Positions 1-64,000 of a stretch of 64,000 bases of DNA are shown here, in pieces. A program made the translations under genes and the position numbers. Within the stretch, counting starts at the first letter, position 1. Each line of letters opens with the position of its first letter. The notes beneath the pieces were generated by a model. It had not been told where the DNA came from, searched no databases, and was given only the letters and a program-made list of their open reading frames with translations. Source of the DNA: Comamonadaceae bacterium (GTDB taxonomy: Bacteria > Pseudomonadota > Gammaproteobacteria > Burkholderiales > Burkholderiaceae_C); the NCBI GenBank assembly GCA_947475685.1, contig CANJNC010000006.1:1-64000 (forward strand). Direction: 5' to 3'.

Positions 1-1178
1 CCCTGCCCCATCAATTCAATCACAAACAAGCCCGTGCCTAACTTTTCAATCATGCGCTTTAAGTCATCGCTTGCGCGCGTGTGCTTGGAGCTCAAGACCA
101 AATTGTGCGAGCCGCCTGCATTTCCTGTGGTTCTCAGCCCCAATTTGCGAGCCGAATAAGTTCCTAGAAAATACCCCTGAACTCGCCCGGCATCGATCAC
201 CCGCCTGGCGTGGGTTTTGACCCCCTCGTCATCAAAGGGCGCGCTGCCTTTGCCCCCTAAAACAAAGGGATCCTCATCCAAATAGATATCCTTTGGAAAG
301 ACTTGTCGTCCCATGGAGTCCAACAAAAATGTGCTTTTTCGGTACAAAGCACCACCACTCACCGCTTGGACAAAGTGGCCCAAAAGTCCAGAGGCCAGAC
401 TGGATTCAAAAAGCACGGGGCACTCAATCGTTGAGATTTTTCTTGACTTCAAACGGCTCAGTGCACGCTCTGCTGCATAACGACCCACGGACTGGGGGTT
501 TGCCAACATTGCAGGATCGCGCATGGAGCTGTACCAAGCGTCTCTTTGCATCTGATCGCCTTTGCCAGCGATGGGTGCCACAGAGATGCTGTGCCTGGAG
601 CTGGCATAACCGCCTCTAAAGCCGCGTGTGTGGCTACTAAAGAAGTGACTTTGTTGCGCCGAGACAGAGGCCCCCTCGCTGTTGCTGATGCGCTTGTCCG
701 TCTTGAACGCGGCTTGCTCACACTCGATGGCCAAGTCACACGCTTTCTCAGCAGAAATTTGCCAAGGATAGAACAAGGCCAAGTCCTTGTAACTTTTACA
801 GATATCTCTTGCATCCGGCAGCCCAGCGGCCGGATCTTGTGCCGTGAAGCGAGCAATGTCATAGGCGGCTTGCACCGTGCGCTCAATCGCAGCAAAAGAG
901 AAGTCCGAGGTGCTCGCGTTTCCTCGTCGAGCACCCAAATACACCGTGACACCCAGGCCCTTGTCACGGTTTCTCTCCACCGTTTCAAGCGAGCCCTTTC
1001 GAACTGACACGCTCAGGCCGCACCCCTCAGAGGCCTCTGCGCCGGCATCCGTTGCACCCAGTTTGAGCGCGTGCGCAAGCGCATGGTCCACCAATGACTC
1101 AAAATGTGCCCTGGTGTATGAAAATCCCCTCAAAGCGTCTTTGGGGGAGGAAAGTGGGGTGGATTTTAGTTTTTTCAT
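1..1178 (-). CDS. pmbA: PmbA/TldE metalloprotease subunit (3' end outside window)
   Basis: My translation from the ATG at 1178 (begins MKKLKSTPLS) stays open to the window edge, giving about 392 residues. The last visible residues, near VIELMGQG, match the conserved LMGQGVN segment of the TldD/PmbA family, so roughly the final 50 residues are missing. In the family, PmbA (TldE) pairs with TldD as a heterodimeric Zn protease that processes small modified peptides such as microcins and degrades unfolded peptides. Seen here: the N-terminal half carries the family-like segment EASEGCGLSVSVRKG, and the later stretch FLLDSMGRQVFPKDIYLDED. It is divergent from yjgA, with 61 bp between the start codons; the same pair is divergent in enterobacteria. 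The identification is firm; only the end is not visible. Confidence 0.9.
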   Translation of the reverse strand, partial: MKKLKSTPLSSPKDALRGFSYTRAHFESLVDHALAHALKLGATDAGAEASEGCGLSVSVRKGSLETVERNRDKGLGVTVYLGARRGNASTSDFSFAAIERTVQAAYDIARFTAQDPAAGLPDARDICKSYKDLALFYPWQISAEKACDLAIECEQAAFKTDKRISNSEGASVSAQQSHFFSSHTRGFRGGYASSRHSISVAPIAGKGDQMQRDAWYSSMRDPAMLANPQSVGRYAAERALSRLKSRKISTIECPVLFESSLASGLLGHFVQAVSGGALYRKSTFLLDSMGRQVFPKDIYLDEDPFVLGGKGSAPFDDEGVKTHARRVIDAGRVQGYFLGTYSARKLGLRTTGNAGGSHNLVLSSKHTRASDDLKRMIEKLGTGLFVIELMGQ

Positions 1179-1239
1179 GAACGTATATGATACTGTCGCC
1201 TTTGACCTTCTCGCAATGCAGGCGATAATTCACCCCAAG

Positions 1240-1917
1240 ATGTCAAGAAAACCCAAAAAAGGCTACTACGTTCGAGGAGAGTTCGTTGCTGAAGGCAGTG
1301 AGCTTGATTTGGCCTATAAACGCGAACTCAAAGGCAGCGACAGCGCGAGCAAAACCGATCTCAAACGCGAAAGCACTGAGCGGCAAAAACTCGGCGTTGA
1401 GTTGCTCGAGCTTAGGACCGATCTCAAACAAAAGTTGCTCGATCAAGGTCATCTCTCAGGCAGCTTGGTTGACGCTTTGGCTGCTGCAAAAAAAATCACT
1501 GACTTTGAAGGCAAAAGGCGTCAAATGCAGTATGTCGGAAAACTCATGAGAAAGCTCTCTGAAGAGGACATTGAACGCATCCAAGAGAGCCTTCAACTCC
1601 AACACGGTGGCTCTGCAGCCGAGACTCAGGCCTTGCATGAGGCGGAGTTGTGGCGCGAGAGATTGATTCGCGATGAGGAGGCACTGGCCAAGTGGATAGA
1701 GCTCTTTCCACAAACGGATGCTCAACAACTTCGAGCCCTCATCAGACAAGCTCGCAAAGATGCTGTGCCACTGGGCCAAAGGGAAGTCTCCATGGGTCTA
1801 GCGCCCAGACAATCTCGAGCCTACAGAGAAATCTTTCAATGGATCCGAAGCGCCATGAACCCTGCACATCAAACGCCCTTGGCTGCGCCCAACGATACCG
1901 AAGACATGGCGCATTGA
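1240..1917 (+). CDS. yjgA: YjgA family ribosome-associated protein (DUF615)
   Basis: 225 residues from the ATG at 1240. The reading frame is open much further upstream, but that part is antisense to pmbA, so the start MSRKPKKGYY fits the family's usual N-terminus. The charged helical body and the segments KRESTERQKLGVELLEL (about residues 45-61) and RRQMQYVGKLMRKL (about 92-105) are typical of DUF615. The C-terminus has the family signature QSRAYREIFQWIR. YjgA binds late pre-50S particles in E. coli and helps 50S subunit assembly. It is divergent from pmbA with a short shared promoter region. A Ser/Thr/Pro-rich tail of about 20 residues follows the conserved part. Confidence 0.9.
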   Translation: MSRKPKKGYYVRGEFVAEGSELDLAYKRELKGSDSASKTDLKRESTERQKLGVELLELRTDLKQKLLDQGHLSGSLVDALAAAKKITDFEGKRRQMQYVGKLMRKLSEEDIERIQESLQLQHGGSAAETQALHEAELWRERLIRDEEALAKWIELFPQTDAQQLRALIRQARKDAVPLGQREVSMGLAPRQSRAYREIFQWIRSAMNPAHQTPLAAPNDTEDMAH

Positions 1918-1981
1918 GACTGCCAAACGCGCCATCCAAACGCCCAAATTTCAAGACCGCTTCATTTTTTAAGTGTTTGCC

Positions 1982-2596
1982 ATGACCACCACGCCGCAAA
2001 TTGACCCTCGATGTGACACCCTCACCATTGGATTGCTCTCGATCAGTGACCGAGCCTCAAGTGGTGCTTATGAAGACAAGGGCATTCCGGCTCTCAAAGA
2101 CTGGCTCACCCAAGCCCTTTGGAACCCCATTGTTTGGCATCAGGCGGTGATCCCAGATGAGGCAAGCTTGATCACCTCAAACTTGCTTGAGTTGGTCAAA
2201 AAGGGCTGCCACCTCATTTTGACAACCGGTGGGACTGGACCGGCTGCAAGGGATGTCACCCCTGAAGCCACTTTGGCTGTTCAGGGCAAGGAGATGCCTG
2301 GGTTTGGAGAGCAAATGCGACAAATCAGCTTGCACTTTGTCGCAACCGCTATTTTGTCAAGGCAAGTGGCGGTGATCAAAGACCAAACCTTGATCATCAA
2401 CTTGCCCGGGCAACCCAAATCCATTGAAGAGACTTTGGGTGGCTTGAAAGACCCACAAGGTGCTGGCTTGGTCCATGGAATTTTTGCCGCCGTGCCCTAT
2501 TGCATCGACCTCATTGGTGGCCCCTATATGGAATGCAAAGACGAGTTTTGCAAAGCCTTCAGACCCAAAACTGCACTGCACTCTAAAAGAAGATGA
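1982..2596 (+). CDS. mogA: molybdopterin adenylyltransferase MogA
   Basis: 204 residues from the ATG at 1982; a GTG nine bases upstream is an alternative start. MogA adenylylates molybdopterin before Mo insertion during molybdenum cofactor synthesis in the cytosol. Visible family motifs are GLLSISDRASSGAYEDKGIP near the N-terminus, the MPT-binding loop TTGGTGPAARDVTPEAT (about residues 80-96), and INLPGQPKSIEE (about 139-150), which corresponds to the usual LPGSPKA/SVRE segment. The gene lies 64 bp downstream of yjgA on the same strand and converges on cysE. No other Mo-cofactor gene is in the window, so it is an isolated member of the pathway. The motif set fits MogA better than the related MoaB or CinA. 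Confidence 0.9.
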   Translation: MTTTPQIDPRCDTLTIGLLSISDRASSGAYEDKGIPALKDWLTQALWNPIVWHQAVIPDEASLITSNLLELVKKGCHLILTTGGTGPAARDVTPEATLAVQGKEMPGFGEQMRQISLHFVATAILSRQVAVIKDQTLIINLPGQPKSIEETLGGLKDPQGAGLVHGIFAAVPYCIDLIGGPYMECKDEFCKAFRPKTALHSKRR

Positions 2597-2602
2597 CTCG
2601 CC

Positions 2603-2640
2603 AAAAAAAACAGCGCTCGCCTCAAAGGGGTCAGTGCCTG
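2603..2640 (-). terminator. probable intrinsic terminator of cysE
   Basis: Read on the minus strand, CAGGCACT (2640-2633) can pair with AGCGCTG (2617-2611), with one bulge and one G-U pair across a loop of 15 bases. A run of eight T (plus-strand A at 2603-2610) follows directly. The stem starts inside the last codons of cysE. The loop is long for a terminator, so confidence is moderate. Confidence 0.5.
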
Positions 2641-3422
2641 GCCTGGCCTTTCATCGCCTCCAACTCCACTTGCAAGGCTTTGATCAAATGCTCTTGCGCC
2701 AAGGTGCGATCGCTCAATTCTTTGATCGATTGGGCCACGGGGTCATCGGCCTGAGTGACGCCATAGGCTGAAAAAATAGACTCGCTTGTGTGAGGAGCGT
2801 TTACTTGAGCATCCAATGGGGGCGAGTTCAGGTCTGTTGCTTGAGGGCCCATGCGTTCAGCTCGCAATCTTGGCTCTGAGGACACGGGGCTGACTGCGCT
2901 TGCGGGCTGCGACTCAATGATGCGAGCGGGATTGCCAACGGCCGTGGCACCCGCAGGCACGGGTTTGGTGACCACTGCGTTGCTCCCAATGCGAGCTCCT
3001 GCGCCGACCTCAAAACCCCCCAACACTTTGGCACCTGCCCCGACCACCACATCACAGCCCAAAGTTGGATGCCGTTTGGTGCCTTTGTACAAACTCGTTC
3101 CACCCAGCGTGACCCCTTGATAGATGGTGCACCCGTCTCCAATTTCAGCCGTCTCTCCCACCACCACGCCCATGGCGTGATCGAAAAATACACGCTTGCC
3201 AATTTTGGCTGCAGGATGGATTTCAATGCCCGTTAAAAACCGACTCACATGCGATATGAAGCGACCCAACCACCACAAACCCATTGCCCAAAGGGCATGG
3301 GCCAAGCGGTGCAAAATCAAAGCATGCAAGCCTGGGTAACACGTGAGCACTTCCCAGCGGCTCTTGGCTGCAGGGTCGCGCTCAAAAATGCACTCGATAT
3401 CGTCTCTAATTCTTGAAAACAT
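2631..3422 (-). CDS. cysE: serine O-acetyltransferase CysE
   Basis: 263 residues. CysE transfers acetyl from acetyl-CoA to L-serine, giving O-acetylserine for cysteine synthesis. An alpha-helical N-terminal domain (residues 1-65) is followed by left-handed beta-helix hexapeptide repeats (about 66-168). Seen in these are [17 protein letters not shown] (82-98), QGVTLGGT (102-109) and GAGAKVLGG (128-136). The likely catalytic histidines are H82 and H118. The end of the fold, [14 protein letters not shown], is present. A tail of about 95 residues follows that is variable and ends in a short charged helix. The gene is seven bases downstream of trmJ and co-oriented, so the two are probably one transcript. 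A terminator-like hairpin overlaps its 3' end. Confidence 0.95.
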
Positions 3423-3428
3423 AGTGCT

Positions 3429-4196
3429 CTAGTCTATTCTTTTTATGGCATCTTTGGCGACCATTTGCTTAGCAACACCTCTTAGAATGTGGACTTCTTC
3501 AGGTGAGAGTTGGGCTCGATTAAATATTTGCTGCAATCTGGGCATCAGCTTTTTGGGGGCCAAGGGATCAAGAAAACCAATTCTCACAAGCGACTCTTGC
3601 CAGTGACCGATCAGTCCTGCAATTTCTTTCGCATCTGCTTGAACCCGTTCTTGACCAAGGGGCTCAAAATTGGCATAAGCCACCTCCCCATTTGCACCAT
3701 AGCCGCCCAAAGCCATGCGCCACTCATAGGCCAAGACTTGTGCGGCACTGGCCAAATTCAAGGATCCAAAATCTGGGTTCGTAGGAATGCTCAAAGCCAC
3801 ATGACAGCGATAAACATCCTCGTTGAGCATGCCAAAGCGCTCCGAGCCAAACAAAAAAGCAATGCCCAAGGGCGTGCTCTGGTTTGGGGCCAAAAGCGCT
3901 TGAAAATGCTCTCTTGGAAAACGCGTTGGCGGGCCAAAATCTCTTGGCGTCATGGCCGTTGCGCACACATGGGTGATCCCCTCCAAGGCCTCTTGCAGCG
4001 TTGACACCACCCGAGCGCGCTCCAAGATATCTTGAGCGCCACTGGCGCGCTGCTTGGTCTCTTCACGCCTGAGCACATTCTCAAATCGAGGATCGACCAA
4101 GACCAAATCATCAAAACCCATGACTTTCATGGCCCTGGCCACCCCCCCTACATTGCCTGCATGGCTGGTCTGAATCAATATAAAACGGGTTTTCAT
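3429..4196 (-). CDS. trmJ: tRNA (cytidine/uridine-32-2'-O-)-methyltransferase TrmJ
   Basis: 255 residues of the SPOUT (SpoU) methyltransferase class. TrmJ 2'-O-methylates position 32 in the anticodon loop of several tRNAs using S-adenosylmethionine. Visible motifs: HAGNVGGVARAMKVMGF at 12-28 (motif 1), LFGSERFGMLNED at 115-127 (motif 2), and IPTNPDFGSLNLASAAQV at 137-154 (motif 3, the knotted SAM site). The C-terminal extension of about 95 residues is the usual TrmJ dimer and tRNA-binding part. It is divergent from suhB and is the first gene of a trmJ-cysE unit. Confidence 0.93.
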   Translation of the reverse strand: MKTRFILIQTSHAGNVGGVARAMKVMGFDDLVLVDPRFENVLRREETKQRASGAQDILERARVVSTLQEALEGITHVCATAMTPRDFGPPTRFPREHFQALLAPNQSTPLGIAFLFGSERFGMLNEDVYRCHVALSIPTNPDFGSLNLASAAQVLAYEWRMALGGYGANGEVAYANFEPLGQERVQADAKEIAGLIGHWQESLVRIGFLDPLAPKKLMPRLQQIFNRAQLSPEEVHILRGVAKQMVAKDAIKRID

Positions 4197-4502
4197 GAAG
4201 GCTTAACTGTTAATGAGACGTCAAAGACAGGCTTAAGAGGGCGCACGCGCGAGAAAAAAAATCAACTTCACCCTAGGGATGACTTAAAATAGCGCGCATG
4301 AACTCCACATAGCTCTGCATCCTTTTAAAGCCCTGGAGCCAATGGCTGACATTTGCACCTCAACTGTGGTTCAAACTCCATTTTAAAGATGTATCAAGGC
4401 TCTTTGACCCCTTAAGGGTGACTTTCTTTTCAAGCCCACTGGATTTGCATTGAGATCCGCCACACGCAATAACGCTCCATTGAAACCCACGATTGTTCTT
4501 TT
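4197..4502. other. intergenic region between trmJ and suhB
   Basis: 306 bases between divergent genes, so promoters for both strands should be here. I saw no convincing -35/-10 pair, no RNA gene and no long repeat. A short imperfect repeat AGGCTTAA occurs twice (near 4199 and 4231). Confidence 0.4.
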
Positions 4503-5447
4503 ATGATGCCCTCCAACTCCCTACACCCCATGCTCAATGTGGCCATTAAAGCAGCTCGAGCAGCTGGGGGTGTCATCAATAGAGCCGCTTTGGATGTGGA
4601 GTCTGTGCGCATTTCCGAGAAAAACATCAATGATTTTGTGACAGAAATTGACCACGAAAGTGAGCAAATCATCATTGAAACTCTTTTAGGTGCTTATCCC
4701 GATCACGGCATTTTGGCTGAAGAGTCAGGCTCCACGCACGGCTCGCCTTCTAGCGATCACATCTGGATCATTGATCCTTTGGATGGCACCACCAATTTCA
4801 TTCATGGCTTTCCAATTTATTGCGTGAGCGTTGCGCTTCAAGTTCGAGGCAAGATTGAGCAAGCGGTGATTTACGACCCCACTCGCAATGACCTCTTTAC
4901 CGCCACCAAGGGACGCGGCGCCTTTGTCAATGACCGACGCATGCGAGTGAGCAAGCGCACGCAACTCAAAGATTGCATGCTCAGCACGGGCTTTCCGTTT
5001 CGAGCAGAGGATGACCTGGAAGCTTATTTCAACATTTTGAGAGACATCATTCCCAAAACCTCCGCGCTTAGACGACCGGGCTCTGCGGCGCTGGATTTGG
5101 CCTATTTGGCTGCGGGCTACACCGATGGATTTTTCGAAACAGGTCTCGCGCCTTGGGACATTGCAGCAGGTTGCTTGTTGGTCACTGAAGCGGGCGGCCT
5201 CATTGGCAACTACAGCGGAGAGGCGCCGTATCTAGACGCCCAAGAAATCATGGCTGCGAGCCCTAAAATTTATGCACAAATGGTGCCACTTTTAAAGCCT
5301 TACTCCAAATTCAACACAAGTTCAAACAACTCAGCAGATCACATCAGTGGCGACAGAGTTGCGCAAACAGGCACCGTGTCTCTCAAAGCGTCTAATTCGC
5401 CAACATCCATGGCGCTGAAAAAACTTCGCGCGCCTCAGGGCCGTTAA
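4503..5447 (+). CDS. suhB: inositol-1-monophosphatase SuhB
   Basis: 314 residues. This is a Mg-dependent inositol monophosphatase; in bacteria SuhB also acts in rRNA antitermination and ribosome assembly. The metal-binding motifs are visible: EE in HGILAEESG (about residues 72-80), DPLDGTTNF (about 91-99) and [15 protein letters not shown] (about 219-233). Two start codons abut (4503 and 4506), and a third ATG at 4530 gives the common family start [14 protein letters not shown] tail of about 50 residues, rich in Ser, Thr and Asn, extends past the catalytic fold. It is divergent from trmJ and 75 bp upstream of mutS. Confidence 0.93.
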
Positions 5448-5522
5448 GTTGCCCAGAGCTTTTTGTATTGAAGTCAAACCCTTGAGCCTTTCGCACTCAA
5501 CACCCAAGTTCAATGGAATCGA

Positions 5523-8153
5523 ATGAAAGAGGACAGCAGCAAATCGATCAAAGAGGTCTTGGCCAAAGGCGACACCGATACGCCCATGATGCAGCAATAC
5601 AAGGCGATCAAGGCCCAGTATCCTGATACGCTTGTGTTCTACAGGATGGGGGACTTTTATGAACTATTCTATGACGATGCGCACAAAGCCAGTGATTTGC
5701 TTGGCATCACCTTAACGCACCGCGGCCACAGTGCTGGCCAACCCATTGCCATGGCAGGCGTGCCCTTTCACTCTGCAGAAGGCTACCTTGCCAAGCTCCT
5801 CAAGCGCGGTGAGTCGGTGGCCATTTGCGAGCAAGTCGGAGAGATCACCGGCAAAGGTCCTGTAGAGCGAAAAGTCGTTCGGGTCTTGACCCCTGGGACC
5901 TTGACTGACACGGAGCTCCTGGCTGACAAAACAGAATCGTACCTGCTGTCGGTCTATGCCAGTGAACGCGCCTCTTCAGGGCAAGGATGTGGCTTGGCTT
6001 GGATGAGCCTTACCCAAAACGAAATCTATCTCACACAATGCGCCAGCTCCGAGCTCAACGAATGGGTCAACCGCATCTCTCCAAGCGAAGTGATTTGCTC
6101 TCAATCTTTGCCAGCGGCTTTGAGGGCCAGCATCTCAGGGCCCCATGTGCTGACCCAACGCACAGAGTGGCAATTTGAAGCGGCCTTGGGCGTTAGAAAG
6201 CTCCAAGAACAGCTGCAAACCCAGTCCCTTGAAGCCTGGCATGCACAGCATTTGACGGCTGCACATGCCGCAGCCAGTGCCTTGCTCAGTTATGCCGAAC
6301 ACACGCAAGGGCAAAGCCTGCCGCACATCAAATCCTTGCAAGTGATCTTGCAAGACGATTTGATTGATCTGCCGCCCAGTACTCGAAGAAATCTTGAGCT
6401 CAACCAAACCCTCAAAGGCGAGGACTCACCGACTTTGTTCTCCTTGCTTGACACCTGCCAGAGTTCAATGGGCTCTAGAGAGCTCAAGCGCTGGATGCTT
6501 GAGCTCTCCAGATCCAGGGACGCTCCACGGCGTCGACTTCAAGCCATTGATGTGTTGATGCAAGGACAAGCCCAGTCGAATTTTGTGCAATTGAGAGAAC
6601 ACTTTAAAGGCATGGCCGATGTCCAACGCATCAGCGCGCGCATTGCTTTGCGGCAAGTCAAACCCCGAGAGCTGATCGCTTTGACCCGTTCACTTGAGAG
6701 GGCCCACGTCCTTAGAGCGCAGTTGCAAGCTCTTGGTGCGACCGACCTTTTGGTGCAACTCCAAGCACAGCTTGAGATCGATACGCGCTGGTGCGAGCTC
6801 ATTGGCAGAGCCATTGCCCCTGAGCCCTCGGTGTTGGTGCGCGATGGGGGGGTCATGGCCGATGGGTACGATGAAAGCTTGGATGAGTTAAGAGGCATTC
6901 AAAACAATTGCGACGCGTTTCTCTTGGACTTGGAAACCAAAGAAAGGGCTCGAACGGGCATCCACAATTTAAGGGTTCAATTCAACAAGGTTCACGGCTT
7001 CTTTATCGAAGTCACTCAAGGTCAGTTGGACCGCATTCCCGATAATTACAGAAGGCGACAAACCCTTAAAAACGCGGAGCGCTTCATCACCCCTGAGCTC
7101 AAGGAGTTTGAAGACAAAGCCTTGTCCGCACAAGAAAGAGGTCTGGCAAGAGAAAAATGGCTCTATGAGCAACTGCTCGATACCCTTCAAGACACCGTCC
7201 CTCTTCTTGCCACCATGGCCAAAGCGCTGGCTCAACTCGATTGCCTATTGACCTTGAGTGAGCGCGCTCAAACCTTGGGGTGGTGTGCACCGACCTTTGT
7301 GAACCATCCTTGCATTGAGATCCTCAAAGGCAGGCACCCTGTGGTTGAAGCTCGCTTGCAAGAAAGCGCCAACAAGGCATTCATCGCCAACAACACCTCC
7401 ATGAGCAGCAAGCAACGCTTGCACATCATCACCGGACCCAATATGGGGGGCAAGTCCACCTACATGAGACAAGTTGCATTGATCGTGCTCTTGGCATGCA
7501 TGGGCAGTCACGTCCCGGCCTTGGCGTGCAGCATTGGGCCCATTGATGCCATTTACACGCGCATTGGAGCCGCCGATGATTTGGCCAACGCGCAGTCCAC
7601 GTTCATGATGGAGATGACCGAGGCGGCATTTATCTTGCACAACGCCAGCGCTCACAGCTTGGTCTTGATGGATGAAATAGGAAGAGGCACCTCCACCTTT
7701 GATGGTTTGTCACTGGCCTCAGCCATCGCCACACAACTGCACAACAAATGTCAGTCTTTTACCTTGTTTGCCACCCACTACTTTGAGTTGACCGATTTTC
7801 CAAATCACCATCAGCAGTCGATCAATATTCACTTGGGTGCCAGTGAAACAGGCTCGCACATTGTCTTCTTGCATGAGATCGAACCCGGTCCTGCCTCACA
7901 AAGTTATGGCATTCAAGTGGCCAAACTGGCAGGCATCCCACAGTCTGTCTTGAACCATGCCAAACAGGTTTTAGGCGCCCTTGAATCCCTTGCACAGCAG
8001 CAAGAAAAGCAAGTGGACCTCTTTAGCACGCCTGAACATGAGGAGCTTTTCAACATGAGCGCAGTTGAAAGCAAACTCAAAGACATTGACCCCGACCAAC
8101 TCTCTCCCAAAGAGGCGCTCGACGCCTTGTATGCACTTAAGAAATTGCTTTAA
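5523..8153 (+). CDS. mutS: DNA mismatch repair protein MutS
   Basis: 876 residues, the normal length. MutS recognises mismatches and starts methyl-independent or -directed mismatch repair with MutL. The mismatch-reading Phe-X-Glu motif is in GDFYELF near residue 43. Connector, lever and clamp domains follow (about 130-590). The ATPase has Walker [11 protein letters not shown] near 637 and Walker [17 protein letters not shown] near 712-727. The C-terminal tail ends in [20 protein letters not shown], the tetramer and beta-clamp contact region of the family. It starts with ATG and converges with uppP. All key residues look intact. Confidence 0.97.
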
Positions 8154-8155
8154 AC

Positions 8156-8178
8156 TTTGCGAAAAGCCTTATCGCAAA
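8156..8178. terminator. hairpin between convergent mutS and uppP
   Basis: TTTGCGA at 8156-8162 and TCGCAAA at 8172-8178 form a perfect 7-bp stem with a 9-base loop, three bases after the mutS stop. No T-run follows on either strand, so it may be a weak bidirectional terminator or a 3' stabiliser. Confidence 0.35.
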
Positions 8179-8182
8179 TCAA

Positions 8183-9040
8183 TCAATGCGACCATTGAAC
8201 CCACTGGTAATGGGCCGAGATCAATATCAATACACCAAACGCAATGCGATAGTAAGCAAAAGCGATAAAGTCGTGGGTTGAGATGAACTTGAGTAACCAT
8301 CTCACACAAACCCAGGCGCTTAAAAATGACATCACCAAGCCCACCAAAAACAAGGGCGCATCATGGACGCTCAAGAGCGCTCGCTCCTTGTACAAACTAT
8401 AAACGCCCGCTCCAAGCAATGTGGGAATGGCCAGAAAAAACGAAAACTCAGTGGCCACTTGACGGCTCAAACCAAACCACATGCCACCAATGATCGTCGC
8501 ACCCGATCTGGACGTCCCTGGCAGCATGGCCAAGCACTGAACCAATCCCACCCTCAAAGCATCCAAGCCAGACATGGACTCCACATTGAGAACTCGAAAG
8601 CGATCGTTGGGGTGCTCATCCAAGGGCTTGGGCCGGCCCCAACCTTCAACCCATAAAATCACAAAGCCGCCAATGATAAAGGTGCTCGCGACCACCCAAG
8701 GCGTGAACAAATGCGCCTTGATCCAATGACCAAAAAGAAGACCCATGATGACCGCTGGCACAAAGGCTATGCACACATTGATGGTCAAGCGCTGAGCCGT
8801 TCTCGACCTGGGCAAAGAAAGAAAGGTGTTTTTGATCTTTGCCCAAAAGACCAAGACCACCGCAAAAATGGCGCCCGATTGAATCGCGATATCAAACACT
8901 TTCGCACGCTCGTCGTCAAACTCAATCAACGACCCAACCAATACCAAATGTCCCGTTGAGGAAATGGGTAAAAATTCCGTCAACCCTTCAACCACACCCA
9001 TCAGCAGCGCTTTTAGCAAAAGTATCACGTCTATTTCCAC
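8183..9040 (-). CDS. uppP: undecaprenyl-diphosphatase UppP (BacA)
   Basis: 285 residues from a GTG at 9040, which has a GAGGA ribosome-binding sequence six bases upstream; a TTG at 9058 is the other choice. This integral membrane enzyme removes one phosphate from undecaprenyl pyrophosphate to recycle the lipid carrier for peptidoglycan synthesis, and gives bacitracin tolerance. Motif 1, [15 protein letters not shown] (about residues 18-32), and motif 2, [13 protein letters not shown] (about 165-177), are both present and carry the catalytic Glu, Ser, His and Arg residues. Several hydrophobic segments fit the usual 8-TM fold. It converges with mutS and is divergent from glnS. Confidence 0.94.
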
Positions 9041-9089
9041 ACTCAATCCTCGGTTCAAAAGTCATTGTGGTGCTTTGAGCACATTGCAA

Positions 9090-9114
9090 GCAAAGCGTGC
9101 CAATTATGCTTTGC
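9090..9114. promoter_or_regulatory. inverted repeat in the uppP/glnS promoter region
   Basis: GCAAAGC at 9090-9096 and GCTTTGC at 9108-9114 are perfect inverted copies separated by 11 bases (18-bp centre spacing, close to two helical turns). It lies between two divergent genes and could be an operator, but no regulator is known for it. Confidence 0.3.
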
Positions 9115-9205
9115 AAGTGCACTCTTTGATGCATGAATGCAAAAAAATATACATTTACCAGCCCTGGTTGGCACTTATGCACCCAGACACGCCTAAAATC
9201 AGGCC

Positions 9206-11050
9206 ATGAGCGCCAAAGATACATCCTCACCCCATGTCCCCAAGACGTCAAACCAAACTGCGTCGCCTGATCCCATCGAAAAACCAAGTAATTTTTTACG
9301 TCAAATCATTGAACACGATTTGTCCAAAGGTGCGTACAGCACGCGCAAATGGGCTGGCTCTCCAGGCTCCAAAGCGCACCAAGATCAAGGCGCTTTAGAC
9401 ACCGCGTCCATTCGCACACGCTTTCCACCAGAGCCCAACGGTTACTTGCACATCGGTCACGCCAAAAGCATTTGTATCAATTTTGGTCTAGCACAGGACT
9501 ACCACGGCGTGTGTCACATGCGTTTTGACGACACCAATCCAGAAAAAGAAGACACCGAGTACGTCAACTCCATTTTGGATGCGGTGAAATGGCTAGGGTT
9601 TGATTGGAGCCAAGAAATCAACGGCAAGACGGTCTCACACCTCTATGAGGCAAGCTCCTATTTTGAGTTCATGTATGCCGCCGCACTGGCACTCATTGAG
9701 TCTGGCAACGCCTACGTCGATGAACAAAGTGCTGAAGAGATGAGGAGCATGCGAGGAGACTTCTCTACTGCAGGCATCAACAGCCCCCATCGCGATAGAA
9801 GCCCACAAGACAATCTCGCGCGTTTCACGGCCATGAAAGACGGGCTCTTGGCCGATGGAAGCGCCGTGCTCAGAGCCAAAATTGACATGGCTTCGCCCAA
9901 TTTAAACATGCGTGATCCGGCGATTTATCGCATTCGCCGAGCGCATCACCACCGCACCGCAAACCGTTGGTGCATTTATCCAATGTACACCTTTGCTCAC
10001 CCCATTGAAGATGCGCTGGAGCAAATCACACACAGCTTTTGCACCCTTGAATTTGAGGACCAACGTCCCTTTTACGATTGGCTTCTAGATAAACTCATTG
10101 GCTTGAACTTGCTGAGTGCACCCGCACCCAAACAGTACGAGTTTGCTCGGCTGAATTTGACCTATGTGATCACCAGCAAAAGAAAACTCGCGCAACTGGT
10201 CAACGAGCACCATGTGAGTGGTTGGGATGACCCCAGAATGCCCACCATCGTGGGACTTCGCAGAAGGGGCTACACACCACAAAGCATCCGTACATTTGTA
10301 GATCGCATTGGCGTGACGAAAAGCGACAGTTGGATTGAGTACAGCACCCTTGAAGGCTGCTTGAGGGAGGACTTGGAGGACAAGGCCCCAAGGGCCATGG
10401 CTGTCTTGGAACCCATTCAACTGACTCTAAGCAACTGGCGTGAAGTCATGGGCGATGAGCCCCACATCAGCGTCACAGCACCCATGCACCCCAATCACCC
10501 CGAATGGGGGCAGCGTGAATTTTTATTCAGCCCTCGCCTGTGGATTGAAAAGTCCGACTTTGCACAAACTCCGCCCAAAGGTTTTTTTAGACTTTTCCCG
10601 GGCAACAAAGTGCGCCTCAAATACGGTTATGTCGTTGAGTGTGTAGGATGTGTGACCAACGAGCAAGGGGAGGTGACGGAGGTCTTGGCCAATATCGTTG
10701 CGGATACGAAAAGTGGTACACCTGGCGCCAACACCATCAAAGTCAAAGGAGTTCTCACTTGGGTGAGTCAACTCGACGCTTTGAGCGCGGAGGTCCGAAT
10801 TTATGATCGCCTCTTTAACGACTCACAACCTGATGCCGGAGGCAAAGATTTCCTCATGGCCCTCAATCCACAGAGCTTAAAAATCTCTCGCGGCAAAGTT
10901 GAGCCGAGCTTGAAAGCGATTCAAGCCGGCAAGGGCTTTCAATTTGAGAGGCATGGCTACTTTGTAAGCGATCTCAAAGATCACAGCGAACTGTCTCCTG
11001 TCTTTAATCGCATCACTGGCTTGAAAGACTCATGGACCCCAGGCGCTTGA
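9206..11050 (+). CDS. glnS: glutaminyl-tRNA synthetase
   Basis: 614 residues, class I synthetase that charges tRNA-Gln. The HIGH signature is in PPEPNGYLHIGHAKSI, with HIGH at about residue 82. The KMSKS counterpart is VITSKRKL near 319-326, the degenerate form usual in GlnRS. The Rossmann catalytic domain is followed by the beta-barrel anticodon-binding domains (about 360-600). The N-terminal tail before FLRQIIEHDL is about 30 residues and polar. The start ATG is at 9206. A hairpin at 11065-11079 lies just after the stop. Confidence 0.96.
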   Translation: MSAKDTSSPHVPKTSNQTASPDPIEKPSNFLRQIIEHDLSKGAYSTRKWAGSPGSKAHQDQGALDTASIRTRFPPEPNGYLHIGHAKSICINFGLAQDYHGVCHMRFDDTNPEKEDTEYVNSILDAVKWLGFDWSQEINGKTVSHLYEASSYFEFMYAAALALIESGNAYVDEQSAEEMRSMRGDFSTAGINSPHRDRSPQDNLARFTAMKDGLLADGSAVLRAKIDMASPNLNMRDPAIYRIRRAHHHRTANRWCIYPMYTFAHPIEDALEQITHSFCTLEFEDQRPFYDWLLDKLIGLNLLSAPAPKQYEFARLNLTYVITSKRKLAQLVNEHHVSGWDDPRMPTIVGLRRRGYTPQSIRTFVDRIGVTKSDSWIEYSTLEGCLREDLEDKAPRAMAVLEPIQLTLSNWREVMGDEPHISVTAPMHPNHPEWGQREFLFSPRLWIEKSDFAQTPPKGFFRLFPGNKVRLKYGYVVECVGCVTNEQGEVTEVLANIVADTKSGTPGANTIKVKGVLTWVSQLDALSAEVRIYDRLFNDSQPDAGGKDFLMALNPQSLKISRGKVEPSLKAIQAGKGFQFERHGYFVSDLKDHSELSPVFNRITGLKDSWTPGA

Positions 11051-11064
11051 CGAGCCAACGCGTA

Positions 11065-11079
11065 CTTGGGTATCCCAAG
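11065..11079. terminator. short perfect hairpin after glnS
   Basis: CTTGGG-TAT-CCCAAG forms a 6-bp stem with a 3-base loop 14 bases past the glnS stop. There is no immediate T-run, so it is only a weak terminator candidate. Confidence 0.3.
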
Positions 11080-11172
11080 ACAACGCTTTGTTTTGGTTGA
11101 TTGACAAGGATCAAAGAACCCCCAAAGAGAAAAAGCTACATTGAACATCTGAGCCACTTTAGAAAGATTCAG

Positions 11173-11382
11173 ATGAAAAAAAACCAAACTCTTCACTTTT
11201 GCCCCAACGTCCAAACCCATATTCAAACCGCTCATGGCTTTGAGGCCTGCATCACAGAGCATCAATGTTTCAGCGATGATCCATGCCCGTTGATGAAACA
11301 GTTTCTTGAGCATCAAAAAACACTGGAGATGAATCAAATGCTCAGACCAGCAGAAAAGCTTTGCAAGAAGAAAAGCCATTAA
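11173..11382 (+). CDS. small Cys-rich hypothetical protein
   Basis: 69 residues from the ATG at 11173; an upstream in-frame start at 11101 would add 24 basic residues. I do not recognise the family. Five cysteines are spaced as C9, C25, C31, C37 and C64, and the pattern FCP...AC...C...DDPCPL resembles a small metal-binding or ribbon-type protein. It lies alone between glnS and an exported hydrolase on the same strand. The ribosome-binding site is poor (AGAAAG seven bases before the ATG). It could be spurious, but the regular cysteine spacing and Pro-Leu ending of the motif speak for a real gene. Confidence 0.45.
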   Translation: MKKNQTLHFCPNVQTHIQTAHGFEACITEHQCFSDDPCPLMKQFLEHQKTLEMNQMLRPAEKLCKKKSH

Positions 11383-11461
11383 CCCAATCGTGCCAAGGGC
11401 TGTTCAGTTAAAATATACTGGATGATCTCTTATCTCTAAAGCCCACTTTTTTCATTTGCCC

Positions 11462-12517
11462 ATGGCTTGGTTTGTTTTTTTATTTTTACTCATGGCCCAT
11501 GTGATCGGTGCGCACGCACAAAACTATCCACAACCCGTTGAGGGTTCGTGGGTTGCCAAAGACTTTAAATTTCACACGGGTGAAACTTTCAAAGAACTCA
11601 AAATTGGCTACCAAACCGTGGGCGAGCCAAGCGGCCTCCCTGTCTTGATGTTGCATGGCACTGCTGGAAGCGCCAAGTCACTGCTCAATATGAATTTTGC
11701 CGGTGAGTTGTTTGGCCCTGGTCAAGCCCTGGATGCCAAAAAATACTTCATCATCTTGCCTGACAGCATTGGAGTGGGTCTCTCCAGCAAACCTTCCGAC
11801 GGCTTAAAAAGACAGTTTCCAAGGTACAACTACGACGACATGGTTCAAGCCCAATACAGACTTGTGACACAGGGCCTTGGAATTGAGCACCTTCGACTTG
11901 TGTCTGGCAATTCCATGGGCGGCATGCAAACTTGGATCTGGGGCATCAAATACCCTGAATTCATGGATGTGCTTGCCCCCTTGGCCTCGACCCCTAGTGC
12001 CATGTCTGGAAGAAACTGGATGATGCGCCGGCTCATCATCGACGCCATTCAAAACGATCCCACATGGAACCATGGCAACTACACCGAACAGCCCAAAAGT
12101 TTGAAATTTGCATCCACTTTTTTCTCACTCGCCACAAGTGGGGGGACCAAAGCAATGCAAAAAATAGGATCCACCAGAGAAAAGGCAGACGCCTTTGTCA
12201 ATTCCAAATTGAATGAACCTATGGCTGCAGATGCCAATGACAACTTGTATCAATGGGAGTACTCAGCCGATTACGATCCCCAGCCCTTCTTAAAAAATAT
12301 CAAAGCCCGCGTGCTGATTATCAACGCAGAGGATGATGAGAGAAATCCGCCCGAGCTGGGCCGCATGGAACAAGTCCTCAAGCAACTCAAAAATGCACGC
12401 TTACATCTGATCCCCTCCAGCGACCAAACCTCTGGTCATGGCACCACGGGACAGGCCAAGTGGTGGAGCCAAGAGTTGCTCAAAGAACTCCAGAGCGTCC
12501 AAACCTTCAAGCCTTGA
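11462..12517 (+). CDS. exported alpha/beta hydrolase, homoserine acetyltransferase-like
   Basis: 351 residues from ATG 11462 (a TTG six bases upstream is possible). A signal peptide is clear: a hydrophobic stretch from residue 2, cleavage near AHA-QNYP (about residue 20). The body has the MetX-type alpha/beta-hydrolase fold with nucleophile Ser in SGNSMGGM (near residue 155), Asp in NAEDDERNPPE (near 285) and His in SGHGTTGQ (near 325). True homoserine acetyltransferases are cytosolic, so this is more likely a periplasmic esterase or acyltransferase. No ribosome-binding site is visible. It is followed on the same strand by a Bug receptor gene, whose probable start is about 60 bp downstream, so a periplasmic hydrolase would feed a periplasmic receptor. 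Substrate unknown. Confidence 0.8.
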   Translation: MAWFVFLFLLMAHVIGAHAQNYPQPVEGSWVAKDFKFHTGETFKELKIGYQTVGEPSGLPVLMLHGTAGSAKSLLNMNFAGELFGPGQALDAKKYFIILPDSIGVGLSSKPSDGLKRQFPRYNYDDMVQAQYRLVTQGLGIEHLRLVSGNSMGGMQTWIWGIKYPEFMDVLAPLASTPSAMSGRNWMMRRLIIDAIQNDPTWNHGNYTEQPKSLKFASTFFSLATSGGTKAMQKIGSTREKADAFVNSKLNEPMAADANDNLYQWEYSADYDPQPFLKNIKARVLIINAEDDERNPPELGRMEQVLKQLKNARLHLIPSSDQTSGHGTTGQAKWWSQELLKELQSVQTFKP

Positions 12518-12575
12518 ACTTTCCTTTTTCAAACTGTCTTTGTCATCTCTTACTCAACATCCACTGGAATATACT

Positions 12576-13580
12576 TTGTCCCTTTACCGAACTCTTTTCA
12601 AATGCCCTTGCCTGGATTTGATGGTCATGGCTTTGGTACAACTGGCACTCACAACAGCACCGTGTCTTGCTCAAGACAGCACTGAATGGCCAAGCAAACC
12701 CATCAAGATGATTGTGCCCTTTCCCGCTGCTGGTGGAACGGATGCTGTGGCCAGAGCTCTTGCCAATAAATTAAGTCTTCAAGTGGGCAAACCCGTCATC
12801 GTTGAAAACAAGTCCGGCGCCAATGGCGTCATTGGCGCAGACTACGTGGCTCATTCAACGCCTGATGGATTGACGATTTTGTTGACCATCGCCTCTCACT
12901 CGATTGCACCAGCCATCTACAAAAGCTTGCCCTACAACACAGATCAAGATTTTACGGCGGTGAGCTTGGTTGCACTCTACCCCTATCTCTTTACCATCCC
13001 CCAAAGTTCACCCCTTCACTCCTTTAAAGAATTCATTGACTATGCCAAACTGCATCCAGGGCAAATCAGCTACGCGTCTTCTGGCACGGGCAGTGGCCCA
13101 CATTTGGGAATGGAGTTGCTAGAAGAGATCACGGGCATGGAGCTCATTCACGTTCCCTACAAAGGTGCGGCACCGGCGAACAACGATTTGATCAGCGGTC
13201 AAGTTCAAGCCATGCTCAACAATCTTTTGGCGGGTGGCGCCTTGATTCGAGCTCAAAAACTCAAGGTCTTGGCCATCACCAGCGAGCACAGATCTAAGGC
13301 CTTGCCCGATGTGCCGACCATCAAAGAGTTGGGCTACCCCAAGTACCAAGTCGATGGATGGTATGGTGTCTTTGTGCCCGCCAAAACGCCCACAAGCACA
13401 GTGAACAAACTTTCATCAGAAATCGCAAAGGCGCTCAAAGATGCTGAGGTACTGCAGCGACTGAGCAAGGATGGTGCAATTGCGGTTGGAAGTACTCCTA
13501 AAGAGTTTGCTGACTTTTTCAATCGCGATAAAAAGCAGTGGTTAGAGCTTACACAAAAAATCAAAATCACTCTGGACTGA
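12576..13580 (+). CDS. Bug-family (TctC) periplasmic solute receptor 1
   Basis: 334 residues if started at TTG 12576, which gives a signal peptide with basic residues (Arg5, Lys9) before the hydrophobic core and a GGA seven bases upstream. ATG 12621 gives a shorter signal without a positive charge. Cleavage is likely after PCLAQ. Family marks: IKMIVPFPAAGGTDAVAR, VENKSGANGVIGADYVA, HVPYKGAAPA and DVPTIKELG. Bug proteins bind small carboxylates in the periplasm and normally serve a TctA/TctB transporter, but none is nearby. The next gene, an alpha/beta hydrolase, begins four bases after the stop, so these two are co-transcribed. Ligand cannot be read from the sequence. Confidence 0.88.
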   Translation: MSLYRTLFKCPCLDLMVMALVQLALTTAPCLAQDSTEWPSKPIKMIVPFPAAGGTDAVARALANKLSLQVGKPVIVENKSGANGVIGADYVAHSTPDGLTILLTIASHSIAPAIYKSLPYNTDQDFTAVSLVALYPYLFTIPQSSPLHSFKEFIDYAKLHPGQISYASSGTGSGPHLGMELLEEITGMELIHVPYKGAAPANNDLISGQVQAMLNNLLAGGALIRAQKLKVLAITSEHRSKALPDVPTIKELGYPKYQVDGWYGVFVPAKTPTSTVNKLSSEIAKALKDAEVLQRLSKDGAIAVGSTPKEFADFFNRDKKQWLELTQKIKITLD

Positions 13581-13584
13581 ACCC

Positions 13585-14433
13585 ATGCCTAAACTTCAAG
13601 TTGCCAAAGACATTGACATTTTTTATCAAGAAGACGATTTCACCAATCCGTGGCAACATCGACCAACACTCCTGCTTCAACACGGCAACGGCAGGAGCAG
13701 TGCGTTTTGGTACAGATGGATCCCTTATCTAAGCCGGCACTTTAAAATTGTTCGCGCTGACATGAGAGGTGTGGGACAGTCCTCACCCATTGAAAACACC
13801 CAGGATGATATTTCCATCGAGCATTGTGTCAGCGACTTGGTCCAACTGATTCAACACCTCAGTGATGCACCTGTTTATTTTTGCGGCGAGTCCATGGGCG
13901 GCATCTTGGGCATGGCTTTGGCAAGCTTGCACCCTGAGCGGGTCAAAGCACTGATCCTAGTTGCCACACCCGTCTATATCAGTGACGCCATGAAATCTCG
14001 CTATGCCATGGGGCACGGATCTAGATTGGACGCGATGAAAAAAATGGGCATCAAAAACTGGGTTCGAGAAACCAGTGTCTTGACCCGATTTGCACCAGAT
14101 ACAGACCCCCATCTCATTGACTGGTACGTCGAAGAGTTTGCAAAGGGGCAACCCGACGTGTTGGTGCGCTACTCTGAGCTTGTGAATTCAGCCAATGCCA
14201 AAGACTTCCTCGCGCGCATTCAATGCCCAACACTTGCGATCATGCCAAGCAATGGACAAATCACCGATACCGAGCAAGAGGCCCTAATAGAAAAACACAT
14301 TCAGAACATTCGAATTGAACACATCCAAACGCCCTTTCACATGATTCATTTGACCCATGTCAAAGAATGCACCGATCAAGTCCTTGACTTTCTAGAGGCA
14401 ATGGAGCACCAAAGCTCCACGCAGGCAAACTAA
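13585..14433 (+). CDS. alpha/beta hydrolase (3-oxoadipate enol-lactonase-like)
   Basis: 282 residues, no signal peptide, so cytosolic. The oxyanion segment LLLQHGNGRSS (about residues 29-39), nucleophile Ser in CGESMGGILG (near 97), and His in TPFHMIHL (near 253) give a complete-looking catalytic set. The fold type resembles PcaD enol-lactonases and other carbon-carbon or ester hydrolases. It starts four bases after the Bug receptor, a strong sign of joint function. It is a paralogue of the hydrolase at 20397-21206, which is also next to a Bug gene: both share the DFT-PW, WIP-LS and RG-G-S-P segments. It overlaps the convergent cyclase gene by four bases. Confidence 0.83.
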   Translation: MPKLQVAKDIDIFYQEDDFTNPWQHRPTLLLQHGNGRSSAFWYRWIPYLSRHFKIVRADMRGVGQSSPIENTQDDISIEHCVSDLVQLIQHLSDAPVYFCGESMGGILGMALASLHPERVKALILVATPVYISDAMKSRYAMGHGSRLDAMKKMGIKNWVRETSVLTRFAPDTDPHLIDWYVEEFAKGQPDVLVRYSELVNSANAKDFLARIQCPTLAIMPSNGQITDTEQEALIEKHIQNIRIEHIQTPFHMIHLTHVKECTDQVLDFLEAMEHQSSTQAN

Positions 14434-15455
14434 ACCGTTGCAACAGGTGTGACGGGTGAACCCGCTGCACCAGGCAGACGCAATGGGGGTGCAGTCAACA
14501 AAAATCGATGGCGTTGATTTTGATGAAGCCAACTAGAAAGCTCACTCAAATACCAAAGCTCACCAAGGTGAACGCCCAATTTAAATAAGCAGTGTTCATG
14601 CAGTGGCAAGACCGCACCGCTCTCGCCTAAGCCATGGCGAATGCCTAAGGTGGAAGACGCTTCAATGGCCAAGTTATCCGATACGATGGCACTCAAACGA
14701 CTTTGCGTGATCCAATTCAGGAGCCCCTCATCCTTCCCATCCAAAACAGCGCAGGCTGTTCTGATGGTTTCGTTGGGCCCGCTGGGGGCGCTTTGCATGA
14801 TCAAGTCATCCAAGCCCGTGTGAAAACAAACCATATCGCCTTCTTGGACTTGAATCTTCTCTTGTGCCATGATCGATAAAAGCATCTCCAAATTCACATG
14901 CACTCTTTTATCTCCAAAGTGTCGATGTAAATCAATCATCACCCCTCGTCCCTGAACGCCTTTTTCGGCCATTTTGGCAATGGACAAGGCTTTTGCCCCC
15001 AATTCACCTTGCAAGCCTTGACCATGCGGATCCACAATGGACCATCCGTTGTAAAAAACTTTTTTAGCCTGGCCCTCACCGTCTACATCAAACCATGAAC
15101 CTTTGTGCGAAAAGCTGTCCCACTGCGTGGAATACTGACTGTATAAAAGCACTGCCTCATCGCTAGAGACGTCGGTCAGTCTTTGATCCAACTCATTGAG
15201 CGCAAAATTAAAAATCTTGTGTCCTTGGGCATTGGTGACCGGCTTGAAAATGGGTGCACACCGATGTGCATTCAAAACTTGTCCGCCAGGTTTGTCCAGT
15301 GGCAAGCTCAAACAAAATATTTCTCCTGTGATCACCTCTTGGATGGCTTGAAGTCGAATTTCAGGGGTAATGAGATTCATGCGACCGCATTGATCGTCTT
15401 CACCAAATTCGCCCCAATTTGAGCCCTGGGGCCTGATCGTCCATCTTTTTTTCAT
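14430..15455 (-). CDS. cyclase family protein (kynurenine formamidase-like fold)
   Basis: 341 residues. The family (PF04199) includes kynurenine formamidase and metal-dependent hydrolases. The metal motif HxGTHxDxPxH is present in altered form: Q107-Y-S-T-Q111-W-D113-S-F-S-H117, so both His of the HxxxH part are Gln while Asp and the last His remain. Later conserved parts are RGVMIDLHRHFG (about residues 171-182) and FHTGLDD (about 212-218). Longer cyclase-family members with a TQWD segment exist, so this looks like a true subfamily and not decay. No signal peptide is seen. It is transcribed away from a Bug-MmgE-MmgE operon across a shared promoter region with an 18-bp tandem repeat. Substrate unknown. 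Confidence 0.8.
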   Translation of the reverse strand: MKKRWTIRPQGSNWGEFGEDDQCGRMNLITPEIRLQAIQEVITGEIFCLSLPLDKPGGQVLNAHRCAPIFKPVTNAQGHKIFNFALNELDQRLTDVSSDEAVLLYSQYSTQWDSFSHKGSWFDVDGEGQAKKVFYNGWSIVDPHGQGLQGELGAKALSIAKMAEKGVQGRGVMIDLHRHFGDKRVHVNLEMLLSIMAQEKIQVQEGDMVCFHTGLDDLIMQSAPSGPNETIRTACAVLDGKDEGLLNWITQSRLSAIVSDNLAIEASSTLGIRHGLGESGAVLPLHEHCLFKLGVHLGELWYLSELSSWLHQNQRHRFLLTAPPLRLPGAAGSPVTPVATV

Positions 15456-15517
15456 AAGCCCAACTTCTTTTTACAATGATTTCCCCTTAGCACCCTAGAC
15501 ACCGTCAATCGCCTTGG

Positions 15518-15553
15518 TGTAAGTATTTATTTCTATGTAAGTATTTATTTCTA
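15518..15553. repeat. perfect tandem repeat, 2 x 18 bp, in a divergent promoter region
   Basis: The unit TGTAAGTATTTATTTCTA occurs at 15518-15535 and again directly at 15536-15553, without mismatch. It lies between the divergent cyclase gene and the Bug-MmgE operon. It could be a pair of regulator sites or a recent slippage duplication. Confidence 0.85.
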
Positions 15554-15648
15554 CAATAGAGCTTGAAATGTATACCAAAAAAAGCCGACTTCAAATTCTC
15601 GCTAAGAAATTTATCCCAGCTCGCGACCCAGAACTCCTTAAGACACTC

Positions 15649-16629
15649 ATGACTCACCTTTTAACTCGCATGCATCAAATCACCCTTGGGGTGCTGTTTA
15701 TTTTTTCAATTTCATCGCTCAATGCGCTGGCCTATCCCGATCGAGCGGTTCACGTCATCACCCCTTTCCCAGCGGGTGGTGCAGCCGATGTGGTACTTCG
15801 CTTAGTGACACAAAAATTATCCGAGGCTCTGGGAACTCCTTTTGTGGTCGAAAACAAAGCGGGGGCTGGCGGGGGAATTGGTAGCCTTTATGTTGCAAAA
15901 GCTGAAGCGGATGGATACACCTTGCTGCTCACCTCCAGCAGCGCCATGTCCATCAACCCTCTTTTAGGAGAAAAGTCCCTCTATAACCCCTTTACTGACT
16001 TTACAGCCATCGTCTTGATTGGTTCATCCCCCAACGTCTTGGTGGTCAATGCCAAAGAGAACATCAATACCTTAAACGACTTGATCTCTCAGGCCAAAGC
16101 AAAACCAACCCAATTCAGTTTTGCCTCTAATGGAGCGGGCACGTTAAGTCACCTCACGGGTGAGCTTTTTAATCAATACGCTGGCGTGACACTGTTGCAT
16201 GTCCCCTACAAAGGCGCCGCCCCTGCCGTTGCAGACACCATAGGCGGTCAGGTCAACGCCTTGTTTGCAGCCTATGCCAGTGTCAATGGGATGGTCAAAG
16301 CTGGCAAACTTAAACTGATTGGCGTGACCAGTCTGAATCGCTTAGAAATTGCACCAGACATCCCCACGTTGTCTGAGAGTGGGCTCAAGGGGTTTGAGTC
16401 CAATCAATGGTGGGGCTTGTATGGTCCGCCCAACTTAAATAGCGCCATCGTAGGCAAGCTCAATGTCGAGATGAATAAGATTTTATCCAACAAAGAAACC
16501 AAAAAACGATTTTCAGAAGAATCGATTGAGCTCATGGGTGGCACACCCGCACAACTCAATCAGTACTTAAGAGCGGACTACAGCAAATGGGAAAAAGTCA
16601 TTAAACATGCCAACATCAAAAACCAATAA
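15649..16629 (+). CDS. Bug-family (TctC) periplasmic solute receptor 2
   Basis: 326 residues from ATG 15649. The reading frame is open to an ATG at 15568, but the signal peptide is best formed from 15649 (or 15670): MHQITLGVLFIFSISSLNALA with cleavage before YPDRAV. Family marks are VITPFPAGGAADVV, VENKAGAGGGIGSLYVA, HVPYKGAAPAVAD and DIPTLSESG. It is the first gene of an apparent operon with two MmgE/PrpD genes: the next reading frame starts 22 bases before this stop. The join to MmgE/PrpD enzymes hints at a tricarboxylate or methylcitrate-like ligand, but that is inference. No TctA/B is nearby. Confidence 0.88.
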   Translation: MTHLLTRMHQITLGVLFIFSISSLNALAYPDRAVHVITPFPAGGAADVVLRLVTQKLSEALGTPFVVENKAGAGGGIGSLYVAKAEADGYTLLLTSSSAMSINPLLGEKSLYNPFTDFTAIVLIGSSPNVLVVNAKENINTLNDLISQAKAKPTQFSFASNGAGTLSHLTGELFNQYAGVTLLHVPYKGAAPAVADTIGGQVNALFAAYASVNGMVKAGKLKLIGVTSLNRLEIAPDIPTLSESGLKGFESNQWWGLYGPPNLNSAIVGKLNVEMNKILSNKETKKRFSEESIELMGGTPAQLNQYLRADYSKWEKVIKHANIKNQ

Positions 16630-18034
16630 TCTAACAAGTCCCCCCTTAGCCAGCATGGGTGCAACACACGCATTGGCGCAGTTTGGCCACGATCTTCGCT
16701 GGGCACAAGTTCCAATCCGCGTGAAGGAGACCCTGCATGTTTTGATGATCGATATTTTTCGTGCCTCAGCGGGTGGTATCGATCGTGCATGGACTCAAGA
16801 CATCCTATCGCTTTATCAACACCACCGTTCAGATCGAAACGCTCACGTTCTTTTGCACGACCTGCAAGTCGATGTGGCCAAAGCTGCATTCATCAACGCA
16901 ACTGCGTGTGGCAGCTTAGACTGGGATGACTCGCATGTGGCGGCAATCATTCATCCAGGTGTTTGCGTATGGCCTGCAGCCATCGCCATGGCCCAAGTCA
17001 CCCAAGCAACTGGACAAGAGTTGCTTGAAGCTTGTGTGGTCGGTTATGAAACAGCCATTCGAGTCGGCATGTCCATTCAACCTGAGCATTCATTGCGGGG
17101 CTTCCAAGGCACTCCCACTTGCGGCGCGTTTGGCGCCGCTGCGGCTTGCGCAAAACTGCTCAAACTCTCCGTTGAACAACACCGCAATGCCTTGGGCATT
17201 GCGGCCACGTTTGCATGTGGGATTTCACAGTTTTTTGTATCTGGCTCTGACATCAAACGATTCCACGCTGGCAAAGCCGCCATGAATGGCGTGGAGGCTG
17301 CACTTTTGGCCCATCAAGGCCTGAGTGGACCTCCAGATGCAATTGAGGGCGTACAGGGATTTTGCCATGCCTTCTCCGATCGATTCGATGAGCAAACGAT
17401 TCTAAAGCGACTGGGGGACGCCTTTGAAATTGAAAAAATCTCTCTCAAACCCCACGCTGGAAGCGTACGTATGCAAAGTGCCATTGAATGTGCTTTGTAC
17501 ATTGCAAAAAAGCAAACAATTAGCGTTGAAGATATCTCGCACATTGAAATTGGCGTGCACCCTGCCATGGTGGGCAAACTCACGGCCAACCAGCCCGTTG
17601 ATCATCAGCAAGCTCAACTGAGCACGCCCTTTGCAGTGGCCATGGCGTTTTACTATCGTCAATTCAAAGGAAGTGAGATCTCTTTGTCCATTGATGACTT
17701 TGCAAACGCTTTTTCAAACTCGGATGTCATGAACTTGTCTGCAAAAATTACTTGCCATGAAGACAAGGAAGTCGAAGAAAAGACAACTCTCGAATCTGTC
17801 GCCGCCCGTGTACTTTGTCAAATGAAAAATGGATCACAGTTTGAACACTTTATTGAGCATCCCTTGGGCTGTCCAGCCAATCCCATGCGGCTAGACCATA
17901 TTTCAAACCGATTCATCCATCTGTCTGAACATAAAGTGGGCCATCAAGAATGCCTTGATTGGCTTGAGTCAACGAAAGACGTTGCGAGTTTAAAGAACAT
18001 AGACCCCTTGATGACTCTAAGATTAAAGCAATGA
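16607..18034 (+). CDS. MmgE/PrpD family protein, copy 1
   Basis: 475 residues from ATG 16607; ATG 16655 gives the more usual start MGATHALAQF and avoids the overlap with the Bug gene. MmgE/PrpD proteins are cofactor-free dehydratases or isomerases such as 2-methylcitrate dehydratase, cis-aconitate decarboxylase and iminodisuccinate epimerase. Family segments seen: DWDDSH and HPG (residues about 105-118), GYETAIRVG, TCGAFGAAAA (about 169-178), and the catalytic-type KRFHAGKAA near 216-224. It overlaps copy 2 by four bases (ATGA), so translation is probably coupled. Copies 1 and 2 are clear paralogues. Substrate unknown. Confidence 0.87.
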   Translation: MPTSKTNNLTSPPLASMGATHALAQFGHDLRWAQVPIRVKETLHVLMIDIFRASAGGIDRAWTQDILSLYQHHRSDRNAHVLLHDLQVDVAKAAFINATACGSLDWDDSHVAAIIHPGVCVWPAAIAMAQVTQATGQELLEACVVGYETAIRVGMSIQPEHSLRGFQGTPTCGAFGAAAACAKLLKLSVEQHRNALGIAATFACGISQFFVSGSDIKRFHAGKAAMNGVEAALLAHQGLSGPPDAIEGVQGFCHAFSDRFDEQTILKRLGDAFEIEKISLKPHAGSVRMQSAIECALYIAKKQTISVEDISHIEIGVHPAMVGKLTANQPVDHQQAQLSTPFAVAMAFYYRQFKGSEISLSIDDFANAFSNSDVMNLSAKITCHEDKEVEEKTTLESVAARVLCQMKNGSQFEHFIEHPLGCPANPMRLDHISNRFIHLSEHKVGHQECLDWLESTKDVASLKNIDPLMTLRLKQ

Positions 18035-19395
18035 GTAGACCCACACTTGAATTGTCGCAATTCGTATCCAAGACCACCTATCTCCAAGCCCCTCAAGCCA
18101 TCCAAGATCAACTGATTGCTTGCTTACTGGACTACTTTCGCGTGGCGTCCATTGGGCAAAGAATGCCTTGGAGCAGATGGAGCGAGGCCTTTTGCGCCAA
18201 AACCAGTCACCCTGGCTCTAGCAAAGTGCTCTTTAGTGAACTGAGCCTTGACGCGTTAAGCAGTACCTTTTTGAATACGATCTATTCGGGTAGCGTAGAC
18301 GCCGATGATGTGCATGTGGGCGCCATGCTTCATCCTGGTTGCATTGTCATCTCCAGCGCACTGGCCGTTGCTCAAGACAGAGGGAAAACAGGTCTTGAAA
18401 CACTGGATGCGATTTTGGTAGGCTATGAAAGCATGATTCGCTTAGGACTTGCTATTCAACCTGGACACTTCAACAGAGGATTTCAAAGCACCTCAACCTG
18501 CGGTGTTTTAGGCGCAGCAGTGACCGCGGCCAAGCTCATGTTTGAAGGCTCAGATTGCGCTGAAAAAGTGGCTCAAACGCTAGGTATTGCCGCGTCCTTT
18601 TGTGGCGGCTTAACGCAATTCTTTCATTCGGGCTCTACCGTTAAACGACTCCACGCTGCTCAAGCAGCAAGCTCAGGGGTCAAAGCTGCACTCTTGGTAG
18701 ACGCCGGGTTCATGGGTCCGAGCGACATCTTGGAAGGTGAAGATGGATTTTTTAGAGCTTATTCTGATACCCTTGATACCGACAAACTTCTCCTAGGCTT
18801 GGGCACGCATTTTGAAACCTCGGGAGTCGCCATCAAACCCCACGCCAGCTCAGCTCGTGTGCTCTCGGCCATTGAAGCAGCGTTGAGCTTGGTACAAAAC
18901 CATGCATTCAATTCTCAAGACATCGAACGAATTGACTTGGGTGTGCCCAAAGTCATTTTTGGGCGACTCACCTCTACGACACCCCAAGATGTCCAAGCTG
19001 CACAAATGTCAGCTCCCTTTTGCGTCTCACTGGCTTTGTATTTGAAAAAAAATACCACTCAATCGATCAATATGGATGACTTTGAAAACCATATTGAACA
19101 CGTACAAGTGAGGGCTTTGTGTGCAAAGGTCCACTGTCATCTAGACGAGGAGGTTGAGTCCACTAGCACTCAAGAGTCTGTAAGTGCAAAGTTAAGCATC
19201 ACTCTAAAAAATCAAACTAAAGTGAGCCAATTCATCAAAGCACCCAAGGGAAGTGCTTCTAGACCCTATGAATTGAGCGATCACCTGATCAAGTTGTCCC
19301 AAGAGCTTGAAACGCGATTGTCAAAAGAACAAGCTCAACAAATCATGGATCGCGTACTGAACTTTAAACACCTAAAGACCCTCACAATCGATTGA
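18031..19395 (+). CDS. MmgE/PrpD family protein, copy 2
   Basis: 454 residues, start ATG overlapping the stop of copy 1. The same landmarks as copy 1 are present: DADDVHVGAMLHPG, GYESMIRLG, TCGVLGAAVTAAK, and KRLHAAQAA near residue 205, where the Gly after HA of copy 1 is Ala. The C-terminal domain (from about 280) aligns in order with copy 1 but is diverged. Two adjacent, coupled paralogues suggest a heteromer or two successive steps on related substrates. A hairpin terminator that serves the convergent gene lies just after the stop. Confidence 0.86.
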   Translation: MSRPTLELSQFVSKTTYLQAPQAIQDQLIACLLDYFRVASIGQRMPWSRWSEAFCAKTSHPGSSKVLFSELSLDALSSTFLNTIYSGSVDADDVHVGAMLHPGCIVISSALAVAQDRGKTGLETLDAILVGYESMIRLGLAIQPGHFNRGFQSTSTCGVLGAAVTAAKLMFEGSDCAEKVAQTLGIAASFCGGLTQFFHSGSTVKRLHAAQAASSGVKAALLVDAGFMGPSDILEGEDGFFRAYSDTLDTDKLLLGLGTHFETSGVAIKPHASSARVLSAIEAALSLVQNHAFNSQDIERIDLGVPKVIFGRLTSTTPQDVQAAQMSAPFCVSLALYLKKNTTQSINMDDFENHIEHVQVRALCAKVHCHLDEEVESTSTQESVSAKLSITLKNQTKVSQFIKAPKGSASRPYELSDHLIKLSQELETRLSKEQAQQIMDRVLNFKHLKTLTID

Positions 19396-19407
19396 ATCCC
19401 TCGCTCT

Positions 19408-19429
19408 AAAAAAAGGGCTGAGCCCTTTT
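19408..19429 (-). terminator. strong intrinsic terminator, overlaps stop codon of the Bug receptor 3 gene
   Basis: AAAAGGGC (19411-19418), loop TGA, GCCCTTTT (19422-19429) is a perfect 8-bp stem. Read on the minus strand it is followed by TTT (19410-19408), making seven T in a row. The stem includes the TAA stop of the minus-strand gene. It lies between convergent operons. Confidence 0.8.
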
Positions 19430-20396
19430 AGTCTGCCTTGATATCTGAGGAGCGAACCGTTCGTCTCCACTTGGTAATTTCACTTGCGAAATAAGCAGCG
19501 AATTCAACTGGCGTTGTCACCACTGGATCCAAACCATTGCTTTTGATCAATTGATCAACTTCAGTGGTTTTGCTCAACTGATTGATCTCTTGATTCAAAC
19601 GTTGTACGATTTGCTTGGGGACTTCTTTTTGTGTAAAAAAACCATACCATCCATTGGCCTCGTAGCCATGAAGGTATTCAGAAATAGAAGGCACCTCTGA
19701 CATCAAGGCGAGTCTCTTAGGTCCTGTGACACCAAGTGGAATCAACCGATTGGATTTGATGTAGGGAAGCGCAAAAACCACACTGTCAAACATCAAGTTG
19801 ACCTGACCAGATAACAGGTCTGTCGTTGCAGGAGCCGCTCCCTTGTAAGGAACATGCGTCATCTTGATACCCGCCATGGTGCTAAACATCTCGCCAGCCA
19901 AATGCGGAATACCGCCTGCACTCCCAGAAGCAAAATTGATTTCACCCGAGTGATTCTTGGCGTATGCAATGAGTTCGGGAATATTTTTCAGTCCCAACTT
20001 TGGATGTGAGACCAAGACAAAAGGCGCCGATGCAATCCAAGCCACAGCTTGCAGATCGGTGCTGGTCTCATAGGGCAATTTAGGGATCAAACTAGAAATG
20101 ATGGCAATGGTCACTGGAGCTAAAAGAAGCGTATAGCCGTCACCAGGAGATTTGACCATTTGATCGGCAGCCATGGAGCCACTGGCACCTGGCTTGTTTT
20201 CAACGATCACCGGTTGATCGATACTTTTTGACAAACGCATGCCATAGATACGAGCCAAAACATCAACAGGTCCACCGGCAGGGTATCCCACCAAGATCTT
20301 GATGGGTTTATTTGGAAAACCACTTTGAGCAAAGGCGACAGGCATGCAAAAGAACAAACATAGCAAAAGTGCATTTGAATATCTGGAAAATTTCAT
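19428..20396 (-). CDS. Bug-family (TctC) periplasmic solute receptor 3
   Basis: 322 residues. Signal peptide MKFSRYSNALLLCLFFC... with cleavage after VAFAQ (about residue 24). Family marks: IKILVGYPAGGPVDVLAR, VENKPGASGSMAADQM, HVPYKGAAPATTD, EVPSISEY. It is the last gene of a six-gene minus-strand operon: its ATG follows the stop of the hydrolase gene at once (TGA-ATG). It is again next to an alpha/beta hydrolase of the same paralogous type as the one at 13585. A strong terminator overlaps the stop codon. Ligand unknown. Confidence 0.88.
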   Translation of the reverse strand: MKFSRYSNALLLCLFFCMPVAFAQSGFPNKPIKILVGYPAGGPVDVLARIYGMRLSKSIDQPVIVENKPGASGSMAADQMVKSPGDGYTLLLAPVTIAIISSLIPKLPYETSTDLQAVAWIASAPFVLVSHPKLGLKNIPELIAYAKNHSGEINFASGSAGGIPHLAGEMFSTMAGIKMTHVPYKGAAPATTDLLSGQVNLMFDSVVFALPYIKSNRLIPLGVTGPKRLALMSEVPSISEYLHGYEANGWYGFFTQKEVPKQIVQRLNQEINQLSKTTEVDQLIKSNGLDPVVTTPVEFAAYFASEITKWRRTVRSSDIKAD

Positions 20397-21206
20397 TCAA
20401 ACCTTTTCACGTTTTTCATCAATGAAATCCAGACAAATTTGTGCACACCGATCTGGATATGCGCCTGCTGCATGCCAAGCATCGCCTTCAATGATGAACA
20501 ACTCGGAATTTTTCATGCTGGCATGCCACTCTTTGACGCTGTTCACACTTCTAAGTCCACTGCCAGTCGTAGTGATGACCAAAGAGGGGGGTAAGATTTT
20601 TTGTATGCTTTGGCGGATATCTAAACTGGGAATCCATTTGAGATATCCTAAAAGAGATGGCTTTGAGGTTTGACCTTGAACGCATTGGACCCACCAGTCA
20701 ATTTCTTGCTCACTGACTTGGCTTCCCAGGCGACCACGCATGGTTTTGGCAGCCCAAGCCTGCACACCAATGTCGTTGAGGTCATCAATCCAAGTCTGTA
20801 CACCACTTGCAGCAATCACCGGCGGGGTGACGCCAATGACGGTTTGAACGAGTTTTGGAAATCGACTGGCAAATTCCAACGCGAACGTACCCCCACTTTT
20901 CGCTCCAATCAAATGGACCGCGCTTGAAGTGCACTTTGTAATGAATGCATGCAAATCATTCATCACCACCTGCATGGACCAAGGAAAAGATTCGAGCATG
21001 GGCGTTGAGGCACCAAAGCCACGCAGATCTAAACGAATGACTTTGAATTTTTTACTTAAAGTGGGTATCCAGGAGCGCCAGGCTTGCCGGCTTTCAGCAA
21101 AACCATGAATCAAGACCACCACTGGCGCCTCTAGCCACGGATCGGTAAAGTCATTGACTTCATAGTGCAACTCACACCCATCAGGGCATTGAAAAATAGA
21201 ACGCAA
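20397..21206 (-). CDS. alpha/beta hydrolase, paralogue of 13585-14433
   Basis: 269 residues from a TTG at 21206, supported by AGAAGG five to seven bases upstream. The HGFAESRQAW oxyanion region (about residues 34-43) and DLRGFG (about 59-64) are typical. The nucleophile elbow is GAKSGGT (near residue 99-105), with Ala in place of the first Gly of GxSxG. A His sits in GDAWHAAG (near 246). Shared segments with the hydrolase at 13585 (DFT-PW, WIP-LS, FK-R-D-RG-G) show they are paralogues. It is in an operon with Bug receptor 3 and secreted proteins upstream. Likely a cytosolic esterase or lactonase; substrate unknown. Confidence 0.8.
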   Translation of the reverse strand: MRSIFQCPDGCELHYEVNDFTDPWLEAPVVVLIHGFAESRQAWRSWIPTLSKKFKVIRLDLRGFGASTPMLESFPWSMQVVMNDLHAFITKCTSSAVHLIGAKSGGTFALEFASRFPKLVQTVIGVTPPVIAASGVQTWIDDLNDIGVQAWAAKTMRGRLGSQVSEQEIDWWVQCVQGQTSKPSLLGYLKWIPSLDIRQSIQKILPPSLVITTTGSGLRSVNSVKEWHASMKNSELFIIEGDAWHAAGAYPDRCAQICLDFIDEKREKV

Positions 21207-21220
21207 AAAAACCTTCTGAA

Positions 21221-21655
21221 TTATTTGGCTTTTTGATTTTCTTCCAAATTGGCAGACTCTTGAGCACGGATATCTGTGGTCAACACACGTCCGTCTTCAA
21301 GTGTTAGTCTTTTCAAAGCCCCTCCCTTTTTGCCGTTGCGAAGCGGACTAAATGCAATCACTACTTTATCTCCTACTTTTGCAGAATTTCGAGTCCAGTT
21401 ACTCACCCGGGTCAAATTTCCGGGGCTGGTCATCTCCATTAACCAAACTGTTGGCTCCTCTTCCTTGATTGTTCCTGCAACAAAAATAGCCACATGGGGA
21501 TTGGTCCACTGAACCTCTTTGATCACACCCGTGATTGTGACACTTTGTGCATGATCAAACATGGTTGTCGAATGATGCGCTTGGACCAAAGGGACCCAAG
21601 CAAAGCTCAATAGAGCTGAAAAAACAAATCCTGTATATTTAATTATTTGTTTCAT
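21221..21655 (-). CDS. DUF6152 family secreted protein
   Basis: 144 residues. Signal peptide with cleavage near VQA-HHST (about residue 26). The mature start HHSTTMFD and the segment WTNPHVAIFV (about 50-59) are the family marks of DUF6152, a small beta-rich periplasmic domain of unknown function that often begins with a double His. About 100 mature residues with an OB-like strand pattern. It lies 14 bp upstream of the hydrolase gene and 17 bp after the gene for the GHWEGD protein, with which members of this family are frequently found. The N-terminal His pair could bind metal; that is conjecture. Confidence 0.72.
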   Translation of the reverse strand: MKQIIKYTGFVFSALLSFAWVPLVQAHHSTTMFDHAQSVTITGVIKEVQWTNPHVAIFVAGTIKEEEPTVWLMEMTSPGNLTRVSNWTRNSAKVGDKVVIAFSPLRNGKKGGALKRLTLEDGRVLTTDIRAQESANLEENQKAK

Positions 21656-21672
21656 TTTCTATCCTTTAAGTA

Positions 21673-22509
21673 TTATTGAGGAGGAATTCTATTGCCGCCA
21701 ATGTCTATGGGAATAGGCACATAAATATCAAAACCTTTGGCGTCTTTGGCCGCTCTAAAGGTGCCTTCTATACAAACACCCTCCACGATATCAAATTTTT
21801 GGGCACGTTGCCTAAATGAGATCCGATTCGTCTTCCACGGTTTGGTCAACAAATGCGGTGCGGTGATCACCAACTCATCATGCAATTGGTCTTTGCCCAC
21901 CAAACGAATTCTCTCTGTGATATGAATGTCCCCATTGTGGGGAACGCCCGCGGCCTCACTGATGGCAAAAATAGCTTGCGGCAATATGGACACGGTATCG
22001 ACGACCAAAGTGTCTCCTTCCCAGTGGCCGATCGAATGACCATGAAAGGTAGGGTCTGACTCCTCTGGGTGTTTGCGACCGTCGGTATAAATACGACGCA
22101 ATCTGTTTCCATCGGATTCACCCAGCATGGTGACCCGACCAGGCGTAAACAACACCTCCATTGAATTGTGAGAAATGAGCATCCACGATGGCATGCCCTC
22201 AGGCAAACAATTGACAAACAATGGAGTGGGCCGACCGGCTTTTTCCTCAGCCAGTTGAAACTTGATGATTTCAGCTATCTCTGGCTTCCAAGGTGGCATA
22301 TTGGTCTTTATCTGCTGGTCTTGATCCGTTATCTTAGGATTCCAAGTCCCACTCCAATCAGGCAATTTTGCCAAATCCTGCCAATCTTTAGCAGAAGGAG
22401 TCACATTAAAGCCCGGTTTGCTGCCCACTTGAGAAAAACTCAGAGTTGATGTGCTCATTAAAAAAACAACTGCTAGAACAGTTGCCAAAGCTTGATGAAC
22501 AATTCTCAT
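21673..22509 (-). CDS. secreted protein of unknown function (GHWEGDTLVVDT family)
   Basis: 278 residues. Signal peptide with cleavage near SFSQ-VGSK (about residue 27). The mature part has PDWSGTWNP (about 50-58), PEGMPSWM (about 103-110), and the hallmark HSIGHWEGDTLVVDT (about 158-172), followed by HITERIRLVGKD. I know this pattern from many secreted proteins of Proteobacteria and Acidobacteria without an assigned function. The repeated short strands suggest a beta-sandwich or lipocalin-like barrel. Encoded between a membrane protein and DUF6152 in one operon. Confidence 0.65.
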   Translation of the reverse strand: MRIVHQALATVLAVVFLMSTSTLSFSQVGSKPGFNVTPSAKDWQDLAKLPDWSGTWNPKITDQDQQIKTNMPPWKPEIAEIIKFQLAEEKAGRPTPLFVNCLPEGMPSWMLISHNSMEVLFTPGRVTMLGESDGNRLRRIYTDGRKHPEESDPTFHGHSIGHWEGDTLVVDTVSILPQAIFAISEAAGVPHNGDIHITERIRLVGKDQLHDELVITAPHLLTKPWKTNRISFRQRAQKFDIVEGVCIEGTFRAAKDAKGFDIYVPIPIDIGGNRIPPQ

Positions 22510-22526
22510 TTAAAAAACCTCATTTG

Positions 22527-23039
22527 TTAATTAGCCAAAACAGGCTCAATGGTGAAACCTATCCAGCGACCACACAAAACTACACCAAGCCACAAAGTCA
22601 GGGAAATCAAACCAGCCAACCTGGCAGTTCTTGGAATTTGGGACTGCTGAGCCCAGCGATGATGATCTTGGCTGATCAGGTACTGAAAGATCAGCATGTT
22701 GATCCCAGCCAAAACAAGAAGAACCATTTTGAATTGAAAAAAAGTATTTGCTGAATAATTCACTGCATTTGAAATAAATAAAAATACACCACTGATAAGC
22801 GCCAAAACAAACGCAACCCAAGTAAACGGAAGCAGCTCAGAAGATACTTTATTGAAATCACTGCGTCTGAAAGTCAAGCCCAATAAATGCAGGTCAAGCA
22901 TCATGATCGAGCCGAAAACAATGACATCAGATAGAACATGCAAAGACTCGATCATCGGGAAAAGGTAGTCATTTTCACGAATGGCTACCCCAACATTAGA
23001 GTCATTGAGAAATTTAAAAATGTAGCTCAATTCATTCAT
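22527..23039 (-). CDS. membrane protein, DUF6644-like
   Basis: 170 residues with four likely membrane helices (about 30-50, 70-92, 97-120, 140-160). A conserved-looking ESLHVL (about residues 31-36) in the first helix, DLHLLGL (about 49-55), and the C-terminal GRWIGF are shared with the next gene upstream. The first helix His could be a haem or quinone ligand, but this is not known. The family resembles DUF6644 or DUF2214 from memory. Spacing is 17 bp to the downstream secreted-protein gene and 9 bp to the upstream paralogue, so they are one operon. Confidence 0.62.
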   Translation of the reverse strand: MNELSYIFKFLNDSNVGVAIRENDYLFPMIESLHVLSDVIVFGSIMMLDLHLLGLTFRRSDFNKVSSELLPFTWVAFVLALISGVFLFISNAVNYSANTFFQFKMVLLVLAGINMLIFQYLISQDHHRWAQQSQIPRTARLAGLISLTLWLGVVLCGRWIGFTIEPVLAN

Positions 23040-23048
23040 AGTACATAC

Positions 23049-23537
23049 TCAAAGATAAGCGATCCAGCGACCAGCAAAGACAATGCCAACCCAAATCAAA
23101 ATCGATAAGGTGGCCCATAACTTTGAAATCAAAGATACCTGTACACTTGAATTGGGAAAATCTGCGGTAGAAAACACCGTCTGATTGAGATAGCGATAAA
23201 TACTCAACACAATCACCAACAATATCATTTTTATTTGAAAAGCCTCATTGGCCAGAGATCTCGCAGGCTCAGCGATGATCAAAAAAACACCTGTCACCAA
23301 CAAGACTGGCAAGCTGACAATGGCGTTGTATTTAAAACCACTCAAAAAAAGACTATCGCCAAGTTTGTTGGAGATGAGCCTAAAGTTAAAAACCAACATG
23401 GCAATGAGAATGACAGAGATCGCTAAAATATGAAGACTTTGCAAAAACGCAATCAAGTCAGACTTATTTTGAATAGCTTGACTCAACTCCGTATCCTGAA
23501 GTGCTTCACAAAATGCTAAGAGGGCTGGTGGTCTCAA
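23049..23537 (-). CDS. membrane protein, paralogue of the 22527-23039 product
   Basis: 162 residues from a TTG at 23537, the only reasonable start in the open frame (a stop lies about 30 bases upstream). Four likely membrane helices. It shares with its neighbour the first-helix QSLHIL (about residues 34-39), the AFQIKMILL stretch (about 96-104, compare FFQFKMVLL), and the final GRWIAYL. It is the first gene of the six-gene operon down to Bug receptor 3. Function unknown; a two-subunit membrane unit is plausible. Confidence 0.58.
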   Translation of the reverse strand: MRPPALLAFCEALQDTELSQAIQNKSDLIAFLQSLHILAISVILIAMLVFNFRLISNKLGDSLFLSGFKYNAIVSLPVLLVTGVFLIIAEPARSLANEAFQIKMILLVIVLSIYRYLNQTVFSTADFPNSSVQVSLISKLWATLSILIWVGIVFAGRWIAYL

Positions 23538-23738
23538 TTTGATTATGAATGTCTGATGGTATGCTTATCATTTTAAGACCTCCGCGTATCGACACATTGA
23601 TCATCATGTTGGTGAATACCCTTATCAAAGTTCATTTTCATTTGACTTTGTGAGCACACGTCTCGCACTTGAGCTTAACCAAGGCCGGGATCAATATTAA
23701 AATCGTGGCCTTTGAACCAATCGCTAGCGACTCAACAT

Positions 23739-25376
23739 ATGCAATCCAATCCGACCGCGCCGCTCACCCCAGCACTAGAGGTTTTAAGACTTTACAGAAA
23801 AAATGACTTCACACTCTGCGATGCATTGAGCAGTCGACTTGAAAAAGATCCGCAAAAATTGTTTTGTATCTATGCGGGCCAAACCTACACCTGGCAGCAG
23901 TTTCATGACGATGTCAACAAAGCCTGTCACTTGTTTAAAAATCAAGGGATCAAAAAGGGAGACCGATTCGGGGTCATGGCAAGAAATCAATACGCCCACA
24001 TTGTCATTCTTTTTGCTCTGTCTAAGCTTTGCGCAATCATGGTGCCTATCAATCCTGACTTCTCTGTGGGTGAAGCCAGCTACGTGATCAACCATGCAGA
24101 TCTCTTTGGATTGGCACTTGATGAACACGGCATAGACAATGCCCTTTTGGCTATTAAAGAAAAGAATCTAAACCCTTGGCTAATCTCTCTCATTCAAACC
24201 GATAAACAAGCCACTCAAACGATTCCTAAATTCAAGGAACTTTTGGAGACCATGACACCTCAAGCACCATTGGCAACCCAAGCTTTGCCAGATGACACCT
24301 GCATCATCATTTATACATCCGGGACCACAGGTTTTCCCAAGGGCGTGATGCACAGCCAGCGCAGCTTTATTTTGACTGGTGAAGCCTTTGTAGAGCGCGT
24401 CTACCTTCAGCCCAATGACCGAGTAATGATTGTTTTACCCATGTTTCACATGAATGCCTTGTTTTACTCCGTCTCAGGGGTCATTGCCAGCGGGTGCACC
24501 ATGATCATCCAAACTAGATTTTCCGCTTCTGAATTTTGGATTCAAGCCACTCACAACAAGGCCACAGTGGTCAACATCATTGAGGCTGCATGCAACATTT
24601 TAAAGGCACGCTCAAGAAGTGAGTTTCGCGAGGACCATCATTTGCGCTGCGCCTATGGCGTGCGACAAAGCGCACAAGCTGCATTTCGAGACGAATTCAA
24701 AGTACCCTATTTCGTGAGCGGTTACGGCATGACTGAAATTCCGGGCGTGACTTGCAGCCCCTATGGTGGACTGCAAAAGGCAGGAAGCATGGGGCCTGAG
24801 GGCAAACATCCTGATCCAGAGCAAACATGGGCGAAATGCAAAGTTGTGGACGATCTAGGCCAAGAAGTTGCAACTGGTCAAGTCGGTGAATTGATTGTTC
24901 AAACTCCGATCGTGACACAAGGTTACTTTAGAGATGAAGTACAAACTGAGCAAGCGTTTAGAGATGGTTGGTTTTTAACTGGAGATTTGGTCACTTGCGA
25001 TGAAGATGGTTACTATACTTTTGTATCTAGAAAAAAGGACATCATTCGTCGACGTGGAGAAAATATTGCTGGCGCAGAGCTTGATCGCGTGATTTTAGAG
25101 CATCCAAACGTTGCAGAAGTTGCAACCATTGCTGTACCAGCAGAACTGGGTGAAGATGAGATTTTAGTTGCCGTGGTATTGAAAAAAGACTTACACATGA
25201 GCCATCAAGATGTGGCAGATTGGTGTGCCCAAAAACTCTCTGCCATGAAAGTGCCTCGCTTTGTTATTTTCTTGGATGCATTACCCTACACGCCCACCAA
25301 TAAAGTCGCCAAAGCTGTTTTACGCGCCGATGCCTCTTTGAGACAAAAAGCCGTTGATTTACAACTCAAAAAGTAA
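23739..25376 (+). CDS. acyl-CoA ligase (AMP-dependent synthetase), CaiC-like
   Basis: 545 residues from ATG 23739; a TTG at 23712 would add nine residues. Acyl-adenylating ligases couple a carboxylic acid to CoA with ATP. The P-loop YTSGTTGFPKGVMHS is near residue 190-204, the SGYGMTE motif near 327-333, the hinge TGDLVTCDEDGYYTFVSRKKD near 416-436, and the C-terminal catalytic Lys is in TPTNKVAK (near 522-529). The overall pattern is closest to crotonobetaine/carnitine-CoA ligases of the CaiC type, but the acid cannot be told. It is divergent from the six-gene operon and convergent with the thiolase operon, so it has its own promoter in 23538-23711. Confidence 0.86.
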   Translation: MQSNPTAPLTPALEVLRLYRKNDFTLCDALSSRLEKDPQKLFCIYAGQTYTWQQFHDDVNKACHLFKNQGIKKGDRFGVMARNQYAHIVILFALSKLCAIMVPINPDFSVGEASYVINHADLFGLALDEHGIDNALLAIKEKNLNPWLISLIQTDKQATQTIPKFKELLETMTPQAPLATQALPDDTCIIIYTSGTTGFPKGVMHSQRSFILTGEAFVERVYLQPNDRVMIVLPMFHMNALFYSVSGVIASGCTMIIQTRFSASEFWIQATHNKATVVNIIEAACNILKARSRSEFREDHHLRCAYGVRQSAQAAFRDEFKVPYFVSGYGMTEIPGVTCSPYGGLQKAGSMGPEGKHPDPEQTWAKCKVVDDLGQEVATGQVGELIVQTPIVTQGYFRDEVQTEQAFRDGWFLTGDLVTCDEDGYYTFVSRKKDIIRRRGENIAGAELDRVILEHPNVAEVATIAVPAELGEDEILVAVVLKKDLHMSHQDVADWCAQKLSAMKVPRFVIFLDALPYTPTNKVAKAVLRADASLRQKAVDLQLKK

Positions 25377-25407
25377 AAACCAACTTCCCGCTTATAAAAC
25401 TAAACAT

Positions 25408-26556
25408 TCACGGCTGAGCACCCAAAATAACTGTGGCTTGGCTTGAAAGCACCCCTCCATTGCCGTGGGCAAGGGCAACCTCACAACCGCTGATTTGTCT
25501 GTCTCCACACTCACCCCGAATTTGTCGAGTCGCTTCAATCAAAAGCATCAGCCCATACATCCCTGGATGACAATAGGACAAACCACCTCCATTGGTATTG
25601 ACAGGACATGAACCACCCGGGGAGATGGCTCCCCCTTGGACAAAACGGCCCCCCTCTCCTTTGGGACAAAAACCCAAATCCTCTAAAAACAAAATGGTAT
25701 TGATGCTAAAAGCATCATAAAGCAAAGCGACATCCACGTCCTTCACGCCCAACTTGGCCATATTGAAAGCCAAAGGACCAGAACGTGTCGCTGCAGTCAC
25801 GGTCAAATCCGGCATATTGGAAATATTCAAATGCGACAAGGCCTCACCCACCCCCAACACATAGACGGGCTTTTTCCTCAAATCGCGTGCACGATCGCTC
25901 AAGGTCAATAGGATGGCGCCACCGCCATCGGAGACCAAACAACAGTCTCTGACCGTGAGCGGATAACTGACCATCTTGGCGCTTAATGCATCCTCTATGC
26001 TTAGCGGTGTCTTCTCCCAAGCAACTGGGTTCTTAAGGGCCCATTGCCTTGCAGAGACCGCAACTTGGGCCAAATGCTCTCTTGTCGTTCCGTATTGATG
26101 CATATGCCTTGCCGCGGCCATGGCATATGCAGCCGCGGGTAGAAATGGACTGTAGGGAGTTTCATAGGGGTTGTACTCCCTTGGAGAGGCCGCAGCACGA
26201 CTCACTGACTTTTGGGTACTTCCATAGGTGATCAATGCCACTTTGCACAATCCTTGCTCCAGTGCCATCATGGCATGCGCCACATGGGTCATGAAAGAAG
26301 CGCCACCGATGTGAGAGTTGTCATGGTAACTTGACTCTAAACCTAAATACTCTTTCAAAGCCAAGGTCGTATAGCGTGTTTGCGTGGAAGCAGAAAATAT
26401 TGCATCAATATCAGATATTTTGAGCCCACTGTCCTCCAAAGCCCTAAGAGTTGCTTGAGCCATCAAGTCGATCGGACTGGTTCCAGGTGCACACAAACCC
26501 AAATCCGACTCTGCAGCTCCGACGATGGCCACACTCGCAGACTTAAGCCCCCTCAT
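25408..26556 (-). CDS. thiolase-fold protein without nucleophilic Cys (Ltp2/SCP2 type)
   Basis: 382 residues. The protein has the thiolase fold order but the usual nucleophile Cys is Ser87 in HIGGASF (82-88). YDAF (280-283), CHPG (329-332) and AHGNGG (363-368, in place of the CxG site) follow the pattern of lipid-transfer protein (Ltp2)-type aldolases. In steroid side-chain degradation, Ltp2 works as a retro-aldolase with a DUF35 partner, and the tyrosine of the YD motif is functionally important. The gene overlaps the DUF35 gene by four bases, which fits such a pair. Last gene of the long minus-strand operon. Retro-aldolase role is inference; thiolase activity looks unlikely. Confidence 0.8.
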   Translation of the reverse strand: MRGLKSASVAIVGAAESDLGLCAPGTSPIDLMAQATLRALEDSGLKISDIDAIFSASTQTRYTTLALKEYLGLESSYHDNSHIGGASFMTHVAHAMMALEQGLCKVALITYGSTQKSVSRAAASPREYNPYETPYSPFLPAAAYAMAAARHMHQYGTTREHLAQVAVSARQWALKNPVAWEKTPLSIEDALSAKMVSYPLTVRDCCLVSDGGGAILLTLSDRARDLRKKPVYVLGVGEALSHLNISNMPDLTVTAATRSGPLAFNMAKLGVKDVDVALLYDAFSINTILFLEDLGFCPKGEGGRFVQGGAISPGGSCPVNTNGGGLSYCHPGMYGLMLLIEATRQIRGECGDRQISGCEVALAHGNGGVLSSQATVILGAQP

Positions 26557-26936
26557 TTTGAGTCTCCTTGGACAAAGACAGGTAAGGCACGGCCCTCCTT
26601 GTCCTTGGACATTTTCATCTTAACTCGCATACCAATACTCACGTGTTCAGGGGGCATCTCTTCGACTCGACTCATCATCCTAAAGCCCTCATCCAAATCG
26701 ATCAAGGCGATGTTATAGGGCTCAAAGCCTTTTAAATGGATCACAGAGGTGGAATACACAGTTCCCTCGCCCTTTGAAATTTGCCAGCTCAAAGTCTCTC
26801 CTGTTTGGGGCGCCACAATTCTGGGATAAAAAACTGCTTGACCACTCGGTGTGACTTGATAGGCCAACTTGCCTTCTTCACAAAATTGTTTAAATACACC
26901 CAATGGGGACTCGGCGGTTAAATTGAATGTACTCAT
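26553..26936 (-). CDS. OB-fold/DUF35 partner protein lacking the Zn-ribbon cysteines
   Basis: 127 residues from ATG 26936. An ATG 15 bases upstream lies in ATGGAG, which is the ribosome-binding site for 26936, so the shorter start is preferred. DUF35 proteins have an N-terminal rubredoxin-like Zn ribbon and a C-terminal OB fold. Here the ribbon region (about residues 25-45: FYPRIVAPQTG) keeps the PR motif but has none of the four Cys. The OB part, GEGTVYSTSVIH (about 56-67) to ALIDLDEGFRMMSR, is normal. It overlaps the thiolase-like gene by four bases, the usual Ltp2-DUF35 arrangement. Confidence 0.8.
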   Translation of the reverse strand: MSTFNLTAESPLGVFKQFCEEGKLAYQVTPSGQAVFYPRIVAPQTGETLSWQISKGEGTVYSTSVIHLKGFEPYNIALIDLDEGFRMMSRVEEMPPEHVSIGMRVKMKMSKDKEGRALPVFVQGDSK

Positions 26937-26982
26937 TTTAAAATTCTCCATTTGTATATTTCAACTGACTTGCCAGAGAAAG

Positions 26983-27453
26983 TCACGGCACTTGTACCGA
27001 CTCTCTCATTTGCTCAAGTTGCGCCCTTGCATGAAGCGTCAACTTATCTAGACAGCGCTCAAAAACAATCCTCTCTTGCAAGGTCAACACTTTAAGCAAG
27101 GCCTCATTGCGATCAATGGCACTAGGGAATGCACGCTCAAAAGTTGCTAACCCCTTGGCTGTCAAAAAAAGCAATATGCCCCTTGCATCCTTGGCATCTA
27201 TCACGCGCTTGAGATAGCCACGTTCAATCAATGAGGAGACCATTCGACTGGCTTGACTTTTATCCACATCCACCTCAATCGCTAAACGCTGCAAAGATAC
27301 TTTTTCCAGTTGCCCCAAAAGCCCAATGATCCTCCACTCTCTGGGCGCCAATTGAAACTCAACTTGGTTTAAATGGGTCGCAATTTTGCTTGACAAATTT
27401 GCCAATACATTAATGCGGTATGTCAGCAAGTCTTTAAAATTTTTTATTATCAT
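26983..27453 (-). CDS. MarR family transcriptional regulator
   Basis: 156 residues, winged-helix dimer. The helix-turn-helix is about residues 53-75 (SLQRLAIEVDVDKSQASRM), the wing about 84-97 with the DAKDARG pattern (D-x-R type), and long helices at both ends for dimerisation. MarR proteins of catabolic operons are usually repressors relieved by an aromatic or acyl-CoA ligand. It lies in the operon between an acyl-CoA ligase and the DUF35 gene. A perfect 14-bp palindrome in the operon's promoter region (33998-34011) is a candidate site. Confidence 0.87.
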   Translation of the reverse strand: MIIKNFKDLLTYRINVLANLSSKIATHLNQVEFQLAPREWRIIGLLGQLEKVSLQRLAIEVDVDKSQASRMVSSLIERGYLKRVIDAKDARGILLFLTAKGLATFERAFPSAIDRNEALLKVLTLQERIVFERCLDKLTLHARAQLEQMRESVQVP

Positions 27454-27482
27454 GGATCACGCTCATAAAAATTTCAATTCAT

Positions 27483-29120
27483 CTAACTCCTTGGAGCTAG
27501 GCTCCAAAGTTCAATCGCATAGTCAATAAGCTTATTTTTTTGCACCTTTGAGCTCCCAGTCATACCAATGCGGTCAAAGGAATCCACAAATGCCACATAC
27601 TTTGGCACTTTGAAGTTTGCACATCGCTCTTTGCACCAAAGAATCAAGTCCTCTTCAGTGACATTTTGAACCCCATTTGAAATCACAAAAGCAGCGCAGA
27701 CTTCACCAAGCCTTTGATCGGGCACCCCCACGACTTGAGCTTGTTGTATGCCGGGGTGAGCGTGCAACACCTCTTCCACTTCTGATGGAGCAACGTTTTC
27801 CCCTCCGACTCTAAAGATATCCTTTAAACGCCCCACCATTCTGAATCGCTTGTCCGCGTCACATTCGCCCAAATCACCTGTTTTAAGCCAACCGTCTGAA
27901 GTAAATGCTTTGGCCGTTTCCCTGGGCATGTTGTAATAGCCCTTCATGACGTTCCAGCCCTTGACTTGAATTTCTCCAGTTTCAAAGCCATTTACCTCCT
28001 CATCGGTCAACGGGTCGGCCAAGCGGACTTCTACACCAAGCAGGGGCTTTGCAAAACCAGCTTTGCGAAGCTCAAATGGCTCATCGCAATGTGAAAACAA
28101 AACATTCGGAGAAGCCTCAGATTGCCCATAGGCATTGCAAATACTTTTAAGCCCCATTTGATCGTGAATTTTTTGCATGACACCAGGATCGACTGCTGCC
28201 CATCCACCCGTTAAAAAGAGACGATTTGCATCAAAATCGCTATCTCCAATCAAAGACAGAAAAATAGTGTCATTTCCTGAAATTAAAGTACATTTTTCCT
28301 CAAAGAGTACTTTTAGATTTTCTTTGACATCAAACTTGGGTAAGGTCAACAAACAGCAGCCTGTATTCAAACTCACCAATATCGACAACGTACTACCGGC
28401 CACATGAAAATACGGGCGAATGCTGAAATACCGATCTTGACTGCTCACTTTCATTCGACTGCCAACAGCACGTGCATTGAGCAGCATATTGCTATGTGTC
28501 AGCATGACCCCCTTTGGAAAAGAGGTGGTCCCAGAGGTGAATTGAATCAATAGCACATCGCTAGGTGTGACCTCACCACTCCTTAATTCAAACTCTTGGT
28601 CTGTCACGCCGAGACCCAAATTCATGAGTGCGTGCATGCCCATGACGCCATCCATCTGAGGACTGATTGAGCATGAGATACAGTGCCTTAATTTCGGCAA
28701 CACTTGTGCCGTAAAAGCGCTTCCAAGTGCGGGCTCCACCGATTTGAGCATGCTTGCAAAATCTATGTTTAAAAACTGATCTATAAAAAAAAGCACCTTG
28801 ACATCTGATTGCTTTAAACAGTATTCAAGCTCATTTTTTTTAAATCGAGTGTTGATCGGTACGGTCACTGCTCCTATCATTGCGCAACCAAAGAAAATTT
28901 CAATCCATTGAGAACAGTTACCAAGCAAGATGCCTACATGGTCACCTCTTTGCAACCCTAACGCAAGGAGCGCCTTTGCCAAGTTTTTACTGTTGTCCAA
29001 GGTTTGCTGCCAAGTGCGTCTTGCATCAGGACCGACATAGGATTCTTGATGGGGATATTTGAACGCGGTCTGAGTCAAGGCATCCTTTAAACAAATGGGA
29101 TGAAGATCCACTTCACTCAT
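27483..29120 (-). CDS. acyl-CoA ligase (AMP-dependent synthetase), FadD3-like
   Basis: 545 residues. The P-loop FTSGTTSFPKGVMLTHSN is near residue 194-211, the acyl pocket YGQSEASP near 325-332, the hinge KTGDLGECDADKRFRMVGRLKD near 413-434 and the C-terminal lysine region TGSSKVQKNKL near 522-532. It activates a carboxylic acid as the CoA ester. The operon context (crotonases, CoA-transferase, thiolase-like and DUF35 proteins, Bug receptor) points to catabolism of an acid taken up from outside. Its start ATG overlaps the upstream crotonase stop by four bases (ATGA). Substrate unknown. Confidence 0.87.
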   Translation of the reverse strand: MSEVDLHPICLKDALTQTAFKYPHQESYVGPDARRTWQQTLDNSKNLAKALLALGLQRGDHVGILLGNCSQWIEIFFGCAMIGAVTVPINTRFKKNELEYCLKQSDVKVLFFIDQFLNIDFASMLKSVEPALGSAFTAQVLPKLRHCISCSISPQMDGVMGMHALMNLGLGVTDQEFELRSGEVTPSDVLLIQFTSGTTSFPKGVMLTHSNMLLNARAVGSRMKVSSQDRYFSIRPYFHVAGSTLSILVSLNTGCCLLTLPKFDVKENLKVLFEEKCTLISGNDTIFLSLIGDSDFDANRLFLTGGWAAVDPGVMQKIHDQMGLKSICNAYGQSEASPNVLFSHCDEPFELRKAGFAKPLLGVEVRLADPLTDEEVNGFETGEIQVKGWNVMKGYYNMPRETAKAFTSDGWLKTGDLGECDADKRFRMVGRLKDIFRVGGENVAPSEVEEVLHAHPGIQQAQVVGVPDQRLGEVCAAFVISNGVQNVTEEDLILWCKERCANFKVPKYVAFVDSFDRIGMTGSSKVQKNKLIDYAIELWSLAPRS

Positions 29121-29872
29121 GGCTTGTTGTTGCCACTGAATTTAGAAATAGCCGCTTTCCAATCTGTTTTTTGTAAATTCTCTTGGATGGCCAAAAGTTC
29201 AACGGCCATAGCTCCTTCACGCGTTGTCTCTAAACCCTGATCGATACATTTTTTAGTAAGCCTTACTGTCAATGGGTTGCATTGACTGATATGCTTTGCA
29301 AGCGCATCGGCTTGAGGCTCAAGATCAGCCAATTCATAAATGTGATTGACCAAGCCCAACTCCAAGGCTTCTTGCGCATCAAATGTTCTGGATGTAAAAA
29401 GCAACTCTTTGGCCATGCGACGACCAACGATGCGAGGAAGGCGTTGGGTTGCACCTACAGTTCCCCAACCAACTTCTGGATATTTGAATTTAGCCTGAAG
29501 GCTTGCGATGATCCAATCACTGGCAGCCGCAATTTCGCACCCCGAACCAAAAGCAGCACCTTGAACCACACAGATCACAGGCATTTGAAGGGCCTCAATG
29601 CTTGCATACGCTGTGAAACCGGCCACTCTGCGAGCAACAATTTCTTGTTCATTCATGTGGGGGCGCTCTTTTAAATCCGCTCCTGCGCAAAACACGTTCC
29701 CACGTGCATTGATTTTGACCACATGGACTTGCTCGTTGTCGTTGAGTAAGCGGCATGCTTGAGTCAACTCAATACACATTTTTAGATTCAAGGCATTTTT
29801 GCTCTCTTCACGGCTAAGGCTCAAGGTTGCAATGTGATCTTCAATGATCAATTCAATCGTTTCAAAATTCAT
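29117..29872 (-). CDS. enoyl-CoA hydratase/isomerase family protein 1 (both catalytic Glu present)
   Basis: 251 residues, crotonase fold. The two Glu used for water addition in enoyl-CoA hydratase are present: E113 in GSGCEIA and E133 in YPEVGWG. The CoA-binding loop FCAGADLKER (61-70) and GATQRLPR (140-147) are intact. It therefore should be a true 2-enoyl-CoA hydratase. It overlaps the ligase gene downstream and lies 18 bp after the Bug receptor gene. The crotonase at 32160 has a different residue at one of these sites. Confidence 0.88.
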   Translation of the reverse strand: MNFETIELIIEDHIATLSLSREESKNALNLKMCIELTQACRLLNDNEQVHVVKINARGNVFCAGADLKERPHMNEQEIVARRVAGFTAYASIEALQMPVICVVQGAAFGSGCEIAAASDWIIASLQAKFKYPEVGWGTVGATQRLPRIVGRRMAKELLFTSRTFDAQEALELGLVNHIYELADLEPQADALAKHISQCNPLTVRLTKKCIDQGLETTREGAMAVELLAIQENLQKTDWKAAISKFSGNNKP

Positions 29873-29890
29873 GTGAGTAACCTTACTTGA

Positions 29891-30874
29891 TCAATCCATC
29901 AACTTCATGCCAGTAGACCTGATCAAGTCCTGCATCGCCTTGGTGTCATCTTGCAAGAACTTCGATGTTTCTGCCCGATTCAAATAAAAAATCTCACCGT
30001 TTTGCATTGCCATAGCTGATTGAAACTCAGGACTGTTTTGCACAGCCACAAATGCTTTGGCCAATTTTTCAATCACCACAGCAGGCGTATTTGCAGGAGC
30101 AGCAAGGCTGTACCAACTGCCCGATACAAATCCAGAAAGACCCGCTTCTGTAAAGGTAGGTACATCAGGAAGGGTCGGTGAGCGCTTGCTGCTGGCAAAG
30201 GCCAAGGCCTTGAGTTGACCATTCTTAACATACTGCTGAACGACTGAAATATTTAACATGCCCACGGGCACCGATCCTGCAATCATGTCAGTGATTGCAG
30301 GCCCCGCACCACGGTATGGTATGTGCGTCATCTCGATGCCGGCTTTGTACTTGAACATTTCCGCACCTATGTGAGGTGAGCTGCCCATACCAGCTGAGCC
30401 ATAACTCAACAGACCAGGCTTGGATTTGGCCAGAGCCACAAACTCCTTTAAGTTGTCCACTTTGACACTGGGATGAACAGTCAAAATATTGGGTATATTG
30501 CAAATGATTCCAATGAATTCAAAACTCTTTAATCCATCGTACGATACATTTGTGGCCATGGGTGTTACCACATGAGCAGCCGATGTACCCATCAACAACG
30601 TATAGCCATCGGCAGGAGCTTTTGCTACGAAACTTGCACCAATAGAGGCTCCCCCTCCTGCCTTATTTTCAACAACCACACTTTGACCCAGTTGATCACC
30701 CAAGACTTTGGACATGACTCGACTGATCATGTCTGTTGGACCTCCAGCCGCATAGGGGTTAATCAAGACGATGGGCTTATTGGGAAAGATGGCTTGCGCC
30801 CAAACCAAAGGTGTACTCAGCGCCATCAGCGCCATCAGCGCTAAATTGAACCCTGTATTGCATAATTTTCTCAT
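29891..30874 (-). CDS. Bug-family (TctC) periplasmic solute receptor 4
   Basis: 327 residues. Signal peptide with cleavage near VWAQ (about residue 27); the hydrophobic core contains the repeat ALMALMAL encoded by repeated 9-bp units (30818-30841). Family marks: IVLINPYAAGGPTDMISR, VENKAGGGASIGASFVA, HIPYRGAGPA, DVPTFTEAG. It is placed inside the CoA-thioester operon, between a CoA-transferase and a crotonase, so it probably supplies the acid this operon degrades. No membrane component is nearby. Confidence 0.9.
   Translation of the reverse strand: MRKLCNTGFNLALMALMALSTPLVWAQAIFPNKPIVLINPYAAGGPTDMISRVMSKVLGDQLGQSVVVENKAGGGASIGASFVAKAPADGYTLLMGTSAAHVVTPMATNVSYDGLKSFEFIGIICNIPNILTVHPSVKVDNLKEFVALAKSKPGLLSYGSAGMGSSPHIGAEMFKYKAGIEMTHIPYRGAGPAITDMIAGSVPVGMLNISVVQQYVKNGQLKALAFASSKRSPTLPDVPTFTEAGLSGFVSGSWYSLAAPANTPAVVIEKLAKAFVAVQNSPEFQSAMAMQNGEIFYLNRAETSKFLQDDTKAMQDLIRSTGMKLMD
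30818..30841. repeat. 9-bp tandem repeat (2.7 copies) in signal-peptide coding sequence
   Basis: CAGCGCCAT at 30818-30826 and 30827-30835, then CAGCGC at 30836-30841. It codes on the minus strand for the ALMALMAL part of the Bug receptor 4 signal peptide. A change in copy number would keep the frame and only alter the hydrophobic core by three residues. Confidence 0.8.
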
Positions 30875-30914
30875 ATCGGTCTCCTTGAATATTGTTACTC
30901 TTGATTAAAAAAAA

Positions 30915-32111
30915 TCAGATCGCATGGTCTGCCCTCAACGCCTCAATGGCTCTTGGATCTAAACCCAAAAGATCGCCCAACACCTCATCGGTATGCTCTC
31001 CCAATAAGGGTGGATAGCTTGCCTGAACAGGGTCAAAGCCTTCAAACTTAAAAGGCACTTTCAAATATGGAAATACTCCAATCAATGGATGGGAAAACTC
31101 GCCAACCACTTCCCGAGCTTGAACGTGCTCATTGCTCAATATTTCATCTACTTGCAAAATGGGCCCCGCTGGAACACCTACTGCATCGCAGCGACGACAC
31201 ATCTCATCGCGGTCCAGCAAAGAGATCGCACTCGACAAGCCTTTTAGCACTTCATCGCGCCGCTTGATGCGATTTGAATTTTTGGCCAAGGTTGGATCGT
31301 TCGCCCACGCCTCTAGGCCTAACAAATTGCAAAGGGGTACCCAATGCTGATCTGCGCCAGTAATTTGCACCCATTTACCATCTGCGCACACGAAGGCAGA
31401 TGAAGGAATTCGCCCTGGATGCTCTGTGCCCATTCTTTGTGGCACCTCGCCTAAAGCAAAGAACCGTGCCGCAGCCAAGGACAAAAGACCGACTTGACCA
31501 TCCAACATGGAAAAATCAACGTGGGCTCCAACTTTGCTGGTTTGGCGTCCAATGATCGTTGAGAGAACTGCAATGCACAACCACAAACCGGAGGTCAAAT
31601 CTGCCACGGGCAAACCTGGCTTTACCGGCCCTCCCCCTCGCTCACCCGTCAAACTCATGATTCCACCCATTGCCTGAAACACGGTGTCATATCCTTTTCT
31701 AGACGCATAGGGCCCCGTTTCGCCAAAACCGGTGCAAGAGATGTAGAGCAACAGAGGATTGACCGCATTTAAGGACGCATAGTCAAGCCCATATTTCTTA
31801 AGCGTACCAACTGGAAAATTCTCCAGCACCACATCAACTTTTGTTGACAGTTGCTTGATCAATTGTTGGCCTTGCGCGTGTCGCAGATTGACTGTAATCG
31901 ATTTCTTTGTTCGATTGAACGCCATAAAATAAGCTGAGACGGACTCTTTTTCACCCTTTACAAAGGGCTCATAACCACGGGTTTCATCGCCTTGAATCGG
32001 TTGCTCAACTTTGATCACCTGCGCACCGAGTTCGGCCATGATCATGCTTGCAAAGGGTCCAGCCAAAACTCTTGACAGATCCAATATTTTGATTCCCTCT
32101 AGTGGCCTCAT
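30915..32111 (-). CDS. CoA-transferase, class III (CaiB/BaiF/Frc type)
   Basis: 398 residues. Class III transferases move CoA between carboxylates through a catalytic Asp. Seen: the N-terminal GIKILDLSRVLAGPFASM (about residues 5-22), VIKVEQP (33-39), NRTKKSITVNLRH (68-80), DVVLENFPVGTL (93-104), GYDTVFQAMGGIMSLTG (about 140-156) with the likely catalytic Asp near 142 or the following stretch. The C-terminal half carries the usual AREVVGEF segment. Together with two ligases in the region there are several routes to a CoA ester. It lies 40 bp upstream of Bug receptor 4 in the long operon. Confidence 0.9.
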   Translation of the reverse strand: MRPLEGIKILDLSRVLAGPFASMIMAELGAQVIKVEQPIQGDETRGYEPFVKGEKESVSAYFMAFNRTKKSITVNLRHAQGQQLIKQLSTKVDVVLENFPVGTLKKYGLDYASLNAVNPLLLYISCTGFGETGPYASRKGYDTVFQAMGGIMSLTGERGGGPVKPGLPVADLTSGLWLCIAVLSTIIGRQTSKVGAHVDFSMLDGQVGLLSLAAARFFALGEVPQRMGTEHPGRIPSSAFVCADGKWVQITGADQHWVPLCNLLGLEAWANDPTLAKNSNRIKRRDEVLKGLSSAISLLDRDEMCRRCDAVGVPAGPILQVDEILSNEHVQAREVVGEFSHPLIGVFPYLKVPFKFEGFDPVQASYPPLLGEHTDEVLGDLLGLDPRAIEALRADHAI

Positions 32112-32159
32112 GCACTCACCTCTTTTTTAGTGTACAGCCCTTGCTGGAGTGGGTTTAAT

Positions 32160-32897
32160 TCAAACATGTGTTTTGGCCGCTTGAAAACCTCGCATCATGA
32201 TGTTGGCATCTCGACCGACTTCAAGCGCTTGTGAAAGACTCAAATCCATTGCTCGGTAAAATGTCCGCTTAGTGGCGGCCATTGCAATGGGGCTCCAAGC
32301 CGCCAAACTACGGGCACATTCGATCGCAGTAGACAGAACTCGCTCAGCAGGCACGACCTGATTGGCCAGACCATACTCATGGGCCTTTAACCCATCGATA
32401 GGCTTTGCACTCGCTACCAATTCAAACGCTTTTTTAGGTCCAAGTTGTCGCACCAAGTTGGCCAATACAACAGCAGCAACAATACCATGTTTGAGCTCTG
32501 GGTAACCAAATTTTGCATTCTCTGCAATCACCACCATGTCGCAGGCCAAAGCCAAGCCTGCACCGCCTCCTAAAGCGTTTCCCGTCACGGCAGCAATGAC
32601 GGGTTTAGAAATTTTTGAAAACGACAAATGCAAAGCCATTGTTAAATCGGCGCGAGCTTGAACTGCTTGCGAGTCTTGAGGCGTCAAGGATGAAAACTCG
32701 GTGGTGTCCGCACCGGCACAAAACGAGGGTGCTTGACCCACCAGTACCAAAGACCGAACCAGAGGATCAAACTCACTTGCAGTGATTGCGTCCAATAGCT
32801 GTTGAGTAAGATCGGTGTTCAAAGCATTGTGCTTTTGCGGGCGATTCATGGTCAATACCAAAACGCCATCTGTTTTTTCGCTCAATAATACATTCAT
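32160..32897 (-). CDS. enoyl-CoA hydratase/isomerase family protein 2 (one catalytic Glu missing)
   Basis: 245 residues from ATG 32897, chosen because AAGGA lies seven bases before it; a TTG at 32915 is upstream. The crotonase fold is complete: CAGADTTEF (60-68), ALGGGAGLA (109-116), GYPELKHGI (131-139). The first catalytic Glu of hydratases is Gly114 here (GGAGLA instead of GGCELA), while E134 remains. Such enzymes are often isomerases, dehalogenase-like or other crotonase-fold types. It follows the NPD-type flavoprotein gene by 21 bp. Confidence 0.87.
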   Translation of the reverse strand: MNVLLSEKTDGVLVLTMNRPQKHNALNTDLTQQLLDAITASEFDPLVRSLVLVGQAPSFCAGADTTEFSSLTPQDSQAVQARADLTMALHLSFSKISKPVIAAVTGNALGGGAGLALACDMVVIAENAKFGYPELKHGIVAAVVLANLVRQLGPKKAFELVASAKPIDGLKAHEYGLANQVVPAERVLSTAIECARSLAAWSPIAMAATKRTFYRAMDLSLSQALEVGRDANIMMRGFQAAKTHV

Positions 32898-32918
32898 GTT
32901 TTTATCCTTAATCAATAT

Positions 32919-33875
32919 TCAGTCTTGATGACTCAAGATTAAAATTCTTTGCGTCGCATTGTTCAACTCTTGCACCAATTGCGCCATCAGCGCTTTGACG
33001 CTTAAAACATCCTCAATCAAACCCGCGCTTTGACCCAGTTCAACCTTGCCCCATTGCATATCACCCTCTAGCGCAGCTTTTTTTAAGGTCCCGTGCTTGA
33101 AAAGTTCAGAAATTTGGTCTTGGTCTAAACCATCTTTTTCAGCTTGTATCACAGCTTGAGCAAAAGCATTATTGATCATTCGAACCGGCTGCATGCTACG
33201 ACCAACCATCAAGGTCTCGTGTACCCGAGTTTTTAAGACCTGCTGCTTGTAATTTTCATGAACCCATGCTTCTTGTGTCATTAAAAATCTTGTGCCCAGT
33301 TGAACGGCATCTGCACCCAAAGCAAGTAAAGAAGCAATTCCCCAACCATCGGCAACGCCACCACCCGCGATAACTGGAATAGTTATATTTTTAAGCACGT
33401 GCCTGACGTTGATCAAGGTGCTGACATCATTGCCTGGCGGATGTCCACCAGCCTCCGCACCCACGACGACCACAGCGTCTACCCCAGCTTCTTGCGCTTT
33501 TAAGGCATGCTCTAAAGAGGCTACGACATGAAACCACAAGATACCCTGATCTTTGAATGCCTGAATATGAGGCTTGGGACCACCTTGCGATGCGATCACA
33601 ACAGGTACTTGATGCTTCAGCGCAAGCGATAAAAAGTCTCTTGACTTGGGACCGTAAAGGGGTATGTTTAAACCAAAAGGATGCAAACTTGCTTTTTTTA
33701 ATTTCAGCAATTCTTGCTCCAAATCGTCCACATACATGGGCCCAGCGGCCAATACACCTAAGCCTCCCGCATTGGAAACAGCTGCGGGCAAGGCTGCACT
33801 TGAAGAGGCCCAGCTCATGCCCGCTTGAATGATCGGGTGCTCTATGCCGATCAATTTGGTTAATTTCGTTTGCAT
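32919..33875 (-). CDS. NPD/nitronate monooxygenase-like flavoprotein
   Basis: 318 residues from ATG 33875 (MQTKLTKLIGIEHPIIQAGMS); in-frame ATGs at 33890 and 33947 give longer forms with a non-conserved tail. This is the FMN TIM-barrel family of 2-nitropropane dioxygenase. Landmarks: PIIQAGMSWASS (about residues 14-25), VSNAGGLGVLAAG (33-45), VVVGAEAGGHPP (about 138-149), IPVIAGGGVADGWG and GADAVQLGTRFLMT. Related proteins are often annotated as nitronate monooxygenase but many in CoA-ester operons act as enoyl reductases or oxygenases. First gene of the nine-gene minus-strand operon, divergent from doxX-like gene. Confidence 0.82.
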   Translation of the reverse strand: MQTKLTKLIGIEHPIIQAGMSWASSSAALPAAVSNAGGLGVLAAGPMYVDDLEQELLKLKKASLHPFGLNIPLYGPKSRDFLSLALKHQVPVVIASQGGPKPHIQAFKDQGILWFHVVASLEHALKAQEAGVDAVVVVGAEAGGHPPGNDVSTLINVRHVLKNITIPVIAGGGVADGWGIASLLALGADAVQLGTRFLMTQEAWVHENYKQQVLKTRVHETLMVGRSMQPVRMINNAFAQAVIQAEKDGLDQDQISELFKHGTLKKAALEGDMQWGKVELGQSAGLIEDVLSVKALMAQLVQELNNATQRILILSHQD

Positions 33876-33997
33876 CACCGCATTATGCATAAATAGTTGT
33901 TTTTTGCAACCATTTAATACCCTGATTGCAAGCACGCTTAACTTCATTCTCCATCAACAATTCAATGCATGAATGAACACATAGGTAAGATCCCTTA

Positions 33998-34011
33998 TGC
34001 AAGTACTTGCA
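33998..34011. promoter_or_regulatory. perfect 14-bp palindrome, candidate MarR operator
   Basis: TGCAAGTACTTGCA is a perfect palindrome, placed in the 181-bp spacer between the divergent NPD operon (start 33875) and the DoxX gene (start 34057). A second, weaker inverted repeat ATTCA-N5-TGAAT is at 33960-33974. The operon encodes a MarR protein, and that family binds short inverted repeats of this size. Direct proof is lacking. Confidence 0.55.
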
Positions 34012-34056
34012 ATGTAGGGCATCATCTAATTCTTTAAAAATTCGAATAGACTTATC

Positions 34057-34563
34057 ATGAACTCAAATACAAGCGAGAAAAGCATAGACCTCTCAAGCGA
34101 TCAGGATAAGAATCAGGATCACATCTCACCCGAACTCTTCATTCCACAACTTGCCTCTGTTTACAAACGCTTAGAGCCCTTATCTTGGCTCATTGTCCGT
34201 TGCGCATGCGGCTTGATTTTGGCAGTCCATGGTTGGGGGAAAATTGCAAAGGGTGCAGAGGTGGTCGCACCAAATTTTGAAAAACTGGGGTTCACTCCAG
34301 CACTTGAAATCGTATACTTACTTATTTTCGTGGAGTTCTTTGGCGGATTGTGCGTGGCCATGGGACTCTTTACCCGTTTTTTTGCTTTGGCCATCACCAT
34401 CGAAATGGGGGTGATCTTTTTGACTCAATACCTACCCAATGGTTTTTCTTGGCTTAACCGCGGCTATGAGTTTGTATTGCTTTGGGGACTGATTGCTTTG
34501 GCCATTGCGCTAAGGGGCGGAGGACCTCTGTCTTTGGATAGAAAAATCGGTCGTGAACTATGA
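34057..34563 (+). CDS. DoxX family membrane protein
   Basis: 168 residues with four likely membrane helices (about 48-66, 85-105, 110-130, 140-158). The first helix region RCACGLILAVHGWGKI and FVEFFGGLCVAMGLFTR are characteristic of DoxX/DoxD-like proteins. Their function is poorly defined; some take part in thiosulfate oxidation or in redox stress. A 40-residue polar N-terminus precedes the first helix. It is the first gene of a plus-strand group with Bug receptor 5, a family-3 binding protein and Bug receptor 6. Confidence 0.75.
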   Translation: MNSNTSEKSIDLSSDQDKNQDHISPELFIPQLASVYKRLEPLSWLIVRCACGLILAVHGWGKIAKGAEVVAPNFEKLGFTPALEIVYLLIFVEFFGGLCVAMGLFTRFFALAITIEMGVIFLTQYLPNGFSWLNRGYEFVLLWGLIALAIALRGGGPLSLDRKIGREL

Positions 34564-34628
34564 GGTATCGCTTTGTCCCTCAGATCTGAAATTGCTACAC
34601 AGTCTCATCAACATTTTTTCATCGCATT

Positions 34629-35600
34629 ATGATCAAAAACAACCTTCTTGCAATAACCATTTCTATCTCTTTTTCACTCATTGGCTTGACTGCATACGCC
34701 CAAGAAAATTGGCCTGAACGCCCCGTCAAACTCATCGTCTCCTCCTCTGCAGGCGGGGGAACAGACATGTACGCACGCATGCTTGCACAATCTTTGAGTG
34801 ACTCCTTCAAGCAGCAGTTCATTGTAGACAATAGGCCAGGAGCCAGTGGCAACATAGGGGCCAGTGCGGCCGCCAAATCTCCTGCCGATGGATACACCTT
34901 TTTAGTGTCTGCCAATACCTCTCTCACGATCAATGGCAGCCTTTATAAGAACCTCAGCTACGATGCTGAAAAAGATTTTATCCCCATCGTTCGTGCTCTG
35001 GGCCCCTTGGTGATTGTGGTTCACCCCAGCTCTAAAATCAAAAGTTTACAAGACTTGATAGAGATCGGCAAACGCGAACCCAATAAATTATCCTTTGGCT
35101 CCGCTGGGACAGGGAGCACCACTTATTTGGGTATCAGGATGTTAGAGGAAAAAACCGGAGCAAAATTTTTGCATGTTCCTTACAAAGGTGTTGCGCCAGC
35201 TTACCAAGACTTGCTGGCTGGGCAAATTCAATTCATGATGCCTGATGTCGCCTCTGGATTGCAGTTGATCAAATCGGGAAAAATCATCCCCATTGTGAGC
35301 GAATACAAAACCCCCCTCATCCCCAACTTACCCAACATGTCTGATGCGGGCTACCCCGAGGTCAATACCAACAGCTCTTTCAGCTTGGTCGCGCCCAGTG
35401 GTACACCACCACCGATCATTGAAAAAATGCACAAAGAACTGATGTCAATCACCAAGTCAGCCGCCTTTTCTAGCAAAGTCGAAGCGCAAGGGCTGATTGC
35501 TGAAACTGAGTCTTTAAGTGGTTTATTTAACTCGATGAAAAAAGAACGCGACAACTATGCCACCTTTATCAAACGAAACGCAATTGTGCCCTCTGACTAG
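34629..35600 (+). CDS. Bug-family (TctC) periplasmic solute receptor 5
   Basis: 323 residues. Signal peptide MIKNNLLAITISISFSLIGLTAYA, cleavage before QENWPERPV. Family marks: VKLIVSSSAGGGTDMYAR, VDNRPGASGNIGASAAA, HVPYKGVAPA, NLPNMSDAGYP. It follows the DoxX-like gene on the same strand and precedes a family-3 binding protein by 33 bases. Ligand unknown. Confidence 0.88.
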   Translation: MIKNNLLAITISISFSLIGLTAYAQENWPERPVKLIVSSSAGGGTDMYARMLAQSLSDSFKQQFIVDNRPGASGNIGASAAAKSPADGYTFLVSANTSLTINGSLYKNLSYDAEKDFIPIVRALGPLVIVVHPSSKIKSLQDLIEIGKREPNKLSFGSAGTGSTTYLGIRMLEEKTGAKFLHVPYKGVAPAYQDLLAGQIQFMMPDVASGLQLIKSGKIIPIVSEYKTPLIPNLPNMSDAGYPEVNTNSSFSLVAPSGTPPPIIEKMHKELMSITKSAAFSSKVEAQGLIAETESLSGLFNSMKKERDNYATFIKRNAIVPSD

Positions 35601-35633
35601 CTCTTACCGCTTGATCAACAACTTCAATTCAAT

Positions 35634-36449
35634 ATGAACTCTCCAACCTTTATCTCAGCCATAGGATGTCTTTTTCTGAGTTGCTCTTGGACGATGGCGA
35701 TGGCCGATCGGCTCGATGAAGTCTTGGCGCGAGGTGTTTTAAAAGTGGGCGTGAGCGATACCACGCCCCCATTTAGCTTTAAAAATCAAAATGAACAGCT
35801 CGATGGCTATGACATTGACTTGGTAAAATCGGTGGCCAAAAGAATGAACCTCAATCTAGTCATGACGCCTGTGAACAGCGCACAAAGAATTCCATTGTTG
35901 CAAGAAGGACAATTGGATTTTGTAGCAACCTCAATGACGCGTACCAAAGACAGGCTCAAAGAAATTGACTTCAGTTATATTTACTTTGTAACTCCCCACG
36001 CCGTGATTGTAAAGAACACCTCTTCTATCACCTCCATCAAGCACCTTGAAGGTAAATGGGCAGCCTCTGTCAACACCTCCACTGCCGGTGGCAATTTACT
36101 CGACGCACAACCCTTGGTGAAGATCAAGTATGTTCGAGATTACTTTCTTGCTTTTTCTGAATTAAAAAATGGACAGGTAGATGCCTTTACCACCGACGAA
36201 ACCGTCTTGTCCGCGATCTTGAAAGAAGATGGTCATCCTGAGCAATACAGGTTCTTGCATGATTTCACAAAGTCCAGAGATGTGGGGTTTGCTTTAAAAA
36301 AAGGGGAGGACCGATTCAAAGCTTTGGTCAACCAAAAACTCCTGGAGATCGAATCTTCTGGTGAAGCCCTTGAAATTTGGAACAATTGGTTTGGCACTAA
36401 AGCACAACAACCCATTGCACGTAATTTTAAGATCACGGCAAGCTATTGA
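35634..36449 (+). CDS. extracellular solute-binding protein, family 3 (amino-acid ABC type)
   Basis: 271 residues. Signal peptide with cleavage after MAMA (about residue 23). Family-3 landmarks: VLKVGVSDTTPPFSF (about 36-50), GYDIDLVKSVAKRMN (about 58-72), LQEGQLDFVATSMTRTKDR (about 88-106), DFSYIYFVTP (about 111-120), VDAFTTDE (about 181-188). Proteins of this family bind amino acids or small organic acids for an ABC importer. No permease or ATPase gene is present in the window, so it is an orphan and may supply a distant importer. It stands between two Bug receptor genes. Confidence 0.86.
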   Translation: MNSPTFISAIGCLFLSCSWTMAMADRLDEVLARGVLKVGVSDTTPPFSFKNQNEQLDGYDIDLVKSVAKRMNLNLVMTPVNSAQRIPLLQEGQLDFVATSMTRTKDRLKEIDFSYIYFVTPHAVIVKNTSSITSIKHLEGKWAASVNTSTAGGNLLDAQPLVKIKYVRDYFLAFSELKNGQVDAFTTDETVLSAILKEDGHPEQYRFLHDFTKSRDVGFALKKGEDRFKALVNQKLLEIESSGEALEIWNNWFGTKAQQPIARNFKITASY

Positions 36450-36521
36450 TTGATTTAAAACTATGATGCTTTATCAATCTTATATTTGAAATTACCTCTC
36501 AACCCAACAAGACTTGAGTTC

Positions 36522-37535
36522 ATGCTGCAACAAAAAACACCCTTTCTAGGTTTTCAAAAACTATGCTTTTTCGGGTTTGCGACTGCGCTATCTTTGGGAT
36601 GCTTTGCTGCTGGTAATTCTGCAACCTTGGTCAGCGATTTTCCCAATAAACCGATCAGATGGATTGTTCCCACCGCACCCGGAGCAGGCACGGACTTCAC
36701 AGCGAGAAAATTTGCACAAATTGCAAGTGAAGCTTGGCAGCAGTCGGTGATTGTCGATAACCGCTCAGGTGCCTCTGGCATGATTGGGCTGGATTTAATT
36801 GCCCAAGCACCTGCCGATGGATACACCATGGGTTTTATCAGCGTCTCTCAATTCATTGATGCTTTGCTGTTGCAAAAGTTCAGCTTCGATCCCTCCAAGG
36901 ACTTCACACCGATCAGCATTTTGGCTTCCACGCCTTTGGTCTTGGTGGTCAATGCCACATCGGGTTTGAATTCATTGCCAGCATTGCTGGCGTTTGCCAA
37001 ATCCCATCCTGGCGAAATAAGTTATTCCTCTGGCGGCAGTGGAGGTTTGACGCATTTGGCCATGGAGGTATTTTTGAACAAGTCGGGTATTCAAGCCACT
37101 CACATCCCTTATAAAGGTTCGGGACCTGCATTGGTTGATCTCTTGGCCTCTCGCGTTCAAATGACCTTCTCAACGCCTCCAGCGGTGTTACAACACATTA
37201 GAACCAATCGGCTCAAACCCTTGGCCATGGCCACGCTGATCAGGTCGACATTGATGCCCGATGTAGCGACCTTTGGTGAACAAGGTGTTCAAGGTGTCGC
37301 AATTGGTACTTGGTATGGTCTGATTGGACCCGCCCATATGCAAAGCGAGTTGGCTGAAAAAATAGCAAGAACCATTGCACAAGCAGCAAAGGGGGCAGTT
37401 GTAAGAGAGAATATGCAGTCCCAAGGCATTGAAGCTCAAACTAGCACGCCTGCGGAATTCAGCCGCTTATTGGCTACAGAGAGAAGTCAGTGGAATGAGG
37501 TCGTTAAAACCATTGGCTTTAAGCGGGAACAATAA
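36522..37535 (+). CDS. Bug-family (TctC) periplasmic solute receptor 6
   Basis: 337 residues from ATG 36522; a TTG at 36486 would add 12 residues. Signal peptide MLQQKTPFLGFQKLCFFGFA... with cleavage near CFAA/GNSA. Family marks: IRWIVPTAPGAGTDFTAR, VDNRSGASGMIGLDLIA, HIPYKGSGPALVD, DVATFGEQGV. The sixth Bug gene in 25 kb and the last gene of the accessory region on the plus strand. Ligand unknown. Confidence 0.87.
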   Translation: MLQQKTPFLGFQKLCFFGFATALSLGCFAAGNSATLVSDFPNKPIRWIVPTAPGAGTDFTARKFAQIASEAWQQSVIVDNRSGASGMIGLDLIAQAPADGYTMGFISVSQFIDALLLQKFSFDPSKDFTPISILASTPLVLVVNATSGLNSLPALLAFAKSHPGEISYSSGGSGGLTHLAMEVFLNKSGIQATHIPYKGSGPALVDLLASRVQMTFSTPPAVLQHIRTNRLKPLAMATLIRSTLMPDVATFGEQGVQGVAIGTWYGLIGPAHMQSELAEKIARTIAQAAKGAVVRENMQSQGIEAQTSTPAEFSRLLATERSQWNEVVKTIGFKREQ

Positions 37536-37550
37536 AAGGATCTATTTATA

Positions 37551-37602
37551 TGTCTTGACTCGAAGTTACTGAAAGCTTTTTGTCAAGGTCTCTGTCAAGA
37601 CA
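37551..37602. repeat. 9-bp inverted repeat downstream of Bug receptor 6
   Basis: TGTCTTGAC at 37551-37559 and GTCAAGACA at 37594-37602 are perfect inverted copies with 34 bases between; a partial copy TGTCAAGG lies at 37581-37588. It is in the spacer between convergent genes. It could form a weak 3' stem; no T-run. Confidence 0.4.
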
Positions 37603-37663
37603 AGAGAGGCAATAAGGACTCAGCGCTCAAAAATCCCTTGGAGCTTTTAAACCCGCAATTGAA

Positions 37664-38227
37664 TCAATGAACAGAGCCCTTCAAGGCCGCCGGGATCATC
37701 AGTGGCATCACAGGGATGCCCTCTTCCAAAAGCTCCATGGACTCCTCGGCGCTGACTTGTCCGCGAATGTTGCGCTCTTGGGTTTCACCATAATGCATCT
37801 TGCGCGCTTCATCTGCAAACTGATGGCCAACATCATCGGTATTCGCAATGACTTGCTGAATCATCTTGAGCCAATTGGCTTGAATTTGTTGTTGCACCTC
37901 CAAGGTGTGGGCATCATTGGACAAGGCCACCTCATTGGACACTGGAACTTGTGCGGAGGAAGACGCACCCGCCTCAACGCTATTTGGGTCTTGATCAGCA
38001 GGCAAGCCACTCGCTTTAGACTGTGCCAACGACAGGCCTTGAGTTCTCGATGTTTTTGATGACAATAAATTCAACCTAGGCGCGCTCAGGAGCTTGGTGA
38101 TATCAATTTGACCACACATAGGGCACTCCACCAAGCCACGAGACAATTGACTTTGGAAATCGTGCTCAGAAGCAAACCAACCCTCAAATTGGTGCGATTG
38201 TGAACACTGGAGATCTAAGACTTTCAT
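37664..38227 (-). CDS. DUF1178 family protein
   Basis: 187 residues from ATG 38227 (MKVLDLQCSQSHQFEGWF), the standard family start; the open frame reaches 12 codons further. A Zn-ribbon-like N-terminus has C8 and H12 (the common C-x3-H) and CPMCG (about 36-40), typical of DUF1178. The C-terminal half has VQQQIQANWLKMIQQVI (about 120-136), DVGHQFADEARKMHYGE (about 141-157) and IRGQVSAEE. Function unknown. In this order DUF1178 is often encoded near nuoN, as here; it is 137 bp downstream and co-oriented. Confidence 0.87.
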   Translation of the reverse strand: MKVLDLQCSQSHQFEGWFASEHDFQSQLSRGLVECPMCGQIDITKLLSAPRLNLLSSKTSRTQGLSLAQSKASGLPADQDPNSVEAGASSSAQVPVSNEVALSNDAHTLEVQQQIQANWLKMIQQVIANTDDVGHQFADEARKMHYGETQERNIRGQVSAEESMELLEEGIPVMPLMIPAALKGSVH

Positions 38228-38363
38228 GTAGAAATTATGACTTAAAAATGACCCAATCTCCAATTAAAAAAACAAAATAGACGAATAATGGATTTTTAAT
38301 GATCGGCTTTCTATCAAAGATCAAAGCCAGCTGCAAGGCAACAAGAAAAGGGTCTGGACAAAA

Positions 38364-39848
38364 TCAACCCAAGGACTTGACAATGGCCTGGGCACATAGC
38401 GACATCAAACCACCAGGGAATAGACCCAGCGCCAAAATCAAAAGGCCATTGATACTCAACAACCAACGCACCTCCCATGAAGCCGAGACATTGCTAACCG
38501 TCAATGGTTGGTCAAAATACATGACCTTGATGACCCTTATGTAATAAAAGGCTGCAAGCAAGGACATGATCAATGCAAAGATCACCAAATAGGTCGCACC
38601 GAACAATTGCGAGGCCAAGAGCGCCTGTAAAACAGATAGTTTGGCATAAAAGCCCACCAAGGGAGGAACACCGGCAAGCGAAAATAAACAAATGGCCATG
38701 ACTGCAGCATACAAGGGACTGCGTTGATTCAGACCCGCAAAATCAGAGATTTCTTCGCTCTCAAAACCTTCTCTGGCCAGCAACAAAATGACACCAAATG
38801 CAGCCAATGTTGTAATCACATAAGTGATCACATAAAACATAGAGGAGCTGTAAGCATTGGCGGCATCGGCGCTTCCACCTTCAAAAACGCCACAGTACAA
38901 ACCAATCAATACAAAACCCATTTGTGAGATGGTCGAAAAAGCAAGCATTCTCTTCAAATTGGTCTGGGCAATTGCAGCCAAGTTCCCAACAGCCAATGAA
39001 CATACACTCAAGATGATCAACATTTGCTGCCAATCATGCGCCATGGGCAAGAGGCCACTGACCAATATCCGAATCGTGATGGCAAAAGCAGCAAGCTTAG
39101 GCGCTCCAGCAACCATCAAAGTCACTGCAGTTGGTGCACCTTGATAGACGTCTGGCACCCACATGTGAAAAGGAACCACACTCAACTTGAAGGCCAGAGC
39201 GCAAACGACAAAGACCAGTCCAAGCACCAAAACTTTTGGCTGGATTTGACCAGAAGAGATGCTCTCATAGACCCGACTGATATCAAGTGAGCCCGTGGCT
39301 CCATATAGCATTGACAAACCATAAAGCAAGAATCCACTGGCCAAAGCACCCAATACAAAATACTTCATCGCCGCCTCTGTGGCCGCCGCATGGTCTCTCC
39401 TCAAGGCCACCAAAGCATAGCTACAAAGTGTCAACATCTCTAACCCCAAATAAATCACCAAGAAGTGATTACCTGAAATCATCACCATCATCCCTAAAAG
39501 CGCAAAAAGACCCAGAGTAAATAACTCTCCACCCTTTAACATGCCGCGATCGAGCGCGTAGGGGCGAGCGTAGACAAACGTGCACAACACAGCCAAGCAT
39601 GAAAACGCCTTGAGCCAATGACCCATGGGATCGAAGACCACCATATGAGAAAACCCAAAGCTCACAGTACCCTCATTGGCCAACATGATCTCTATCACAC
39701 TCACGATTAAAAGTGTCAACACTGTCAGCACAAAGGTGAGTGTTCGCTTCAAAGACTTAACCCCAAGGTCAACCAGTGAAATGACACATGTCATGAGCAA
39801 CAAAATCACTTCAGGACTGATACTGATCCAACTTGAAACGTTGATCAT
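38364..39848 (-). CDS. nuoN: NADH-quinone oxidoreductase subunit N
   Basis: 494 residues, about 14 membrane helices. One of three antiporter-like proton-pumping subunits of complex I. Family landmarks: YLGLEMLTLCSYALVAL (about 134-150) with the conserved Glu, MKYFVLGALASGFLLYG (about 160-176), AFKLSVVPFHMWVPDVYQGAP (about 218-238) with conserved Lys and His. Last gene of nuoA-N on the minus strand. Confidence 0.96.
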   Translation of the reverse strand: MINVSSWISISPEVILLLMTCVISLVDLGVKSLKRTLTFVLTVLTLLIVSVIEIMLANEGTVSFGFSHMVVFDPMGHWLKAFSCLAVLCTFVYARPYALDRGMLKGGELFTLGLFALLGMMVMISGNHFLVIYLGLEMLTLCSYALVALRRDHAAATEAAMKYFVLGALASGFLLYGLSMLYGATGSLDISRVYESISSGQIQPKVLVLGLVFVVCALAFKLSVVPFHMWVPDVYQGAPTAVTLMVAGAPKLAAFAITIRILVSGLLPMAHDWQQMLIILSVCSLAVGNLAAIAQTNLKRMLAFSTISQMGFVLIGLYCGVFEGGSADAANAYSSSMFYVITYVITTLAAFGVILLLAREGFESEEISDFAGLNQRSPLYAAVMAICLFSLAGVPPLVGFYAKLSVLQALLASQLFGATYLVIFALIMSLLAAFYYIRVIKVMYFDQPLTVSNVSASWEVRWLLSINGLLILALGLFPGGLMSLCAQAIVKSLG

Positions 39849-39893
39849 GTTAGTGTTCCGCTCTTTGAATAATTAATGATGTTTGAAGAAGGT

Positions 39894-41372
39894 TCATGTT
39901 GGAATTTTGCTCAATGAAGCCCATCTGAGCAACTCATCGACTGAGCTGCCCATGACATCTGTAAAGGGCTTGGGATTCACACCCATTGCCAACACAGCCA
40001 CCGCCAAAAGGAGCAGCATGACAAATTCCCTTGAGTTGATATCTTCTAACTCGGCCACCTCGGTCTTGGTCACGGCGCCCAAGAAAACGCGCTTGACCAT
40101 CCAAAGAGTATAGGCAGCTCCAAAAATCAAAGCAGTTGCAGCCCCCAGACCAAGCCAAAAATTCTCTCTGACACTGGCCAAAATGACCATCCACTCACCC
40201 ACAAAACCAGCCGTACCGGGAAGTCCACAATTGGCCATGGAGAACAAAAGGGCAAATGCAGCAAACTTTGGCATGGTATTGATCACACCCCCATAAGACG
40301 CAATCTCTCTTGAGTGGACACGGTCATACAAAACACCTATACACAAAAACATAGCACCTGAGACAAAGCCGTGTGCGATCATTTGAACAAGTGCGCCCTC
40401 AAGGCCTAATGGGGTAAAGAGAAAAATACCCAAACTCACAAATCCCATGTGAGCGACCGAAGAATAGGCAACCAGTTTCTTCATATCCTCTTGAACCAAG
40501 GCCACCAAGCCCACGTAAATCACAGCCACCAAGGACAAGCCCAGCATCAAAGGCGCCCAAGCGTGTGAAGCGTCAGGGAGTATGGGCAAGGAAAAACGAA
40601 TAAAGCCATAAGCACCCAACTTCAACATGATAGCGGCCAAAATGGCTGATCCACCAGTCGGTGCTTCCACATGCACGTCAGGCAACCAAGTATGCACTGG
40701 CCACATCGGCACCTTCACCGCAAAAGCAGCAAAGAACGCAAAAAACAGCAAAGTTTGCACATGCGCATCCAATGGCAATTGGTACCAACGCATCAACTCA
40801 AAACTGCCACCGGACTGAACATACAAATAGATCAATGCGACCAGCATCAATACCGAACCTAGCAAGGTGTACAAAAAGAACTTGAAGGCGGCATATATTT
40901 TTCTTGGACCACCCCAAACACCAATGATCAAATACATGGGGATCAAAGTCGCTTCAAAAAAGACATAAAAAAGCAAAGCATCCATAGCAGCAAAAACGCC
41001 CATCATGAGACCACTCAAGATGAGAAAAGCGCCCATATACTGATTCACGCGTTCAGTGATCACTTCCCACGCAGAGATCACCACGATCAAGGTAATGAAG
41101 GCGGTCAATACAATAAACCAAATAGAGATGCCGTCGATGCCCAAGTGATAAAACACATGAAAGCGCTCTATCCAAGAAATATGTTCTACATACTGCATCT
41201 GCGACTGAGAGGGATCAAAATGCAAATAAAGTGGAATGGTTGCTAGCAAACTGAACAACGCACCAACAAGGGCCAACCAACGAACAACCACGGCATGCTG
41301 ATCGCGTCCAAAAAGAAGCAAGACCAAACCGAAAATAATCGGTGTCCAGATCGCTATGCTTAACAGTCCCAT
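39894..41372 (-). CDS. nuoM: NADH-quinone oxidoreductase subunit M
   Basis: 492 residues, about 14 membrane helices. Proton-pumping antiporter-like subunit of complex I. The conserved Glu helix (FFEATLIPMYLIIGVWG, about 136-152) and AAFAVKVPMWPVHTWLPDVH (about 222-241), with the central Lys, are present. 45 bp upstream of nuoN. Confidence 0.96.
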   Translation of the reverse strand: MGLLSIAIWTPIIFGLVLLLFGRDQHAVVVRWLALVGALFSLLATIPLYLHFDPSQSQMQYVEHISWIERFHVFYHLGIDGISIWFIVLTAFITLIVVISAWEVITERVNQYMGAFLILSGLMMGVFAAMDALLFYVFFEATLIPMYLIIGVWGGPRKIYAAFKFFLYTLLGSVLMLVALIYLYVQSGGSFELMRWYQLPLDAHVQTLLFFAFFAAFAVKVPMWPVHTWLPDVHVEAPTGGSAILAAIMLKLGAYGFIRFSLPILPDASHAWAPLMLGLSLVAVIYVGLVALVQEDMKKLVAYSSVAHMGFVSLGIFLFTPLGLEGALVQMIAHGFVSGAMFLCIGVLYDRVHSREIASYGGVINTMPKFAAFALLFSMANCGLPGTAGFVGEWMVILASVRENFWLGLGAATALIFGAAYTLWMVKRVFLGAVTKTEVAELEDINSREFVMLLLLAVAVLAMGVNPKPFTDVMGSSVDELLRWASLSKIPT

Positions 41373-41415
41373 GTTGTTTTGATTCTCTCTATTTTTTTCG
41401 TCTTTAACGATTCAA

Positions 41416-43434
41416 TCACAGTATTGGCTTAATCCACACGAACCAAGACATCAACAAAAATACGCCAAGTATCATCACCAAAGCGTAGTGGTACAAAAAA
41501 CCAGTCTGCAAAGGACGAATCAACACAGACAACTTGCCCATCAGTCTCCATGCACCGTTGACGATCCAACCATCGATAATGCGTTGATCGCCGGTTTTCC
41601 ATAGCACGCCACCCAAAGCGCGACCGCCTCGGGCAAGCACGTGTTCGTTGAACCAGTCCATGTAATATTTATTTTCAAGTATGTTTTGCACGATGGATAA
41701 TCTGGCTTTGAACCAAGTCGCAATAGCGGGGTTGACCAAATAGAAATAAAAGGCAGAAAACACACCTGCAAGTGCCAACCAAAAAGGCAGAGATTTCCAA
41801 GCAATGGCGCCCATCGCAAACGGGCCTTCAAACTTTTCAGCCAATTCATGCATGACAGGATGATGCTCGTTTTGAATGCGAATGGCGTCCGTCAAAAACT
41901 CAGTGAATAACACCCCTTCAATCGTTAGATATCCAATGACGACAGAGGGAATGGCCAGCAAAATCAAAGGCAAGGTCACGACCCAAGGTGACTCGTGAGG
42001 ACGCGCATCGTGAACATGATCATCATGCCCGTGGTGAGACTCTGGATTCAAATGAAAACGCTCTTCTCCATGAAAGACCAAGAAATACATCCTAAAGGAA
42101 TAAAAGGCCGTCACAAAGACACCCGCCAAAACTGCAAAATAAGCAAAGCTTGACCCTGGGAGATGACTTTCTGCGACAGCTTCAATGATGCTGTCCTTGG
42201 AATAAAATCCAGCAAAAAAAGGTGTCCCAATCAAAGCCAATGAGCCCAAAAGAGAGGTGATCCAGGTAATGGGCATGTATTTTCTAAGTCCACCCATCCA
42301 ACGAATATCTTGATTGTGATGCACACCCATGATGACTGAACCAGCGGCCAAGAACAGCAAGGCTTTAAAGAAAGCGTGGGTCATCAGATGGAAAATAGAT
42401 ACCGGATAGGCTGACACACCTAAAGCCACGGTCATGTAGCCCAATTGTGACAAGGTCGAGTAAGCCACCACCCTTTTGATATCGTTTTGAATGATGCCTA
42501 AAAAACCCATGAACAAGGCTGTGATCGAACCGATCACCAGCACAAAATTCAAAGCCACATCGCTTAACTCAAAAATCGACGACATTCGAGTCACCATAAA
42601 AATACCAGCTGTGACCATGGTCGCCGCGTGAATCAAGGCTGAAATAGGTGTGGGGCCTTCCATCGAATCGGGCAACCATACATGCAAAGGAAATTGTGCG
42701 CTTTTACCCATCGCACCGATGAACAGACAAATGGAGATGACTGTGACCAACAACCAGTCTGTGCCAGGTAACAGTGTTTGAGATTGCAAAGCGATTTTGT
42801 CGAATATTTCCAAGTAATTCAAACTGCCCGTGTAGGCGGCAATCAAGCCAATCCCCAATATAAAGCCAAAATCGCCCACACGATTGACCAAAAAAGCTTT
42901 CATATTTGCAAAAATGGCTGTTGGCTTATTGAACCAAAAACCGATCAACAAATATGACACCAGGCCCACACCCTCCCAACCAAAAAACAATTGCAACAAG
43001 TTGTTGCTCATCACAAGCATCAACATGGCGAAAGTAAATAAAGAGATGTATGAAAAGAAACGGTTATATCCCTCGTCCTCATGCATGTATCCAATGGTGT
43101 AGATGTGCACCATCAATGACACAAAGGTCACCACACACATCATGAGTGCGGTCAGTCCATCAATCAAGAAACCAATCTCCATCTTCAAATCACCGACTTG
43201 CATCCATGTGTAAAGCGTCTCCTCAAAGCGCGCACCGTCGATTGCCACACTCTGCAAGGTAAGCGCAGAGAGCACAAAGGCGATAAATACGCCCAAGATG
43301 GTCACGCCGTGTGAGGCGCTTCGACCAAAAAGATTTCCACCCATGCGAGTCCCCAACACGCCCGATAAGATGGAGCCCACTAGGGGCGCCATGGGGATAA
43401 GCGTTAGGGTTGTGAGATTAAGGGTTTGACTCAT
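41416..43434 (-). CDS. nuoL: NADH-quinone oxidoreductase subunit L
   Basis: 672 residues from ATG 43434 (MSQTLNLTTLTL). A TTG at 43470 would overlap nuoK and lacks family support. It carries the antiporter-like fold of about 16 helices, with LFFGWEGVGLVSYLLIGFW (about 124-142), GKSAQFPLHVWLPDSMEGPTP (about 229-249), and the long amphipathic lateral helix at the C-terminus. A His-rich loop (ESHHGHDDHVHDARPHE, about 455-471) is present, as in relatives. Confidence 0.96.
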   Translation of the reverse strand: MSQTLNLTTLTLIPMAPLVGSILSGVLGTRMGGNLFGRSASHGVTILGVFIAFVLSALTLQSVAIDGARFEETLYTWMQVGDLKMEIGFLIDGLTALMMCVVTFVSLMVHIYTIGYMHEDEGYNRFFSYISLFTFAMLMLVMSNNLLQLFFGWEGVGLVSYLLIGFWFNKPTAIFANMKAFLVNRVGDFGFILGIGLIAAYTGSLNYLEIFDKIALQSQTLLPGTDWLLVTVISICLFIGAMGKSAQFPLHVWLPDSMEGPTPISALIHAATMVTAGIFMVTRMSSIFELSDVALNFVLVIGSITALFMGFLGIIQNDIKRVVAYSTLSQLGYMTVALGVSAYPVSIFHLMTHAFFKALLFLAAGSVIMGVHHNQDIRWMGGLRKYMPITWITSLLGSLALIGTPFFAGFYSKDSIIEAVAESHLPGSSFAYFAVLAGVFVTAFYSFRMYFLVFHGEERFHLNPESHHGHDDHVHDARPHESPWVVTLPLILLAIPSVVIGYLTIEGVLFTEFLTDAIRIQNEHHPVMHELAEKFEGPFAMGAIAWKSLPFWLALAGVFSAFYFYLVNPAIATWFKARLSIVQNILENKYYMDWFNEHVLARGGRALGGVLWKTGDQRIIDGWIVNGAWRLMGKLSVLIRPLQTGFLYHYALVMILGVFLLMSWFVWIKPIL

Positions 43435-43466
43435 GAATTCAATGTATGTTGGGTTAAATAACTCAA

Positions 43467-43775
43467 TCAACCTTTGAGGGTATTGAGTTCATCAACGTTG
43501 ATGGTAGACCTGTTTCTAAATAATAGAACCAAAATAGCCAACCCAATTGCAGACTCTGCAGCTGCGACCGTCAAGATAAAAAACACAAAAACTTGTCCCT
43601 GAATATCATTGAGGTAATGCGAAAAGGCAATGAAATTCATATTCACTGCAAGCAGCATCAACTCAATGGCCATCAGCAACACAATGATGTTTTTGCGATT
43701 TAAAAAGATACCCGTCACCGATAGAGCGAATAAAATTGCTCCAAGGGTTAAATAATGCCCAAGTGTCACGGTCAT
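43467..43775 (-). CDS. nuoK: NADH-quinone oxidoreductase subunit K
   Basis: 102 residues with three membrane helices. The conserved Glu residues of the membrane proton path lie in [13 protein letters not shown] (about 33-45) and in [11 protein letters not shown] (about 71-81). Overlaps nuoJ by four bases, suggesting coupled translation. Confidence 0.96.
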
Positions 43776-44461
43776 TTTTTTAGCTCCGAATCTTTGCTCA
43801 TTAAAGGTGCTGCAGCGTCCTGCGCCTCTTTGAGTGGTACTTCGTCAGCGACAGGCTGCACTGCTTTGATTTTCACGATGGTCAAACGATCCGACGAGCG
43901 AACGCGCACTTGCTCAGATGGGTTTTGATATTTACTGTCTTTTCTTTCTCTGAGGGTCAACGCAATCGCAGCAATGATGGCAACCAACAAAATTACCGCA
44001 GCCAACTCCAATGGGTACAAATAATCTGTGTACAAAGAAATTCCCAACTCCTGTGTGTTTGAGTATTGAACACCGGAGAGCGCATCCGCCATTAACGGTT
44101 TGGCCGGTCGACTTAACCTAAAGCCGCCCATCAACACAGCTGCCAACTCCAAGGCAATCACTGAACCAATCGTAGCAGCAAGGGGAAAGTTGCTCCAAAA
44201 ACCTCTTCTCATGGCCTCTATATCAATGTCCAGCATCATGACAACGAACAAAAATAACACCATGACAGCCCCGACATAAACCAGGACCAATGTGATGGAT
44301 AAAAACTCGGCCTGTAAAAGCATCCAAATGCCTGAGGCTTGGAAAAAACTCAAGACCAAGAAAAGGGCCGCATGCACGGGATTACTGACCGTAATCACGC
44401 GAAATGCAGCCGCCAATAGAATGGCAGAAAATATATAAAAAAGAGCTGACTGAGGATCCAT
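43772..44461 (-). CDS. nuoJ: NADH-quinone oxidoreductase subunit J
   Basis: 229 residues, five membrane helices followed by a charged cytosolic tail (from about 170). The helix 3 region [17 protein letters not shown] (about 56-72) is typical. The tail is longer than in E. coli, as is common in beta-proteobacteria. Confidence 0.95.
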
Positions 44462-44506
44462 AGATTTAAGTGGTATGTATCTTATTTTTTTGATTGATAC
44501 TGTGAG

Positions 44507-45028
44507 TCAACGATAAATGGCATCAGCTGCTCTGTTCTTTGCGATTTCAGCCTCATATTTATCTCCAACGGCCAAAAGCATTTCCTTGGTGAAATACAAA
44601 TCCCCTCTTTTTTCACCATGGTATTCAAAAATATGTGTCTCAACAATTGAGTCAACTGGACAGCTTTCCTCGCAAAAGCCACAAAATATACATTTGGTCA
44701 AATCGATATCGTATCTAGTGGTTCTTCTGGTCCCATCATCTCTTACATCGGACTCGATGGTGATGGCCATTGCAGGACAGACCGCCTCGCACAATTTACA
44801 CGCAATGCACCTCTCTTCTCCATTTTCATAACGTCTTAGAGCATGCAAGCCTCTAAAACGCGGGCTCGCTGGAGTTTTTTCTTCAGGAAACTGTATTGTG
44901 ATTTTTCTCGCAAACATATATTTGCCTGTCAGCGCCATGCCCTTGAACAACTCAAGTAACAAAAAACTTGACAGAAAATCGCGCCATGAAAAGGCTGATC
45001 GAACACTGCTTAATGAAAGGGGGGTCAT
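44507..45028 (-). CDS. nuoI: NADH-quinone oxidoreductase subunit I
   Basis: 173 residues from ATG 45028; further upstream codons overlap nuoH, whose stop is 20 bases before this ATG. TGGAA upstream is the probable ribosome-binding site. Two [4Fe-4S] motifs are visible, [12 protein letters not shown] (about 73-84) and [12 protein letters not shown] (about 112-123), which form N6a and N6b of the peripheral arm. Confidence 0.95.
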
Positions 45029-45048
45029 CTCAATTTGTTCCAGACTTA

Positions 45049-46131
45049 TTAGTTCCAGATATTCCATGGTGTTTGCATCCAAAGGCCGACCACCACCAAC
45101 CAAACCAAGGTGATTGGTATAAATATCTTCCAGCCCAAGCGCATGATTTGATCGTATCTAAAACGGGGAAAGGTTGCTCTTACCCATACAAACATGGTCA
45201 CGACCACAAAGGTCTTGAGACCCATCCAGATCCAACCAGGTATCCATGCCAAGAGTTCGCTTTCAATAGGAGGCAACCATCCGCCAAGGAACATGATCAC
45301 CGACATGGAGGAGACCAAAATCATGTTGGCGTATTCAGCCAAAAAGAACATCGCAAATGACATTCCTGAGTACTCAATCATATGCCCTGCAACAATTTCG
45401 GACTCACCTTCAACCACATCAAAGGGATGTCGATTCGTTTCAGCCAGACCTGCAATAAAGTACACCACAAAAATCGGAAGCAAAGGCAACCAGTTCCAAG
45501 ACAAAAAACCCAAGCCCATGGATGAAAACACACCTTTATTTTGTCCAAGCACAATTTCAGACATGTTCATTGAGCCTGTCACCATCAAGACCACCACCAA
45601 ACAAAATCCCATTGCAATCTCATAACTCACCATTTGCGCCGAAGCCCTCATGGCCCCTAAGAATGCATACTTGGAATTCGATGCCCAGCCTGCAATGATC
45701 ACACCGTAAACTTCCAAGGAAGTGATCGCCATCAAAAACAACAATCCCGCATTGACGTTGGCAAGAGCAACCTCTGGGCCAAAAGGCACGACAGCCCAAG
45801 CAGCCAGCGAGGGCATGATGGTCATGATCGGACCCAATAAAAATAAGCCCGAATGAGCTTGCGTTGGCATGATAATCTCTTTGGTCAAGAGCTTTAATGC
45901 ATCAGCAATGGGTTGCAATAAACCAAAGGGGCCCGTGCGATTGGGGCCGACACGAATCTGCGTAAAACCAATCGCCTTTCTTTCCCAAAGTGTCAAATAC
46001 GCTACGCACAACATCAATGGAATTAAAAGGGCCACAATTTTCATTAAATTCCAAACAATGGGCCAAACGATTTGACTCCACCACGTAGCGGGGACCAAAT
46101 CCAAACCGATTTGAAAGATCAAATCCACCAT
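45049..46131 (-). CDS. nuoH: NADH-quinone oxidoreductase subunit H
   Basis: 360 residues, about eight membrane helices. It forms the quinone chamber with NuoB and NuoD. Landmarks: [20 protein letters not shown] (about 49-68), [20 protein letters not shown] (about 231-250) with the Glu-rich quinone loop, and [14 protein letters not shown] (about 256-269). Five bases after nuoG. Confidence 0.96.
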
Positions 46132-46136
46132 GGCCC

Positions 46137-48266
46137 TTATCTCCCCATCCTAGCGTCTGCCGTCAACTGCAAGGACGAGGATCGTCTGACCAATCCATCG
46201 AGCTGATAACTAGGGCTTACACAGGGCTCCAAGTCGCTGGTTGAGAGATCAATGATCGCCTGGGTCGCATTGGATAAAACGCTTGTAATAGCGGGCAAGC
46301 TTGATTGCATTTTCACCCTCAAGTCTTCGACGCTCTCGTAGTCAAAACCGGACAAATCTAGGACATTTGCCAAGACACGCAACACCTTCCAAGCCGGTCT
46401 TGCCTCAGCCAAGGGTTTGACCACTGCATGAAAAGTTTGAGCGAGTCCTTCCGTATTCATGAAGGAACCAGGCGTTTCGCTAAAAGGCGCAATGGGCAAC
46501 AGCACATCACTGAACTCTAAATTGGTCTTGAAGGGCGACAAGCTCACGACCAAGTCCATTTGACTTAATGCTTCAATTGCCTGCGTAGGATTGGCACAGT
46601 CATATTGCGGCTCCAAATTTACGAGCAGTGCAGCCTTTAAAGCCCCAGGCGACAACATTTGTTGCGTATTCAAACCTTTGGAATTCACAGCAGGCCTAGC
46701 CCCAACGTACTGGGCACCCACCGTATTGGCACTCTCACCAAGGAAGCCAAAGGTGCAGCCCGTTGCTTGCGCAATCCAATTGACCATGGCCAACAAACTG
46801 CTTGCGTTGGGATGATGTGCAAAGACATTGCCAAGCAATATACACTTCTTTCCTTGAACATCGGTCAAAGATTGAGCGATCTTAGAAATCGAGGCATCAT
46901 CTCCTTTTGCCGCAAAGAAATGAAGTTCCTTGGGAAGTGCGACTTGAGTCAATTTAGAGACTTCTTGACAAAGCATGGCCAGTGTGTAACTCCAGTCTTT
47001 GGTGGGCACCATCACTGCCTCTTGAACGCTCATGGCCCAATCTGGTTTGAATGCATTGATGCTAAAGACCTGGCCTCCCACTTTTGATGCTTGTCGAATT
47101 CGCTGCGCCAAAAGGGGTTGCTCTTTTCGAATATTGGATCCAATGACCAAAATACGTTGCATCTGGGTCAAAGAGGCAATCGATGTTCCCAACCAATGCA
47201 CAAGTCCTTCATGGTGAAAGTCTGTCGCCCTAAGCCTGGCATCGATGTTTTGACTCCCAAAGGCTCGGGTGAACTCGCCAGCAAGATACAACTCTTCAAG
47301 CGTACTAGATGGGCCAATCAATGTTCCCATTGAATGCGCTCCATGCGTGGCTTTGATATCCTTTAATCCGTGCGAAATAAAGTTAAGCGCTGTCTGCCAA
47401 TCAACTTCACTCCAAACACCAGCTTGTTTGATCATCGGTAATTTCAATCGATCAACAGAATTCAAGGCCTCATAAGAAAAGCGATCTCTATCGGCAATCC
47501 AACACTCATTGATCGCTTCATTTTCCAATGGAACCACTCTGAGAACTTGATGATTTTTGACCTGCATGACCAAATTGGTACCCGTTGCATCATGAGGACT
47601 GATCGATTTGCGACGGCTCAACTCCCAAGTCCTGGCTTGATACCTGAAAGGTTTACTGGTCAACGCTCCGACTGGACAAATATCAATCATGTTGCCAGAC
47701 AATTCTGAGTCGACGGTCGTGCCAAGAAAACTTTCAATCTCTGAATGCTCACCACGGTGAGTCATGCCTAGCTCCATGACACCAGCTATCTCTTGCCCAA
47801 AACGCACACACCTTGTGCAATGAATACATCGACTCATCTCTTGCATGCTTACCAAAGGGCCTACATCTTTGTGAAAGACGACGCGTTTTTCTTCTTGATA
47901 CCTAGAAGCCGAACCACCATAACCAACAGCCAGGTCTTGCAATTGACATTCACCCCCTTGGTCACAGATTGGACAATCCAAGGGATGGTTGATCAGTAAA
48001 AACTCCATCACCGACTTCTGCGCCTTCGAGGCTTTTTCTGACTGCGTTCTCACAACCATTCCCTGCGTCACAGGGGTCGCGCATGCAGGCATGGGTTTGG
48101 GTGCCTTCTCAACTTCAACCAAACACATCCGACAGTTTGCCGCAATGCTTAACTTTTTATGGTAACAAAAATGAGGAATGAAGGTCCCAGCTTTTTCAGC
48201 AGCATGCATCACCATGCTACCTTCTAGCACTTCAATTTTTTTACCGTCAAGTTCAATTTCAACCAT
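46137..48266 (-). CDS. nuoG: NADH-quinone oxidoreductase subunit G
   Basis: 709 residues. The N-terminal domain has the [2Fe-2S] cluster ([15 protein letters not shown], about 34-48, plus CATPV), then H-x3-C-x2-C-x5-C (about 94-106) for N5, and [10 protein letters not shown] with CPVGAL (about 147-203) for N4 ligands. The C-terminal half is the molybdopterin-oxidoreductase-like domain without catalytic role. Matches the shorter beta-proteobacterial form. Confidence 0.95.
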
Positions 48267-48281
48267 GATTTGTTTTTTGCC

Positions 48282-49634
48282 TTATACGGTGGAGTGAACG
48301 ACACAACATTTATGCTCAATATGGTGTTCAAACTCAGCACGAAAATGTTTGAGCATGCCTCTAACGGGCATCGCAGCTGCATCACCCAATGCGCAAATGG
48401 TTCGCCCCATGATGTTCTCGGCCACATTGTCCAACATGTCCAGATCACTTTGTCGACCTTGTCCGCTCTCAATTCGATCGACCACCCTCCAAAGCCAACC
48501 AGTGCCCTCGCGGCAAGGCGTACACTGGCCACAAGACTCGTGCATGTAAAAGTAACTCAAACGTTGAAGACTGTTAACCATGCAACGCGTCTCATCCATT
48601 ACGATCACAGCACCAGAACCTAACATCGATCCAGCTTTGGCAATGGAGTCATAATCCATGGTAATTTCCATCGCAATTTGAGCGGGCAAAACAGGTGCAG
48701 ATGAGCCCCCTGGAATCACCGCCTTCAAAGCACGACCACCCCGAACCCCACCTGCAAGCTCAAGCAGTTTAGAAAATGGTGTTCCCATTGGGATTTCATA
48801 ATTACCTGGCTGTTCTACATCACCACTGATGGAAAAAATCTTCGTCCCACCATTATTGGGCTTTCCACAAGCCAAATAAGCCGCCCCACCATTTCTGATG
48901 ATCCAAGGCACGGCTGCAAAGGTTTCCGTATTGTTGATCGTTGTCGGCTTTCCGTAAAGGCCAAAACTTGCTGGAAAAGGAGGCTTGAACCTAGGTTGTC
49001 CTTTTTTACCCTCCAAAGACTCAAGCAAAGCGGTTTCTTCACCACAGATGTAAGCGCCAAAACCATGGGTTGCATGCAACTGAAAGGAAAAACCACTGCC
49101 TAAAATATGTTGCCCCAAATAACCATGTGCCCTGGCCTCTTCAAGGGCTGTTTCAAAGCGTTCATAGGACTTAAATATTTCACCATGAATGTAGTTGTAG
49201 CCAACAGTGATGCCCATGGCATATGCTGCAATGGCCATGCCTTCAATGACGATATGCGGGTTGAATTCTAAAATATCCCTGTCTTTGCACGTTCCTGGCT
49301 CACCCTCATCGGAATTGCAAACCAAATACTTTTGGCCAGGAAACTGACGTGGCATAAAACTCCACTTCAAGCCCGTGGGAAAGCCCGCTCCACCACGCCC
49401 CCTTAAACCCGACTCTTTGACCATTGCAATGACTTGGTCTTGCGTCATGGGCTCTGAGCCATCCAAGCCCAAAATCTTTCGCAAGGCTTGATAGCCCCCA
49501 CGGGCCTCATAATCTTTGATGGACCAATTCTGACCATTCAAGCCAGCATAGATTTGTGGGTTGATATGTCTGTCGTGAAAACAGGTCTCTTTACCGGAGG
49601 CCTGAAAAGATTTGATCAATGACTCCAAACTCAT
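48282..49634 (-). CDS. nuoF: NADH-quinone oxidoreductase subunit F
   Basis: 450 residues. It holds the NADH site, FMN and cluster N3. Glycine-rich FMN/NADH motifs [16 protein letters not shown] (about 73-88) and [15 protein letters not shown] (about 105-119), and the [4Fe-4S] motif [12 protein letters not shown] (about 356-367), are intact. Overlaps nuoE by four bases. Confidence 0.96.
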
Positions 49635-50143
49635 GAGTGGGCCTCTTGTTTTAAACCTTCAATAAGCCGATCAATTTTGTCGTGCTCCATGAAACTGCAC
49701 ATATTCACATCATTGACCAACAACACAGGTGCATCGGCACACGCCCCCATGCATTCGGCAGGCTGCAAAGTGATCAAGCCGTCCTGGGTGGTTTGTCCTG
49801 GTTCAATTGACAACTTTTGACACAAATGCATCAATGCTTCTTGGGCACCCCTTAACTGACATGGCAAGTTGGTGCACACGTTGATCTTGAAACGACCCAC
49901 AGGAGTTTGGTTGTACATATTGTAAAAAGTCGTGACCTCATGCACCGCAATAGCTGGCATACCCAAATAATCAGCCAAAGCCGACTCGCTTTGAGCGCTC
50001 ACGTATCCAAAGGTTTGCTGAACATGGGTCAAACAGGCCATGACAGCAGACTGTCTTTGCTCAACAGGATATTTCGCCGTTTCACGATCAAAGGCACTGA
50101 TCAACTCCGAGCTGAACACGGTTTTATCTGGTGATGCACTCAT
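49631..50143 (-). CDS. nuoE: NADH-quinone oxidoreductase subunit E
   Basis: 170 residues, thioredoxin-like fold with [2Fe-2S] cluster N1a. The ligands are C92 and C97 in CTNLPC and two later Cys in AECMGAC (about 131-137). Overlaps nuoD by four bases. Confidence 0.95.
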
Positions 50144-51393
50144 CGATCAATCTCTCCAAAAACAATGTCCATGGTGCCGATGATGGCAACAGCATCGGCA
50201 ATCATGTGCCCGCGTGCCATTTCGTCCATGGCCGCCAAATGCGCAAATCCAGGAGCACGAATTTTCAATCGGTACGGCTTGTTGGCCCCATCACTGATCA
50301 GATAAATTCCAAACTCACCTTTTGGATGCTCAACTGCAGCATAGGCTTCGCCCTCAGGCACGTGAAACCCTTCTGTGAAAAGTTTAAAGTGATGGATCAA
50401 CTCTTCCATACTGGACTTCATGGCCACTCTGCTTGGAGGGGCAACCTTGTGATTGTCAGTAATCACAGGACCAGGGTTATGCTTTAGCCAATGGATACAC
50501 TGTTGAATGATCTTGTTGGATTGACGCATTTCTTCAACGCGAACCAAATAACGGTCGTAACAATCCCCAGTTTTACCTATGGGAATGTCAAAATCCATTT
50601 GACTGTACACATCATACGGCTGCTGTTTTCTCAAATCCCATGCAATCCCTGAGCCACGCAACATGGCGCCAGTAAATCCTAAGTTCTTAGCCCTGTCTGG
50701 CGACACGACACCGACACCAACTGTTCTTTGCTTCCAAATTCTGTTGTCGGTCAACAAAGTCTCATACTCATCAACCAGCTTAGGGAAACGGTTGGTAAAG
50801 TCTTCAATGAAATCAAGCAAGGAGCCCTGCCTATTTTCATTCAACCGAGCGATGGTCTTTGCATTTTTGATCTTACTGGCTTGATATTGGGGCATATCAG
50901 CTGGCAAATCCCTATAAACACCACCGGGCCTGAAATAAGCTGCGTGCATGCGAGCACCAGACACAGCCTCATACATGTCAAAGAGGTCTTCACGCTCTCT
51001 AAAACAATAAATCAAAATATTCATCGCCCCACAATCGAACCCATGACATCCTAGCCAAAGCAAATGATTCAAGAGCCTGGTGATCTCTGCAAACATGACG
51101 CGGATGTACTGGGCACGAATGGGGACTTCCAAACCCAGCATGCGTTCGATGGCCAAACAATAAGCATGCTCATTGCTCATCATGGACACGTAGTCCAAAC
51201 GATCCATATAGGGAAGAGACTGAATGTAGGTTTTACTCTCGGCCAACTTTTCTGTTGCACGGTGCAACAATCCAATGTGCGGATCTGCACGCTGGACCAC
51301 CTCACCATCAAGCTCCAGCACCAAACGAAGTACACCATGCGCAGCAGGATGCTGTGGTCCTAAGTTAAGCGTGTAATTTTTAATTTCGGCCAT
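50140..51393 (-). CDS. nuoD: NADH-quinone oxidoreductase subunit D
   Basis: 417 residues. Forms the quinone pocket with NuoB. Landmarks: [20 protein letters not shown] (about 12-31), [11 protein letters not shown] (about 41-51), [11 protein letters not shown] (about 61-71), and the C-terminal DIVFGEIDR. NuoC and NuoD are separate genes here, as in other beta-proteobacteria and unlike the fused E. coli form. Confidence 0.96.
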
Positions 51394-51405
51394 TTTATTC
51401 TCTTA

Positions 51406-52014
51406 TCACAATCCACCGTAATGCTCTTCTCGAATAATACGTGGCGTATTCTCGCGCGGCTCAATCGTGACGGGTTGATATACCACTCTGGATTGCTCAG
51501 AGTCATACCTCATCTCTACGTGACCGGACAAGGGGAAGTCTTTTCTAAAGGGATGACCAATAAAACCGTAGTCAGTCAATATGCGGCGCAAATCTTCATG
51601 CCCTTCAAAAATCAACCCAAACAAATCAAACGCTTCACGCTCAAACCAATTGACCGAGGACCAAATAGAGCACACCGAGGGAAGGATTGGCATCTCATCA
51701 TCCGGCGCAAACACCCGTAAACGAATTCGCCAATTGTGAACAATCGACAAAAGATGAGACACGGCAGCAAACCTGGGCCCTGATGAAAAGGCACTTTCAT
51801 ATCCTTGCTTGTAATCCGAATAATCAACGCCACACAAATCAATCAACTGCTCAAATGCCAGCTCTGGATGTATTTTGAGAGTTTGAGCAACTTCTAAATA
51901 ATCCTGGGCCTTCACACTCAAGGTTACTTCATTGAGATAATACTGAAGGCTTTGCACACGGTCCCCAAAAATCTGGTTGACCAAGGCACAGAGTTGTTGA
52001 TTGGGTGAGCTCAT
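51406..52014 (-). CDS. nuoC: NADH-quinone oxidoreductase subunit C
   Basis: 202 residues. The 30-kDa subunit signature is the run [22 protein letters not shown] (about 122-143, in NuoC usually ERE..DMFGI.F.GHPDLRR). The segment [14 protein letters not shown] follows. It overlaps no neighbour and lies 18 bp after nuoB. Confidence 0.95.
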
Positions 52015-52032
52015 TGATTCGTTACCTTAAAC

Positions 52033-52509
52033 TCATCTGGCAATTGTGTTTTCACGACGAATTTTTGTTTGCAACTGAAGCACCCCATACAAAAGCGCCT
52101 CAGCCGTAGGCGGACAGCCTGGAACATAGACATCAACGGGTACGATTCTGTCGCACCCCCGAACCACAGAATAGCTGTAGTGATAGTAGCCCCCACCATT
52201 TGCACATGAGCCCATAGAAAGCACCCAACGCGGCTCAGACATTTGGTCATAGACCTTCCTAAGCGCTGGCGCCATTTTGTTACACAAAGTACCCGCAACT
52301 ATCATCAAATCAGACTGCCTGGGACTTGGGCGAAAGAGCATTCCAAAACGATCAATGTCATACCTTGCAGCACCCGCGTGCATCATCTCAACGGCGCAAC
52401 ACGCCAAGCCAAACGTCATGGGCCACAAGGAACCCGTCTTGGCCCAATTGACCACGGAATCAACCGACGTCGTGATAAAACCTTCTTTAATTACACCATC
52501 CATAGACAT
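52033..52509 (-). CDS. nuoB: NADH-quinone oxidoreductase subunit B
   Basis: 158 residues from ATG 52509 ([14 protein letters not shown]); the frame is open upstream into nuoA, and GGGA before 52509 fits a ribosome-binding site. Cluster N2 ligands lie in [10 protein letters not shown] (about 34-43), [11 protein letters not shown] (about 99-109) and VPGCPP (about 130-135). Four bases after the nuoA stop. Confidence 0.96.
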
Positions 52510-52513
52510 GTTT

Positions 52514-52873
52514 TTATTCCCAGTCGAGTGCGCCTTTTTTCCACTCATAGGCAAATCCAACCACCAAAATACCCAAGAACATCATCATGGCCCAAAAGCC
52601 AACAGCACCAATTTGCTTTAAAGAGACCGCCCATGGGAAAAGAAATGCAATTTCAAGATCAAAGAGGATGAACAAAATTGCAACCAAATAATATCGAACA
52701 TCAAACTTCATGCGAGCATCTTCAAATGCTTCGAAGCCACACTCATAAGGGGAGTTTTTAGATGCGTAAGGCCGCTTGGGGCCCAAAAGGTAGCCGAGGA
52801 GTTGAGGGACCACGCCTACAGCAAGACCCACAAGAATGAACAGTAAAACCGGCAAGTAAGAGTAAAGGCTCAT
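52514..52873 (-). CDS. nuoA: NADH-quinone oxidoreductase subunit A
   Basis: 119 residues with three membrane helices. The conserved loop [21 protein letters not shown] (about 42-62; C44 in the usual YECG) is present. First gene of nuoA-N; tRNA-Leu lies 80 bp upstream on the same strand. Confidence 0.95.
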
Positions 52874-52952
52874 CTCAATCTCGAATTATGACTGCTTGAT
52901 CAACCTGTAGTGTGCACGAACTGGTTGACACCAGGGTTACAAACACTTTATT

Positions 52953-53037
52953 TGGTGCCGTCGGCGAGACTCGAACTCGCACAGCTTTCGCCACTACCCC
53001 CTCAAGATAGCGTGTCTACCAATTTCACCACGACGGC
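52953..53037 (-). tRNA. tRNA-Leu (anticodon GAG)
   Basis: 85 bases on the minus strand, with encoded CCA. Acceptor GCCGTCG (53037-53031) pairs with CGACGGC next to discriminator A. The anticodon stem CTATC/GGTAG encloses the loop TTGAGGG, giving anticodon GAG (reads CUC and CUU). A long variable arm, GGC-GAAA-GCT, fits class II tRNA-Leu. The T-arm has GTTCGAGTC. It lies between secG and nuoA in the same direction. Confidence 0.95.
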
Positions 53038-53158
53038 CAAAAAAATGCAAAAACTCTACTCAAACAAGAGGAATAAGGCTGTTCAAGTTAGCTCTAGAGT
53101 TTACCTCGAAAACACAATATAAGTGACTTGGAAAGTCTTTTTTTGGGTATTTTATGAC

Positions 53159-53614
53159 TCACTTAGATGGGATTTGATTGGCTGCGCCTGGTGCTTTTTC
53201 ATTTGCCGACTTGCTCACAGGCATCGATGGAACAGAGGCATCCGATTGGGCACCCACATTCGACTTGACTTCATCTTTGGGTGTAGGGATTAAGGCATCA
53301 GGAGAAGCAGATTTCTCAGCAGGTGCGCTTTGCATCTGAACGCTCTCTAAAACGCTGCCCGACGGCACATCTTTTTTTGCCCCGCCAATATAGGCCAAGG
53401 CCAGTGTTGCAATAAAGAAAATTGCCGCCAACACCGCCGTTGAGCGAGAGAGAAAATTTGCACCTCCAGTAGCACCAAACAAACTGCCTGAGCTGCCGGA
53501 ACCAAATGCAGCACCCATGTCAGCACCTTTCCCGTGCTGTATCAATATCAAACCGATCATGGCCAAAGCTGAAAGAATTTGGACCAGTAATATGATGTTC
53601 GTGATCATTGCCAT
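53159..53614 (-). CDS. secG: protein translocase subunit SecG
   Basis: 151 residues. Two membrane helices (about 3-24 and 58-78) with the conserved cytoplasmic loop QHGKGADMGAAFGSGSSGSLFG (about 26-47). SecG helps the SecYEG channel. The C-terminal 70 residues are a Ser/Pro/Ala/Lys-rich tail that varies in this order. It has GGAG before the ATG. Downstream of tpiA, upstream of tRNA-Leu. Confidence 0.93.
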   Translation of the reverse strand: MAMITNIILLVQILSALAMIGLILIQHGKGADMGAAFGSGSSGSLFGATGGANFLSRSTAVLAAIFFIATLALAYIGGAKKDVPSGSVLESVQMQSAPAEKSASPDALIPTPKDEVKSNVGAQSDASVPSMPVSKSANEKAPGAANQIPSK

Positions 53615-53674
53615 CTTGTTGTTACTCCGTAATTTCTCTAGTTAATTTCTAAGTGTTTTAAATGAACAATTGCT

Positions 53675-54436
53675 TCAAATACTGCCCGCAGCGTGGATGA
53701 TGTTTACAAAATCTTGGGCCATCAAAGAAGCCCCACCAATTAAACCCCCATCCACATCGGGCAAACCCAATAGGGATGAAGCATTTTGCGCGTTCATACT
53801 CCCGCCATAGAGTATTTTCAGCGCATTGGCATGACATGTTTTTTGACTCAATTGGGCTCGAATGAATGCATGCACCTCTTGAGCTTGCTCAGGGCTCGCT
53901 GTCAGTCCCGTTCCAATGGCCCAGACCGGTTCATAGGCAATCACAAGCCGATCAAAATCTTGCTCCAATACATCCGTGACCGCCTTTAATTGAGCAGCAA
54001 TCACCGAATTTGTAAGACCTGCCAGCCTTTGCGCCTGAGTCTCGCCCAAGCAAACAATTGGCATCAAAGTTGAAGAGACGGTTGCTTGGACTTTTTTCCC
54101 AACCATTTCATCACTTTCAGCGTGGTATGCACGCCTCTCTGAGTGACCGATGATGACGCCTTGAACACCTAAATCCTCAAGCATCCCCAAAGAAATCTCC
54201 CCGGTGTATGCGCCCTTGACATGCGCACTCACATCTTGAGCCCCAAGGGCCACTTGCGTTCCCTCCAGCAAGGCACTCATTTGAGACAAATAAGGCGATG
54301 GTACACAAACCATGACATCTGATTGTGTGTTGGATCCCAATTGAGAAAAAGCCGCATTGAAACCCTTGAACCAGTCCACATTGAAGGATTTGGAGCCATT
54401 CATCTTCCAATTTCCAGCTATTAATTTTTTTCGCAT
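53675..54436 (-). CDS. tpiA: triosephosphate isomerase
   Basis: 253 residues from ATG 54436 (MRKKLIAGNWKMNGS), since the open frame to 54454 overlaps the upstream gene and lacks family support. Interconverts dihydroxyacetone phosphate and glyceraldehyde-3-phosphate. Catalytic residues: Lys in NWKMN (near 11), His in GHSERR (near 97), Glu in AYEPVWAIGTG (near 170). The phosphate-binding GGSMN and GGLIGGASL segments are intact. Eight bases after the oxidoreductase gene. Confidence 0.96.
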   Translation of the reverse strand: MRKKLIAGNWKMNGSKSFNVDWFKGFNAAFSQLGSNTQSDVMVCVPSPYLSQMSALLEGTQVALGAQDVSAHVKGAYTGEISLGMLEDLGVQGVIIGHSERRAYHAESDEMVGKKVQATVSSTLMPIVCLGETQAQRLAGLTNSVIAAQLKAVTDVLEQDFDRLVIAYEPVWAIGTGLTASPEQAQEVHAFIRAQLSQKTCHANALKILYGGSMNAQNASSLLGLPDVDGGLIGGASLMAQDFVNIIHAAGSI

Positions 54437-54444
54437 CTCTAATC

Positions 54445-55443
54445 TCAGGCCCACAAAAGAACCAACTTGCCCGTATGCTGATTGGACTCCATCAGCTCGT
54501 GAGCAAGAGCACCCGCTTCAGGCAAATGAGCATCAAAGCGCTTAAAGATCACCGGTTTGATCACCCCTTTTTCAAGCAAAGGCCAAATTTTGCTCCTCAA
54601 AGCCTCTGCAATTTGAGCTTTGAACGCGACTGAACGAGGCCTGAGTGTTGAGCCCGTGATCATCAAGCGTTTTCTCAAAACCAAACCCGCGTTGAATTTA
54701 GATTCAATTCCACCTTGTACGGCGATTATCACCAAGCGACCATCCTCTGCCAACAATTCAACTTCTTTGGCAATATAGTCACCTGCCACCATGTCCAAAA
54801 TCACATTGACCCCCGATTTAGGGCCCAACCTCTTGACCTCAGCTGCAAAGTCGTGGGTCTTGTAATTGATGGCAATATCCGCCCCCAAGTCTAAGCAGGC
54901 CGCACATTTTGCGTCTGAGCCTGCCGTGACAATCACATGAGCACCAAACGCCTTGGCCATTTGAATGGCAGTCACACCAATCCCGCTTGTACCGCCTTGA
55001 ATCAAAAGGCTTTCACCAGCCTTGAGTTGACCGCGATCAAAAACGTTGCTCCAGACCGTAAAGAACGTCTCTGGCAAACTGGCAGCTTGCTCATCGGTCA
55101 AGCCCTTAGGCACTGGCAAACATTGATCGATTGGAGCAACGCACCATTGGGCATAACCACCACCAGCAATCAGCGCGCAAACACGCTCGCCGATGCGAAG
55201 ACCCTTGGCGGCCAAAGCACTTTCATCACCGGCCTCAATCACTCCAGCCACCTCTAGACCAGGCAAATCGGATGCGCCGGGAGGCACCGGATAATGGCCT
55301 TTTCGTTGAATCACATCAGGACGGTTGACCCCACTTGCAGTCACCCGTATCAAGGCCTCACCCGCAGCGGCGATTGGTTTATCTCGATCTACCAAATGCA
55401 GGACCTCAGGCCCTCCATAGGTGGAAATTTCAATGGCTTTCAT
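54445..55443 (-). CDS. NAD(P)H quinone oxidoreductase (PIG3/Qor-type MDR)
   Basis: 332 residues from ATG 55443 (MKAIEISTYGGPEV). Medium-chain zinc-free dehydrogenase/reductase: GroES-like domain (1-120), Rossmann domain with GGTSGIGVTAIQMAKAFGA (about 145-163), and SGVNRPDVIQRKGHYPVPPGAS near 40-61, typical of the PIG3/Qor2 group. It probably reduces quinones or enones with NADPH. Between pnp and tpiA, as is usual in Burkholderiales. Confidence 0.88.
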   Translation of the reverse strand: MKAIEISTYGGPEVLHLVDRDKPIAAAGEALIRVTASGVNRPDVIQRKGHYPVPPGASDLPGLEVAGVIEAGDESALAAKGLRIGERVCALIAGGGYAQWCVAPIDQCLPVPKGLTDEQAASLPETFFTVWSNVFDRGQLKAGESLLIQGGTSGIGVTAIQMAKAFGAHVIVTAGSDAKCAACLDLGADIAINYKTHDFAAEVKRLGPKSGVNVILDMVAGDYIAKEVELLAEDGRLVIIAVQGGIESKFNAGLVLRKRLMITGSTLRPRSVAFKAQIAEALRSKIWPLLEKGVIKPVIFKRFDAHLPEAGALAHELMESNQHTGKLVLLWA

Positions 55444-55528
55444 AGGTTCCCGCTCTTTGGCAACTTTGCAAAACAAAGCGACTCGGTCTCATATTGAGAA
55501 AAAGTCGCTTTGTATCGCAGGAAGCCCT

Positions 55529-57658
55529 TTAGTGTTGATGCTCCGTGCCTTCGTCAGTGCTTTGTGGACGCTCCATCAAAGCCTTCATGGACAATTTGAC
55601 GCGACCCTTTTCATCGGTCTCAAGTACTTTGACCCTGACAATTTGACCTTCGGCCAATACGTCTGTGACTTTGCCAATGCGGTCATGGCTGATTTGACTG
55701 ATGTGCAACAAGCCATCTTTTCCTGGCAATAAATTGACCAAGGCACCAAAATCCAAAATCTTGGTGATGGGGCCTTCATAAATTTTGCCAATTTCAACTT
55801 CAGCTGTAATTTGCTCAATTCGGCGCTTGGCTTCCTCTGCCTTTGCACCATCGGTAGAGGCAATGGTGATTGTGCCATCTTCAGAAATGTCAATCTGTGT
55901 ACCAGTCTCTTCGGTGAGTGCTCGGATGGTCGCACCCCCCTTGCCAATCACGTCACGAATTTTCTCAGGGTTGATCTTCATGGTGTACAAACGTGGCGCA
56001 AAATTGCTCACCTCTGTTTTTGCTTCGCCCATAACTTCTTGCATCTTGCCCAAAATGTGCATACGCGCTTCTTTGGCTTGAGCCAAGGCCACTTGCATGA
56101 TTTCTCTCGTGATACCTTGGATTTTGATATCCATTTGCAAAGCCGTGATGCCGTTGGTCGTACCGGCAACTTTAAAGTCCATGTCACCCAAATGATCCTC
56201 ATCACCCAAGATATCTGTCAATACAGCAAAACGACTGTCTTCCTTGATCAAACCCATGGCAATACCTGCCACATGTGCTTTCATGGGAACGCCTGCATCC
56301 ATCAATGACAAACAACCGCCACACACAGAGGCCATGGAAGAAGATCCGTTGGATTCGGTGATTTCAGAAACCACACGCATGGTGTAGGGGAAGTCAACTT
56401 TATCGGGCAAACAAGCAGCCAAAGCACGCTTGGCCAGACGTCCATGTCCAATTTCTCTGCGCTTGGTGCTGCCCATTCTGCCAACCTCTCCAGTCGCAAA
56501 CGGAGGCATGTTGTAATGGAACATGAAGCGATCTTCGAACTCACCGGCCAAAGCATCTATTCTTTGAGCGTCGCGGTCCGTACCCAAAGTGGTAATGACA
56601 AGAGCCTGGGTTTCACCTCGAGTAAACAAAGCAGATCCGTGAGTTCTAGGCAGGACACCATTTCTGATTTCAATGGGGCGCACGGTACGAGTATCGCGTC
56701 CATCGATACGTGGCTCACCGGCCAAAATTTGTGAGCGGACAATTTTCGCCTCAATATCAAACAATAAAGATTCGACTTTGACAGAATCAAATTCAACGCC
56801 TTGGGAAGTCAACGCCGCCATGGTGGACGCATAGGTCTCTCGACATGCTTGAGTTCTATTTTGTTTATTTCGAATTTGATAAGCTGCTCTCAATGGCGCT
56901 TCAGCCAACTCACCCACCTTGGCAATCAAGGGCTCATTTTTAGCTTCCGGCTTCCAATCCCAAACGGGGTGCCCTGCTTCTTTGACCAGCTCATGGATTG
57001 CATCGATTGCAACTTTGCCCTGCTCATGACCAAACATCACCGCACCCAGCATGATTTCTTCACTCAATTGCAAGGCCTCAGACTCCACCATCAAAACAGC
57101 AGACTCTGTACCCGCAACCACCAAATCCATGATGCTGTCTTTTCTCTGAGTTTGACCTGGATTTAAAACATATTCGCCATGGATGTACCCTACGCGAGCA
57201 GCACTGATGGGGCCATTAAAAGGGATGCCTGAAATGCTCAACGCTGCACTGGAGGCAATGAGGGCTGCGATATCTGCATCCACCTCTGGGTTCAAAGACA
57301 ATGTGTGTATTACCAAATGCACTTCATTGTAAAAACCTTCAGGAAACAAAGGACGAATGGGCCTATCAATCAAACGGCTGGTGAGAGTTTCCAACTCGCT
57401 TGGCTTGGCCTCGCGCTTGAAAAAGCTACCTGGAATTTTTCCTGCAGCATAAGTTTTCTCGATATAGTCAACGGTCAAAGGAAAGAAATCCTGACCTGGT
57501 TTTGCCGATTTGGATGCTACGACTGTAGCCAATACAACCGTATCTTCAATGTTGACCAAAACAGCACCCGTGGCTTGACGAGCAATCTCACCCGTTTCCA
57601 TAATGACCGTGTGTTGACCCCATTTAAAGGTCTTGGTTACTTTCTTAAAAAGCGACAT
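55529..57658 (-). CDS. pnp: polyribonucleotide nucleotidyltransferase (PNPase)
   Basis: 709 residues, 3'-5' phosphorolytic exoribonuclease of the RNA degradosome. Two RNase PH domains (about 1-220 and 310-545) with [22 protein letters not shown] and [13 protein letters not shown] segments, a KH domain with [16 protein letters not shown] (about 566-581) and a C-terminal S1 domain (about 622-700). The 253-base upstream spacer has two long stem-loops, a layout like the autoregulated rpsO-pnp leader. Confidence 0.97.
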
Positions 57659-57734
57659 TTGCTTTACTCCATAGTGTTTTGGGGCATGAAGGCCATGCCA
57701 CCTTAGCCAGGAGGGTCGTCATAGAACAGAATGC

Positions 57735-57785
57735 CATTCCATCAAAATTGTGCGGCCAACTTGTTTGCACGCATTTGGTGGAATG
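57735..57785 (-). promoter_or_regulatory. pnp leader stem-loop
   Basis: CATTCCATCAAA at 57735-57746 and TTTGGTGGAATG at 57774-57785 are inverted with a single mismatch; in the minus-strand RNA 11 of 12 bases pair. GTGC/GCAC (57750-57753 and 57767-57770) continue the stem inside the loop. It lies 77 bases upstream of pnp, where E. coli has the RNase III-cut leader hairpin used for PNPase autocontrol. Function here is inferred by position. Confidence 0.55.
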
Positions 57786-57858
57786 ACACAGCTTCGATCC
57801 ACAATCAAACTCTCCGTTGTTGTTGATAAGAACGAATACTCTCATCAACAAGATGCAT

Positions 57859-57896
57859 AAAGGCGTCTGAGCTAAAAAAATAACTCAGACGCCTTT
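57859..57896 (-). promoter_or_regulatory. 13-bp perfect hairpin after rpsO
   Basis: AAAGGCGTCTGAG at 57859-57871 and CTCAGACGCCTTT at 57884-57896 form a perfect stem around a T-rich 12-base loop, 15 bases after the rpsO stop. No T-run follows the 3' arm, so it is more like a partial attenuator or an RNA-processing or stability element than a full terminator. Confidence 0.6.
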
Positions 57897-57911
57897 GGCA
57901 AAAAATACCAA

Positions 57912-58175
57912 TTACTTGCGTAAACCGAGTTTAGCAATCAAGGCTGAATAGCGATTCAAATCCTTGGACTTCAAGTAATCCAACAATTTACGACGACGAC
58001 TGACCATGCGAAGCAAACCACGACGTCCGTGGTGATCCTTTGCATGCGTCTTGAAATGGGGGGTCAACTCATTGATTCGAGCGGTCAGTAGTGCAACTTG
58101 CACCTCAGGACTGCCCGTGTCTTTGGCTACGCGAGCATTTTGCGCAACTACTTGCGCGATCGTTGTTGATAACAT
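57912..58175 (-). CDS. rpsO: 30S ribosomal protein S15
   Basis: 87 residues from ATG 58175, with AAGGA seven bases upstream; the open frame reaches farther but S15 starts here. Binds 16S rRNA in the platform. Typical run: [21 protein letters not shown] (about 21-41), [21 protein letters not shown] (about 48-68). Upstream of pnp in the standard order. Confidence 0.96.
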
Positions 58176-58531
58176 ATCAATTTCCTTGTGTATTGTTTTG
58201 ACTTGCGCATCCCCTTGGAACGAAAGGAGAGCGTGCACTTTGTAGCCCTTGGCAGCAAAGCCCATCGAGTATAACCCAATTCACATCTCAAAACCCAAAT
58301 TCAAGAACCAGCGCTCGTATCGACGCAGAATTAAACTGCACTCAAAAACCAACACAGCTCCAAAAAAGCAATACTATAGTTTTAAAAAAATAAACTGACA
58401 TCTTCTTCAAATGATTCAACCTCCATCCAAGGACATAGCGATGAGGAGTTCGCGATTCACGCATACCTTGCTTGAAAAAACAGCGGTATTGGGTCACTTC
58501 GGTAAATTTCAATGCAGTGAAAAATATAAAT

Positions 58532-58557
58532 AATTTCAAGAAATAAGCCTTGAAATT
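58532..58557. promoter_or_regulatory. 9-bp inverted repeat overlapping the hsp20 -35 element
   Basis: AATTTCAAG (58532-58540) and CTTGAAATT (58549-58557) are perfect inverted copies with 8 bases between. The right arm includes the CTTGAAA -35. Could be a repressor site. Confidence 0.45.
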
Positions 58558-58577
58558 ACAGACCGAGGTCTCCATGT
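58549..58577 (+). promoter_or_regulatory. sigma-32 type heat-shock promoter of hsp20
   Basis: CTTGAAA at 58549-58555, a 14-base spacer, then CTCCATGT at 58570-58577 (consensus CCCCATnT). This matches the RpoH promoter pattern with one change and is correctly placed, about 62 bases before the ATG of a small heat-shock gene. A short palindrome AGACC-GA-GGTCT fills the spacer. Confidence 0.75.
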
Positions 58578-58638
58578 TTTAAGCACCGTTGAACGAATTT
58601 CTTGTTCAAGAACTTTAAAACCATCTGGAGATTTTGAT

Positions 58639-59013
58639 ATGCTATTTACCCCTTTGTCTGTGACACTCAATCAAGCACAAAAACGCCCTTCTATTCAAGC
58701 CTTCGAGAGATTTTTAGGAGATGTCGTCAAGGCGCCTACCCATGTCAACTCATTCACAGAAGCCGAGACAACTTACTCACTTGAAATCGATGTACCTGGC
58801 ATCAGCAAAGAACTTTTGCTCATCAAGATTGATGAGCAAATCGTTCGAATTGAAAGCAAACCTGAGTCCAAAAGAAAGTACAACTTGAATTTTGAGTTGC
58901 CTGTAGCGATCGACCCCGTTTTGAGCCAAGCCAAATTAGACAATGGTGTTTTGAATTTGGTTCTCACCAAGAAAAAACCCATTGATCAAGTTACCTTGCT
59001 CAATATTCTTTAA
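58639..59013 (+). CDS. small heat shock protein, Hsp20/alpha-crystallin family
   Basis: 124 residues, ATG with GGAG eight bases upstream. ATP-independent holdase chaperone. The alpha-crystallin domain spans about 38-118: TTYSLEIDVPGISKELLLIKID and KRKYNLNFELPVAIDP (about 80-95), then KLDNGVLNLVLTKKKP (about 99-114), which corresponds to the A-x-x-x-n-GVL-x-(I/V) signature. The N-terminal arm is short and the C-terminal IxI-like tail reads LLNIL, so the protein is near the small end of the family. It has its own sigma-32-type promoter. Confidence 0.88.
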   Translation: MLFTPLSVTLNQAQKRPSIQAFERFLGDVVKAPTHVNSFTEAETTYSLEIDVPGISKELLLIKIDEQIVRIESKPESKRKYNLNFELPVAIDPVLSQAKLDNGVLNLVLTKKKPIDQVTLLNIL

Positions 59014-59049
59014 GAAGAGGCCTTTTTAAATTCGGCTTCTACCTCAAGG

Positions 59050-59069
59050 GGGCGGGCTTTTGCCTGCCC
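59050..59069. terminator. GC-rich hairpin between convergent hsp20 and tsaD
   Basis: GGGCGGGC (59050-59057), loop TTTT, GCCTGCCC (59062-59069) pair over eight bases with one G-U. There is no T-run after it on either strand, so it is a modest bidirectional terminator candidate. Confidence 0.45.
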
Positions 59070-59124
59070 TGCGTCAAGGTGTTGAGATAATCCGTGTTGG
59101 ACGCGATCTCTTTGATACCCACTT

Positions 59125-60204
59125 TTAGTTGACCAACTCCGCCAGACTCCAGCGAGGCTTGACATCAAAGCCATAGTGCTTGGTCCCTGTCTCAATGCCA
59201 TATTGCACCCTCATTGCAGCGGCCATGGCAATCATGGCGCCGTTGTCTGTGCACAAATAAAGCTCTGGAAAGTAAACCTTGCCTCCAATCTTAGAACACT
59301 CTTTGCTCATGGTCTCTCTAAGAGATTGATTGGCCCCAACGCCTCCAGCGACAACCAATGTTTTAAGCTTTGTTTGCTTTATAGCCATGAGAGATTTTTT
59401 AACCAAGACCTCAACAATAGCTGCTTGAACGGAAGCCGCCAAATCGTTCTTGGATGCTTCAATTTCCTTTTCACTCATCTTGTTGACCTGTGTAAGCACA
59501 GAGGTTTTCAACCCAGCAAATGAAAAATCCAGTCGGCCACTGTGCATCAAGGGCCTTGGAAAATTGAACGCCTTGGGGTTTCCAAGTGCCGCCAGTTTGG
59601 ACAGCGCAGCGCCCCCTGGATAATCCAAACCCAGCAATTTCGCGGATTTGTCAAACGCTTCACCCGCTGCATCATCCACGCTTTCGCCCAACAACTCATA
59701 TTGACCCATGCTTTGAACGCTCATGAGTTGGGTGTGTCCCCCAGAAACAAGCAAGCACACGAAAGGAAAGGTCGGTGGATTGGCGCTCAAAAAAGGAGAC
59801 AACAAATGTCCCTCCAAATGATGGATGCCCAGCAATGGCAGATTCATGGATGCAGCCAAAGAGGCGGCCACTCCAGCACCGACCAACAAGGCACCCGCCA
59901 GCCCAGGACCTTTTGTATAAGCCACCAAATCAACTTGTGCAATGCCAACGCCAGAGGCGCTCAAAACTTCATTCAAGAGAGGAATGATTCGCTGAATATG
60001 GTCTCGACTTGCCAATTCAGGCACCACACCACCATAGGGCTGATGCATTTCAATTTGAGTATGCAACGCGTGCGCAAGCAATTGAGGCAACTCGGGTTCA
60101 AAAGACAAGGACCCCGCGCAAACTGGAGCAGCATTGAACCGATCAAATTTGACCAAAGCAACACCACTTTCATCACAAGAAGACTCAATTCCTAAAATAT
60201 ACAC
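59125..60204 (-). CDS. tsaD: tRNA N6-adenosine threonylcarbamoyltransferase TsaD
   Basis: 359 residues from a GTG at 60204 (reads [14 protein letters not shown]), with GGGAG five bases before it. The upstream ATG at 60255 adds 17 unsupported residues. Makes the t6A modification of tRNAs that read ANN codons, with TsaBCE. The metal-binding HHLEGHL (about 120-126), the ASKH-fold motifs LGIESSCDE (4-12) and SGGHTQL (about 146-152), and [10 protein letters not shown] (about 280-289) are intact. Divergent from ybiB and convergent with hsp20. Confidence 0.95.
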
Positions 60205-60321
60205 ATTGGCTCCCAATTGTCCAATCGACAGGGAATGGATATGGAAATCCTTCACCCCCGATTATCGCAGATCGGCTTAAAAAAATTGAGTCTAAAGTAC
60301 AAATTAGGCGAGAATACAGCC

Positions 60322-61281
60322 ATGAGCATCAGTCATTACATCAAAGAAATCGGTCGCGGCAAAGAAGGCGCGAGAAATTTGAGCACCGAACAAGCTCAAG
60401 ACCTGATGCATCTTCTTTTGAGCGGGCAAGTCAGCGATATCGAGCTAGGTGCTTTTTGTATTGCCATGAGAATCAAAGGCGAAACCCCACAAGAAATGAT
60501 TGGTTTTTTAGAAGCCATTCAATCAAATATCAAACGAGTTCATCTCAGTCGTGAGAACCCAAACCATCGACAACTCAAACCAGTGATTGTGATTCCGAGT
60601 TACAACGGCGCAAGAAAACTCCCGCTTTTTACCCCAGTTTTGGCTGGCGCTCTGGCCAAGCTCAATTACGCCGTTCTTGTTCACGGCTATCCAACCGAAG
60701 ACAAAAGAGTCAGCACCAAAGAGATGTTTGAGTTGCTTGATTGGCCATGCGTCAAAGACGTCCATTCTTTGAATGAATCCAACTTGAAAGAGGGGGAAGT
60801 CTTGTATGTTTCAATGGAACATTTGTCGCCTCAACTTTGCGAGTTGCTGAATGTTAGGAAAAAAATTGGCCTTAGAAACTCAAGCCATAGCTTGGTGAAA
60901 ATCCTCAATCCCCTTGAAGATGAGTGTAAAGTTTTACAACTTTCAAGCTACACACACCCTGAATACCTAGAGTCGATGTCTCAAGTGTTTAAACTTTTTA
61001 ATAAAAATGTACTTTTTTTAAGAGGAACAGAAGGTGAATGCGCTGCAGACCCGAGGCGAATACCTAAAATGACGGGTTTTGTGCAAGGCAAATCGGAGAC
61101 TTTGATCGAACAAGTTCAAGGACCTGTTGAAATACTCATCGATTACCCACAAACCACGGACCCCCAAAAAACAGCACTTTATACCGATTCGATTTTAAAG
61201 GGTCATTTAAAACTGCCCTTGTCCATTCAAGCCCAAATCAATGCAATCGAACAGTTGAGCCTCAAAATTATTCCTCCATGA
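60322..61281 (+). CDS. ybiB: DNA-binding protein YbiB (glycosyltransferase-3 fold)
   Basis: 319 residues from ATG 60322 (MSISHYIKEIGRG). The open frame extends upstream, but that part overlaps the tsaD start. The N-terminal helical domain, with NLSTEQAQDLMHLLLSGQVSDIELGAF (about 19-45), and SYNGARKLPLFTPVLAG (about 94-110), is the TrpD-like fold of YbiB. The family binds nucleic acid and has lost the anthranilate phosphoribosyltransferase active site. It overlaps cobA by four bases, so they are co-transcribed. Confidence 0.85.
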   Translation: MSISHYIKEIGRGKEGARNLSTEQAQDLMHLLLSGQVSDIELGAFCIAMRIKGETPQEMIGFLEAIQSNIKRVHLSRENPNHRQLKPVIVIPSYNGARKLPLFTPVLAGALAKLNYAVLVHGYPTEDKRVSTKEMFELLDWPCVKDVHSLNESNLKEGEVLYVSMEHLSPQLCELLNVRKKIGLRNSSHSLVKILNPLEDECKVLQLSSYTHPEYLESMSQVFKLFNKNVLFLRGTEGECAADPRRIPKMTGFVQGKSETLIEQVQGPVEILIDYPQTTDPQKTALYTDSILKGHLKLPLSIQAQINAIEQLSLKIIPP

Positions 61282-62129
61282 CAAGTTCAAGTAAATCCTC
61301 TTCATTGGACTCAGCCAAACTCTCACAAAGTCATTGGCCTGTCGTACAGCTCGTTGGAGCTGGGCCAGGCGACCCTGAGCTTTTGACCATCAAAGCCTTA
61401 AAAGCCCTTCAAGCTGCAAGCGTTGTTTTGTATGACGATTTGGTATCGCCAGAAGTTTGCGCTTTGATTCCTAGCGAATGTAGAAAAATATTTGTTGGCA
61501 AGAGAGGCGGTTGCAAATCAACTCCCCAAGCCTTTATTGAAAAACTGATGGCTCAATGCGCCAAGGAAGGCGAGAGAGTGGTGCGCTTGAAGGGGGGAGA
61601 CCCTTGTATCTTTGGCCGAGGTGGTGAAGAAATTGAGGCCCTTCGGGCACAGCAAGTCAACACCGAGGTGATCAATGGAATCACCTCAGGGTTGGCGGCC
61701 ATGGGCTCTTTGGGTCTATCCCTTACACATCGTCACCACGCACACGGTGTGGTGTTTGTGACGGGCCATGCCAAAAGCGGAAAAATGGGCGTCAATTGGA
61801 TTGAGTTGGGTCAAACTGCGTGCAACTCTAAATTGACTCTGATCATTTATATGGGCATGAGCTTGACTCAAGACATTCAAAATGGACTTCTCCACGGCCT
61901 TGAAGCTGACACCCCCGTGGCTGTGATCGAGAAAGCGAGTACGCCATTGCAAAGGCACATGGTAACGACGCTAGAGCGTTTGCTGTTTGAAATTCAATCC
62001 CAGCACTTTCAAAGCCCATCCGTCATCGTTGTGGGCGATGTCCTGATAGGCTTGCAGGCCGTGGACGAGCAAGCCATGAATGAGCATCAAAACTGGCAGC
62101 AAGAAAGCCAAATCAAACAAAAAAACTAG
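61278..62129 (+). CDS. cobA: uroporphyrinogen-III C-methyltransferase (SUMT)
   Basis: 283 residues. Methylates uroporphyrinogen III at C-2 and C-7 with SAM, giving precorrin-2 for siroheme or cobalamin. Landmarks: LVGAGPGDPELLTIKALKAL (about 24-43), VLYDDLVSPEV (about 50-60), VRLKGGDPCIFGRGGEE (about 98-114), and VINGITSGLAA. It has no CysG dehydrogenase/ferrochelatase part. Follows ybiB with a four-base overlap. Confidence 0.93.
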   Translation: MTSSSKSSSLDSAKLSQSHWPVVQLVGAGPGDPELLTIKALKALQAASVVLYDDLVSPEVCALIPSECRKIFVGKRGGCKSTPQAFIEKLMAQCAKEGERVVRLKGGDPCIFGRGGEEIEALRAQQVNTEVINGITSGLAAMGSLGLSLTHRHHAHGVVFVTGHAKSGKMGVNWIELGQTACNSKLTLIIYMGMSLTQDIQNGLLHGLEADTPVAVIEKASTPLQRHMVTTLERLLFEIQSQHFQSPSVIVVGDVLIGLQAVDEQAMNEHQNWQQESQIKQKN

Positions 62130-62148
62130 GTTGCGAAAATACTTATAG

Positions 62149-62169
62149 GCACGGGTCCTTTTCCCGTGC
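62149..62169 (+). terminator. hairpin after cobA
   Basis: GCACGGG (62149-62155), loop of seven, CCCGTGC (62163-62169): a perfect 7-bp GC-rich stem 19 bases after the stop. A T-run only comes about 25 bases later, so the terminator call is uncertain. Confidence 0.4.
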
Positions 62170-62336
62170 ATGAGAAAGCACGCAAAATTCTTATTTTTTT
62201 GCCTGAATTGGACAGCAATAACGGCCATGACGAGTCAGATGGCACATCTATCGTGCGAAAATAGCGACTTTAGGCAGACTTGAATCCCCTTTCAAGCCAA
62301 CTGTCTTTTCCAGCGCTTTTTTGATAGGAATTGTTC

Positions 62337-63441
62337 ATGGACGCAGAACGTGCAAATTTAATCGGCTCGACCCTCTCAAGCCTTCAAACAAGAACCCTTG
62401 ATCTTCGGGGGTATCTTTGACTACGATGCAAAGACCGAGAGATTAAGAACAGTCAACGCCTCTCTTGAGGACCCCAGTGTTTGGAATGAGCCTAAAAAGG
62501 CTCAAGAATTGAGCAAAGAAAAAAAGTCTTTAGAAGATGTTGTCATCAATCTTTCAAAATTACAACAAGAGATTGTTGATAACTTAGAACTCTTTGAGAT
62601 GGTCAAGGCTGAAAACGATGACCTCGCCCTTGAAGATATTGAACTTGAAACTGCCTCGTTGAATCAAAGCATTGAAAAGCTCGAATTCAGAAGAATGTTC
62701 AACAACCCTGCAGATCCTTGCAATGCTTTTTTAGACATTCAAGCGGGTGCGGGTGGCACAGAGGCATGCGACTGGGCAAGCATGTTGCTTCGACAGTACT
62801 TGCGTTACGCGGAGAGGAAAAATTTCAAAGCTTCGCTAGAGGATGAGTCTGCTGGTGACGTGGCCGGCATCAAAAGCGCCACCATCAAAATTGAGGGCGA
62901 ATATGCTTTTGGACTTTTGAGAACTGAAACAGGTGTTCATCGCTTGGTCAGAAAATCTCCTTTTGATTCCTCCGGGGGGCGACACACCAGCTTTGCAAGT
63001 GTGTTTGTCTATCCTGAGGTGGATGACTCAATTGAGATTGATATCAATCCATCCGATGTACGCGTTGACACCTTCAGAGCCAGTGGTGCAGGCGGTCAAC
63101 ACATCAACAAGACTGACTCCGCGGTACGCCTGACCCATCTTCCAACAGGCATTGTTGTGCAGTGTCAAGACGGCAGAAGTCAACACAGCAACAAAGACGT
63201 TGCTTGGAAAAGACTTCGAAGCAGACTTTATGACTTCGAGATGAGAAAGCGAATGGAGGAGCAACAAAAATTAGAAGACACCAAAACCGATGTGGGTTGG
63301 GGCCATCAAATTCGTTCATATGTTTTGGATCAAAGTCGGATCAAAGACCTTAGAACGTCTGTTGAAATTTCCAATACTCAAAAAGTTTTGGACGGTGATT
63401 TAGACGCCTTTATTGAAGCGTCCTTAAAGCAAGGCGTTTAA
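62337..63441 (+). CDS. prfB: peptide chain release factor 2, with programmed +1 frameshift
   Basis: The full product has 367 residues: 27 codons from ATG 62337, then +1 shift at CTT-TGA-C (62415-62421), then 340 codons to 63441. RF2 ends translation at UGA and UAA. The site is CGG-GGG-TAT-CTT-TGA-C, with the internal Shine-Dalgarno-like GGGGG and the slippery CUU U, as in E. coli. The UGA stop is in-frame codon 28, so low RF2 raises its own synthesis. The tripeptide SPF (recognition of UGA) and GGQ, in [15 protein letters not shown], are present. AGGA precedes the start codon. A single-frame reading would lose the first 27 residues. Confidence 0.96.
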
Positions 63442-63540
63442 TGGTACCCTGCAAAGGAACTCATCAAGGATCAATTGCTTGAATCAACCTTCATATCTCA
63501 AAACACAACACATAAACATAAAAAATCGAGGAGCCAAGAC

Positions 63541-64000
63541 GTGCAAGAAGATAACAACGGTCTGATTGTTTTCAGACAAGACTACCAAGCCAGCGCATTT
63601 TTCATTGACCGAGTCGATTTGACCTTTGACTTAGACCCCACCAAAACTCGTGTTTTGAACAAAATGCAGGTGCGACGAAACCCCGATACAGTTGTTCAAG
63701 CATTGAGACTTCACGGGGAGGAATTGAACTTGGCGCGTGTTTTGGTCAACGGCCAAGGCACCTCCTTTAAATTAGAAGGCTCACACCTTGTGTTGGAAAA
63801 CCTACCCGAAGGCAATGAAGCCTTCGAGTTGGAAATATTTACAACTTGCAACCCAAGTAAAAATACAAAATTAATGGGTTTGTACGTCAGCCAAGACTCT
63901 TTCTTCACTCAATGTGAAGCCGAGGGCTTTAGACGCATCACCTACTTTTTGGACCGACCGGATGTGATGTCGTCCTATACCGTTCTTATGAAAGCAGATA
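63541..64000 (+). CDS. pepN: aminopeptidase N, N-terminal part (3' end outside window)
   Basis: 153 residues are visible from a GTG at 63541, with GAGGAG eight to nine bases upstream. The frame stays open to the edge. PepN is a broad M1 metallo-aminopeptidase. The visible beta-rich N-terminal domain holds the family segments GLYVSQDSFFTQCEAEGFRR (about 119-138) and ITYFLDRPDVMSSY. The Zn site (HEXXH) lies beyond the window, so activity cannot be judged. Confidence 0.92.
   Translation, partial: MQEDNNGLIVFRQDYQASAFFIDRVDLTFDLDPTKTRVLNKMQVRRNPDTVVQALRLHGEELNLARVLVNGQGTSFKLEGSHLVLENLPEGNEAFELEIFTTCNPSKNTKLMGLYVSQDSFFTQCEAEGFRRITYFLDRPDVMSSYTVLMKAD

Follow-up and report, generated by a model that had tools for sequence, protein, structure and literature searches.

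We found that a gene cluster of a Comamonadaceae bacterium carries a thiolase-fold/DUF35 pair, whereas the same cluster in relatives carries an unrelated carbon-bond-cutting enzyme, an HMG-CoA-lyase-family protein, instead. Because of this exchange, a function can be suggested for the pair. DUF35/thiolase-like pairs are common, and their usual annotation is acetyl-CoA acetyltransferase; the characterized aldolases that we met among them act on steroid side chains. If the pair has taken the place of the lyase within a fixed operon setting, then a large subfamily annotated as "thiolase" probably makes retro-aldol cuts. Our confidence is evenly balanced on the overall reading, in which the operon is catabolic, its acid is probably unsaturated and beta-substituted, and the pair took over the retro-aldol step of the lyase.

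Gene content and conservation of the cluster

The window (the whole stretch of 64,000 nucleotides analyzed) holds nine minus-strand genes at positions 25408 to 33947 that form a real bacterial gene cluster. They encode, in order, an NPD/FabK-like FMN protein (core gene 1; 32919 to 33947; PF03060, 202 bits); ECH2, a single-glutamate crotonase (core gene 2; 32160 to 32915; PF00378); a class III CoA-transferase (core gene 3; 30915 to 32111; PF02515, 368 bits); a Bug/TctC solute receptor (29891 to 30874; PF03401, 231 bits); ECH1, a crotonase with both glutamates (core gene 4; 29117 to 29872; PF00378); an AMP-forming acyl-CoA ligase (core gene 5; 27483 to 29120; PF00501 and PF13193); a MarR-type regulator (26983 to 27453; PF12802/PF01047); a DUF35 (OB-fold) partner (26553 to 26951; PF01796, 64.3 bits; cut-off, 27.1); and a thiolase-fold protein of the NCBIfam PRK06158 subfamily (25408 to 26556; NF004811, 598.6 bits; cut-off, 421). 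A sequence-only reading of this DNA had named the same nine reading frames and Pfam families, all of which were present. The short gaps and 4-bp overlaps that it described were measured at 3, 48, 40, 18, -4, 29, 31, and -4 bp from NPD to the thiolase-like gene, and both overlaps (ECH1/ligase and DUF35/thiolase-like) are real. Neither promoter-like sites (23 versus 20.4 in shuffled sequences; SD, 4.5) nor terminator-like sites (15 versus 17.5; SD, 4.3) were in excess. We infer that the nine genes form one transcript, and the cluster is predicted to be a catabolic operon for the breakdown of an organic acid.

The gene-order comparison that the earlier reading proposed found the nine-gene order in four further same-genus genomes, with proteins 74 to 94% identical. 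The loci of two of these genomes (L009 and L010) keep the gene order, the strand, and both 4-bp overlaps. The dN/dS ratios were 0.036 to 0.106 against L009 (nine of nine genes) and 0.026 to 0.066 against L010 (the six of nine genes with computable dS; Bug, ligase, and MarR were left out due to saturated dS). Purifying selection acts on all nine genes. The recurring order, strand, and overlaps, together with the low dN/dS, indicate that the arrangement is more than chance. A second AMP-forming ligase outside the nine genes (23712 to 25376, plus strand; PF00501), convergent with the operon, adjoins the thiolase-like gene in all five genomes of the pair-bearing form. At locus L171, a 3' fragment of this ligase (78% identical) lies upstream of NPD.

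The Bug gene keeps its position throughout the five pair-bearing genomes; several lyase-type loci have it there too, and others lack it. With at least 150 Bug genes in the genome, the receptor says little about the substrate, and we rejected it as a clue: the density of such genes at DUF35/thiolase-like loci (2.11 per 20 kb) is no higher than in random stretches (2.55 per 20 kb). The window's contig (C6) gave no TctA match, the three TctA genes of the genome being on C131, C48, and C71. The uptake step proposed earlier is thus weak, consisting of one receptor without membrane subunits and with no local enrichment.

Lyase gene and DUF35/thiolase-like pair in core operons

The five-gene core (NPD flavoprotein, ECH1, ECH2, class III CoA-transferase, and acyl-CoA ligase) is common to Burkholderiales, Alphaproteobacteria, and one Rhodococcus, often along with MarR and sometimes with Bug. 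All five genes stand together in the window, with ECH2 carrying the motif GGGAG. An HMG-CoA-lyase-family gene without a DUF35/thiolase-like pair was found at 17 of 22 core loci, and the pair without a lyase-family gene was found at 5, the window among them; in the stretches retrieved, no locus combined the two or lacked both. The count covers 11 of 12 plasmid records (Shinella WSD5-1 [H8] was left out) and takes G359, whose core spans two contigs (L171 and L204), once. We left out L190 and L191, which have ECH2 and the lyase gene with the rest of the core absent, and the Agrobacterium locus L210, which has ECH2 without the core. The NPD gene of Gemmobacter lies about 4.5 kb downstream, and the ligase and NPD genes of G1021 are on the opposite strand, about 6 kb away. 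Searching with ECH2 (E ≤ 1e-50), we met at least one more core locus in 398 phylum genomes (own included) and, besides the window's own, none in 369 class genomes; both counts are lower bounds, as the best 6 to 7 candidates per genome were scored.

The five pair-bearing loci form one clade (support, 1.000) nested inside the lyase-bearing loci, so the pair in place of the lyase looks like a single non-orthologous replacement. Since the swap would be one evolutionary event, the mutual exclusivity of lyase and pair does not amount to independent replication. By this comparison, the core is widespread in its lyase-bearing form, and the pair was added later. The sequence-only reading had taken the nine genes as one unit; they are not an ancient unit, but the gene set is conserved, and the CoA activation that it proposed is supported.

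In most Burkholderiales lyase-type loci, the lyase-family gene lies between the ligase and MarR. In G328, 13 bp separate it from the ligase, and it shares 4 bp with MarR; in the window, the ligase-MarR space is 29 bp, and the stretch compared had no match to the lyase-family gene at E ≤ 1e-6. The window's own genome has no orthologue at E ≤ 1e-70 either. At that threshold, the orthologue occurs in 2 of 84 genus genomes, G328 and G359, which are the two with the core but no pair in the operon. The core-operon lyase-family protein scores 262 bits with NF004283 (cut-off, 246) and has a GGHP loop in 15 of 15 readable rows; given this variant loop, its own reaction is uncertain.

It could be that the pair is a chance neighbor serving another acid and that the lyase step of the core was lost or is supplied by a paralogue elsewhere. 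Separate DUF35/thiolase-like pairs (69 to 72%) occur beside their own ligase in G328 and G359, and five more genus genomes have such pairs without the core. All seven free-standing same-genus pairs examined (L173 to L179) have a ligase of their own. Given these other pairs, the one in the operon may belong to a different pathway. The window's genome also holds four other HMG-CoA-lyase homologues (E ≤ 1e-24), which could act in trans. However, these are only 31 to 35% identical, compared with 61 to 64% among Burkholderiales orthologues, and at least two retain the usual GGCP loop. The pair, moreover, lies no more than 31 bp from MarR, its overlap and order are kept in five species under purifying selection, and the lyase orthologue is missing from exactly the five pair-bearing core genomes of the genus. 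We regard chance neighborhood as unlikely, though worth keeping in view.

Active-site residues of the pair and the core enzymes

In the alignment of the thiolase-like protein, all 80 rows have Gly85, YDAF (positions 280 to 283), and His330. Gly85 aligns with the nucleophile cysteine of 7yvy, and a second alignment has glycine at this position in 124 of 125 rows. We rejected a thiolase identity, as the nucleophile cysteine is missing. Residue roles in Ltp2 were taken from PMC12329534. Tyr280 matches the tyrosine of Ltp2 and Sal, and there is no catalytic cysteine. Against our main reading, the protein has no counterpart of the acid residue in Ltp2 (Tyr) or Sal (Cys). We rejected membership in Ltp2 (YDAF and His330 versus YDHF and the general-acid Tyr344, in 80 of 80 rows; lipid-transfer protein model NF005892, 229.5 bits, under the cut-off of 469) and in Sal (Tyr and Gly are present, but the equivalent of Cys304 in YDCY is Ala). 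Since PDB chain 9myr has the YDCY residues, we treated it as CtSal. The DUF35 zinc finger (Cys-x2-Cys-x10-Cys-x2-Cys) is missing: the four cysteine positions of 6htj are V33, S36, A47, and T50 here, and none of 51 relatives has a cysteine at position 50. The earlier label "Ltp2-like" therefore holds for the fold and superfamily but not for the active-site residues or the zinc ligands.

The glycine at the nucleophile position and the apparent replacement of an HMG-CoA-lyase-family gene favor an aldolase over a thiolase as the identity of the pair, and to this extent the "aldolase pair" of the sequence-only reading stands. A thiolase, decarboxylase, or acyltransferase working with DUF35 without the usual cysteine would be consistent with His330, which is also the position of the thiolase GHP-type histidine and is kept here, unlike in Ltp2 (Tyr) and Sal (Gln). 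True thiolases or C-acylases also occur among DUF35-thiolase pairs (7PXP, 6ESQ, and 5M3K, as cited in PMC12329534). With glycine nearly invariant in both alignments and a lyase family as the apparent predecessor, we find such an activity quite improbable.

Thiolase-like matches occurred in 153 of 299 family-sample genomes (E ≤ 0.001). Near DUF35/thiolase-like pairs, compared with random own-genome stretches, we found AMP ligases at 25 of 80 loci (versus 0 of 20), ADP ligases at 23 of 80 (versus 0 of 20), crotonases at 31 of 80 (versus 2 of 20), and acyl-CoA dehydrogenases at 18 of 80 (versus 1 of 20), an excess that speaks for the main reading. CoA-transferases showed no clear enrichment at these loci (0.19 versus 0.15), which, with the similar lack for Bug, counts against the main reading. 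Tentatively, and with somewhat less than even confidence, we propose that the pair represents an additional class of acyl-CoA retro-aldolases, whose active site is Gly85/Tyr280/His330 and whose DUF35 partner is zinc-less, and that in nature it took the place of a TIM-barrel variant of HMG-CoA lyase (GGHP loop). The undescribed pathway concerned would act on an acid that is beta-branched or beta-substituted and would extend across Proteobacteria and Actinobacteria. If so, two unrelated folds make the same cut in one operon.

Crotonase enoyl-CoA hydratases carry two catalytic glutamates. ECH1 has both in 21 of 21 rows, along with a shortened WGTVGATQR loop (21 of 21), and is a probable enoyl-CoA hydratase. 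The first glutamate of ECH2 is replaced by glycine (GGGAG) and the second is kept (YPE) in 21 of 21 rows, so ECH2 is probably an enoyl-CoA isomerase and not a second hydratase; the earlier assignment of hydration thus survives for ECH1 only. The NPD protein, a probable enoyl-CoA reductase by prediction, has FabK-type proteins as its nearest solved structures (TIGR03151 FabK, 277 bits, under the cut-off of 453) and the motif EAGGHP in 20 of 21 rows (the remaining row is a gap). The best NCBIfam match of the CoA-transferase is succinate-glutarate CoA-transferase (326 bits, under the cut-off of 750), and the Asp of its PxADL/PxSDM motif is present in 21 of 21 rows. The core ligase reaches no NCBIfam cut-off (FadD3 model, 369 bits; cut-off, 657).

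All these families are common in Burkholderiales, and several NCBIfam matches are generic enoyl-CoA hydratases, as expected of a generic fatty-acid beta-oxidation cluster. The nine genes, however, include no 3-hydroxyacyl-CoA dehydrogenase, acyl-CoA dehydrogenase, or cysteine thiolase, and subfamily-specific residues are conserved across two phyla, making this very unlikely. Steroid clusters also contain NPD, crotonase, and FadD3-like ligase genes, and a steroid or bile-acid side-chain operon with Ltp2/Sal would share the fold, the DUF35 partnering, and the partial FadD3 match. It would hardly explain the low Ltp2-type score, the different residues, and the lack of a MaoC hydratase and an acyl-CoA dehydrogenase pair among the nine genes, and we consider it extremely improbable.

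Proposed route and comparison with known systems

Gene content, order, conservation, the absence of the lyase gene, and the active-site residues were observed directly; from these we infer the reactions, their order, the type of substrate, and that the pair and the lost enzyme catalyze one and the same reaction. The acid would be activated to its CoA ester by a ligase or the class III CoA-transferase. ECH2 would shift a double bond into conjugation, and ECH1 would then hydrate it to a 3-hydroxyacyl-CoA, whose retro-aldol cut would yield a carbonyl compound and a short acyl-CoA. For the NPD flavoprotein, the probable role is the reduction of an enoyl-CoA. The HMG-CoA-lyase-family (TIM-barrel) enzyme would make the cut in the widespread operon form; in the window's lineage, with the lyase gene gone, the thiolase-fold/DUF35 pair would perform it. 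If this is true, lyase- and pair-type operons are a built-in control, as both enzymes should cut the same substrate, and the way would be open to a so far undescribed catabolic route that occurs in two phyla. A full-text literature search found no described pathway with this gene set, in agreement with the sequence-only reading. The Alphaproteobacterial operons are flanked by genes for a class III aminotransferase, an acetylpolyamine-amidohydrolase-like protein, a polyamine-type ABC transporter, an aldehyde dehydrogenase, and a GMC oxidoreductase, which as a substrate clue indicate no single compound.

Among known systems, the steroid C3 side-chain aldolase TcLtp2-ChsH2(DUF35) (6OK1) shares the thiolase fold, the DUF35 partner, the missing nucleophile cysteine, and the tyrosine of YDxF. 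It differs in YDHF (YDAF in the window) and Tyr344 (His330), matches at only 147 bits, and, unlike the window, has DUF35 zinc cysteines and a steroid context. The bile-acid C5 side-chain aldolase CtSal-CtShy shares the fold, the DUF35 partner, glycine for the nucleophile cysteine, and the YDxx tyrosine, but its catalytic Cys304 and Gln352 correspond to Ala and His, and CtShy is a MaoC-DUF35 fusion, whereas the window's DUF35 is stand-alone and zinc-less. The nearest solved relative is 4U4E (4u4e_A, a structural-genomics "Thiolase" listed without an assigned function; 386 bits), which has YDSF and the HP motif in common with the window's protein but Ser/Thr in place of Ala282/Cys329. IpfE is a DUF35 protein. 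The ibuprofen retro-aldolase/thiolase IpfD/IpfE is likewise a thiolase-type pair, likened here by description and not by sequence; it acts after a ring dioxygenase, and its retro-aldol cut frees propionyl-CoA after CoA activation (PMC9195938).

HMG-CoA lyase gives its name to the family of the apparently replaced gene and has GGCP where that gene has GGHP and four inserted residues. Close counterparts are uncharacterized lyase-family operons, such as those of Cupriavidus campinensis, Bosea sp. F3-2, Shinella, Gemmobacter fulvus, and Rhodococcus opacus plasmids, whose five core genes and ECH signatures are as in the window, often with MarR and sometimes with Bug. Those of Alphaproteobacteria and Rhodococcus have a gene order unlike that of the window. 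All these operons, whose records describe no function, carry the GGHP lyase-family gene and no DUF35/thiolase-like pair, and the window is the reverse.

Conservation of the nine-gene set

The sequence-only reading placed nine genes on the minus strand at 25408-33947, and ORF and family-profile checks bore out all of their coordinates and families: NPD flavoprotein, a crotonase (ECH2), class III CoA-transferase, Bug/TctC solute receptor (Bug), a second crotonase (ECH1), acyl-CoA ligase, MarR, DUF35 and thiolase-like protein. Intergene gaps, in strand order, are 3, 48, 40, 18, -4, 29, 31 and -4 bp. Genome contigs held at least 560 confirmed relatives of the thiolase-like gene; among the best 80 loci inspected, the whole order was found only in L009 and L010 (pieces of genomes G331 and G356), a lower bound because many of the 80 loci are short. 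Both loci also retained the two 4-bp overlaps. The dN/dS ratios were 0.036 to 0.106 against L009 (9/9 genes) and 0.026 to 0.066 against L010 (6/9 genes; Bug, ligase and MarR gave no computable dS). Five of the 84 genus genomes carried the thiolase-like gene (≥90%) and the CoA-transferase (≥84%) on one contig (G000, the window's own genome, and G331, G335, G356 and G349), and all five had the nine genes in order plus a convergent ligase (23712-25376). The nine-gene set is real and conserved. We infer that the nine genes are cotranscribed; promoter-like and terminator-like sites did not exceed shuffled sequence in our scans.

Several flanking genes have counterparts elsewhere. MmgE/PrpD genes in tandem (16607-19395) are present in L010 too. 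An alpha/beta hydrolase plus Bug pair (19428-21206) is ~51% and 42 to 50% like pairs that other Betaproteobacteria carry within DUF35/thiolase-like loci (L029, L033, L036, L041, L042 and L045). A run of genes (21221-23537) encodes DUF6152, an unassigned 278-amino-acid protein that looks secreted and a pair of DUF6644 membrane proteins, and it also adjoins the operon in G356 and G349. Divergent from NPD lie DoxX and three solute-binding protein genes (34057-37535), parts of which are retained beside the operon in L167 to L170.

We compared the 80 DUF35/thiolase-like loci with twenty 20-kb background stretches, all from the own genome. Commoner at the loci were AMP ligases (25/80 versus 0/20), ADP-type ligases (23/80 versus 0/20), crotonases (31/80 versus 2/20), acyl-CoA dehydrogenases (18/80 versus 1/20), NPD (14/80 versus 0/20) and MaoC (10/80 versus 0/20). 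CoA-transferase (11/80 versus 3/20) was not clearly enriched, and SDR stood at 16/80 versus 3/20. Bug genes occurred in 53/80 loci and 16/20 background stretches, and their density was no higher at the loci; the own genome (3.77 Mb) encodes at least 150 Bug/TctC receptors (314 candidates) versus three TctA membrane subunits. It also holds seven further thiolase-like relatives. Another DUF35/thiolase-like arrangement (L031, L032, L034 and L040) combines a pair of acyl-CoA dehydrogenases with a ligase and a relative of ECH2 (42 to 46%) that, like ECH2, lacks the first glutamate (GGGCAL).

Apparent exchange of the DUF35/thiolase-like pair and a lyase gene

The same core (NPD, ECH2, CoA-transferase, ECH1 and ligase) occurs with a different partner. 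G328, a member of the genus, has the order NPD-ECH2-CoA-transferase-Bug-ECH1-ligase-X-MarR; X, which encodes an HMG-CoA-lyase-family protein (316 amino acids; PF00682, 124 bits; NF004283, 262 bits against a cutoff of 246), is separated from the ligase by 13 bp and shares 4 bp with MarR. The G359 core is split over two contigs, the second carrying Bug, ECH1, ligase, lyase gene and MarR. Searching 399 family genomes with ECH2 (E ≤ 1e-60; no more than six candidates per genome were scored) matched the own genome and six others, four with core and lyase gene (G068, G210, G439 and G394) and two with ECH2 and lyase gene, the rest of the core missing (G162 and G457). Twelve plasmid records matched ECH2; 10 of the 11 inspected carried core and lyase gene (Polaromonas, Cupriavidus, Bosea, Rhodococcus, Gemmobacter, Paracoccaceae, two Sinorhizobium and two Shinella), and the core was not found in the other, from Agrobacterium. 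G1021 supplied one further such locus.

The 17 core loci with a lyase gene had no DUF35 or thiolase-like match within the stretch, and the five with the pair had no lyase match. Among the 84 genus genomes, the lyase orthologue was present in G328 and G359 only, and in none of the five pair-bearing ones; the own genome has four other lyase homologues (E ≤ 1e-24; best, 35%), at least two with a GGCP loop. The lyase-family protein retains RDGLQ (16/16 rows) and has GGHP in place of the GGCP of HMG-CoA lyases (15/15 readable rows), which makes HMG-CoA itself an unlikely substrate. This GGHP variant, with four extra residues inserted in the catalytic loop, is the one at L172:14148-15098 and in relatives. 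Lyase-type operons of Alphaproteobacteria (L202, L205, L207, L208, L209 and L211) neighbor genes that vary from locus to locus (aminotransferase, deacetylase-like, polyamine-type ABC transporter, aldehyde dehydrogenase or GMC); the precursor may, on this hint, be an amine or an alcohol.

Origin of the pair

In a midpoint-rooted FastTree phylogeny of concatenated core segments (21 loci), the five pair-bearing loci fell into a single clade (support, 1.000) nested among lyase-type loci; its sister was G328 (1.000), followed by G359 (0.802). On this nesting, the ancestral form is probably the lyase one, with a single gain of the pair. The thiolase-like tree (125 rows) grouped the five (1.0) with L011, L012 and L049 (0.933) and these with free-standing pairs of the genus (0.963), which a ligase adjoins in all seven inspected loci (L173 to L179). 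The pair thus probably came from a free-standing ligase/DUF35/thiolase-like unit.

A thiolase-like relative (≥69%) was present in 7/7 core-bearing genus genomes versus 12/84 overall (chance, 1.7e-7, uncorrected for relatedness and genome size). The association can be read in two directions: it links pair to core, yet in G328 and G359 the pair coexists with the lyase gene and may serve another purpose there. The earlier proposal that the pair is an aldolase gains independent comparative support from the apparent swap, all of it from one event.

Proposed route and active sites

The acid would be activated by the ligases or the CoA-transferase, ECH2 would shift the double bond, ECH1 would hydrate, and the pair would make the retro-aldol cut; NPD would reduce an enoyl group at some stage. 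The nine genes include neither an acyl-CoA nor a 3-hydroxyacyl-CoA dehydrogenase. That absence would fit a substrate that enters the route unsaturated and is cut by an aldol reaction instead of thiolysis; a tertiary hydroxyl, like the one in the HMG-CoA lyase reaction, is a possible reason for such a cut. In line with the sequence-only reading, the set matched no described pathway in open-licence PMC full text.

Crotonase-type hydratases typically have two glutamates. ECH1 retains both (21/21 rows), and ECH2 has Gly in place of the first (21/21). Where 6htj has its four cysteines, the DUF35 protein has Val33, Ser36, Ala47 and Thr50, and the last of these positions is Cys in none of 51 rows. 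In the thiolase-like protein, the place of the 7yvy nucleophile cysteine is taken by Gly85, a Gly in 80/80 rows, window included; YDAF (280-283), Cys329 and His330 are equally invariant. Gly/YDAF/His extends to 120/125 rows, distant relatives included, the five exceptions being own-genome paralogues. Of the characterized side-chain aldolases of thiolase fold, PMC12329534 gives CtSal catalytic Tyr302/Cys304 with Gln352, whereas the window protein has Tyr, Ala and His at the aligned positions, and gives TcLtp2 YDHF with Tyr344, against YDAF and His here. The thiolase-like protein would therefore retain the base of these aldolases and use a different acid.
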